From NCBI GenBank assembly GCA_003169975.1, contig PNAA01000051.1, positions 1-39,931 of the forward strand: a stretch of 39,931 bases of DNA, written 5' to 3'. The notes under the pieces are model-generated. The model saw only the letters and a list, made by a program, of their open reading frames with translations. It was not told the DNA's origin and searched no databases. Numbering within the stretch: position 1 is the first letter of the stretch; the number at the start of each line of letters is the position of its first letter. Source of the stretch: Spartobacteria bacterium (GTDB lineage Bacteria > Verrucomicrobiota > Verrucomicrobiia > Chthoniobacterales > UBA10450). Positions 1-39,931 of this stretch are shown here, one piece after another. Made by a program: the position numbers and the translations under genes.

Positions 1-3000
1 ATTCCATTGGAGGTGAGCTCGATGGATCCGGCATTGCCGAAGCTTGATGACGTTGAGATGCTGCTCCCGCCGCTCAGTTCCATCGATCCAGTTGTGGTAA
101 CGATGACGCTTCCCGCTGATCCGGCTCCGGCATTGGCGCTCGAGATCGAACTATTAGAATCCATCTCCAGAGTTCCGGTGGTCAAGCTGACGGAGCCTGC
201 AGGACCAGAAAGTGCCGACGTTGAAATGCTGCTGTCACCGCTGAGTGTTGTCGATTGAGCCGCGTTAATAAACACGCTTCCGGCAGCCCCAGTTCCAACC
301 GCAGCACTCGATATTGTGCTGCCCGAATCCATACTCAAGGTCCCCAGGTTCAGTTCAATTGAGCCGGCTTGGCCGCCAAACTGTGATCTAGCCGAGATAG
401 TTCCGCCATCCTGCAACACCATGCTATCGGAATTGATGGTCACGTCGCCTCCTCGACCATTGTCGGAGAAGACGTCTAATGCCTCTGCCAAAATACCTGC
501 GGGAAAAGGTGACTCGCTTCCGCGGCCCTCAATCAAAATAGATTGAGCGGTCACGAATATGTTCCCGCCGTTCCCGAAACCGGCGGTGCTGGTAGAGATA
601 GTTCCCCCATTGATTAGTTGCAGGTCGCCGGTCTGCACGATCACGTCGCCGGCATTGCCATGACCCAGAGGGGCAGAAGCTTCAATCCCACCACCCAAAC
701 CCGTGGACAAGAAGCCCGTGCCGTCGATCACAATTGAGTCAGCCTTCACTGTGACCAATCCCCCGTTGCCATCGCCGAGCGTCGCTGTAGAAATAGATGC
801 TAATCCGACGATTCTCAGATCGCCGGCCTCTACCGTAACATTGCCGGCATTACCGCTGCTCGAAAAACCTGTATCAGCAGAAATGCCAGTCTGCAAATCA
901 GGATCCGCGCCCGTTCCGTCAATCAAAATCGAGTCAGCAATTACATTCACATTGCCGCCAGCACCAAGGCCGAAAGTGTTGGAAGAAATCTGGCCACCGC
1001 CGGTAATAGTCAGAGCGCCGGTTTGCACCGTTACGTCTCCCGCGTTGCCAATGCTCCCAAGCTCTGCCTGGGCGGTAATGCCGGTAAATAGATTCGAGTT
1101 CACTCCATCAATAATAAGCGAGTTAGCAGACACGTTGACGCTTCCTCCATTGCCTAGACCAAACGTGGTCGAGGAAATCTTGCTGCCATCGGTAATGGTC
1201 AGATCGCCCGTCTGCACCGTTACATCACCTGCATCGCCGAAAAGCGCCGACGTGGAAACGCTGCCTCCCCCGCTTAGCTCCATCGCCCCCGTGGTCTGAA
1301 TGGTGAGGCTTCCGGCAGAGCCAGTGCCAGTATTGGCGCTGGAGATGGAGCTGTCCGAGTCCAAAGTTAGGGTTCCGAGAGTCAAGCTGATCGATCCAGC
1401 TGACGCGGCTGTTAATGACGTGGCGGAAATGCTGCCACCGTTCTGCATGAGCAGGCTGCCGGCTGTAATCGCCACCTCGCCACCGTTCCCAGCGCTGCCA
1501 GCGGACGCCTCGGCAAAAATCCCGGTTGTGTCCATTGCTCCCCCGGTTCCGTCAACGGAAAGCGAGCCAGTAATGATCGTGACATTGCCTCCAGCGCCAA
1601 GGCCGAACGTGTCCGTGGCGACAAATCCACTTTGCTCAATCACCACCGACCCTGAGGTGATGGAAATACTCCCAGCGGCTCCACTCGTATATGTGGAAGC
1701 CGAGATCTCACTTCCGGCTCCGGTGACCTTCAAAACGTCCGAGGTGATAAAAATGTCGCCGGCCTTTCCAGTCGTGAAGGGACCACCGTTTGGCGGCGCT
1801 GAGCCGGATTCGGAAAAGATCGAGCCTGCGTCCAAAGTGAGAGAAGAAGCTGTCAGGTGAATCGTTCCTGCATTTCCGGAGCCACCCGACGTGCTGGTGG
1901 AAATCACGGCGCCGTTGCTGATTATTAGATCGTGAACGTTCACCGTCACCTCACCTGCGTTGCCATTGCCCTCCGTCCCAGAGCTGATCTCGCTCGGATA
2001 AGACAAACCGGGAAAAACTAAAAAAAACCCGTCAACCAAAACCGAATCAGCGGTGATAGTGAGATTTCCACCATTGCCGTTGCCAAAGGTGTCCGAAGAG
2101 ATGCCACCGCCATGGGTGATTTGTATGTCACCTGCTTGAATTGTCATGTTACCGGCGGTGGCACCAGCCGATGAGATACCTCCCCCGTCGATTGAGAGTG
2201 ATGTCGCAGTGACCGTCACATCGCCGGCGGGAGCCGCGTCACTGGTTGTTGATATGCCCGCGTCGTTAATCATCGTCAGATCTCGCGACGCGGCTACCAT
2301 AATACTACCACCATTGCTATTACTTCCAGTTGCCTCAGCGGTAACTTGGGCGTCATCCAACACAATTGAATCCGCGTTCAGCGTTATATTCCCCGCATTC
2401 CCCGTATTCCCGCCAAAGACCAATGCATATGTGTCGACGGTACTCTGAGCGATGGTCAAGTCGCGCGCTTGGATGGTAATGTTCCCCGCATTGCCGGTAG
2501 CACTGCCAAAGCTAATGCTACCTGCACCAACATCGGAACCTCCGAGGATTCCTATTGAGTTCGCAGTCAGCGTAATATCTCCCGCGTTACCGCTGCCTTG
2601 AGTACCTGTCGTAAGGTCTCCGCCATTGACATCTATCGAGTTCGCAGTCACGGTCAGATTTCCCGCATTGCCGCTTGCCAACGTCATTGTGCCAATGCCT
2701 GCGGAGTCTGTTACTGTTAGATCGCCGGTCTGGATTGTAATATTGCCACCATTACCGCCTGCAAGTGTGGCTATGTCAATAAATGCGGAGTTTGAGATTT
2801 GTATCGAGTCCGCAGTCAACATGAAGTTCCCGCCATTGCCGGCACCGACAGTGAGGATAAGGATATGGCTACCGTCGGTGATTGTTGCGTTTTCACTTGC
2901 AACGATGTCGATCGCACCACCGGGAGAGGATCCTCCGGTAAACGATGTTATCGAGCTATTGTCCAAGATAAAATTCCCACAACGAATAACTACCGGACCG

Positions 3001-3794
3001 CCACCGCCAAAGAGCGCGGTCGTGTCGATATTCGCAGAGTTGGTCAGACTGATGTCACCCAGCGTGCTGAATTGCGACACGTCAACTGAGCTACCCAAGT
3101 TGGTCGCGTCCAGCAAGGCCTCTCCAGCCGACTTCACGCTGACCAGGTTTACCCGCGCCCCGTCTCCAGCGATGTTTGGAGTAAATGGGGGGTTGTTCGC
3201 ACCATCGATTGAGATGTCGCCAGCAACCGCCGAGAAAGACTTTGCCGGCGCAACGTTCAATCTGCTGCCGGTGATAGAGACCGGCGCCGGTGCAGCATTA
3301 AGGAATCCAAATGCTGTGACCGGCGCGGAGGTCAGCACGTCCTGTCCACCCAAGCTAGTGTTGAATCGGCCGCCGTCGGCCAGCTTCACGTAATTCGCGG
3401 TGGAAACGGCAAAGGAACCGCTCACATCAATCTGCGCGTGCGAACCGAAGATCACCCCAGCCGGATTAAGCAAAAACAAATTTGCACCCGCGATGTCCGA
3501 GCGGACCAGTCCGTCAATCGAAGACGCGCTCCCGCTCGTCACCCGAGCCAGGATATTCTGGATATTGCTCGGCCCGCTGAAGGTGGCCGATTCCGAACTG
3601 ATCAGATCAAACTGGCTGAAGCTGTGGAAAAGATTGGTGCCGACTTGCTTTCCGAAACTTGCCTGGATCATATAGTTCGGACCCGGCAGTGCCCCGCTCG
3701 TTCCAAAACTGCCATCGAGCACGACCCCGCCGAAGAGCGGTTGAACGCAAAGCGCCAATGCAACCGTGATTAGTCGCGACACGGGGATATTCAT
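1..3794 (-). CDS. Two-partner secretion adhesin (TpsA, filamentous haemagglutinin type), 3' end outside window
   Basis: The minus-strand frame starting ATG at 3794 stays open to the left edge: about 1264 codons, with the C-terminus missing. Residues 1-22 form a signal peptide (basic MNIPVSR, then a hydrophobic stretch ending LFGG). Residues about 30-150 match the TPS/haemagglutination-activity domain, with the hallmark NLFLLNPAGVIFG near residue 105-117 (family motif NPNG-FG). The rest is a long series of degenerate repeats of roughly 35-40 residues, of the form GNAG-VTVQTGDLTI-GG-ISS, rich in Gly/Ser/Thr/Asn and nearly without Cys. This is typical of a beta-helical surface fibre. In this family the TPS domain is recognised by a TpsB pore and the fibre is exported to the cell surface. 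Its partner is the translocator upstream on the same strand. Function as adhesin is inferred from the family; the ligand is unknown. The reverse-frame ORFs over this stretch are shadows of the repeats. Confidence 0.88.
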   Translation of the reverse strand, partial: MNIPVSRLITVALALCVQPLFGGVVLDGSFGTSGALPGPNYMIQASFGKQVGTNLFHSFSQFDLISSESATFSGPSNIQNILARVTSGSASSIDGLVRSDIAGANLFLLNPAGVIFGSHAQIDVSGSFAVSTANYVKLADGGRFNTSLGGQDVLTSAPVTAFGFLNAAPAPVSITGSRLNVAPAKSFSAVAGDISIDGANNPPFTPNIAGDGARVNLVSVKSAGEALLDATNLGSSVDVSQFSTLGDISLTNSANIDTTALFGGGGPVVIRCGNFILDNSSITSFTGGSSPGGAIDIVASENATITDGSHILILTVGAGNGGNFMLTADSIQISNSAFIDIATLAGGNGGNITIQTGDLTVTDSAGIGTMTLASGNAGNLTVTANSIDVNGGDLTTGTQGSGNAGDITLTANSIGILGGSDVGAGSISFGSATGNAGNITIQARDLTIAQSTVDTYALVFGGNTGNAGNITLNADSIVLDDAQVTAEATGSNSNGGSIMVAASRDLTMINDAGISTTSDAAPAGDVTVTATSLSIDGGGISSAGATAGNMTIQAGDIQITHGGGISSDTFGNGNGGNLTITADSVLVDGFFLVFPGLSYPSEISSGTEGNGNAGEVTVNVHDLIISNGAVISTSTSGGSGNAGTIHLTASSLTLDAGSIFSESGSAPPNGGPFTTGKAGDIFITSDVLKVTGAGSEISASTYTSGAAGSISITSGSVVIEQSGFVATDTFGLGAGGNVTIITGSLSVDGTGGAMDTTGIFAEASAGSAGNGGEVAITAGSLLMQNGGSISATSLTAASAGSISLTLGTLTLDSDSSISSANTGTGSAGSLTIQTTGAMELSGGGSVSTSALFGDAGDVTVQTGDLTITDGSKISSTTFGLGNGGSVNVSANSLIIDGVNSNLFTGITAQAELGSIGNAGDVTVQTGALTITGGGQISSNTFGLGAGGNVNVIADSILIDGTGADPDLQTGISADTGFSSSGNAGNVTVEAGDLRIVGLASISTATLGDGNGGLVTVKADSIVIDGTGFLSTGLGGGIEASAPLGHGNAGDVIVQTGDLQLINGGTISTSTAGFGNGGNIFVTAQSILIEGRGSESPFPAGILAEALDVFSDNGRGGDVTINSDSMVLQDGGTISARSQFGGQAGSIELNLGTLSMDSGSTISSAAVGTGAAGSVFINAAQSTTLSGDSSISTSALSGPAGSVSLTTGTLEMDSNSSISSANAGAGSAGSVIVTTTGSMELSGGSSISTSSSFGNAGSIELTSNG

Positions 3795-4030
3795 GCAATT
3801 TTCCCAGCCTGCGGCAAGACTTTTATGCAGCGCGCGAAATATCGGGTTGAGCTCGGCAATTCGAACCGGGCCCGCTCTGCGTTCATCCGGGTTTTCCATC
3901 TTGACAAAACCGGAATCCATCGCTGGAATGGCAGCGGTTAGAATCTGGCGCGAACGCTTTGAATCCTTGGGAGTTTCCTCCCTCTTTCAGAAGTGAACTC
4001 CAGGTCAAGGACCAAATACGAGGCGCTCCT

Positions 4031-5539
4031 ATGAATAAGACGATTCAGCTAACGAACACCATGCACCCACTCCGAAATCTATTTCGGCGGCATCGCCGTT
4101 TTCTCCTCATCGCTTCCACCGCGGCGCTGGCATGCTTTGGACTTTCGTCACCGGCTCGAGCGGTGAGTCCGCCACCGGATGGCGGCTATGCCAACCAAAA
4201 CACTGCTGAGGGTGAGGATGCGCTCCTCGACCTCACGAGTGGAGCCTATAACACGGCAATCGGCTTCGATGCCCTCTTAAGCAACACCAGCGGTACCTTC
4301 AATACAGCTACTGGTGCTGACGCGCTCGAAAGCAACACCACCGGCGTCAACAACACAGCCACCGGCACCGGTGCCCTCTCCGGAAACACAACCGGAGGCA
4401 ACAACACGGCTAACGGTGACAACGCGCTCGGAGCCAACACCACCGGCAACAACAACACAGCCACCGGTTTTGCGGCGCTCTTCAGCAACACGACCGGGAG
4501 CGGCAACACCGCGACCGGTGAAGCTGCGCTTATCGGCAACAGCACCGGCAGCAATAATACAGCCACCGGCCTTGCTGCGCTTAACAGCAACGGTACCGGC
4601 GGCAGCAACACGGCTACTGGTTTTTCCGCTCTCGATCACAACACCAGCGGGAGCAACAACACGGCCAACGGCTCTCTTGCCCTTGGATTCAACACCACCG
4701 GCCTTAGCAACACAGCCACCGGTTCTTTTGCGCTCGAATTCAACACGACCGGCGGCAACAACACGGCCAACGGTGACAACGCACTCATTAGTAACGGCAC
4801 CGGCAGCTTCAACACGGCCAACGGTGTCGCTGCGCTCTTTAGCAACACCAGCGGCACCAGCAACACCGCTGAAGGCATAAATGCGTTGTTGCATAACACT
4901 GTTGGTAGCAATAACATCGCATTGGGAGCTTCGGCTGGCTCCAGTCTCACTACCGGGAGCAACAATATCGATATCGCGGCGGTTGGTCTGGCCGCCGAGT
5001 CCAATACCATTCGCATCGGCAAGGTGGGCACTCAGCAGGCCACCTATATCGCCGGCGTTAGCGGGAAAACCGTGGCCGGAGGGGTCACAGTGGTGGTAGA
5101 CACCAACGGTCATCTCGGCACGGTAGTTTCCTCGGAACGCTTCAAGGATGCAATCAAACCGATGGACAAGGCGAGCGAAGCGATCCTGTCACTCCAACCG
5201 GTCACTTTCCACTATAAACACGAGCTTGACCCTGAGGGTATCCCACAATTCGGCCTCGTCGCAGAACAAGTAGCCAAGGTGGACCCGGACCTGGTCGCGC
5301 GCGACGCGGCAGGCAAGCCATACACCGTCCGTTACGAAGCCGTAAACGCAATGCTGCTGAATGAGTTTCTGAAGGAGCACCGCCGTGTTGCGGAACTAAA
5401 CACGACGGTCGCAGAGCAACAGAAAGAAATTCAGACCTTCATGGCCATCCTTAAAGCACAGGCGGCCCAGCTCCAGAAAGTGAGCGACGCGATTGAAATG
5501 AGCAAACCGGGGTCGAAACTACTCGCCAACACCAAGTAG
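4031..5539 (+). CDS. YadA-head-like repeat protein with C-terminal peptidase S74 (intramolecular chaperone) domain
   Basis: About 502 residues. I chose ATG 4031 because it begins a basic N-terminus followed by a hydrophobic segment ending SSPARA (signal peptide); ATG 4061 and the upstream 3959 are alternatives. Residues about 55-300 hold some 15 tandem 17-residue repeats, consensus NTATG--AL--NTTG-N (51-bp DNA repeats), like trimeric autotransporter head or phage-fibre collagen-like repeats. From about residue 365 the motif SSERFKDAI-PM, then FGLVAEQV and a terminal coiled coil (LNTTVAEQQKEIQ), match the S74 intramolecular chaperone of endosialidases and tail fibres. That domain trimerises the fibre and cuts itself off. 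I see no membrane-anchor barrel. It lies on the opposite strand between the two partners of a secretion system, so it may be an unrelated insertion or an accessory surface fibre. Confidence 0.8.
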   Translation: MNKTIQLTNTMHPLRNLFRRHRRFLLIASTAALACFGLSSPARAVSPPPDGGYANQNTAEGEDALLDLTSGAYNTAIGFDALLSNTSGTFNTATGADALESNTTGVNNTATGTGALSGNTTGGNNTANGDNALGANTTGNNNTATGFAALFSNTTGSGNTATGEAALIGNSTGSNNTATGLAALNSNGTGGSNTATGFSALDHNTSGSNNTANGSLALGFNTTGLSNTATGSFALEFNTTGGNNTANGDNALISNGTGSFNTANGVAALFSNTSGTSNTAEGINALLHNTVGSNNIALGASAGSSLTTGSNNIDIAAVGLAAESNTIRIGKVGTQQATYIAGVSGKTVAGGVTVVVDTNGHLGTVVSSERFKDAIKPMDKASEAILSLQPVTFHYKHELDPEGIPQFGLVAEQVAKVDPDLVARDAAGKPYTVRYEAVNAMLLNEFLKEHRRVAELNTTVAEQQKEIQTFMAILKAQAAQLQKVSDAIEMSKPGSKLLANTK

Positions 5540-5556
5540 TCGTTCGGCATAACGAC
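5539..5556. terminator. Weak hairpin between convergent genes
   Basis: GTCGTT and AACGAC (6 bp) flank a 6-nt loop, starting at the last base of the fibre gene stop codon in the 43-bp gap to the convergent translocator gene. There is no T-run, so termination is only possible, not shown. Confidence 0.2.
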
Positions 5557-5582
5557 GAAATTAAAGCGGATGCTCTTTGCAC

Positions 5583-7484
5583 TCAGAATGCATTGATCGT
5601 CACGACAAAGTGGAAACCGTAATCCTGCAAGTTGTTATGCTCGGTTACCAGCGTCCGGTTAAATGCGTAGCCCCAGTAAAGCTCCGCATGAACATGTCTC
5701 TCCGGATCAAAAATCAGACCAAGCCCGGCACTCGGCAGTGTTTCGGTATTGCGGCTTTGCGAGGTCGCTCCGCCTACGTTGCCAGCGGTAGAGTTGTCGA
5801 GTGTGTTCCAACCGGTGCCGACATCAACAAAAGGCGCCAAGATCAATATCGGCGTGTGCTCTTTGCCACGAAGAACCGGCACACGCACTTCGAGCGACGC
5901 AAAAATCGCGTTATCACGCAGGATCGAATTTTCACGATAGCCGCGCACGCTTTGCGCGCCTCCGAGACTCAGTTGCTCGAGCGAAAACAGCGGACTGTCT
6001 GATAGCTGTGCGTTGAGGCGCAAAATAAGAAGGTTGTCGGTGTTCCAAAGACGGCGCACATATTGACTCTGCCCGAGCCAGGAGAAAAAGCGTGCATTCG
6101 GCTCGGAACCTGAGTTCGTCGCATCGAATGCGTCCAGTCCGAGACTAAAGGTGGAACGCAATGCCAAGACATGGAGCTGGCTGCGGTTAACCCATTCCTG
6201 GGTGAAACGGAGGACGGAGACGGAGGTCACGCCGTTCACCGCACCGGGTGAGAGCGAAAAGGGTTGTCCAAGGAGAAACGTTTCCGCCCGACGCTTGTCA
6301 GCGGTCAGCGAAACGGCGACATCATTGCTCAACGTTTGGTAAAGAGGTTGCCGGATGGTGACGCCGTATTCCTCAAGTTTGCTGTTGATGTCTAGTGTCG
6401 TGAACGGCTCTTCAATGATGCTGGTGTCGCTCTTGCTCGCATGAACCTCCAGCGTCGTGGCCCACGGGGTAATGGGAAAAGCATACGTTCCCTCAATGTT
6501 ATCAAGTCCCGAAAAATCAAATCCGTTGCCCCGTGTCGTGTGGGCAATTCCGTAGTTGATTTGCAGCGGATCATTGTGACCCGTAAGATTGAGATCGGCG
6601 AATTGTGCCTCTAAAATCTCCGCGCCATCGCTCGGCGGCCTCTTGTTGCTGAACTGCAAACTGAACCGAAATGGCTGGGTGTCTTTAATGTCCAAATCGA
6701 GCGAACTTTCTCCTGGCACGCCGCCGGGTTTCAACTCGGCGTTGACGCGTGCGATCAAGGGGTTCTGTCGCAAGAGCTGCAGACCTTCTTTCAACTTGTT
6801 AAAATTCAGCGGGCGCCCAGCAAACCGTCGAATTTCGTTCCGCACCCACCATGATCGAAACCAGAAATTTCCAGTCAACTTGATCCCGGACAGTCTGCCC
6901 TCAACGATTCGAACGGTGATGATTTCGTTCCCAAAATCTTGCCCGGGAATGATAGCACCCGAGTTGATGTAACCCCGATTGACATAGAAGAGCGTTAGAT
7001 CCTGACGGGCTTGCTCCAGTTCTTCGGCGGTAATTTTCCGGCCCGTGTATTTTTGGACAACCTTCTCAAGGGTGCTACTGGAGAAAGCTCGGTTTCCTGT
7101 GAATTGGAACCTTTTTACAAAAGTGTTTCCCCTCAACAAAAGCGCATTTTGTTTCAACGCTTCAGGATCAATCTTTGGCAAGACCGACTCAATGACAGGC
7201 GGCGGACCAAGCTGCAGGCCGAGCGGCGGAGTTGCTTGCTCCCAAATCGGTTCCGGCACGAGCGATGGTGGCTCGACCGACTCGAGGTCGGACCCGGATT
7301 GCTGCTCGGCGGGAGTCGAAGACGGCAGTTGCCCAGGTTCTTGAGACTGTGCGTCTGCAATGCAGAGCCAAATCCACAAAAGACCGAGCTTGGGGATGTT
7401 CGATTTCACAGACAATATGCCTAACGAAATCCGAGTGTAGCGATTCGTTTTGGCGAGGACAAGCGTTTCGCAGGAGGAATTCAT
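5583..7484 (-). CDS. Two-partner secretion outer-membrane translocator (TpsB, FhaC/ShlB family)
   Basis: About 633 residues from ATG 7484. A GTG at 7409 would place the hydrophobic segment KLGLLWIWLCIADA right at the N-terminus and may be the true start. After a Pro/Ser/Gln-rich linker, residues about 115-190 form a POTRA_2 domain (FTGNRAFSSSTLEKVV, then LEQARQDLTLFYVNRGYINSGA). A ShlB-type region follows (EGRLSGIKLTGN) and then a 16-strand-type barrel. The barrel carries SVRGYRE near residue 513, the conserved motif that sits in the pore loop of FhaC-like proteins, and ends in an aromatic FVVTINAF typical of barrel insertion signals. The family exports TpsA proteins across the outer membrane after recognising their TPS domain. 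The cargo is most probably the adhesin downstream on the same strand, although an opposite-strand gene separates the two. Confidence 0.88.
   Translation of the reverse strand: MNSSCETLVLAKTNRYTRISLGILSVKSNIPKLGLLWIWLCIADAQSQEPGQLPSSTPAEQQSGSDLESVEPPSLVPEPIWEQATPPLGLQLGPPPVIESVLPKIDPEALKQNALLLRGNTFVKRFQFTGNRAFSSSTLEKVVQKYTGRKITAEELEQARQDLTLFYVNRGYINSGAIIPGQDFGNEIITVRIVEGRLSGIKLTGNFWFRSWWVRNEIRRFAGRPLNFNKLKEGLQLLRQNPLIARVNAELKPGGVPGESSLDLDIKDTQPFRFSLQFSNKRPPSDGAEILEAQFADLNLTGHNDPLQINYGIAHTTRGNGFDFSGLDNIEGTYAFPITPWATTLEVHASKSDTSIIEEPFTTLDINSKLEEYGVTIRQPLYQTLSNDVAVSLTADKRRAETFLLGQPFSLSPGAVNGVTSVSVLRFTQEWVNRSQLHVLALRSTFSLGLDAFDATNSGSEPNARFFSWLGQSQYVRRLWNTDNLLILRLNAQLSDSPLFSLEQLSLGGAQSVRGYRENSILRDNAIFASLEVRVPVLRGKEHTPILILAPFVDVGTGWNTLDNSTAGNVGGATSQSRNTETLPSAGLGLIFDPERHVHAELYWGYAFNRTLVTEHNNLQDYGFHFVVTINAF
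7419..7427 (-). repeat. TCGTTAGGC word, in tpsB 5' region
   Basis: Exact copy on the minus strand, just upstream of the alternative GTG start of the translocator. Confidence 0.8.
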
Positions 7485-7715
7485 CGAGCGATCGAACCCG
7501 GCATTTGCTGTCCTCCGCCCTCGATTTTCTCGGGTGGCGCGTGGAATTATTCGGACCGAACGTTGCGCCGGCCGCGGCACCATCCAGTGGCAAAAGACGT
7601 AGCATCGTCCTCCCCTATGCTCGTGACAAGACTTCGCTGGTTTCCAAGTTGACAGCTCGCTACGTCAGTCTTGCCAAGTCGCGGAGCCATTGCGCGAAAT
7701 GGAGGCCGCAAACCG
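7485..7715. other. Gap between tpsB and the integrase remnant
   Basis: About 230 bases. I see no credible gene, terminator or promoter. Short frames here are shadows. Confidence 0.3.
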
Positions 7716-8120
7716 CTAGGTTGCAAAATCTGGCAAGGAGTCGGCGGCCTTCTGCATCGCCTCAACTCCGACGTGGGTGTAGACGTCGCTCATCTGCTTT
7801 GAGTCGTGCCCAACCAGCTCCATGACGACGGCCGCCGGTATGCCGGCTTCCTTCATCATCGTCACCGCAGTGTGTCGAAGACAATGAAAGGTCAGCTCGG
7901 CTGGGCCACCAGTACGCGTCTGCCTGCCTGAGCTCATCGCTTTACGGTGTGCCTTTTTCCTGCGCAGGCCCGCGTAGGCGAGAGGGTCTGCGAATCGATT
8001 CGAGAGATGTCCGGTTTTCCCTTCTTGCTCCGTCACGATCTTGTAGGCTCGCGTATGCAGGGGCGCGGTTGGGTCATCGGACGCAGGAAGTGCTTCGAGG
8101 TGCCGCCGCCCCTGTGACAA
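7716..8120 (-). pseudogene. Truncated tyrosine recombinase (phage-type integrase), C-terminal half only
   Basis: The 134-residue open frame carries only the second half of a tyrosine recombinase catalytic domain. It has HCLRHTA (the H-x-x-R box), then VMELVGHDSKQMSDVYTHV with the GH motif and the nucleophilic Tyr. The segment LPASDDPTAPLH fits the linker seen in integrases of planctomycete and verrucomicrobial elements. The core-binding domain and the first catalytic Arg are absent, and no intact integrase frame continues upstream. Full-length relatives are about 300-400 residues, so this is a remnant. It lies on the 3' side of a tRNA-Gln gene, as expected for an element that integrated into the tRNA 3' end. 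Confidence 0.75.
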
Positions 8121-8440
8121 AGTTCAGACTGCGCTTGATCTCGGGAACGGAGGATGCGCGCCGAACCATTTTCGCATGCGGCTTCAGAACACTCACACGG
8201 ACGGCCGGTTTGGCCCCCAGGAACCCTTTCCTAGCGGCTCCGCCGAAGCAAACGCGCAGCCGTCTTGCATGCAAGTTTTTTGCCGTCGTGCGGCCGAGAA
8301 TTGGTCGATGGGCGACAAATATGCTGAGTCATTAGGCATCGCTGAACATTGGCGGACAAGGGAAAACCTGTTCTGATTCCTGTTCTGACTTTGAGATTTG
8401 CGGCCTCGTTAGGCAGCGTAAGTCATTCATCCTGAAGCAG
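8121..8440. other. Degraded region between integrase remnant and tRNA-Gln
   Basis: About 320 bases. No supported gene. This is where the missing 5' part of the integrase should lie, but the frames are broken and I cannot recognise integrase motifs. It contains one copy of the TCGTTAGGC word at 8406. Confidence 0.35.
8406..8414 (+). repeat. TCGTTAGGC word, intergenic near tRNA-Gln
   Basis: Exact copy, 27 bp beyond the 3' end of the tRNA gene. Confidence 0.8.
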
Positions 8441-8514
8441 TGGCTGCCTCGCAAGGACTCGAACCTTGACAAAGAGATCCAGAATCTCTCGTGCTACCAT
8501 TACACCACGAGGCA
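8441..8514 (-). tRNA. tRNA-Gln (anticodon CTG), CCA encoded
   Basis: Read on the minus strand the sequence folds as a cloverleaf. The acceptor TGCCTCG pairs with CGAGGCA, followed by discriminator G and a genomically encoded CCA (8441-8443). The anticodon stem AGAGA/TCTCT encloses the loop TTCTGGA, giving anticodon CTG (reads CAG, Gln). The T arm CAAGG-TTCGAGT-CCTTG is perfect. The 3' end points toward the integrase remnant, so this gene was probably the attachment site of the lost element. Confidence 0.92.
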
Positions 8515-8534
8515 CCGCAGGGATTAAGACCTAA

Positions 8535-8566
8535 ACCCCGCTCGCCTCCCTCCGCAAGTGCGGGGT
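8535..8566. terminator. Possible hairpin downstream of the halogenase remnant
   Basis: ACCCCGC (8535-8541) and GCGGGGT (8560-8566) pair perfectly around an 18-nt loop, between the tRNA gene and the halogenase stop. No T-run follows on either strand. Confidence 0.2.
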
Positions 8567-8586
8567 GCTCTCGACCGCGAGAAGAC

Positions 8587-9908
8587 TCAGCCGGCCGCCA
8601 CGGCGATCTCGGCCGACTCCGGCGATGACGTGGTTTTCGCGTCCTGTTCGGCCTTTTCCTTGGAGGCCATCAACCTGCGCACGGCGATTCGGGCTGGGTT
8701 GGTCGCTCCCATTTCGCCGTAGATTCGACCGGACAAGAGGTCGAGGGACGAGACGCGGTCCCTCCAGGTAAGGATTCTTTGGAAAGCGAGCGGGAAATCC
8801 CAAAGCACGCCGATGACATCCTCGACGACATCATTTCCCTCGTCGCAGTGGCGTTCAAAATCGGCGAACGGATTCCCATCGGTCCGGATTTCGCCCGAGA
8901 GCAATTTTGCTATCCTATCGGCCGCAAATTCGCCTTCCTGGATGCCGAAGTAGATCCCGTAGGCGAAGATCGGGTCGATGAAGCGGTGGGCATCGCCGAT
9001 GCAGACGAAACCTTTGCCGGTGTAGTTGTGGACACGATAGGAAAAATTTGGGATCGCATGAATGGGCTCCTGCGGCGTGAGATCTGGGAGCCGTTCGGAA
9101 AGGACGGGCGTCATGTGCCGGCATTCGTGGAGCATCATTTGCTCCCTCGACATCCCCGCTTTCTTGAAATGCTCGGTCCGAAAAACGACCCCGACGCTGG
9201 TGAGTTCATCGCTCACCGGAATGAACCAGGCCCAGTAATGTTTCGCCTGGTAATAGAGCAGGGTGTTCCCAGGCTGTTGATGAAGCTCAGGACCGTTGTC
9301 GCGCACGGTGTTGGCGAACTGGGTGAAGAGGGCGATCTGCTTGTCGGAGTTGCCCGGGACCTTCCGGCCGGTAACCCGATGATTGGCCAGGAAGGTGGCT
9401 CAGCCGGAGGCATCAATCAGCACCTCGGAATACACGTTTTCCGTCGCTCCTTCGGGTGTGCGAATCTTCAGACCGATCACGGCGTCGTCCTTGACGATCG
9501 GGGCGAGGGCCGTGGCCTTGATCCAGATGGCACCGCGTTCCACGGCGGCTTCGAACAAGATCTTATCGAAGCTGCTCCGCATGAACATTCCAAGTGAAAT
9601 TGGGGACCTGCTCGCCCTTTTCGTTGCGCCTCACGAGTCCCAACCCAGAAGTCGTTCTTTCCATCCGGGCCGTAGAAGATGGCGCCGTGTTTCATTGGGT
9701 AGCGCTGGGCCTCGATGGCGGGTCCGAGCCCGAGATCCTTCAGGGCGAGTGCCGTGGCTCCCGTCAGGGACTCGCCGACGTGGTAGCGAGGATGATCATC
9801 CCGTTCGACAATTACCGGCGTGATGCCGTGCCGGAGGAGATACATCGCGGTAGCGGCGCCAGCCGGCCCGCCCCCGAGATTAATAACGGGATGTTTCTTG
9901 TGCGCCAT
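8587..9908 (-). pseudogene. Flavin-dependent halogenase-like FAD oxidoreductase, broken by two frameshifts and a stop
   Basis: From ATG 9908 the N-terminus reads INLGGGPAGAATAMYLL, an FAD-binding G-x-G-x-x-G Rossmann motif. Further on, YWAWFIPVSDE contains W-x-W-x-I-P, the signature of flavin-dependent (tryptophan-type) halogenases, which bars ordinary monooxygenase chemistry. GDAHRFIDPIFAYGIYFG is the second FAD motif. The frame is not intact. It shifts near 9638-9645 (after KNDFWVG, resuming LVRRNEKGEQVPNFTWNV) and again near 9585 (resuming MRSSFDKILFEAAVERG). A TGA at 9400-9402 follows VLIDASG, with recognisable sequence on the other side. Reassembled length is about 440 residues, close to the family. 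Substrate unknown. Either a decayed gene or, less likely with three lesions, sequence error. Confidence 0.75.
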
Positions 9909-10045
9909 GATACGAAGCCGTCTGAATTTCCAGAACCAGTTGTAATGATAATGCAATTCTTTTGCCAGTTTCGTCAACAGACATCGTCAGCCTCGCGCAC
10001 TTTTTCGAGGCGAAAAGGGAACGCGGGGCGTTCCAATCGGTCGAG

Positions 10046-11455
10046 CTACTGCCCGAGGGTGCAGTCCGCCTTGATATCCTGCGCGTAAATGTTGGGGTTG
10101 CCGTTCGCGGTGCGGCCGTCGCTCCAGGCGGCAAATGTCACGCCACTGGAGGAGAGAGTGAGATCGAGGCGCGACTTCGATGAGACAAAGGACGAGACCG
10201 CGAAAGGCGGGCAAATCAACGCGCCGCTCGCATTCAGCTTGGCGCCCATGATCGTGTCCTGGGCAAAGGCCGGCTCCGACGACCAAACGACGGACGGACC
10301 AGCGGCGGTGAAGACGCTCGTCACGTTGATCACGGCGGAGGATGTGAACGGCTGCACGACGATACCGGTAGCGCCCCACTGGACGGCGCCGGCCGTGTTG
10401 AATTTTTGGGCGGAGATTCCTTCGTTAGTGAAGGGACCGGGAAGTTGTTCGTCCCAGAAAAGATAGGTGGAACCGGTGGCCGGGTCGTAGGAGACACTTG
10501 GATTGACCTGATTGTCAGCCGTGTTGGTCGAACCGGGTGTGCCATTGTGCGGGAAGGCCTCGCTGCCATCCGCGCGGATGTGCTGCGCGCGGGACTGCAA
10601 CGGGCTCACTTCATACCAGCCGAAAACTGCGCCGCCCACTCCGTCGGTGACAAAGGCCGGGAAGTTTCCAAACTGAAGCGAACCGCCATCAAAGACGGTG
10701 GCCGCCCACACCACGGCGCCAGTGCTGCTGAGTTTATCGGCCAATAAGTATTTCGGTCCGGAAAAACCCGCTGCGGAAACGAACGAGACGATGACGGATC
10801 CATTGTCGCCCGCATGCAGGTCGGCCATGGAGTAGGTCAAACCGGCTGGTGCGGTGATCGTAATCCCGGCCGGGCCCCATTGCCGGTTACCAACCGCATC
10901 CATTTTCTGGAGGGTCAGATTATTTCCATTGATCCAACCGGCGACGGCAAAGCCATCGGAGGTCGCGGTGATCTTGGGATTGCCAAGGAATTGCGTTCCC
11001 TTCCCAACCATAATGCCTCCGTTGCCCCACAACTGTGCGCCGGTGGGGTCCACCATCATGACGGTGACGGAAATTCCATGGCGATTGCGGTCGTCGAGAA
11101 AGGCGAGGAGAGCGTTGCCGCTGGCGTCGACGTCGAGTCCGTAGTCCTGGGTTGAACTCATTCCCAAATCAGCGAAGCGAATGCCGCCCGCCACCCACTG
11201 CGCTACGCCGCTCGCATCGAGTCGTTGCATGTAGACATCGTAGCCGTATGGAGGATGCCCTTTCGGGTTATCGTCGAACCAGCTGATGTAGCAACCGCCG
11301 TCCAACGCAGGCCGGACCTTCGGCTGGACTTGCATTTCGGGCTTGGGGGCAACGGCCAGGTTCACCATCGGGTCGGAGCTCCATTGCGCGCGCGCGCCGG
11401 AAAGTGGAGTGAGTAGGAGAGCCGCAAGGGCCACTGCGAGAGACGAATTTTTCAT
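10046..11455 (-). CDS. Secreted beta-propeller-like repeat protein of unknown function
   Basis: 469 residues from ATG 11455, chosen because MKNSSLAVALAALLLTPLSG followed by ARA is a clean signal peptide; an upstream start at 11488 would add 11 residues. The mature protein repeats a pattern of about 50-60 residues. Each copy has a line such as VYMQRLDASGVAQW or LTLQKMDAVGNRQWG (polar-x-Leu-Asp-x-x-Gly-x-x-x-Trp), preceded by strands ending in an aromatic plus Asp/Asn (FLDDRNRHG, WSDGRTANG). Six to eight copies would make a beta-propeller. No catalytic motif, anchor or sorting signal is visible. No gene name is justified. It is followed on the same strand, 137 bp downstream, by the broken halogenase gene. 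Confidence 0.65.
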   Translation of the reverse strand: MKNSSLAVALAALLLTPLSGARAQWSSDPMVNLAVAPKPEMQVQPKVRPALDGGCYISWFDDNPKGHPPYGYDVYMQRLDASGVAQWVAGGIRFADLGMSSTQDYGLDVDASGNALLAFLDDRNRHGISVTVMMVDPTGAQLWGNGGIMVGKGTQFLGNPKITATSDGFAVAGWINGNNLTLQKMDAVGNRQWGPAGITITAPAGLTYSMADLHAGDNGSVIVSFVSAAGFSGPKYLLADKLSSTGAVVWAATVFDGGSLQFGNFPAFVTDGVGGAVFGWYEVSPLQSRAQHIRADGSEAFPHNGTPGSTNTADNQVNPSVSYDPATGSTYLFWDEQLPGPFTNEGISAQKFNTAGAVQWGATGIVVQPFTSSAVINVTSVFTAAGPSVVWSSEPAFAQDTIMGAKLNASGALICPPFAVSSFVSSKSRLDLTLSSSGVTFAAWSDGRTANGNPNIYAQDIKADCTLGQ

Positions 11456-11608
11456 TGGTAGTTTTGTGTTCGCAAGGCGGGCGACCACCTTGAGTAATCA
11501 TTCTACCAAGTCCGCTGGAATCGACCAGCTAATTCGTGATTACGACTGCCTGACAAACTGCTGAGCGGCAGCCTTGCGCCAACGCCGACCGAAACCTAAT
11601 CTCGTCGC

Positions 11609-13256
11609 ATGAGTAACGACGATTTCGTTTCCAACATCCAGAGCGGCTATGCATTCAAGGGCGACGCAATCTTGCTCGGCGCGGCGATCCGCGAGGGCAA
11701 GGTCTTTGCCGAGGCGCCCGTCCGGTTGCCGTTGCGCACCATGAATCGTCACGGCCTCATCTCCGGCGCGACCGGCACGGGAAAAACCAAGACGTTGCAG
11801 ATGATCACCGAGCAACTTTCCGAAGCCGGCGTGCCCACCCTGCTCATGGATATAAAAGGCGATCTCAGCGGTCTCGCGATGGCGGGCACGCCGTCCGCCG
11901 GCATCATCGACCGTCACGCCAGGATTGGCTCCGAATGGTCGCCGAGCGCCTACCCGGTGGAATTTCTCACTCTCTCCGATGAGCCCGGCGCCCGTCTCCG
12001 GGCGACCGTGCTCGAGTTTGGTCCGCTGCTTTTTTCGCGGATGCTCGGGCTCAACGAAACGCAATCGAGCCTCGTCGCCTTGGTCTACAAATTTTGCGAC
12101 GACAAACACCTGCCGCTGCTGGACCTGAAGGATTTCAAGAAAGTTCTCGAATACATCACCGGCGATGCGAAGGCGAACGTCACCGCGGAATATGGGCTCG
12201 TCCCGACAACGTCGACCGCGCTGATTCTGCGCAAGCTGATCGAGCTCGAGCAACAAGGCGCCGAACAGTTCTTCGGCGAGCCCTCCTTTGAAATGCAGGA
12301 TCTCCTGCGCGTCGTCGACGGTTTCGGCGCGATCTCGATTTTGCGCCTGAGCGACATGCAAAATCGCCCCAAACTTTTCTCCTCCTTCATGCTCCAGATG
12401 CTCGCCGAGCTCTATGCCACGCTTCCGGAAGTGGGCGACATGGAGAAGCCGAAGCTCGTCCTCTTCATCGACGAAGCGCACCTGATCTTCGACGATGCGG
12501 AGAAGTCGCTCCTCGATGAAATCGAGACCGTGATCAAACTGATCCGTTCCAAAGGCGTTGGGATTTTCTTCTGCACGCAATTGCCGACCGACATCCCGAA
12601 CGACGTGCTCGGGCAGCTCGGGATGAAGGTGCAACACGCGTTGCGCGCTTTCACCGCCAACGACCGCAAGGCCATTCATCTGGTGGCCCAGAATTATCCG
12701 GAGACCCCATTCTACAAAACGGAACAGTTGCTCACCGAGCTCGGCATTGGCGAAGCGCTCGTCACCGTCCTGGATGAACGCGGCACGCCGACCCCGCTGG
12801 CCGCGACTTTGCTTTGCGCGCCGCGCTCCCGCATTGGGGCCGCTCACGCCCGACGAATTGCAGACCGCGGTCGGTCGCTCGCAGTTGACCGCAAAATACA
12901 ACACCACGCTCGATCCGCAGAGCGCCTACGAAATTCTCGGCGGCAAGATTGCGGCCGCGGCTTCGCCCGAGCGCGCCCAGGTCGTGGCCGCAACGCGGCG
13001 AACCTTCGCGCCGGGCGCGGCGGTGGCCCCCAGCCCGGAACTCTCGAGCGCGCTGGATGTCGGTCAGGCGGCGCCACAACCGGTGGGCGTGCCCTATCCG
13101 AAGCCGGCCGCTCCCGCCGCGCCGCAATCGAACATCCTTGGCGAAATTTTCAGCAGTCCGAGTGCGCGTAGCGTGGCCCGAAGCGCGGCGGTCAACATTA
13201 CCGGCACCCTGACGCGTTCCCTCCTCGGAGCGATGGGAGTCCGCGGTCGTCGTTAG
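11609..13256 (+). CDS. HerA-like ATPase of the YjgR/DUF853 family, with a one-base frameshift near the C-terminus
   Basis: The ORF from ATG 11609 has GYAFKGDAILLGAAI at the N-terminus. Walker A is GATGTGKT (residues about 53-60) and Walker B LVLFIDEAHLIF (about 282-293), with FFCTQLPTDIPNDVLGQLG after it, as in DUF853/YjgR P-loop ATPases related to HerA/FtsK translocases. The frame changes near 12834. Frame one gives LLCAPRSR and then unrelated sequence to 13171. The other frame continues MGPLTPDELQTAVG and ends RSLLGAMGVRGRR at 13256, the usual C-terminus of the family. Deleting one T from the pair at 12834-12835 restores SRMGPLT and gives about 548 residues, the normal size. The cellular role of YjgR proteins is poorly known. 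Confidence 0.82.
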
Positions 13257-13258
13257 GC
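13250..13258 (+). repeat. TCGTTAGGC word, at the YjgR stop
   Basis: Exact copy containing the TAG stop of the YjgR-family gene. Confidence 0.8.
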
Positions 13259-13272
13259 AAGGAGCGCCGCGT

Positions 13273-13632
13273 TTAGTGCAGCGCGTTTGCCTGCAAGTCT
13301 TCGAGCGAGACAAACTCCAGCGCCGACGAGTGTGTCGCCTCGAGATCGACCGGTGGCGCTACCCCGCGATCGAGCGCTTGTTTCCAGCGCGTGACGCAAA
13401 TGCACCACCGGTCGCCCGGCTCCAGACCGGCGAAACCCCACTCCGGATGCGGCGTGACCAAATCGTTGCCCATCAGCACCGAGTAATCGAGAAAGTCGCG
13501 CGTCATCTCTACGCAAACGGTGTGCAGCCCGGTGTCTTCGGGGCCGGTGCGGCAGTAACCGTCGCGGTAAAATCCGGTAGCCGGGTCGCTGCAACAAGCA
13601 CGCAACTCCGTCCCGAGAACGTTCGTCGGCAT
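13273..13632 (-). CDS. DUF2237 family protein
   Basis: 119 residues from ATG 13632, so that the protein opens MPTNVLGTELRACC as homologues do; ATG 13665 is possible. The whole length matches the small DUF2237 (COG3651) family: NVLGTEL-CC-DPATGFYRDGYC, then TGPEDTGLHTVC, GNDLVTPHPEWGF, PGDRWCICVTRWKQAL and a final LEATH-ALEFVSLEDLQANAL. The conserved Cys and His residues are all present. Biochemical function is unknown. It is divergent from the neighbouring phosphodiesterase-like gene, with about 50 bp between the starts. Confidence 0.85.
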   Translation of the reverse strand: MPTNVLGTELRACCSDPATGFYRDGYCRTGPEDTGLHTVCVEMTRDFLDYSVLMGNDLVTPHPEWGFAGLEPGDRWCICVTRWKQALDRGVAPPVDLEATHSSALEFVSLEDLQANALH

Positions 13633-13681
13633 GGCAGACGCTACTCGCCGCACAGAGATTTTCATGCGAAGTCGATCGATA

Positions 13682-14194
13682 ATGGAGCCACGATTCGTGA
13701 TCGCCTACTGGTTGCTGCCCGCGGCCCCCGCCCGGAAATTTTTCCGGGAGACGATTGGCCGCCTTGCCGCGGAATTCCATGCACCCGTCTTCGAGCCGCA
13801 CCTGACCCTCGGCATCGGATCCGATTCGGTGGACGAAGCGCGCCGCCGCCTGCACGATGCCGCTGCCGGGCCGATCGAATTGCCCGCGGCCGGTGTCCAT
13901 TTTACCGCACAATATACCCGGACACTCTTCGTCCGTTTCGACTCCAGCCCGCCACTCGAGAAATTGCGCGACTCGTTAGGCCTGGCGAGCGGCGACGCGC
14001 TTGATCCTCACGTCAGCCTGCTTTACCAAAAAATGCCGGCGAAGAATCAGGCGCGAATCGCGGCCGCCATTAGGCTCCCGTTCCGGATCGTCTGGTTTGA
14101 CGCGCTGCAAGTAGTCCGATGTCGACTGCCGGTCGCCACGCCGGCTGATGTCGCCTCCTGGGAAGCGGTCGCGTCGCAGCGTCTGCCCACCTGA
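13682..14194 (+). CDS. Cyclic phosphodiesterase / 2H phosphoesterase-like protein
   Basis: 170 residues from ATG 13682 (MEPRFVIAYWLLPAAP); an earlier ATG at 13631 would overlap the start of the divergent gene. Two H-x-T/S motifs mark the 2H phosphoesterase fold: FEPHLTLGIG near residue 40 and LDPHVSLLY near residue 115. This fits the CPDase-like family, whose members open 1'',2''-cyclic phosphates or act on RNA ends. The substrate here cannot be read from sequence. One TCGTTAGGC word lies inside the gene at 13973, where it encodes part of DSLGL. Confidence 0.75.
   Translation: MEPRFVIAYWLLPAAPARKFFRETIGRLAAEFHAPVFEPHLTLGIGSDSVDEARRRLHDAAAGPIELPAAGVHFTAQYTRTLFVRFDSSPPLEKLRDSLGLASGDALDPHVSLLYQKMPAKNQARIAAAIRLPFRIVWFDALQVVRCRLPVATPADVASWEAVASQRLPT
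13973..13981 (+). repeat. TCGTTAGGC word, inside the phosphodiesterase-like gene
   Basis: Exact copy, read in frame as Ser-Leu-Gly. Confidence 0.8.
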
Positions 14195-14251
14195 TTTCAC
14201 CGGCAAAAAGCGAGGCAACTCGTTGGCCGTTCTTCGGATGGCGCGCGTGAG

Positions 14252-14260
14252 TCGTTAGGC
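14252..14260 (+). repeat. TCGTTAGGC word, at the uraD stop
   Basis: Exact copy between the convergent phosphodiesterase-like gene and uraD; its last base is the last base of the uraD stop codon. Confidence 0.8.
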
Positions 14261-14754
14261 TATGGAATGAGGTCGCGCAAACGCAATTCGGCGATCTGGC
14301 AGACCTCCGCCAGCGCCGTCTCGATTTCTTTTTCACGCGAATTCTGCAGCCGCACCGGCATGGCCGCCAGAATGGTCTCCTTCTTGTTGCGCCGCGCGCA
14401 GATGACGAAAGGGAAACCGAATTTTTCGCGATAACGCCGGTTGAAATCAGTGAAGCGCTCGATCTCCTCGGCCGAGAGATGATCGAGGCCGGCGCTCTTC
14501 TGTTCCGCCTGCGATTCGCGGGTCAGGACCGAGCGACCCGCCAGGTCGGGAAGCGCGCGGATGAGCGCGAGCTTTTCGTCGTCGCTCGCCTGGCTGACAG
14601 TGCGGCAGAGAGCGGCGTGCAATGCTTCGCGGGTGGCGAAAGGTCGCCCCGCCGCGGTCCGCGCCGCGATCCAGGGAGAATGCTCGAAGACCGGACGAAT
14701 GCGAACGGTAAACGTCTCCGGATCGAAGGCATTGACTTCGTCGAGCGTTAGCAT
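14260..14754 (-). CDS. uraD: 2-oxo-4-hydroxy-4-carboxy-5-ureidoimidazoline (OHCU) decarboxylase
   Basis: 164 residues, the usual single-domain length. The family catalyses the last step of urate oxidation, converting OHCU to (S)-allantoin. Seen here: FEHSPWIA near residue 24, with the catalytic His, the motif ESQAEQKSAGL near residue 80 (family S-x-x-EQ-x-GL) and FNRRYREKFGFPFVICARR near residue 105. No uricase, hydroxyisourate hydrolase or allantoinase gene lies nearby, so the rest of the purine pathway must be elsewhere. The stop codon directly adjoins a TCGTTAGGC word. Convergent with the phosphodiesterase-like gene. Confidence 0.9.
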   Translation of the reverse strand: MLTLDEVNAFDPETFTVRIRPVFEHSPWIAARTAAGRPFATREALHAALCRTVSQASDDEKLALIRALPDLAGRSVLTRESQAEQKSAGLDHLSAEEIERFTDFNRRYREKFGFPFVICARRNKKETILAAMPVRLQNSREKEIETALAEVCQIAELRLRDLIP

Positions 14755-15175
14755 CCGCGCTCCCCGTAAATGATTTCGCCGTCATTCGCAATGGCGAAAC
14801 CGAGCTGATTCTCCGGTTGAAATCGCGGTCAAGCGTGATCGCGGAAATTCTGTCCGTTCTAAGAAAAACGAGCGGGCAAAATCTGAAGGCCGTGGGCGAG
14901 GAAGTGGAGTGATCCCAGATGACGAGAAGATGACAACTTTAAGCTGTTGAACCCTAGACGGTTGAACTGTTTCGAACCGACTGGATTTTTTGCCTGGAAA
15001 ATTGGTGCTCGACAGGCTTAAAAGAATGAACAACAACCAACCAGAGACTGTCTCAATTCCGATATTTAACCTTGTTAAGTAGTTTTCCAAATGCTACAAC
15101 ACATATCCTACGACTGCCGAGAGTTCGTAACATCTGGCAGCTTGTCGTTTTGCCACCCCACTTTCGACCCAATTC
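14755..15175. other. Long leader region upstream of the sigma factor gene
   Basis: About 420 bases, more AT-rich than the flanking genes. No supported gene. It contains a plausible plus-strand promoter (15072-15100) and a close direct repeat of GTTGAAC around 14945-14967. The roughly 75-nt untranslated leader after the promoter shows no strong hairpin. Confidence 0.35.
15072..15100 (+). promoter_or_regulatory. Candidate sigma-70 promoter for the sigma factor gene
   Basis: TTGTTA (15072-15077), a 17-nt spacer and TACAAC (15095-15100) each match four of six consensus bases. It sits about 75 bp before the start codon. Confidence 0.3.
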
Positions 15176-16042
15176 ATGAGAACTTATATGGCCGCTGAAG
15201 ATAGCGATACTGGAATTAAGATTTACCTGCGCGAGATCGGGCAAATCCCGCTCCTCACTCCTTTGCAGGAGATCGAGCTCGCCGCGAAAATCAAGAAAGG
15301 CGACAAAGAAGCGCGCGCTTTGATGATTCGCTCGAACCTGCGTCTCGTCGTCAAGATCGCGCACGATTACGCCAACCTCGGTCTGCCGCTACTCGATCTG
15401 GTTTCGGAAGGGAACATCGGTTTGATGAAAGCCGTCGAACGTTTCGATCCCGCGAAGGGCGGCAAGCTCAGCACCTACGCCGCGTGGTGGATTAAGCAGT
15501 CGATCAAGCGCGCGCTGGCCAATCAGTCGAAGACGATTCGGTTGCCCGTGCACCTCGTCGATAAAATTTCGAAGATGCGCCGCGTCTCCTTGCAGATGAG
15601 CGAAGAGCTCGGCCGCGAACCGACCGACGACGAACTCGGCGAGGAAATCGGCATTGCGGCGGGCAAAGTTTCGCAACTGAAAACCGTTTCGATTCGTCCG
15701 GCTTCGCTCGATGCGCCGATCAGCGACGATGACTCGACCGAGTTCGGCGAGATCGTGGGCGACGAGGAAGCGCAGACGCCGTTTGAACTTTTGCGGGACA
15801 AGAACCTGCGCAACGAGGTCGGCGGTTTGCTCGACGTGCTGGATGATCGCGAGCGCAAAATCATTTTCTCGCGCTTCGGGCTCGACGGCGGGAAGCCGAA
15901 AACGCTCGAGGAAGTCGGCAAGAAATTCGGTGTGACGCGGGAGCGCATTCGGCAGTTACAGAACATCGCGCTTTCGAAATTGCGCCGCGCGCTGAGCAAA
16001 AAAGAGCGCCCAGTCGACGTCGAACTGACGGCGGAAGTCTAA
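15176..16042 (+). CDS. RNA polymerase sigma-70 family factor (RpoD/SigA-like, group 1 or 2)
   Basis: 288 residues. Region 1.2 is YLREIGQIPLLTPLQEIELA. Region 2 carries RSNLRLVVKIAHDYANLG, LVSEGNIGLMKAVERFDP and STYAAWWIKQSIKRA. Region 3 follows (LVDKISKMRR, LGREPTDDELGEEIG), and region 4 has DDRERKIIFSRFGLDGG and the helix-turn-helix TLEEVGKKFGVTRERIRQLQ. These are nearly identical to primary sigma factors, so the -10 and -35 preferences should be the standard ones. There is no region 1.1 and no long non-conserved insert, so it is either a short primary factor or a group 2 paralogue. Start at ATG 15176 or 15188. It is monocistronic, with its own leader and a strong terminator. Confidence 0.92.
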   Translation: MRTYMAAEDSDTGIKIYLREIGQIPLLTPLQEIELAAKIKKGDKEARALMIRSNLRLVVKIAHDYANLGLPLLDLVSEGNIGLMKAVERFDPAKGGKLSTYAAWWIKQSIKRALANQSKTIRLPVHLVDKISKMRRVSLQMSEELGREPTDDELGEEIGIAAGKVSQLKTVSIRPASLDAPISDDDSTEFGEIVGDEEAQTPFELLRDKNLRNEVGGLLDVLDDRERKIIFSRFGLDGGKPKTLEEVGKKFGVTRERIRQLQNIALSKLRRALSKKERPVDVELTAEV

Positions 16043-16053
16043 GCGCCGCGCCA

Positions 16054-16062
16054 GCCTAACGA
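16054..16062 (-). repeat. TCGTTAGGC word, in the sigma factor terminator
   Basis: Exact minus-strand copy at the foot of the terminator, paired with the partial copy TGTTAGGT on the other side. Confidence 0.8.
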
Positions 16063-16105
16063 ATTCCAAGCGCGCGGATGGAAACGTCCGCGCGCTTTTG
16101 TTAGG
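16054..16105 (+). terminator. Strong intrinsic-type terminator framed by inverted TCGTTAGGC-type words
   Basis: AAGCGCGCGGA (16068-16078) and TCCGCGCGCTT (16087-16097) form a perfect 11-bp stem with an 8-nt loop, followed by a short T-run. It lies 25 bp after the sigma factor stop. Outside the stem, CCTAAC (16055-16060) and GTTAGG (16100-16105) form a second inverted pair. The left one belongs to a full reverse copy of the repeated nonamer. Confidence 0.8.
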
Positions 16106-16201
16106 TCGTGCGCCGCTCCGGAGAGGGCAGCCCACTCGCGTGCGTTTTTCGGCATCCGACCGAGCGCGTCCAGGCCAGTTTTCGTGGGCCACCTCCCACT
16201 G

Positions 16202-17611
16202 CTACGGAACCTTCACCTCTCGCAACTGCACGCAATCGACCAGCGCATCTCCTGCCCGCACATCGCTCAGGACGACCAGATTGTCTTTCGGTGAGATTAG
16301 CTTTCTGGTGCGCAACTGTTGCTCGGCCGCTTCGATCGTCGCATTGGGATCATCGGCAAAATCGAGTTGCACAGGAAGCGTCCCCCAGCAGACGGCGAGA
16401 TGGCGGCAGATCTCTTCGCTCGGCGTGAAAGCGAAGATCGGCGCACGTTCCGGGCGCAGGTTCGAAACATAACGCGCCATCGTGCCGTGGCGGGTGAAGA
16501 CGACGAGTTTGGCGCGGGCAAGCGAGTTGGCGAGGGCCACTGCGGCTGCGACGGTTTTTTGGCGCGCGTCCTCCAGGATCGCTTCCTCGCCATAGCCGGC
16601 GCCTCCGCTGCGCTCGATTCGGAGCGCGACCCGATCGAGCACCTGCACGCATTCGACTGGGTAGCGGCCGCTCGTGGTTTCGCCGGTCAGCATGATGGCG
16701 TCAGCTTGCTCGAAGACTGCGTTTGCGACATCGGTCACTTCCGCGCGAGTAGGAACGGGATTGTGAATCATCGACTCCAGCATCTGGGTCGCAACGATCA
16801 CGGGTTTGCCGATCCGCAGACAGCGTTTCACGATCCGGCGCTGAATGATCGGCAGCTCTTCCATCGGGCATTCGATCCCGAGGTCCCCACGCGCGATCAG
16901 GAGCACGTCGGTCGCCCAAATCATGTCATCGATCGAGTGGACCGCGCTCTGACTCTCGATCTTGGCCACGACAGCGGCGGTGCTCCCGCCTTTTCGCAGA
17001 AGCTTACGCAACTGGTCGAGGTCCTGCTTCTTGCGAGCGAAACTGAGTGCAACAAAGTCGACTCGCAGTTCGATCCCGAGCGCCACGTCGGCCAGATCCT
17101 TCTCGGTCAAAGCGGGGAGATTCACATCGACCCCCGGCAAATTGATGTGCCGGCGCGAACCGAGCGTGCCGGCTGTGAGCACGACGGCGCGAATTCGGTT
17201 GTTTTCTTTCGCGAGGACGCGCACCTGCATCAGGCCGTTGTCGAGCAGAACCACGTTGCCAACCGAGACGTCGTCGATCAGGTCGTCGTAATTCACGGTG
17301 ATCGATTTCGGCTCGGTGCTTTCCGCCCCGCGGACGGTAATTTCCAAAATGTCGCCGACCGCCAACTCGAGATCGCGCTCCAGCGCGCCGGTGCGGATGG
17401 CCGGCCCTTGGGTGTCGAGGAGCAGACCGACGCTGCGATCGAGACCGCGCGCGATGGCGCGCACCCGCGGGACGATGTCGCGCACCCAGTCGTGTTTCGC
17501 GTGGCTCATGTTGAGCCGGAATGCGTCCGTGCCCGCGAGGATCATTTTTTCAATGATCTCGGAACTTTCGGAGGCCGGGCCGAGCGTGCAGATGATCTTG
17601 GTCTTGCGCAT
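16202..17611 (-). CDS. pyk: Pyruvate kinase
   Basis: 470 residues from ATG 17611, where the protein opens MRKTKIICTLGPAS as the family does; the longer frame to 17716 adds an unrelated tail. It catalyses phosphoenolpyruvate + ADP to pyruvate + ATP in the cytosol. Seen: RLNMSHAKHDW, LLLDTQGPAIRTG, the catalytic Lys in VVAKIES, the metal-binding IARGDLGIE, the signature ATQMLESMIHNPVPTRAEVTDVANAV cut into known blocks, and MLTGETTSGRYP. The C-terminal allosteric domain is complete (VVFTRHGTMARYVSNLRP). It is convergent with the sigma factor gene. No other glycolytic gene is adjacent. Confidence 0.95.
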   Translation of the reverse strand: MRKTKIICTLGPASESSEIIEKMILAGTDAFRLNMSHAKHDWVRDIVPRVRAIARGLDRSVGLLLDTQGPAIRTGALERDLELAVGDILEITVRGAESTEPKSITVNYDDLIDDVSVGNVVLLDNGLMQVRVLAKENNRIRAVVLTAGTLGSRRHINLPGVDVNLPALTEKDLADVALGIELRVDFVALSFARKKQDLDQLRKLLRKGGSTAAVVAKIESQSAVHSIDDMIWATDVLLIARGDLGIECPMEELPIIQRRIVKRCLRIGKPVIVATQMLESMIHNPVPTRAEVTDVANAVFEQADAIMLTGETTSGRYPVECVQVLDRVALRIERSGGAGYGEEAILEDARQKTVAAAVALANSLARAKLVVFTRHGTMARYVSNLRPERAPIFAFTPSEEICRHLAVCWGTLPVQLDFADDPNATIEAAEQQLRTRKLISPKDNLVVLSDVRAGDALVDCVQLREVKVP

Positions 17612-17727
17612 CGGCCTCCAGAATTCCGCCGTGGCTTTCAATTGCAAGGCGATTTCTACCGAGGTCGACTTTGTGACGACAACAACAAGGCATTGCGCGA
17701 ACCGATTGCGGGGCATTCAGTAGGTCG

Positions 17728-18315
17728 GTGCATCCGAGCTCCTTCGATAAGATGGCTGACTTCGTTCAGAAGTATTTGCACGCGCGCCGGCAGGAAGCGC
17801 TCGTCATTCTCGATCTCGGGAGCCAGGACTTCAACGGATCCTATCGGCCGCTCCTTGACCAACCGCCGTGGCGTTATCGCGGGGTCGATATGGCCGCGGG
17901 GAAAAATGTCGACATCGTCTTGCGCGATCCCTACCGCTGGCGGGAGATCACGGCCGGAAGCGCGGATCTAATCGTCTCCGGACAGACTTTTGAGCACACG
18001 GAATTTTTTTGGCTATCGATGCGAGAAATTGCGCGGGCCCTAAAGCTTGGCGGTCTGGTGTGTATCATCGCGCCTTCCGCCGGAGACGAACATCGTTATC
18101 CGGTCGATTGCTGGCGGGTTTATCCGGACGGGCTGCGTGCGCTGGCCCGCTCGGCCGGCCTCGAGACTCTGGAGGCCTGGACGCAATGGGAAGATCGTCC
18201 ACAGTACGACAACGAGAGTAACAAGTGGCACGACTCTGTCCTCGTGGCACGCAAACCGCGCGAGAACACTCTAAGACATTGGCGGCGCGATCTGGAGCGG
18301 TGGCTTGTTCGTTAG
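17728..18315 (+). CDS. Class I SAM-dependent methyltransferase (Methyltransf_11-like)
   Basis: 195 residues from GTG 17728; ATG 17752 (MADFVQKYL) is an equally good start. Motif I is ILDLGSQDFNGSYR, followed by an acidic residue in YRGVDMAAGKNVDIV. Motif II is DLIVSGQTFEHTEFFWLSM, and REIARALKLGGLVCIIAPSAG is the usual post-motif helix and strand. YPVDCWRVYPDGLRAL is typical of methyltransferases found among glycosyltransferase genes. Acceptor unknown. It is divergent from pyk by about 115 bp and points toward the glycan operon, convergent with its last gene. Confidence 0.75.
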   Translation: MHPSSFDKMADFVQKYLHARRQEALVILDLGSQDFNGSYRPLLDQPPWRYRGVDMAAGKNVDIVLRDPYRWREITAGSADLIVSGQTFEHTEFFWLSMREIARALKLGGLVCIIAPSAGDEHRYPVDCWRVYPDGLRALARSAGLETLEAWTQWEDRPQYDNESNKWHDSVLVARKPRENTLRHWRRDLERWLVR

Positions 18316-18321
18316 ATACCT

Positions 18322-18339
18322 GATGGTTCTCAAACCATC
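18322..18339. terminator. Hairpin between convergent methyltransferase and glycan operon end
   Basis: GATGGTT and AACCATC pair over a 4-nt loop, seven bases after the methyltransferase stop. A GATACC direct repeat flanks it. No T-run, so a weak call. Confidence 0.25.
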
Positions 18340-18435
18340 TGCTTGATACCTTATCGCGAGCGTTCGCCCAATCGAGCCGTCGACGCTTGGCGCTGCGTCG
18401 CAGGAGCCCGGTCGCTTTCGCACGTTTGCTTCGCC

Positions 18436-19050
18436 TTAAAAATTCTCCGCCAATATCTCCTCGATATAAAAAGGCGGAAACTTTGAGCTCAGTTCGGCAA
18501 AAAGGTGACCATCGGCCTCATATTCGTAGCGATACCAAAAGCCGATTGATTCCCAGGCCTTTCTGGAGGCGACAACTTGCAAACAGTCGATGTGGCGGAG
18601 ACGCACGGGGTTCCCCGTCAAAACGCGCTCGGCGTTCTTATGATGAATGATCGAGAAGACGACCATGTCTTTTCTTACATTGTCCTTCTGCAGAAACTCA
18701 TTCACTTTTTCCAGGCAGGTGGAGTAAAGGAGATTATCGATATTGAAATGGAGAAAATATTCCCCATCGGCGACTCTCGATCCATAATGTCTCGAGGTGT
18801 TTCCCCAATCATCGCAAATCTCCTTGATGTAGATCGTCTTAACCTTCTCCAAGCTGCTCAGGTCAAACTCTTCTTCGTAAGGTTGTTGCTTCAGACCGTT
18901 ATGAACAAAAATGACCTCAAAGTCCCGGAAGGTTTGAGACAAGAGACTTTCTACCCCCCATTTCGCTGATGCTCTGGGAGTATGGCGGTCGCAGTCGACG
19001 ACGATGATCGAAAATTTGGGCTTCAAGGGTCTTCCAAAACTAGGTGCCAA
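18436..19050 (-). CDS. Small GT2-type (GT-A fold) glycosyltransferase-like protein
   Basis: 204 residues, the last gene of the minus-strand glycan operon. It begins with TTG at 19050, overlapping the preceding gene by 11 nt; no ATG lies before the first strand. The GT-A fold is suggested by PKFSIIVVDCDRH, SLLSQTFRDFEVIFVHNG, and FLHFNIDNLLYSTCLEKVNEF, where NIDN takes the position of the usual D-x-D. VASRKAWESIGFWYRYEYEADGHLFAEL is the acceptor-side helix. The nucleotide-binding motif is not canonical, so activity is inferred. Donor and acceptor unknown. Confidence 0.65.
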   Translation of the reverse strand: MAPSFGRPLKPKFSIIVVDCDRHTPRASAKWGVESLLSQTFRDFEVIFVHNGLKQQPYEEEFDLSSLEKVKTIYIKEICDDWGNTSRHYGSRVADGEYFLHFNIDNLLYSTCLEKVNEFLQKDNVRKDMVVFSIIHHKNAERVLTGNPVRLRHIDCLQVVASRKAWESIGFWYRYEYEADGHLFAELSSKFPPFYIEEILAENF

Positions 19051-20002
19051 CCATCTTTTCTTCGCTCATCTCAAAGCGAGTCTTTTCCTCGGTAACCCTC
19101 CAAAGGTCGATTGTGGCTTTGTACCAGGAAGATTCGTCCATACTTGGTTGCCAAGCCGTGCGGCATAGCTCTACGAGAATTGGAACCCGCCGATCAAGTT
19201 CTTCCGATTGCCCGGCTTCGGCTCGCGACGCAAAGGGATCGCTTTGCTCCAGGATGAAGCCATCGAGCCCAGGGCCATTGCGTGGCTGCAAGTCGACGCA
19301 GAACTTCCCAACTGGCGCCGTTGTGTCGACCATGATTTCGCACGGTGGCAAGGTCGGGCCTTCGAAAAGGGCGGTCCATCTAAAAAGTTCCTCAGCTGAG
19401 GGACCAAAACTTCGGGAAAAGATAACATCGCAGTATCCAATTTTCGCGAGTAACGCGATGAGTTGAATGCCGTAGAATCGGATCGCACCACCACCGGAAG
19501 CGGTAAAGCGCTTCCAATTGCGCAAGTCAAAAGTATGGTAATGGGCAGGAAAGCTCCACTCGATCGAAAGCCTCGCTTTCTCTCTGGCTCTCGGGCATGC
19601 ATCCAACAATTGTCGTCCCCAGGCTGTGTAGGCAAAGGTATAACCTACGCGAATGACTTTGCGAGAGCGATCCAGTTCGCAGTCTAACGTTGCGGCCGCT
19701 TCGGGAGAACTGGCCAGCGGTTTTTCAAGAAGCAGATATTTGAGGTTAGAAAGTGTCAAGCATTCAGAGGCCCACTCAGCTTGATCCGATGGCCGCAGAG
19801 CGATCACGACCCCATCCGCAGAACGCAATGCTGCGGCCTCGTCCTCCGCCCATTGCACGCGATCGGCGAAGGGCGAAAGTTCCGGTCGCTCGCTCAAGCG
19901 AGAGCGATATTTTTCGGGTAGGACGACGTTTTGGCCGCAACCTCCTGTCAGAGCCGGCAGGTATCCGTAGAGACCGAACCCGGAGCCGAGAATCGCAATC
20001 AT
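19040..20002 (-). CDS. Gfo/Idh/MocA family oxidoreductase
   Basis: 320 residues from ATG 20002, overlapping the upstream methyltransferase stop as ATGA. The N-terminal Rossmann motif is ILGSGFGLYGYLPAL. The family EKP motif is present in LLLEKPLASSPE (about residues 89-100), followed by VGYTFAYTAWGRQLL. Members of this family reduce or oxidise sugar carbons with NAD(P). Placed between a sugar C-methyltransferase and a glycosyltransferase, it probably reduces a keto group of the nucleotide sugar made by this operon. The substrate is inferred, not shown. Confidence 0.8.
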   Translation of the reverse strand: MIAILGSGFGLYGYLPALTGGCGQNVVLPEKYRSRLSERPELSPFADRVQWAEDEAAALRSADGVVIALRPSDQAEWASECLTLSNLKYLLLEKPLASSPEAAATLDCELDRSRKVIRVGYTFAYTAWGRQLLDACPRAREKARLSIEWSFPAHYHTFDLRNWKRFTASGGGAIRFYGIQLIALLAKIGYCDVIFSRSFGPSAEELFRWTALFEGPTLPPCEIMVDTTAPVGKFCVDLQPRNGPGLDGFILEQSDPFASRAEAGQSEELDRRVPILVELCRTAWQPSMDESSWYKATIDLWRVTEEKTRFEMSEEKMVGT

Positions 20003-21297
20003 TCGTATCGTCCGGAAGTGAATTTGTCCGCAGTCAAAATATCCACGATTGGTCCCCTGTAGCCATGTTCCGCCATGTAGCTGCGAATCTCGTTTGGAAT
20101 GTGCCAGGCCAGATTCAAAATCGGTCGCGTTTGTTGGGGCGGTGCAAAAAGTTCCTCGTCCGAAAGAATCGGCACGCGCGTGCCGGGGACATAGTTTCCG
20201 ATCTTTAATGAGCCGGGTTTTTCATAAACCGCCGAAAGGGAGTTTTCATCCAATCCAAGCAGTTTCATCAAAATGGCGGCGCGCGCGGGAAAGGCCTTGG
20301 CCGGAAGTCTCCCAAAGGTACGGACCTGCTCCTCGATGAAACGGGTCGTCGCTTCGCGCCAGCGTTCCACACCATGCCGCAGTTGGGTAAACTTCGCCGG
20401 CAACTGCTCTTCGCGAAGACGTGAATCATCACGCCAGCTCTTGTCTGCGCCTGTCCTTCCGGTATTGCCCAGGAACACGCGAATGTTGCCGCCGTAGCGG
20501 GCAGGAAATTCGACGTCCAATAGCTGAACGCCTAAAGCGTCCGCGATGTGGAAAAAAGACGTGCAACTATAGGTGCGACAATGTTCGTGGTAAAAAGTGT
20601 CAAACTGGTAGCGATCGAGAACCGCTCCCAGGTAATGATTCTCGACGACGATGACGGTCTGGTCACCTGTCATACGCTTAACAGAAGCGATCACACCGCC
20701 GAGATTGTCGATATGCGCAAAAACATTGGTAAATGTTATGAAATCCGGCTGGCCATGCGCCGCCACAATTTTGTCGGCGAGCGCAGTAGAAAGGTAGTCG
20801 TTGAATGTAGGATGCCCTTTTTGTTCAGCATCGCAGTAGGCATCTGTAGGTTCCACTCCAAGGGTAACGGCCCCTTTAGCTCGAAAAACATCGAGGAGGG
20901 AGCCGTCATTGCATCCAATGTCGATGACCTTTTTGCCGGAAAGCCCACCAAAGCGTAACTCGCACGAGTCGACTAAGGCGGCCATGCCCGCGAGAACATC
21001 AACGGTGAAGCGCGCACGATAATGGTAGGAGGCCGGAAATAACTCGCGCTTGGGAACCTGGAAGCGTTGATGGGCGGTGTAGCAGCGGTCGCAAAGCAAT
21101 ATTTCGATCGGATATTCACGGCAGATGCGCATGTCGCCGACGGGCACAAGGTCATCGCACAGCGGATGCAGGCCCAGGTTGAAGACCGAAATAAGATCTT
21201 CGTTTTTGCAAACTTCGCAGCGATGGATCTCGTGAAAAGTGGTCCGGTTGGAGTTTTCCTTCAGAGAAGGTAACTCACTTGCAGAAGTTTTTCTCAC
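19999..21297 (-). CDS. SAM-dependent sugar C-methyltransferase (NovU/TylC-III type)
   Basis: 432 residues from GTG 21297, which overlaps the ugd stop by 4 nt. The order is that of sugar C-methyltransferases. A zinc-binding N-terminus has CEVCKNEDLISVFNLGLHPLC and CDRCYTAHQ. The SAM domain has VIDIGCNDGSLLDVFRAKG near residue 122, then FTNVFAHIDNLGG and YHEHCRTYSC. A C-terminal domain carries RYGGNIRVFLG and IPNEIRSYM. Characterised relatives methylate C3 or C5 of dTDP- or CDP-4-keto sugars to make branched deoxysugars. Together with the cytidylyltransferase upstream this suggests a branched CDP-sugar; the exact sugar is not readable. Confidence 0.85.
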   Translation of the reverse strand: MRKTSASELPSLKENSNRTTFHEIHRCEVCKNEDLISVFNLGLHPLCDDLVPVGDMRICREYPIEILLCDRCYTAHQRFQVPKRELFPASYHYRARFTVDVLAGMAALVDSCELRFGGLSGKKVIDIGCNDGSLLDVFRAKGAVTLGVEPTDAYCDAEQKGHPTFNDYLSTALADKIVAAHGQPDFITFTNVFAHIDNLGGVIASVKRMTGDQTVIVVENHYLGAVLDRYQFDTFYHEHCRTYSCTSFFHIADALGVQLLDVEFPARYGGNIRVFLGNTGRTGADKSWRDDSRLREEQLPAKFTQLRHGVERWREATTRFIEEQVRTFGRLPAKAFPARAAILMKLLGLDENSLSAVYEKPGSLKIGNYVPGTRVPILSDEELFAPPQQTRPILNLAWHIPNEIRSYMAEHGYRGPIVDILTADKFTSGRYE

Positions 21298-22646
21298 TTC
21301 GTCACGCCAAGGCGCCGCCCGATTGATAGATATTTGCCCGTGGAAAAAGTGGACGGTTGGAACATATGACGAGCATCAAATAAGACCTTGCCTGTCAGGT
21401 TTAGCTGCGTCAGTCGGCCGTATTCCGACCAGGAAGTGGCGACGATGACCACGTTGGCCGAACCGACGTAGTCAGTCCATTGAGTAACGAAAGTGATAGA
21501 CTTCGCCGTCGCCCCGAGCGCGAGTCTGAAATTATCGGCTGCCACCGGATCGTGAGCAAAGACGCGAGCATTTTTTTCCACAAGGCATCGGGCGATTTTG
21601 AGAGAAGCCGATTCGCGCACGTCGTCAGTACCTGGTTTGAAGGCCAGGCCGAGGAGCAAAACCGTTTTGTCCGCCAGGGTGGTGACGTCGGTTTCAATCA
21701 GATTCACCACCTGGAAGGGTTGCAAGTCGTTTACACTCAGGACGGCATTGACCATGTGCATTGGCAGGCCGTTTTGCATGCCTTGTGATCGCAGTGCCTT
21801 GAGATCCTTTGGGAAACAGCTGCCGCCAAAGCCACAGCCAGGCACCAGATAGGAGAGAATCGGTGGGGAGACTCTGCGGTTTTCGATGATGGGATTCCAG
21901 CGTTTGTCCGTCTGAATACCCTCGACAACGTCCATCACATCGATACCTCCCAACACGGTGGCCAAATTGGCAAGTTCGTTCATGGTCGAAATTTGCGTCG
22001 CCAGCAAAACGTTGTTGGCATACTTGATGAACTCAGCAGAGCGCGTGTTCACTCGGATCTTGTCTACATTCCAGGGTGCGTAAAGCTCTTCGAGCAGTTG
22101 GAGCGTCCGATCGTCTTCGTAGCCAAGAACAATGCGATCAGGCTCCATGAAGTCAGCGATGGCGTCGCCCTCCCGCAAAAACTCCGGGTTCATACCGAGA
22201 CCGAAGCTGGGAATATCCCTGCCCGCGATCTGCGCAATTTGCGATCGCACCACCGTATCGGTTGTTCCAGGGATAACGGTGCTTTTCAGCACGACTGACA
22301 GGTAGCGGTCGTGATGACTCAGATATAAGCCAATGCAGCGCGATACTTCGGAAACGAAACGGAGGTCGATGATCCCATTGTCCGACGGGGTGCCGACCGC
22401 GATGAAGACAAGATCAGACTGATCAAGCGTGGTCTCCAAGTTTGTGCTCGCTCGCAGCCGTCCTGATTTAAGAACGGATCCGAGCAGTTCTTCCAAACCG
22501 GGTTCGTAAATATGCGGTTTGCCCTTATTTAGTTGCTCCACCAAACCGAAGCTAAGATCCACGCAGGTGACATCGTGTCCCTTAGCTGCCAGACATACGG
22601 CAGAGACGAGGCCGACATAGCCAGCTCCAACGATGGTCACCTTCAT
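21294..22646 (-). CDS. ugd: UDP-glucose 6-dehydrogenase
   Basis: 450 residues from ATG 22646, overlapping the upstream gene by ATGA. It oxidises UDP-glucose twice to UDP-glucuronate with NAD+. The NAD site is IVGAGYVGLVSAVCLA, the substrate-domain signature is NPEFLREGDAI, the conserved Lys is in EFIKYANNVLLA, and the catalytic Cys is in GCGFGGSCFPKDL (about residue 270). The C-terminal domain has LGLAFKPGTDDVRESASL. All active-site residues are present at normal spacing. The product would feed the UXS-like enzyme encoded just upstream. Confidence 0.95.
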   Translation of the reverse strand: MKVTIVGAGYVGLVSAVCLAAKGHDVTCVDLSFGLVEQLNKGKPHIYEPGLEELLGSVLKSGRLRASTNLETTLDQSDLVFIAVGTPSDNGIIDLRFVSEVSRCIGLYLSHHDRYLSVVLKSTVIPGTTDTVVRSQIAQIAGRDIPSFGLGMNPEFLREGDAIADFMEPDRIVLGYEDDRTLQLLEELYAPWNVDKIRVNTRSAEFIKYANNVLLATQISTMNELANLATVLGGIDVMDVVEGIQTDKRWNPIIENRRVSPPILSYLVPGCGFGGSCFPKDLKALRSQGMQNGLPMHMVNAVLSVNDLQPFQVVNLIETDVTTLADKTVLLLGLAFKPGTDDVRESASLKIARCLVEKNARVFAHDPVAADNFRLALGATAKSITFVTQWTDYVGSANVVIVATSWSEYGRLTQLNLTGKVLFDARHMFQPSTFSTGKYLSIGRRLGVTK

Positions 22647-23734
22647 ATGCTCGTCTGCGCGGAACCGAGAAACTGGAGATGGCGCCGCACACCGTGTTCG
22701 ACGTCAATTTGCGGATCGTATCCGAGTTCCCGGCGCGCTTTGCGAATATCAGGACACCTTCGGTTTGGGTTGTGCGCCAGATATTCTGGGTCACGGCTCG
22801 TTTCGTAGTGAACTTTTCCAGCGTATCCGCGCGCCTCCGCTCCGGCGACGCGGTAAAGTTCCGCCAGTTCACGAACGGAAAGCTCCGGCATGTCTGCGCC
22901 AATATTAAAATAATTGTATTTTCCGTGTAAAAGGCAGAGGAGATAACCAACAACTGCGTCCGAGACATAACAGTAGGTGCGTGTTGGCGATCCGTCCGAA
23001 AAAAGCGTGATATCGCGCCCGGACACGACAGCCTCCGCCAAATCAGCCGGCAGGCGCCGGTCATCGGGCCTCATTCCGGGGCCGTAGTTGTTAAAGGGCC
23101 GCGCGATGATGACAGGCATGTCGTAGGTCTGGGCGAACACGTAGGACAACGTTTCTCCAAAACGCTTAGACTCGTCGTAACAAGCGCGCGGACCTAGGCA
23201 GGCGACGTTGCCGCGATACTCTTCTGGGGTCGGAATAAACCGAGGATCGGGCTCCCCGTAGACCTCGCTCGATGAAAAAAAGAGAAAACCCCGCAATTGT
23301 TTGGAATCGTGGTAAAAATCAAGCAGACGACGCAGACCCCAGATGTTGGCGTCGATCGTTGCGAGGGGATAGCGGCGATAGAACGTGGGCGAGGCAATCG
23401 AGGCTCCGTGAATGACGTAACGGACGTCCCTGGCTCCGTCTACTTCCTCGATTCGATCCCGTGAAACGTCGAAAGCGCGCAGAGACAAAAGATTGGGATA
23501 GGTCTCCGTAAGCTGGAGGAGCCACGAAGGCTTTCCGAACAGAAAGTTATCAAGTCCGATCACCTTGCGAATGCCTAATTGCTCCGCGTAATGGAGGAAG
23601 TATTGGATTAGGTAAAAGCCAAGAAAGCCAGCACATCCGGTCACAAGTAAAATACCGCCGTCCCAAGCAGGACGGTTGCCCACTGCCGCATGAATAGACC
23701 GTAGGTCGTCGCGAACGATTGGATTAAGGTTCAC
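22643..23734 (-). CDS. Extended SDR nucleotide-sugar enzyme, UDP-glucuronate decarboxylase-like
   Basis: 363 residues from GTG 23734. The NAD motif is VTGCAGFLGFYL (residues about 31-42). The catalytic residues are SSSEVYGEPD (about 152) and the YxxxK of ACYDESKRFGE (about 185). GPRACYDE-KR, together with RPFNNYGPGMRPDDRR, is the pattern of UDP-xylose synthase (UXS). VSDAVVGYLLCL and NIGADMPELSVRELAEL complete the fold. Adjacent ugd supports UDP-glucuronate as substrate. An alternative is a 4,6-dehydratase or epimerase acting on the CDP-sugar from the cytidylyltransferase, since no separate dehydratase is present. Confidence 0.8.
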   Translation of the reverse strand: MNLNPIVRDDLRSIHAAVGNRPAWDGGILLVTGCAGFLGFYLIQYFLHYAEQLGIRKVIGLDNFLFGKPSWLLQLTETYPNLLSLRAFDVSRDRIEEVDGARDVRYVIHGASIASPTFYRRYPLATIDANIWGLRRLLDFYHDSKQLRGFLFFSSSEVYGEPDPRFIPTPEEYRGNVACLGPRACYDESKRFGETLSYVFAQTYDMPVIIARPFNNYGPGMRPDDRRLPADLAEAVVSGRDITLFSDGSPTRTYCYVSDAVVGYLLCLLHGKYNYFNIGADMPELSVRELAELYRVAGAEARGYAGKVHYETSRDPEYLAHNPNRRCPDIRKARRELGYDPQIDVEHGVRRHLQFLGSAQTSI

Positions 23735-23793
23735 AAGGACGCTCTTGTAGAATGATGCAGGTGCTTTCGTCTAATGGCAGTGAACGTTTGCAA

Positions 23794-24561
23794 TCACCAG
23801 ACTTTCCAGGGCGCCTTGTCAGCCTGCCACAATGCCTCAAGGTGTTGTTTGTCGCGGAGCGTGTCCATCGATTGCCAAAATCCCTTGTGAAGAAAGGCGT
23901 TCATTTGTCCTTCCCGCGCGAGCCGGTCCATTGGTTCCCATTCCCAGGGCGTTTCATCGCCCGCAATGTAATTGATTACCTTGGGCGAAAGCACGAAAAA
24001 GCCGCCATTGATCCAGGAGCCTTTGCCCGTGGGTTTTTCCGAAAAACTACGAACCTGGGAACCAGCGATGTTGAGGACGCCGAAGCGCTCCCGTGGCTGG
24101 ATCGCGGTAACCGTGGCAAGTTTCCCTTCTCTTTTGTGGAAATCCACCAGCGCGCCGATGTCCACGTTGGACAAGCCATCTCCGTAGGTCAGGCAAAAGT
24201 CCTTATTACCAAGGTAAGACTTCACTCTCTTAAGACGTCCACCGGTTTGAGTGGCGAAGCCTGTATCCACAAGGGTCACGCGCCAGGGCTCGGCAAACTT
24301 TTGATGGACTTCCATCCGATTGTTGGAAAGATCGAAGGTCACGTCAGAGAAGTGCAGGAAGTAGTTGGCAAAATACTCTTTGATGACATAGCCCTTGTAG
24401 CCGCAGCAGATGACAAAGTCAGTGACGCCATGAGCGGAATAGAATTTCATGATATGCCAGAGAATAGGCTTGCCTCCGATCTCGAGCATGGGCTTTGGCC
24501 GGACCGACGTTTCTTCGCTCAAACGTGTGCCGATTCCCCCGGCGAGGATGACTGCTTTCAT
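23794..24561 (-). CDS. rfbF: Glucose-1-phosphate cytidylyltransferase
   Basis: 255 residues, full length, ATG overlapping the preceding stop as ATGA. It makes CDP-glucose from CTP and glucose-1-phosphate. The nucleotidyltransferase loop is [20 protein letters not shown], followed by [11 protein letters not shown]. The family-specific [28 protein letters not shown] and [12 protein letters not shown], plus a terminal [12 protein letters not shown], distinguish RfbF from dTDP- and UDP-glucose enzymes. CDP-glucose normally goes to CDP-glucose 4,6-dehydratase (RfbG); no typical rfbG or rfbH follows here. The 59-bp gap to the next gene is the largest in this operon and holds nothing I recognise. 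Confidence 0.93.
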
Positions 24562-26294
24562 GAGGAAATGGTAGGCGCTGCGATCCGTGGCGGGAAGGCG
24601 ATCTTGTAGCCAGAGCCGGTTAGAGACAGATTGGGATTGTAATAGGGGTCAGCAAGCAGTTGCGCGCCCCATTTGTCCCGGAAACGGGCAGCTTCCCGAA
24701 GAAATTGGTCTTCCTCTTGCGGGGTGCGCTGGCGTCCGCGGGAGGCCGATTCATGGTGAATTAAATTTGCGTAAGGAGTCCAAATGATGCGCAGGCCCCG
24801 GTGGCGCAAGCGCAAACAAAAATCGATGTCGTTAAAACTCACGGGAAAGTTTTTTTTGTCAAAGCCGCCCGTCTCTTGAAAGACATCTTTACGCACGAGC
24901 AGACAAGCGCCGGTAACAGCGGAACAGTCCTGGGGCAAGAGGAGGCGATCGAAATATCCGGGAGATCCCCGCGGCGCGCCCGCAAAAGCATGCCCGGCGA
25001 TTCCGCCGAGACCGAGCACTACGCCACCATGTTGGAGAGTGCGATTCTGGTACCAAAGCCGCGCTCCGACAGCGCCGACATCGGGCTGCTGAACGTAACC
25101 GACCATTTCCTGCAGCCAACCTGAGTCTTCCACTTCGGTATCATTATTGAGCAAGGCCAGAACATCTCCACGTGCGGCGGCCGCGCCACGGTTAACTAAT
25201 CGACTGAAATTGAAGGGACCGCGCTCATCAAGGACCTGCGTCCTCTGTTCGGACCTGAGGCGAGTCAGGAATTCTTGCGCTGGTCTTTCCGTCGAACCGT
25301 TGTCGACCACAATCACTTCGATTTGCTCGTAATCGGTGCGCTGGCGGATACCGTCGAGGCACCGTTTCAGCAAATTCACACGATCGCGCATCGGAATGAT
25401 AATCGAAACGAGAGGTGCCGGAGACGGCAACTCGTAAATCACACGGTGCCGATCGGGATTTTCGCGAGATGGTTCGACGCGCGCGGCGCTGCCGCGACGC
25501 TCGAGATGTTGGGCGAGGGCGCGTCGCGCGCCTTCGGTCGCCTTAGGCTTGGCATCTATTGCGGCCGCGACACTTCCCGGGATTGCCCGCCAGTGATAAA
25601 GGATTCGCGGAATGTGCCGCATTTGATCCGGGCGCAGTCTTTCAATGAAGCGCAAGGCGAGATCGTAATCCTGCGAGCCATCAAAGCCCTCCTGAAACCC
25701 TCCGAGTTCTCGCAGCATTTCGGTATGATAGACGCCGAGATGATTGATATAGTTTTGTCCGAGAAACAGCTCCGGATTCCAGTCAGGCTTAAAGAAAGGG
25801 TCTGCTCGCACGCCCTGTGAGTTGATCTTGTCTTCGTCGGAATAAATGAGCCGGGCATCCGGATGGGCCGCAATCTCCAGCGCAACCCAGGCGAGAGCGT
25901 CTTCCGCGAGGGTGTCATCCTGATCGACGAGCGCGGACCATGAGCCGGTGGCGAGCGCGAGGGCCGAGTTGGTAGCGGCCGCGATGTAGCCATTCCTCTC
26001 GCGCAGGGTGAGGTGGATCCGCGGGTCGCCTGCCGCCAGAGACTCGAGAAAAGGTCGCGTTTCGGCGTCGGTCGAAGCGTCATCGGCGATACACAGCTCC
26101 CAATTCTCGTAGATCTGCGCTTTGATGGAATCGATCGCGGAACGGAGCAATTTCAGATCGGGATTGAAGACGGGCAGGAGAATCGAGATGCGCGGCTGCT
26201 CGAGCAGCATGCGTAACTTCCGTCGAAGCGCGATGCGGTCGGCAGGCGACGGCGTGTCGTAGCGCGCGATCCATTCTGCAAACGTCGCCTCCAT
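24558..26294 (-). CDS. Tandem GT2 glycosyltransferase (two GT-A domains)
   Basis: 578 residues. After a short helix ([12 protein letters not shown]), domain one has [37 protein letters not shown] (D-x-D) and [14 protein letters not shown]. Domain two, from about residue 300, has [57 protein letters not shown] and [13 protein letters not shown], resembling rhamnosyl-type WbbL-like transferases. Two catalytic sites in one chain usually add alternating residues to a repeat unit. The first domain is clearly related to the first GT2 domain of the large fusion upstream, so the pair probably arose by duplication. The stop overlaps rfbF. Cytoplasmic, no membrane segment. Confidence 0.88.
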
Positions 26295-26297
26295 CTC

Positions 26298-29200
26298 TTA
26301 GACCCCGGCGGGCTCGGCGACCAACTCACGGACGAGGCCGATGAAATTTTCTCCAAAACGGTCCATCTCAAATTGCTCCTCGAACGTCGCGCGTGCCTGC
26401 TGGCCAAGGAGACGCGCTTCGCTCGGATTCTTGATCAAGCGCTCGATGGCCGCGGCCAATTCCGCGGGCTCTTCCGGCTTCACGAGCAGCCCATTTTTTC
26501 CGTGGCGGATGTATTCCGGCAGGCCGCCCACGGCAGTACTTAAAATCGCCTTCCCGAGGCTCATCGCTTCCAGAACTGTGACGGGCATGGCTTCATCACG
26601 CGAGGCGCAGACGAGCACATCGGCATCTGCGAGGAGAGCGAGCGCTTTGGCATGGTCAGTTTCTCCGGAGATTTGCAGATTCTCCACGTCCCGTCCAAGC
26701 GCGTAAACTTCGACCGCAAAGGAGGGATCCATCACCCGGCCCGCGATTTGGAATTGGGCGCGCTTTTGCAGCGCCTTAGGCAGGAGCCGCAGTGCCTCCG
26801 TGTAAACGTCCTGCCCTTTGCGCGGTTCGATGCTGCCCAAAAGCAGGAACCGCAGTTCACCGTCCTGTCGGGCAATCGCATGCTCGCCGCTCGGGAGAAG
26901 ATCGGGAATGCCGTAGGGAATGCAGCGCGGCGTGTGCTCGGTAAATGGCCGATACACCGCCGCGGTGGCTGCGGAAGGCGTAAAGATCACATCCGCCTCC
27001 CGAACCGAGAGGCGCAGGTTCACGTCCTCCCGGAGATAATGTTCGCCGACCAGCGTCTCGTGCATCCACCAGAGCGCCGGCACTCCCTGCTTTTTTGCCG
27101 CGCGCACCGCCGGCCATCCGCGGATGGTGTTCGCGAGCAGAGCGTCGTAAGGGCGCAAGAAATCTTGAAACGATTCGTGTCCCTTCATGATCAGTGGATC
27201 GATAATCAGCGGGATGCCTTCGGTTTGGTAGGCGGCCCTTAGCGGTCCATCCTCTGGCGCCATCACCGTGACGAAAAAGCCGTGCGCCAGGCACCAGCGC
27301 GCCAGGTGGAGGAGCAGAATCGGCGCGCCGCTCCGGCTGAGATCGTGGGAGACGAAGAGAAGATCGAGTTGCGACTTTGCCTCCGCGCGGTTGCGGGCAA
27401 ACATCCGGATCGGTGTCGGCGAATCGGCGTAGAGCCAATCGCGCATGTTATCGGTGAAAAAAGGATCGTGCGTCGCGTCGCCCCCCCAGCGTTTCAACAG
27501 ATAGATCACAGACTTGTCGGGCTTGGCGGGAGCTTCCGCCTTTTCCTCCTCCGCGCCTAACGAAGCATGGCCGACATGTCGCAAAGTGGCGAAGGGGGTG
27601 TAAACACATCGGAGCCCGGCCGCGCGCAGCGAAAAGCAAAGATCGATGTCGGAGTGGAGGATCGGCGTTTCGACGGCGTTAAATTCGCCCACTCGCCGGA
27701 AGTCGTCGGTGCGCACGGCCAGGCAGGCGCCTGAGAGCGCAGAGACGTCGCGGAACGATTGCGCGAAGTTTGTGTGGTCGCTGGAGGCGGCCGGCCATTG
27801 ATGGCAGGCGGTCCCGACCAAACCACGCACGCCGGTGACCAGGCCCGCGTGCTGAATATTTCCGGTTGTATAAAGAAGTTTCGGCGCCACCGCGCCGATC
27901 TCCGGATTCTCCAGCGGCTCGATCAGATTTTGGATCCAATCTGACTGCCCACTCTCGACGTCGTCGTTAAAAAATATCAGGCGCGCTCCAGTCGCCACTT
28001 CGGCGCCGCGATTGCACTTTTCGGAGAAATTAAACGGCTTGTCGTAGCGCACGAGCCGCGCCAGGGGCGCCGCGACCGATTCGAGTGAATCGGCCAGCCG
28101 GCTATTTGTCACGAGAATGATCTCGTAGTCGGGGTAGTTCGTCATTTGCGGCAGCTGCTCCAGGCAGGCGCGCGCCCGTTCCTCCGAATCCGTTGGGATG
28201 ACGAGCGAGACGCGCGGCGTGCCGGCGAGCTTGAGGCGGGCGCGGTTGGCGGTCGGAAGCTCAATGATTTCTGCGTCGAGACCCCGGCGTTGCATCGCGG
28301 CGCCCAAGGCCGCGAGGTTCGTCGCGCGGGCCTGCGGTTTGCCTCCCGCGGAGCCGGAGCCGGGATGCTCGCGCCAGTGATAGAGCACCCGCGGGATATG
28401 ACAGATGGCGCGCGCCTTTTCCGTCGCGCGGAGGGCAAAGTCATAGTCCTGCGAGAGATCGAACTCCTTTCGGAACGAACCCACCTGATCCACCAAACCT
28501 CGCCGATAAGCCGTCAGATGGCCGAGATACATGCAGGAAAGAAGCAACTCGGGGCTCCATTCCGGTTTGAAGAAAGGTGAATGCCGCTGCTCGTTCACGC
28601 CGAGGCGATCCTCGTCGCTGTAAAACACATCGCTCTCGGGGAAGGCCATGATCGTGCGCGCGACCTCGTGGAGCGCGAACGGTGCCAGCAGATCATCGTG
28701 GTCGACGCACGCGAAAAAATCCCCGGTGGCCAATTCGAGGGCGCGATTCGTGTTTTCGGCGATTCCAAGATTGGCCGGAAGGCGGGTGATATTGATTCGC
28801 GGATCGGAAGCGGCGCGCTGTTGCTCCAGCACCGCCAGAGTCCCGGCGTCGGTCGACCCGCCGTCGACCATGCACAGCTGCCAGTTCGCGTAGGTTTGCG
28901 CCCGCACCGACGCGATCATTTCCTCGAGGAATTTCGCCGGCGTATTATGCACGGGCAGGAGCAGGCTGATCGTCGGCGCGTTCGGCCATTGCGTGTTCTC
29001 TCGCCGCTGCGCCTCCAGCCCCGCCTTGTCCGGCTCATATTGCGCGATCCACGCCGCATAGCGTTCATGGGCGTTCGCGCTTCCCCATGTGTCCTGTTTC
29101 CGGGCTTTGTTTCGCGAATCGGCCTTGGCCACAGCCGGCGGCGTCGCTTTCCGGCCCAGGAGATTCCCCGGGACGCGCTTGATTTCGCGCAGGATTCTTT

Positions 29201-30356
29201 CGGAGATCGGGCGCTGTTTTTTGGCCGCCTTCTCGTTAGGCAGTTGAAAGCATCTTCCCTTTTTCCGGCACGCCTCTCTCGCAATCTTCAAGATCTGTTT
29301 CTGCTCCGTCGCCTGAAGCTTGTATTTGTTTCGCTCGGTTTCGCAGTGCCGTAGTTGCTCGATCTGCGTGTTTCGCTCGGTTTCGCAGCGCTGTAGTTGC
29401 TCGAGCTGCGTGTCCATCACGAACTGCGCTTTCGCGCGATCGCGCTGCAAGGATTCGCGATCACGCTGCCAGGCTTCGACTCGCGGTTGGAGATCTCCGA
29501 TCATTCGCGCCTGCTCATCCATGACTCTTTGTGCTTCCCTGCGATCGGCCAGAATGGAATCGATCCAGACCTGACGCGCCCTGAGCGAGGCAACTTCCCG
29601 CGTCGCCTTCGTCGCAAGCTTTTGCGCTTCGGTCCGTTCCGCCGCGAGCAGGTAAAGGTAGCCGAGCGATGACGCCCGCTCTTGCGGGAAAAGCCAGTCG
29701 TATTGCGGGCCGATCGGTTTGGTCTTTGGGCCGACCGTCGCCACGCCCAAACCAAGGCCGGCGGAAAACCTGACCGCATGGCGACTGGCTGTCCATTTGT
29801 CCCACACCGTCCCGGGTGCGTCCGAACGTTGGAGAGAAATTCCGTGAAACAGAACCAGCCCGTCCCGTGACAAAACCGGCTCATAGCTCGACAAAAGCCG
29901 CTCGAGTTCAGCCCCCGAATCGATCTCGTCGATAAACAAAATATCGACCTTATCGACCCCGCGAGCGGTCAGCCTCGACGCGAAGTTCGTCCAAGGCTCC
30001 GAAACCAGCTCGCTCGTTTCTCCGTACAACTCGTTTCCGGATTCAAGGCCGCGTACCCAGGCGTCTTCGTCGTCCTGGTTCTCTTCCACGTCTCGCCGCA
30101 GAGCGAGGCAACGGGTGGTCAGGCGCGCTTCCCTGGCTGCCTGACAGAACGCGAAATGGATTTGCCCTTCGCCGAACCCAAGAGTAACGACCGAACTCGG
30201 CTTCGTGAGTGAAACAAGATCATAAGTCAGCGGCAAATAAGACGCGGTCGGTCCTCCCGTGTACCACTCTGGATGAAATTCATGCAGGCTGGGTAGCTTC
30301 TCAAACATAAAGGGTGCGCGGAAGTGCTCTGGCTCCGAACCGAGGCGACGGCGCAT
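26298..30356 (-). CDS. 1352-residue fusion: methyltransferase-like domain, coiled coil, two GT2 domains, GT4 domain
   Basis: First gene of the operon. Starts at ATG 30356 or ATG 30308 (MFEKLPSLHEFHPEW). Residues about 50-215 form a class I methyltransferase-like fold (SVVTLGFGEGQIHFAFCQ, DILFIDEIDSG, GLVLFHGI) whose motifs are eroded. Residues about 235-365 are a Gln/Glu/Arg-rich coiled coil with a duplicated 14-residue unit. A GT2 domain follows from about 455 (PTISLLLPVHNTP, FACVDHDDLLAPF, LSQDYDFAL), and a second from about 712 (PRVSLVIPTDS, FFNDDVESGQSDW, HSDIDLCFSLRAAG). From about 1000 a GT4/GT-B domain has LLFVSHDLSRSGAP, LLLGSIEPRKGQDVY and the E-x7-E-type AMPVTVLEAMSLGKA, then GGLPEYI. 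The protein should build several linkages of one glycan. No membrane segments. Confidence 0.88.
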   Translation of the reverse strand: MRRRLGSEPEHFRAPFMFEKLPSLHEFHPEWYTGGPTASYLPLTYDLVSLTKPSSVVTLGFGEGQIHFAFCQAAREARLTTRCLALRRDVEENQDDEDAWVRGLESGNELYGETSELVSEPWTNFASRLTARGVDKVDILFIDEIDSGAELERLLSSYEPVLSRDGLVLFHGISLQRSDAPGTVWDKWTASRHAVRFSAGLGLGVATVGPKTKPIGPQYDWLFPQERASSLGYLYLLAAERTEAQKLATKATREVASLRARQVWIDSILADRREAQRVMDEQARMIGDLQPRVEAWQRDRESLQRDRAKAQFVMDTQLEQLQRCETERNTQIEQLRHCETERNKYKLQATEQKQILKIAREACRKKGRCFQLPNEKAAKKQRPISERILREIKRVPGNLLGRKATPPAVAKADSRNKARKQDTWGSANAHERYAAWIAQYEPDKAGLEAQRRENTQWPNAPTISLLLPVHNTPAKFLEEMIASVRAQTYANWQLCMVDGGSTDAGTLAVLEQQRAASDPRINITRLPANLGIAENTNRALELATGDFFACVDHDDLLAPFALHEVARTIMAFPESDVFYSDEDRLGVNEQRHSPFFKPEWSPELLLSCMYLGHLTAYRRGLVDQVGSFRKEFDLSQDYDFALRATEKARAICHIPRVLYHWREHPGSGSAGGKPQARATNLAALGAAMQRRGLDAEIIELPTANRARLKLAGTPRVSLVIPTDSEERARACLEQLPQMTNYPDYEIILVTNSRLADSLESVAAPLARLVRYDKPFNFSEKCNRGAEVATGARLIFFNDDVESGQSDWIQNLIEPLENPEIGAVAPKLLYTTGNIQHAGLVTGVRGLVGTACHQWPAASSDHTNFAQSFRDVSALSGACLAVRTDDFRRVGEFNAVETPILHSDIDLCFSLRAAGLRCVYTPFATLRHVGHASLGAEEEKAEAPAKPDKSVIYLLKRWGGDATHDPFFTDNMRDWLYADSPTPIRMFARNRAEAKSQLDLLFVSHDLSRSGAPILLLHLARWCLAHGFFVTVMAPEDGPLRAAYQTEGIPLIIDPLIMKGHESFQDFLRPYDALLANTIRGWPAVRAAKKQGVPALWWMHETLVGEHYLREDVNLRLSVREADVIFTPSAATAAVYRPFTEHTPRCIPYGIPDLLPSGEHAIARQDGELRFLLLGSIEPRKGQDVYTEALRLLPKALQKRAQFQIAGRVMDPSFAVEVYALGRDVENLQISGETDHAKALALLADADVLVCASRDEAMPVTVLEAMSLGKAILSTAVGGLPEYIRHGKNGLLVKPEEPAELAAAIERLIKNPSEARLLGQQARATFEEQFEMDRFGENFIGLVRELVAEPAGV
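27555..27563 (-). repeat. TCGTTAGGC word, inside the large glycosyltransferase fusion
   Basis: Exact minus-strand copy, read in the gene as Ser-Leu-Gly (HASLGAEE). Confidence 0.8.
29233..29241 (+). repeat. TCGTTAGGC word, inside the large fusion after the coiled coil
   Basis: Exact plus-strand copy; the gene reads its complement as Pro-Asn-Glu (QLPNEK). Confidence 0.8.
29329..29412 (-). repeat. Two tandem 42-bp repeats inside the coiled coil
   Basis: Units 29329-29370 and 29371-29412 differ at only a few bases. Each encodes 14 residues (four turns), reading CETERNTQIEQLRH and its neighbour, so copy-number change would keep both frame and heptad register. Confidence 0.75.
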
Positions 30357-30386
30357 CCACAGATCGTTGCACGGACATGAACTGTG

Positions 30387-30415
30387 AATATATAAGCCCG
30401 GCGCGCAAGTTTCGA
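30387..30415 (-). promoter_or_regulatory. Candidate promoter of the glycan operon
   Basis: On the minus strand TCGAAA (30410-30415), a 17-nt spacer and TATATT (30387-30392, five of six consensus) lie about 30 bp before ATG 30356, within the 146-bp divergent intergenic region. Confidence 0.4.
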
Positions 30416-30502
30416 GCGCTCGTTTTCGCCGAGTGATTCTGGTGGATCGGACTCTTTATTTCGCTAACCTCCGGGCGGAATCTGAACCGGAAAACCAACC
30501 TC

Positions 30503-31576
30503 GTGTCTCTCCACGTTTTTATCGCTAACGGCAGTCCCATCCCGATGACCACCCGTTATCGCTGCCTGCACTTGAGTGAGCAACTTCAGATGCTCGGCCA
30601 TCGCACGGAGATCGTGGACTGGTGGGACGAAACGAAGGTCGACCCAGAGAGGCCGCTTCAATTCGACATCATTGTTCTCTATCGCCTGATGATATCTCCG
30701 GCGTTGGAGCGCTTGATCACAGCGGCGCAGCGCCTCGGCAAGCCGGTTATCTTCGATACCGACGACCTTGTTTTCGAGCCTGACCTGATTTCAGCGCATC
30801 GGGCGGTCCGGGATCTCAGCGAACCCGACCAAAGGCTTTACGCCGAGGGTGTGGGTCGTTACTTGATGAGCTTGCAAGCCAGCGATGCGGTGATGACATC
30901 CACCCCCGTCCTGGCAGAATTGGCGCGGCGGCGAGGAAAGAAAGCTTTCGTGCATCGCAACAGTCTTGGCCTTGAGATGCTGGCGCTCGGGCGTGAGTTA
31001 TACGAAAAACGGCCCAGGGATGCCGGAACCCCATCCGTCGTGATCGGCTATGGCAGCGGGACGCACACGCACGATGTGGACTTTAGGGAGGCGGCCAACG
31101 CGCTCGTGCAACTGCTTACCAGGTTTCCTCGGCTGGAGCTTTGGCTTGTGGGTCCACTCACTATCTCGCAATCCTTGGAAAGCTTTGGCCAGCGGGTGCG
31201 CCGGTTTCCGCTGACGGACTGGCCCCGCTGGTTTGAATTAGAGAGTCAGATGGATATAGCTCTGGCGCCTTTGGAAATGGGAAACATTTTTTGCCGGGCC
31301 AAGAGCGAGATCAAGTTTGTCGAAGCGGGCGCAGTCGGCGTGCCGATCGTAGGGTCGGACGTGGATCCGTACCGCGACTCCATCACTCCCGGCAAAGACG
31401 GGCTCCTCGCAGCGAGCGAAAAGGATTGGATCGAAGCGCTTTCCTCATTAATCGAAAATCCCGAGCGCAGAACAGAAATGAGCGCGCACGCAAGAGAAAC
31501 GATCTTGCAACGTTACAGCCCGCAGGCCCGCGCCGCGGATCTCGCTCTCATCCTGCCGGAGCTGGAGAAAGTTTGA
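30503..31576 (+). CDS. GT-B (GT4-like) glycosyltransferase
   Basis: 357 residues from GTG 30503, first of three plus-strand genes diverging from the operon. The N-terminal half has TRYRCLHLSEQLQMLGH and FDIIVLYRL, then KPVIFDTDDLVFEPD, as in GT4-like enzymes found in glycan clusters. The C-terminal half has IGYGSGTHTHDVDF, LELWLVGP, IALAPLEMGNIFCRAKSEIKFVEAG split into its blocks, and GVPIVGSD-DPYRD, where the Glu of KFVEAG takes the nucleotide-ribose binding position. ALSSLIENPERRTEMSAHA is the usual C-terminal helix. Donor and acceptor unknown. The stop overlaps a possible TTG start of the next gene. Confidence 0.8.
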   Translation: MSLHVFIANGSPIPMTTRYRCLHLSEQLQMLGHRTEIVDWWDETKVDPERPLQFDIIVLYRLMISPALERLITAAQRLGKPVIFDTDDLVFEPDLISAHRAVRDLSEPDQRLYAEGVGRYLMSLQASDAVMTSTPVLAELARRRGKKAFVHRNSLGLEMLALGRELYEKRPRDAGTPSVVIGYGSGTHTHDVDFREAANALVQLLTRFPRLELWLVGPLTISQSLESFGQRVRRFPLTDWPRWFELESQMDIALAPLEMGNIFCRAKSEIKFVEAGAVGVPIVGSDVDPYRDSITPGKDGLLAASEKDWIEALSSLIENPERRTEMSAHARETILQRYSPQARAADLALILPELEKV

Positions 31577-31590
31577 GGGTCCCACTTTTG

Positions 31591-32643
31591 ATGAACTGGC
31601 TCGTGCCCGAGCCCTTTCCCGGCGCCGGCGGCGACATCGGGTTGTTTCGACTTACCCGCTATCTGGCGGAGTTCGGGCACGAATGCAATGTTTATGTCAT
31701 TCACTACGAGCTGATGAACGAATGGACCACCGAAGAGATCCGCTTTTATATCCGCGAACACTTCGGACCCACGCGCGCGCAGTACCACCAATGGACCGGA
31801 AGAATCGGCGACGCGGATTGCACTTTCGCCACCTTTTGGCCGACGGTTGAAAGCTTGTTGCCTCTCCCAAACGGTGGCAAACGCTACTATCTCGTGCAGG
31901 ACTGGGAGCCGATCTTTTATCCTGATCACGAGGAACATCGCGATCGCGCAGAAAAGACCTATCTCGCCGGACTCCATTGCATCACTCTGGGCCCCTGGGT
32001 GGCGAAGGTCTTACAACAACGTTACAACATCCAGGCGGACTATTTCGACTTTGCCATCGACAACAGAGTTTACTGGCCTCGCCCTGGCCTCCGCGGCCCG
32101 GAACAGCGGGTCTGTTTTTACGCCCGGCCGAAGACGCCACGCCGCGCTTATGGCGTCGGACTCGAAGCCCTCGAATTGGTTCGAGCGCGGCTTCCCGGAG
32201 TCCAGATCGAGTTGTTTGGAACATCGGATCTCTCACCGGCGCCGCCCTCTGGGTTCATGAATCGTGGGATGCTTAGTCACGAGAATCTCGCGAAGCTTTT
32301 CTCGAGTTGCGATGCAGGTCTCGTTTTTTCGCTTACCAATCCTTCCTTTGTGCCGCTCGAAATGATGGCCTGCGGCTGTGCGGTCGTGGAACTGGCGAGC
32401 GAACGTTTCGAAGGGATCCTGACTCACGGCAAAGATTCCTGGCTGGTAGAACTCGATCCGGAAAGGATTGCGGATGGAATTTGCGTTTTGCTGGAAGACC
32501 ACGCCTTGCGTCAGCGCATCGTCGAAAACGGCTGTCGCCGAACGCGGACCATGAGCTGGCGCAAATCCGCGCGGCAAATCGAAGCTATTTTGCTAAAAGA
32601 TGTGCCCGAATCGGAAAGGATACTCGGCAGGGCCCTGCGGTAA
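31591..32643 (+). CDS. GT4 glycosyltransferase, WsaF-like (rhamnosyltransferase-like)
   Basis: 350 residues from ATG 31591; TTG 31573 in the same frame overlaps the preceding stop and is an alternative. LMNWLVPEPFPGAGGDIGLFR resembles the N-terminal loop of WsaF-type transferases (written here only as NWLVP, then GGD-GLFRL), followed by LAEFGHECNVYVIH. YLVQDWEPIFYP and GLHCITLGPWVAKVL fit the same family. The C-terminal domain has VCFYARPKTPRRAYGVGLEAL, SHENLAKLFSSCDAGLVFS and PLEMMACGCAVVEL, the last being the donor-binding Glu region. WsaF transfers rhamnose in S-layer glycans, but the donor here is not established. Same operon as its neighbours (spacing 14 and 9 nt). Confidence 0.78.
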   Translation: MNWLVPEPFPGAGGDIGLFRLTRYLAEFGHECNVYVIHYELMNEWTTEEIRFYIREHFGPTRAQYHQWTGRIGDADCTFATFWPTVESLLPLPNGGKRYYLVQDWEPIFYPDHEEHRDRAEKTYLAGLHCITLGPWVAKVLQQRYNIQADYFDFAIDNRVYWPRPGLRGPEQRVCFYARPKTPRRAYGVGLEALELVRARLPGVQIELFGTSDLSPAPPSGFMNRGMLSHENLAKLFSSCDAGLVFSLTNPSFVPLEMMACGCAVVELASERFEGILTHGKDSWLVELDPERIADGICVLLEDHALRQRIVENGCRRTRTMSWRKSARQIEAILLKDVPESERILGRALR

Positions 32644-32652
32644 TTCAGGCTC

Positions 32653-34605
32653 ATGAAACACCCGATACTAAGGCGCATACCGGGAGCGCGGCAATGGATC
32701 GAAAAGATCGAACGACTTGAGAGTGAGCGAAACCGGCTGGCTCGAAGAGTGGAAAAGCTGGAAGCGCGTTTGGAGTCTTTGCCGGAGAAGCCACAACAGC
32801 CGGGACGCTCTGAGTACAAAGCCGTCTGGACGGCACTATCGGAAACCGCGAGTTCGGCCCAGTGGCACATTGGGGGCGTGAATGAAGAGGCGTGGTTCCA
32901 AGCTACCGGATTGGCAACAAAGGAAACGCTGACGAGCACGGTTGGCATCCATCAGACAGATACCTTCGTTGAGATAGGGTGTGGAGTAGGCCGGGTCGGC
33001 AAGCAGCTCGCGCCGCTCTGCCAGAAGTGGGTCGGCTGTGATGTTTCGCCGCACATGCTTAGCCTGGCCGCCCAGCGGCTTAAGGGATTCCCGAATGTGG
33101 AGCTGCATGAAATCAGTGGGTTTGACCTTCAGCCACTGGCGAACAGATCGGCGGACGTCGTCTATTCGACTGTCGTCTTTATGCATCTGGAGGAATGGGA
33201 CCGATATAACTATGTCCTGGAAGCCTGTCGCGTGCTCCGGCCGGGCGGCAGAATCTATATCGACAATGTCAATCTCTGTTCGGAGGAGGGCTGGAAGGTG
33301 TTTGAAAGTCATCGGCAGATTCCGCCGGACCAAAGGCCGCCGCACATGACCAAGCATTCGACGGTGGACGAGCTCAAGACCTACCTGCGGCGGGCGGGAT
33401 TCAGGGATATTCGCGCGCGCGAGGTCGACCACTTCGTCCAGGTATGGGGGACAAAAGGAGCCGCTTTGGAAGAACTGTCTTCCCGCCGCTTCGAGGCTTT
33501 GCGTTATGCGCTTGGCGCCTGGACGGAACACATCTTCTGCGCCTATGACCTGGTGGCGCAGTTGCGGCCGCAGCTCGTCGTCGAGCTTGGGACCGATCGT
33601 GGCGAGAGTTACTTTGCCTTCTGCCAATCGGCCTTGGAAAACCGGACCGGCACCCGTTGCTTTGCGATCGACCACTGGCAGGGAGATAGCCATGCCGGGA
33701 GTTATGATGAAACGACCTTTGCCGATGTGACCGCCCACAATCGACTGCATTACGAGGGCTTTTCGACCTTACTTCGCACGACCTTTGATGAGGCGCTTCA
33801 GCGCTTCGGGGCAGAGAGCATTGATTTGCTGCATATCGATGGACATCACACCGAGGAAGCGGTGCGGCATGACGTTGAGGCGTGGCTGCTGAAGCTGCGC
33901 TCCGGCGGCATTCTGCTCATGCACGATGTGACAGTGAGGGGGCGTAACTTTGGGGTTTGGAAAGTATGGGAGGAGCTGACGGCTCGCGGTCGATCGTTCA
34001 CTTTCGCCCAGCCGCCCGGCCTCGGAATTTGGGAGAAGCCGCCGATGCGAGAGCAACCCCCTTTGCTCGAGACGCTTTTTGGACCGGCGAATGAAGAGAG
34101 GGCAGCCGTGCTGCAATCCTACCGGCAGTGCAACGCCGAACTGCAGGCCAGGATCGCAACTCAATGGCGCGATGGAACCATTCGCTCGGCGCCGATGGCG
34201 CGCGAAACCGTCATTCAGTTCTTTTGGAGCAGTGATGGCAGCTACGCGGAGGAAAATTCGACCGATGTCCGCATTGGGCACGAAGAGTGGAAGGATGTGG
34301 CCGTCAAACTGCCGACGGAGACGCCGATCAGAGGATTGCGCATCGACTTTTACAGTCCCCTAACGATGATCGAGATCGCCGTGATCGAGGTCCACGCGGA
34401 GGTGGGGGCGCCGCTTTATCGGGCGGAAAACGCGGCGACTTTCGATTCCATTGCATTGTTAGGGGATTGTCTGCGCCGCTCGCTCGATCCCTTTTGCATC
34501 GAAGTCACGGGCGTCGATCCGCAGCTTCATCTCCCGCCTTTCCCACAGCCGGGGAGAGGACTGGAGGTGCGAATGCGGTTGCGCGTACGAGCGACCGCGA
34601 GCTGA
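32653..34605 (+). CDS. Double methyltransferase with N-terminal coiled coil and C-terminal beta domain
   Basis: 650 residues. Residues about 15-45 form a short coiled coil (IEKIERLESERNRLARRVEK). The first class I methyltransferase, from about residue 100, has TFVEIGCGVGRVGKQLAP, VGCDVSPHML and VLRPGGRIYIDNV. The second, from about 305, has VVELGTDRGESYFAFCQ, CFAIDHWQGD, LLHIDGHHTEEAV and GGILLMHDVTVRG (Methyltransf_24 type). Its glycine loop and catalytic His/Asp residues are all present. The last 150 residues are beta-rich with no known motif. The second domain is the intact relative of the eroded N-terminal domain of the large fusion. It may methylate or cap the glycan; the acceptor is unknown. 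Confidence 0.8.
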   Translation: MKHPILRRIPGARQWIEKIERLESERNRLARRVEKLEARLESLPEKPQQPGRSEYKAVWTALSETASSAQWHIGGVNEEAWFQATGLATKETLTSTVGIHQTDTFVEIGCGVGRVGKQLAPLCQKWVGCDVSPHMLSLAAQRLKGFPNVELHEISGFDLQPLANRSADVVYSTVVFMHLEEWDRYNYVLEACRVLRPGGRIYIDNVNLCSEEGWKVFESHRQIPPDQRPPHMTKHSTVDELKTYLRRAGFRDIRAREVDHFVQVWGTKGAALEELSSRRFEALRYALGAWTEHIFCAYDLVAQLRPQLVVELGTDRGESYFAFCQSALENRTGTRCFAIDHWQGDSHAGSYDETTFADVTAHNRLHYEGFSTLLRTTFDEALQRFGAESIDLLHIDGHHTEEAVRHDVEAWLLKLRSGGILLMHDVTVRGRNFGVWKVWEELTARGRSFTFAQPPGLGIWEKPPMREQPPLLETLFGPANEERAAVLQSYRQCNAELQARIATQWRDGTIRSAPMARETVIQFFWSSDGSYAEENSTDVRIGHEEWKDVAVKLPTETPIRGLRIDFYSPLTMIEIAVIEVHAEVGAPLYRAENAATFDSIALLGDCLRRSLDPFCIEVTGVDPQLHLPPFPQPGRGLEVRMRLRVRATAS

Positions 34606-34617
34606 TATTTGGAGGAT

Positions 34618-35061
34618 TTACAGAGGCGGCGCCTTTTCAGCTGCCTCGCGTAGCGGTCTGGAAAGATCACCTTTCACCCGGTCGAGAATCCCGTTGACGA
34701 ACCGTCCGGAATCCGATCCGCCGAACTCCTTCGCGAGTTCGATCGCTTCATTGATCGAGACGACCGGAGGAATGTCGTCGCGGTAGAACATCTCAAAAAT
34801 TCCCAGCCGCAGCACGTTGCGATCGACTGCGGAGATGCGCTTAAACTCATAGTTCTCGCAGTAACGCGTGATGCGTTCATCAATTTCCGGCAGGTGCGCG
34901 AGCATCCCTTCGATCAACGGTTGCGCGAATTGCTGCACACTGGCTTTCGCCGGGCAAAGCGCCCAGAATTCCTCGATCGTCTCCGGCCCGTCGCCGCCGT
35001 GGAGGTCGCGCCAGAAATGGTATTGAAGCGCGGCCCGGCGCGCAGCACGACGTTTCCCCAT
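34618..35061 (-). CDS. nusB: Transcription antitermination protein NusB
   Basis: 147 residues, the usual size. NusB binds boxA RNA with S10 (NusE) in rRNA antitermination. Seen: the basic N-terminus GKRRAARRAALQ, the helix ITRYCENYEFKRISAVDRNVLRLG and the family core VVSINEAIELAKEFGGSDSGRFVNG read as INEAIELAK and GRFVNGILD. It begins 2 nt after the ribH stop, so it is the last gene of the ribBA-ribH-nusB operon, a common bacterial arrangement. Convergent with the methyltransferase gene at only 12 bp. Confidence 0.93.
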   Translation of the reverse strand: MGKRRAARRAALQYHFWRDLHGGDGPETIEEFWALCPAKASVQQFAQPLIEGMLAHLPEIDERITRYCENYEFKRISAVDRNVLRLGIFEMFYRDDIPPVVSINEAIELAKEFGGSDSGRFVNGILDRVKGDLSRPLREAAEKAPPL

Positions 35062-35063
35062 GG

Positions 35064-35537
35064 CTATTTGCGCAGTTCCGCGACGAGGTTTGCCATCGCG
35101 AACGCCGCGCGCGCCGCTTCGGTGCCGCGATTGATTTTGTCCTCGAGACAGCGTTTCCGCGCCTGCTCTTCGTCGTCTAGACTCAGCACCCCGTGAATTA
35201 CCGGAACGCCGTACTCCAGCGCAATTTGCTGCAACGCGTGGGTGACGACGTCGCCCAGATACCGAGCGTGGGCCGTTTTGCCTTGCAGGATCACGCCCAG
35301 GGCAACGATCGCGTCCACCTCTTTCTTGAGCGCCACCTCGCGCACGACGAGCGGGATTTCAAAGGCGCCCGGCACAAGGTGCAGCGCGACATTGGAAGCC
35401 GGCGAAAGAATGCGCAGCTCATCGGTGCAATGAGTCACCAGGCCCTGCACGTATTGCGCGTTGAACTGACTCGCGACCAGCGCGAAGCCGCGCTTCACCT
35501 GGATGATGCGCGGCCTTGGCGGAACGATTTGTGACAT
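35064..35537 (-). CDS. ribH: 6,7-dimethyl-8-ribityllumazine synthase
   Basis: 157 residues from ATG 35537; the longer frame to 35624 runs into the intergenic repeat and is not credible. It condenses the ribBA product 3,4-dihydroxy-2-butanone-4-phosphate with the pyrimidine to give lumazine, the penultimate step of riboflavin synthesis. Seen: FALVASQFNAQYVQGL, VPGAFEIPLVVREVA, VALGVILQGKTAHARYLGDVV read in two blocks, and GVPVIHGVLSLDDEEQA (family G-L-T--EQA). The catalytic region around the family GETxHF reads GKTAHA here, so two residues deviate. Confidence 0.92.
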   Translation of the reverse strand: MSQIVPPRPRIIQVKRGFALVASQFNAQYVQGLVTHCTDELRILSPASNVALHLVPGAFEIPLVVREVALKKEVDAIVALGVILQGKTAHARYLGDVVTHALQQIALEYGVPVIHGVLSLDDEEQARKRCLEDKINRGTEAARAAFAMANLVAELRK

Positions 35538-35542
35538 AAGGG

Positions 35543-35682
35543 CTTTAATGACGAATGACCAATGATCAATGACGAAGGAATGACGAAACACCAATGACCA
35601 AGGCGGTGGCCGGTACACTCCCATCCGCCTGAGGCGGACCGGACTTCGTCATTTGGAATTCCTTCGTCATTCGTCATTAAAG
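35543..35682. repeat. 140-bp palindromic intergenic element between ribBA and ribH
   Basis: CTTTAATGACGAATGA (35543-35558) is exactly complementary to 35667-35682. A second pair, AATGACGAAGGAAT (35568-35581) with 35658-35671, also matches perfectly. The centre holds TCCGCC-TGA-GGCGGA (35624-35638). Variants of the word AATGACGAA recur along both arms. The right end overlaps the ribBA stop. It looks like a MITE or REP-type element. Confidence 0.75.
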
Positions 35683-36891
35683 CAAATGTCCCATTTTTAC
35701 TCGCTTGGTTTCGAGATACCTGGCGTTATGCGGATTTGGTTTGCTCCGAATTGGGACTTGCTCGACCATTTGGATTCCGTAACCTTCCAGACCGACTACT
35801 TTCTTCGGATTATTGGTCAGGAAACGGAATTTCCGCACGCCGAGATCGTAAAGAATCTGCGCGCCGATGCCGTAATCACGCAGGTCGCCGGCGAAGCCGA
35901 GCCTGGCGTTCGCTTCCACCGTGTCGAGTCCCTCCTCCTGCAACTTGTAGGCGTGAATCTTCGCCGCGAGTCCGATCCCGCGCCCTTCCTGCCGCATGTA
36001 AACCAGCACCCCGCCGGCCTCGCTGATCTGCTTGAGCGCTGCGTGCAGTTGGTTGCCGCAATCACAGCGGCGCGAACCAAAGACGTCACCCGTCAGACAC
36101 TCGCTGTGCACGCGCACGAGGGTCGGCTTGGTTTTCGAAATCTTCCCTTTCACGAGCGCGAGGTGATGGGCGTTGTCCACCGTCGAGCGATACATGTGCA
36201 ACTCGAAATCGCCGTAATCGGTCGGCAACTTCACCACCTGCTCGCGCTCGATCAGTTTCTCCGTCAACCGGCGATGCGCGATCAAACTCTGGATCGTGCA
36301 GATGCGCAGCTTGTGTTTTTTCTTGAACTGCATCAGCTCCGGCAGGCGTGCCATCGTCCCGTCGTCATGCAGGATTTCGCAGAGCACGCCAGCCGGTTGC
36401 AGGCCCGCCATCCGCGCGAGATCGACCGCCGCCTCGGTGTGACCCGCGCGTCGCAGCACGCCGCCTTCCTTCGCGCGCAAGGGAAAGATGTGACCCGGCT
36501 GGACGAGATCCTCCGGCACGGATTTTGGTTTCGCGATCGTGCGGATGGTCGCCGCGCGATCGTGGGCGCTGATTCCCGTGGTCACGCCTTTGGCCGCGTC
36601 GACCGAGACGGTGAAATCGGTGCGATACATCTCCCGGTTTTGCGCGACCATCCGTTGCAGCCCGAGCTGGTCGGCGCGTTCGCTTGAGACGGGCGCGCAG
36701 ATGAGTCCGCGTCCGTGCAGGGTCATGAAATTGATCGCCTGCGGCGTCGCCTTCTCCGCCGCCATGATCAGGTCGCCCTCGTTTTCGCGGTCGGCATCGT
36801 CGGTCACGATCACGATTTTGCCGGCCGCGATATCGCGCAGCACGTCGTCAATCGTGTCGAACTGAAAGGCTTCCGGCGCCTGGATGATCAC
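35677..36891 (-). CDS. ribBA: Bifunctional 3,4-dihydroxy-2-butanone-4-phosphate synthase / GTP cyclohydrolase II
   Basis: 404 residues from GTG 36891. Residues about 10-205 are the RibB domain, making dihydroxybutanone phosphate from ribulose-5-phosphate: VIVTDDADRENEGDL, TTGISAHDRAATIR, PGHIFPLRAKEGGVLRRAGHTE read as PGHIFPL and RAGHTEAAVDL, and GVLCEIL-DDGTMAR. Residues about 206-404 are the RibA domain, opening GTP: the zinc cysteines in SECLTGDVFGSRRCDCG, then MRQEGRGIGLAAKI and LTNNPKK. Both active sites look complete. First gene of the riboflavin-nusB operon. Confidence 0.96.
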   Translation of the reverse strand: MIIQAPEAFQFDTIDDVLRDIAAGKIVIVTDDADRENEGDLIMAAEKATPQAINFMTLHGRGLICAPVSSERADQLGLQRMVAQNREMYRTDFTVSVDAAKGVTTGISAHDRAATIRTIAKPKSVPEDLVQPGHIFPLRAKEGGVLRRAGHTEAAVDLARMAGLQPAGVLCEILHDDGTMARLPELMQFKKKHKLRICTIQSLIAHRRLTEKLIEREQVVKLPTDYGDFELHMYRSTVDNAHHLALVKGKISKTKPTLVRVHSECLTGDVFGSRRCDCGNQLHAALKQISEAGGVLVYMRQEGRGIGLAAKIHAYKLQEEGLDTVEANARLGFAGDLRDYGIGAQILYDLGVRKFRFLTNNPKKVVGLEGYGIQMVEQVPIRSKPNPHNARYLETKRVKMGHLL

Positions 36892-36931
36892 CCGTTACCA
36901 TTGCCGTCGCGCCCGCCCTCGGCAACGGGAA
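36892..36931. promoter_or_regulatory. Hairpin next to the ribBA start
   Basis: CCCGTT just upstream of the GTG start pairs with AACGGG about 30 bp away, in the position of a leader hairpin. The conserved blocks of an FMN riboswitch are not recognisable, so any regulatory role is a guess. Confidence 0.2.
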
Positions 36932-36970
36932 TTAACCGCTGACCGCGCATAGTGCGCCGCGAATGACCTT

Positions 36971-37046
36971 GGAGGGACGTGCTTCTGCGCGTCCATTCTT
37001 GCGAACGGCCGCGCGGCAGACTGGACGTGCGGAAGCACGTCCCTCC
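36971..37046. repeat. Palindromic interspersed repeat (LEGRASARP-type)
   Basis: GGAGGGACGTGCTTC (36971-36985) is exactly complementary to 37032-37046. The next ten bases on each side match at eight positions, giving 25-nt arms around a loop of about 26 nt. In translation it reads LEGRASARP and GRAEARPS, a spurious peptide I associate with repeats dispersed in verrucomicrobial genomes. It lies between ribBA and the next minus-strand gene. Confidence 0.75.
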
Positions 37047-37056
37047 GGACCGGAAT

Positions 37057-37788
37057 TTATTTCGCGCTCGTCGCGACGATCGCCTCCGGGCGATACATGT
37101 CGCGATTGCTGCCCTGAAACTCCGCTTTCAGCTTCACCTGAAAGTGGGCCAGGTCGACCAGGTCCCAGCGGGTGATTTTCCAGTGTTCGTCCTTCCGCGG
37201 CTCGTGCTCAAAGCCGACGATGAGATGCACCGCGTCATCGAGCACCTTGTTGGTCGATTTCTTCGGCTCGAAATAAAACGTCCGGAAACTGCTTTCCCGG
37301 CTCCGGGCCGCGTAGAGCTTCGGATCGAGATAGAAAACGCGTTTCGTCTCCTGATCGACGAGGCGCAAATCGGGATAACCCGAGCGCTGCACGCGACCGT
37401 CGGCGGTGCGGGGGAAATCGCAGCTCAGTCCCGGCGCAGCGTTCAGCAGCGCGCGCATCAGATCTTCGAAATGACTGCTCACCTCGTTGATCCGCGGGAT
37501 GCCTTGAATCACGCTCTCCGGCGCGTTCAGGCGCCTAACGACTTCGCCGAGCACGCCGGAGATTTGCTTGAGCACGCGCCGGTCCGTATCACTCCGCGGA
37601 TCGATCGCGATCACTTTCTTGCCCGTGGCATCGAAGATCACCTCGGCAAAGGGAAGGGCGCGCAGCTCCGCGTCCTCCTGGAGCAACCAGGGGATGAGCC
37701 GATCAACCGGCTTTGTTTCTTGCGCCAAACCCAGCTCGGCCAAACAGACCGCCGCGGCCGCGCTGAGAATCCGAAACGCCATCCGCAT
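37057..37788 (-). CDS. Secreted protein of unknown function with a PD-(D/E)xK-like pattern
   Basis: 243 residues. Residues 1-22 are a signal peptide (MRMAFRILSAAAAVCLAEL, then GLAQ). No membrane segment follows, so the protein is periplasmic or exported. I do not recognise the family by name. Residues 137-160 read SGYPDLRLVDQ, then RVFYLDPKLYAA: PD at 139-140 followed 15 residues later by D-P-K at 155-157, with a Glu in the preceding helix (SSHFEDLMRAL, Glu 108). That is the spacing of a PD-(D/E)xK nuclease core, but the pattern is short and may be chance. Its ATG directly follows the stop of the LuxR-type regulator gene, so the two are co-transcribed. It contains a TCGTTAGGC word at 37533. 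Confidence 0.6.
   Translation of the reverse strand: MRMAFRILSAAAAVCLAELGLAQETKPVDRLIPWLLQEDAELRALPFAEVIFDATGKKVIAIDPRSDTDRRVLKQISGVLGEVVRRLNAPESVIQGIPRINEVSSHFEDLMRALLNAAPGLSCDFPRTADGRVQRSGYPDLRLVDQETKRVFYLDPKLYAARSRESSFRTFYFEPKKSTNKVLDDAVHLIVGFEHEPRKDEHWKITRWDLVDLAHFQVKLKAEFQGSNRDMYRPEAIVATSAK
37533..37541 (-). repeat. TCGTTAGGC word, inside the secreted protein gene
   Basis: Exact minus-strand copy in a third reading frame (VVRRLNA). Confidence 0.8.
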
Positions 37789-38499
37789 CTAGCTGGCCCG
37801 AGAAGAGGGGGACTTGACTCCGTTGGGCCGGCCGCGTCTGCGCGCCGCCTCCATCATCCATTCTGTGGCGCGCCGCGTCAGCTCGGTGCCATTCGTTAGG
37901 CCAAGCTTCTGTTTGATTCGCTGCCGATGGGTCTCGATCGTCTTCACGCTCAACTGCAATTCCATCGCGACCCGCGAGGTGCCGAATCCGCTCCCGATGA
38001 GGCGAAACACTTGCAACTCGCGGTCGCTCAATTGCCCACAGGCGTCCCGGGGCGTTTCGACCGAACCGTTCGCGAGCATTTGCAGCAAGCCGCGCGCGAC
38101 CGTCCCGCTGGCATAGAGCTCGCCGGCCGCGACTCGCTCCAGCGCGTGCAGTACTTCCGCCGTCTCGTCCTCCGCCACGACATAGCCGCGCGCGCCCGCC
38201 TTTAAAGCCCGTTGAACTGAAAGTGAATCGTTTCGTGCGGTCACAACCAGGGAACTGGCGGCCGGGTTCAGCTTGCGGAAATCCTTTAACAATGAAATGC
38301 CGTCGCCGTGCTGCAGCGTCAGGCTGAGCACCGTGAGGTTGGGCCTCAGTTCGGCGAACAACCGCCGCGCAACCGGCGCTTCTCCGGTGTCGCCGATCAC
38401 CCTGAACTGGCGGTTCGATTGCACCAATTTCGTTAGGCCAAAACGCATGAGCGGCGCGTGGTGCACGATTAACACTGACAATTTGTTCGGGGAACTCAT
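37789..38499 (-). CDS. LuxR/NarL-type regulator with a degenerate receiver domain
   Basis: 236 residues from ATG 38499 (MSSPNKLSVLIVHHAP); the longer frame to 38577 adds a non-conserved tail. The N-terminal 120 residues have the receiver fold, but the phosphorylation site is gone. The acidic pair is His-His (13-14), the acceptor Asp of the usual LLDL is Ser 59 (VLSLTL), and the conserved Lys of GYLLKD is Ala (GYVVAED). The C-terminal GerE helix-turn-helix is intact: LSDRELQVFRLIGSGFGTSRVA, read as LSDREL and SVKTIETHRQRIKQKLGL. It should bind DNA but not be switched by phosphorylation. No histidine kinase is adjacent. Operon with the secreted protein downstream. Confidence 0.85.
   Translation of the reverse strand: MSSPNKLSVLIVHHAPLMRFGLTKLVQSNRQFRVIGDTGEAPVARRLFAELRPNLTVLSLTLQHGDGISLLKDFRKLNPAASSLVVTARNDSLSVQRALKAGARGYVVAEDETAEVLHALERVAAGELYASGTVARGLLQMLANGSVETPRDACGQLSDRELQVFRLIGSGFGTSRVAMELQLSVKTIETHRQRIKQKLGLTNGTELTRRATEWMMEAARRRGRPNGVKSPSSRAS
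37893..37901 (+). repeat. TCGTTAGGC word, in the regulator HTH region
   Basis: Exact copy; the gene reads its complement within GLTNG. Confidence 0.8.
38430..38438 (+). repeat. TCGTTAGGC word, in the regulator receiver region
   Basis: Exact copy; the gene reads its complement within GLTKL. Confidence 0.8.
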
Positions 38500-38861
38500 T
38501 GGGCTGATTACAGAGAGTGTTTTGCGCTTTTTATCAAACTCGGAACGAAGCGCAATCATAAAATCCCGGGTCTGCAACGGAGAGCGCCGTTCGCAGCTTG
38601 TGGAGGAATCCCCGATGGCTCACCGGGGTTCATGCGAGCTTTGCCAGACGAATGCGAATTCGGGGACGCCGCCCGATAGGCGGAACTCGCGTATTCTGTT
38701 TCGATAGACGCCGTGCCCCCGGCAAGAAGAACAAAAAAAGCGGTGCATGGAGACGGCTGCCAGCCCGTTCATAAAAGCGCTTTGACAGGAATGCGAACTT
38801 CGCCCGCCGTTCGCCGTATTCAGTTATAGAACACTAGAGCCTCAACAAGACAATCTCCAAA
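38500..38861. other. Divergent intergenic region upstream of regulator and hydrolase genes
   Basis: About 360 bases. Contains short palindromes (CCCCG/CGGGG near 38617-38635 and CCGCC/GGCGG near 38669-38683) and a TTGACA near 38783 without a matching -10 box. No supported gene or clear promoter. Confidence 0.3.
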
Positions 38862-39881
38862 ATGCCTAAATACTGGCTCATCAGCGACCGCAACAATGGC
38901 GGCACCGGCACAGGCCGCAACGTCGCCGGCCTCACCTACTTCGTCAGCGACGGCGGCCCGCTGAATGACATCGGCAACTGGCAGAAGGTTACCCCGACCC
39001 AATTCCGCACCCTCCTCGCTGCGGCCGCCGATGCCTTTCCCGCGCTCCCGCAAGGCGAGAATGAAAACCAAAGCCACGTCACCCTCCTCGTCCACGGTTT
39101 CAACGTCAGCTTCGACCATTCGACGAAGTTTTACGAAGATCTTTCCGGCCGACTTTTCAGTGGCCCCGATAGCCTCGGCCTCTGCATTCTCTACGACTGG
39201 CCGTCGTTGGGTACCGTTGTCGGTTACGAACCCGACCGCGCCAGCGCCCGTGCCTGTGCCGGTGACCTCACTGACATCCTCTCCGAACTATTCGACTGGC
39301 TCATCAAGAAACAGCAGGACGCCATTAAGTCCGCCGGCGACCCGCAGAAATCTTGTAAGGCCAAAGTCTCCGTGATCGCCCACAGCATGGGCAACTATGT
39401 TCTGCAAAAAGCCATGGCCGCCGCCTGGACGCGCAAGAACCAACCGCTCCTCGTCAGCCTGATCAACCAGCTCCTCATGGTCGCAGCCGATGTGGACAAC
39501 GACCTCTTCGACACCGGCGCGCCCGACAACGACGACGGTTCCGCCGTCGCCAACCTCACCTACCGCATCACCGCCCTTTACAGCGGACGCGACGCCGTTC
39601 TCGGCGCCTCCGCCGGACTCAAGCACTTCGGCACCCGCCGCCTTGGGCGCAGCGGCCTGGCTAACCGCCCGCCGCTCGTCACCACCCTTCCCGCCACCGA
39701 CAATGTCTGGGACGTGGACTGCTCCAGCTTCTTTCCGCCGAACGTTAGCGGCCCCGACATCCACGGCGCCTACTTCGTCACGGACGGCACGATCGAGTTT
39801 ATGCGCCAAGTCCTCCGTGGTATCGACCGCGGCGTGCTCGAGGCGGCAGGCTTAACCAAGGGCAAAGCGTGGCCCGCCTGA
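38862..39881 (+). CDS. Alpha/beta hydrolase of the DUF900 type
   Basis: 339 residues, no signal peptide. The oxyanion-side strand reads VTLLVHGFNVSFD (residues about 72-84). ILYDWPSLGTVVGYEPD is the DUF900 W-P-S-G-x5-Y-x-x-D pattern. The nucleophile elbow is VIAHSMGNYVLQKA, with Ser in a H-S-M-G context. MVAADVDNDLF supplies a likely acidic residue, and a conserved His appears in GPDIHGAYF. DUF900 proteins are serine hydrolases of unknown substrate. Codon third positions are strikingly C-rich compared with the neighbours. No partner gene is visible before the window ends. Confidence 0.8.
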   Translation: MPKYWLISDRNNGGTGTGRNVAGLTYFVSDGGPLNDIGNWQKVTPTQFRTLLAAAADAFPALPQGENENQSHVTLLVHGFNVSFDHSTKFYEDLSGRLFSGPDSLGLCILYDWPSLGTVVGYEPDRASARACAGDLTDILSELFDWLIKKQQDAIKSAGDPQKSCKAKVSVIAHSMGNYVLQKAMAAAWTRKNQPLLVSLINQLLMVAADVDNDLFDTGAPDNDDGSAVANLTYRITALYSGRDAVLGASAGLKHFGTRRLGRSGLANRPPLVTTLPATDNVWDVDCSSFFPPNVSGPDIHGAYFVTDGTIEFMRQVLRGIDRGVLEAAGLTKGKAWPA

Positions 39882-39931
39882 TCTAATAGGAGAACTTTTC
39901 AAGACTAGTAGAAGCCATCTCATAAATAGTA

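Follow-up and report, generated by a model that had tools for sequence, protein, structure and literature searches.

The fused gene examined here encodes P0001, a single polypeptide with a methyltransferase-like domain, a coil, two GT2 modules and a GT4 module. This composition had been proposed in the original prediction, and was borne out by Pfam and by the AlphaFold2 fold. Computation further revealed a long helix, length changes quantised in heptads, loss of the catalytic motifs in the head and a conserved partner gene. We lean, by a little, toward P0001 being a coil-scaffolded, multi-module glycan synthase, which acts with a GT2-GT2 partner, carries a non-methylating head and uses its coil as a spacer.

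Layout and distribution of the fused protein

The window, meaning the whole stretch of DNA analysed, was 39,931 nucleotides long. The features recognized in P0001 were:

26298..30356, minus strand: P0001, the fused protein for glycan assembly, 1352 aa, true start probably at 30308 (residue 17)
29712..30308, minus strand: residues 17-215, the methyltransferase-like head, with a COMT/Methyltransf_24 fold and several motif residues replaced
29274..29684, minus strand: predicted continuous helix or coiled coil, residues 225-361, from heptads, length pattern and AlphaFold2
29435..29478, minus strand: tandem DNA repeat inside the coil, 21-bp unit (7 codons, one heptad), 2.1 copies
29327..29413, minus strand: tandem DNA repeat inside the coil, 42-bp unit (14 codons, two heptads), 2.1 copies, 93% matches
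29247..29270, minus strand: conserved two-cysteine motif CRKKGRCF at the coil end, residues 363-370
29157..29216, minus strand: basic amphipathic stretch, residues 381-400, a putative membrane contact judging from sequence
28362..28979, minus strand: first GT2 module (PF00535), residues 460-665, VDGGS, DHDD and SQDYD kept
27546..28229, minus strand: second GT2 module (PF00535), residues 710-937, NDD and SDxDL kept, VDNGS changed to VTNS
26310..27374, minus strand: GT4 module, residues 995-1349, GT-B fold, E-x7-E kept

The order of the modules was a COMT/Methyltransf_24-like head, a 137-residue predicted helix, GT2, GT2 and GT4. The Pfam scan found the two GT2 stretches and the GT4 (PF00534, 1.8e-30). 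The AlphaFold2 model showed a folded head, a single helix and the glycosyltransferase folds behind it, the confidence of the AlphaFold models being middling (mean pLDDT 68-69). Because many orthologs start at P0001 residue 17 (MFEKLPSL), the start of P0001 may be 30308. An assembly artefact was ruled out as the source of the fusion, which occurred without internal stops in independent genomes. No kinase was detected by Pfam, and the model left no room for one between head and helix, in agreement with the original prediction. This lack is no objection to an analogy with WbdD, since WbdD of E. coli O8 has no kinase either (PMC3482155).

The first GT2 module had a GT-A fold, with the nucleotide-site Asp and a DxD motif. 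In the second, the nucleotide site was without the Asp in all orthologs (variants VTHT, VANT and VTRS). The second module was conserved to the same degree as the first, and we regard an altered donor site as likelier than a dead module. The count of working transferases in P0001 is uncertain, because the second GT2 has lost the usual nucleotide-site Asp. The GT4 module aligned with the GT4 enzyme HepE (Z 37.1, 338 residues).

The host of the fused gene is a soil bacterium of the Verrucomicrobia. Matches to the gene at E <= 1e-150 were present in 23 of 83 genomes of the same family, from 5 of 14 genera, not all of them full length and several cut by contig ends. Full-length orthologs with an unchanged module order were found in several genera of this family. 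In other families of the order, 21 genomes gave no full-length match among the matches listed, the best covering the GT parts only.

The methyltransferase-like head and the coil

The head scored 26.0 bits against Methyltransf_24 (PF13578) in the full P0001 chain, just under the cut-off of 26.3, and 28.8 bits, just above it, when the domain was scanned alone. Its modelled fold was of the class I COMT type, with rat COMT 2zth at Z 17.4 and rmsd 2.2 over 167 residues, and COMT-type O-methyltransferases in general at Z about 17 over 167-177 residues. A search of PDB sequences with the head profile gave nothing meaningful up to E 10 and no similarity to WbdD.

At the motif positions, P0001 has T58 where relatives have Glu, R87 for Asp, E144/D146 for Gly/His and G172 for Asp. 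The analogues of these positions are presumably COMT E64, E90, D141 and D169, which we take to bind SAM and metal. In the head alignment, counting the 19-21 orthologs with the respective position present, the motif-I Glu was found in 0 of 20, the beta-2 (strand-2) Asp in 0 of 19, and the Gly and the His of DGxH each in 0 of 21, the DGxH Asp itself being kept in 19 of 21. The Asp of the HD motif was found in 0 of 21, with Gly every time. All 11 related MT24 domains, whether of the stand-alone neighbours or of other proteins with a fusion or a coil (L095-L098), kept VELGxxxGES, the Asp after strand 2, DGxH and HD. Because these motifs are lost in all orthologs and kept in intact relatives, the head is predicted to be non-methylating, and the earlier view of this domain as a working capper lost its footing.

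The replacement residues were themselves conserved: R88, D143, H171-G172 and R177 (numbered +11) were invariant in 13 of 13. The head was under purifying selection, with a dN/dS of about 0.26 (L012-L039) and a dN about 2-4 times that of the GT2 modules; these are simple pairwise estimates, the head dS being saturated in two of the four pairs. Purifying selection and the re-conserved positions ruled out a head decaying into junk. Methyl transfer has probably been lost and the site re-used, as far as a prediction from sequence goes, and the changed site could still methylate by another route or transfer a different group.

Behind the head, AlphaFold2 predicted one unbroken 137-residue helix (residues 225-361) with modest confidence (block pLDDT 53-88), so that the middle region, proposed earlier to be a coiled coil of roughly 130 residues, was described accurately. 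The heptad periodicity of residues 239-362 exceeded that of shuffles (moment p 0.0005, peak 103 degrees). The stretch separating RQVW from DRAKAQ was 31, 38, 45, 52, 59 or 136 residues long in the orthologs, all values congruent modulo 7, apart from two exceptions with 43 and 104 residues. On the tree of the GT part, 10 changes of coil length were needed, of which 8 were whole heptads and 2 altered the phase (P about 6e-6, a value that treats parsimony changes as independent, the placement of the partial sequence L047 being less sure). Other moduli (3-6, 8, 9 and 11) required 8-10 phase-altering changes, versus 2 for modulus 7. The shuffles and the modulo-7 pattern ruled out a coil arising by chance.

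Besides the two tandem repeats in the coil of P0001, an 84-bp tandem repeat (97% matches) was found in the coil of L047. The distance from DRAKAQ to CRKKGRCF was constant in 17 of the 18 orthologs with both ends measurable, P0001 of the window being one heptad longer, and part of the coil is therefore under length constraint. The modulo-7 length pattern and the in-coil tandem repeats together are a prediction of selection for an unbroken coiled coil; alone they are not proof of a ruler. In the model, the predicted coil would be about 200 Å long, with the head at one end and the glycosyltransferases at the other.

Neighbouring genes and export

Around the fused gene, the window contained:

24558..26294, minus strand: P0002, a partner GT2-GT2 protein, conserved immediately downstream of the fused gene
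18436..24561, minus strand: run of accessory genes in the orientation of the fused gene, mostly overlapping at their ends
32653..34605, plus strand: P0010, with a coil, Methyltransf_11, Methyltransf_24 (all motifs intact) and a beta-rich C-terminal part

A P0002-like gene adjoined the fused gene in nearly every relative with a readable flank, and the pair had a conserved location beside the genes for pyruvate kinase and a sigma factor. The P0002 counterpart was GT2-GT2 in genera g1 and g4, and GT4-GT2-GT2, with the extra GT4 in front, in genus g7. A protein with 8-10 predicted membrane segments and no assigned family was encoded beside the genes in several g7 genomes.

The accessory genes encoded a nucleotidyltransferase, an NAD-dependent sugar dehydratase/epimerase and a nucleotide-sugar dehydrogenase, as well as sugar C-methyltransferase-like, Gfo/Idh-like oxidoreductase and small GT2-like proteins. 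They look like an accessory cassette, because the nucleotide-sugar genes were matched at the locus only in the same-genus genome G003 and partly in G004; in the other genera examined, the accessory genes had no match at the locus. P0009, also encoded in the window, had a WsaF_C domain.

Upstream of the fused gene lies the gene for P0010, read from the other strand, and the MT24 part of P0010 was homologous to the P0001 head. Among solved structures, the closest in sequence to the intact MT24 domain was 6g7d, which we take to be the mycobacterial sugar 1-O-methyltransferase MeT1. MeT1 is part of methylmannose polysaccharide synthesis (PMC9883506). An intact P0010-type copy was not found in five of the six g4 genomes or in the g8 genome carrying the fused gene, which weakened the idea that the fused protein strictly depends on a neighbouring intact methyltransferase. 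Neither of the outcomes that would have counted against the original prediction was seen: the middle region was modelled as a long helix, and the split domains were located at the same locus.

With respect to export, a Wzm/Wzt gene was not detected at the locus. Wzt_C was detected in three of the 13 carrier genomes, with two of them passing the cut-off, and each time on a contig other than that of the fused gene; the window's own genome had one, on another contig. It was undetected in the other 10 of 13, where a divergent carbohydrate-binding module could escape the search. In every one of the terminated systems described in PMC11231755, Wzt bears a carbohydrate-binding domain. PF01943 flippases were present in most genomes checked; as a candidate at the locus, a flippase of this type was rejected, with none of the matches in these genomes sharing a contig with the fused gene.

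Proposed mechanism and known systems

Under the favoured reading, both GT2 modules, the GT4 and the partner P0002 would lengthen a glycan, probably a lipid-linked one, by adding sugars; we infer both the partnership and the lipid-linked substrate. The predicted 137-residue helix may form a coiled-coil oligomer, followed by a basic helix that may be positioned near the membrane. About 200 Å away, the head would retain its COMT-type fold, presumably without methyl transfer, and could instead have a role in structure, docking or ligand binding. The coil would be a spacer, its length drifting by whole heptads between species.

The original prediction was that P0001 could build and size-limit a glycan by itself. 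In such a scheme the head would cap the chains that the C-terminal transferases make, and the coil would measure them, as in WbdD of O9a and O8, WsaE or Klebsiella O7 ORF6. We consider this self-contained scheme very unlikely. The module order does match Klebsiella O7 ORF6 and O12 WbbB (PMC11231755), the 137-residue predicted helix comes near the 200 Å of WbdD (PMC5082667) and the O8 WbdD likewise manages without a kinase (PMC3482155). However, the motif-I acid, the beta-2 acid, DGxH and HD were lost in every ortholog, Wzt_C was absent at the locus and undetected in most carrier genomes, and the head profile did not reach WbdD. Synthesis by P0001 alone is unlikely also because almost all relatives examined have the gene for a second protein, GT2-GT2 or GT4-GT2-GT2, directly after the fused gene. 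The WbdD analogy is reasonable as to geometry, with head and glycosyltransferases at opposite ends of a coil of about 200 Å, and capping is improbable given the lost head motifs.

Capping might instead be supplied in trans: the re-tooled head would dock an intact P0010-type methyltransferase, which would methylate the chains reaching the coil tip, the pair reproducing WbdD/WsaE, with catalysis and scaffolding divided between two copies. COMT-type folds are often dimeric, the head shares homology with the stand-alone MT24, at about 25-34% identity, with the two encoded close together in three genera, and the relationship of the intact domain to 6g7d points the same way. We nevertheless judge this quite unlikely, as the intact copy was missing from the g4 and g8 genomes named above and the locus is without a Wzt carbohydrate-binding domain to read the cap. 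A further reading, in our view unlikely, is a ruler-like synthase with a pseudo-methyltransferase tip and a conserved pocket of its own, in which the non-catalytic head would sense length or recruit a capper in trans, the length being adjusted from species to species through heptad duplications that keep the phase. Also unlikely, finally, is a coil that serves oligomerisation only, its length being neutral, with P0001 and its partner making a fixed short oligosaccharide (for a protein, lipid or Wzy substrate) and not a measured polymer. The five to six transferase modules of the two proteins would suffice for an oligosaccharide, the RQVW-to-DRAKAQ stretch varies widely (31 to 136 residues) by tandem duplication, as a neutral spacer would, and the g7 protein with 8-10 membrane segments is consistent with such a product; the constant DRAKAQ-to-CRKKGRCF distance, which marks part of the coil as length-constrained, speaks against it. 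The preferred reading remains a synthase with a non-methylating head and a spacer coil.

Fusions of terminator, coil and polymerase are already known from Klebsiella O12 WbbB and O7 ORF6 (PMC11231755), and WsaE joins a methyltransferase to two GTs (PMC2943079); WsaE, WbbB and ORF6 were compared with P0001 by their published descriptions. Like P0001, the Klebsiella pneumoniae O7 ORF6 is a single chain with an N-terminal methyltransferase domain, a coil and a C-terminal GT2-GT2, a further transferase being encoded separately. In ORF6 the methyltransferase is active and accompanied by a kinase and a CBM, and the gene is located with wzm/wzt (PMC11231755), whereas P0001 has lost the head motifs, lacks the kinase, has an extra GT4 and has no wzm/wzt at its locus. 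The O12 WbbB of K. pneumoniae also carries terminator, coil and polymerase on one polypeptide, but there the terminator is a Kdo transferase, and the families GT99, GT102 and GT103 were founded on the three GT modules of WbbB (PMC11231755), in place of the methyltransferase-like head and the GT2/GT2/GT4 modules of P0001.

In Geobacillus stearothermophilus WsaE, an N-terminal methyltransferase is likewise followed by two glycosyltransferase domains, and WsaE works with a separate transferase, WsaF. It methylates rhamnose in vitro whatever the chain length, where the P0001 head is predicted not to methylate, and its cluster has an ABC transporter; a coil is not reported in these descriptions (PMC2943079, PMC3898925). 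Like P0001, WbdD of E. coli O9a bears a methyltransferase-type head on a coil, about 200 Å long, and the O8 form shares the lack of a kinase; WbdD differs in having no polymerase modules, an active methyltransferase and, in O9a, a kinase (PMC3482155, PMC5082667). The head resembles COMT-type and Methyltransf_24 O-methyltransferases in fold (Z about 17), with a weak family score, and differs from them in the replaced motif-I Glu, beta-2 acid, DGxH and HD.

The Klebsiella and E. coli systems depend on an active enzyme at the coil tip. The P0001 family has a known layout with the head chemistry apparently lost, which separates measuring from capping, and it could reveal whether a coil sets glycan length without a cap. 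Its natural ladder of coil lengths (31, 38, 45, 52, 59 and 136 residues) is a ready series for a test of the ruler. P0001 is new as a layout variant, combining a known module order with an extra GT4 and a re-tooled head, and having no ABC transporter encoded alongside.

The cysteine motif and surroundings of the fused gene

The following features were recognized in the window:
5583-7583, outer-membrane protein of the two-partner-secretion type (ShlB)
7716-8120 (-), phage-integrase fragment
8587-9977 (-), Trp_halogenase matches in two frames (8587-9306 and 9477-9977)
18436-24561, gene run including a nucleotidyltransferase and a Methyltransf_13-23-14 protein
29247-29270, CRKKGRCF, with two cysteines, directly after the coil of the fused protein P0001

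The CRKKGRCF motif was conserved, being found also in the orthologs, and may serve in a disulfide, metal or membrane contact. The nucleotidyltransferase and the Methyltransf_13-23-14 protein suggest a C-methylated branched sugar. P0010 (32653-34605), a single gene in the window versus two genes in G003 and G004 (L053, L065), is a further fusion/split case within the locus. The Trp_halogenase region is possibly a broken gene. The ShlB-type protein and the integrase fragment were neighbours.

Proteins in other genomes

L060:3629-5215 (+), protein with 8–10 predicted membrane segments, also in L063, L056 and L067
L095:3184-10476 (+), G015, open frame of 2431 aa
L096:6337-12063 (+), G034, open frame of 1909 aa
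L098:6112-7809 (-), G028, Methyltransf_24 plus long predicted coil, 566 aa

The membrane protein, whose L060 copy had no Pfam match, adjoined the fused gene or its partner gene in genus g7. The G015 frame is a bigger relative of P0001, with a sulfotransferase-looking start (judged by eye), an intact Methyltransf_24 and, after it, GT2-GT2-GT4. In the G034 frame, an intact Methyltransf_24 was followed by a coil and many DPHPLFDTSWYLxxNxDV-type repeats.

A candidate split terminator

In the 566-aa protein of G028, Methyltransf_24, with intact motifs, lay N-terminal to the coil; an adjoining 890-aa protein matched the GT2b and GT4 modules of P0001. The 566-aa protein is a candidate for a split terminator of WbdD-like kind in a related genome.
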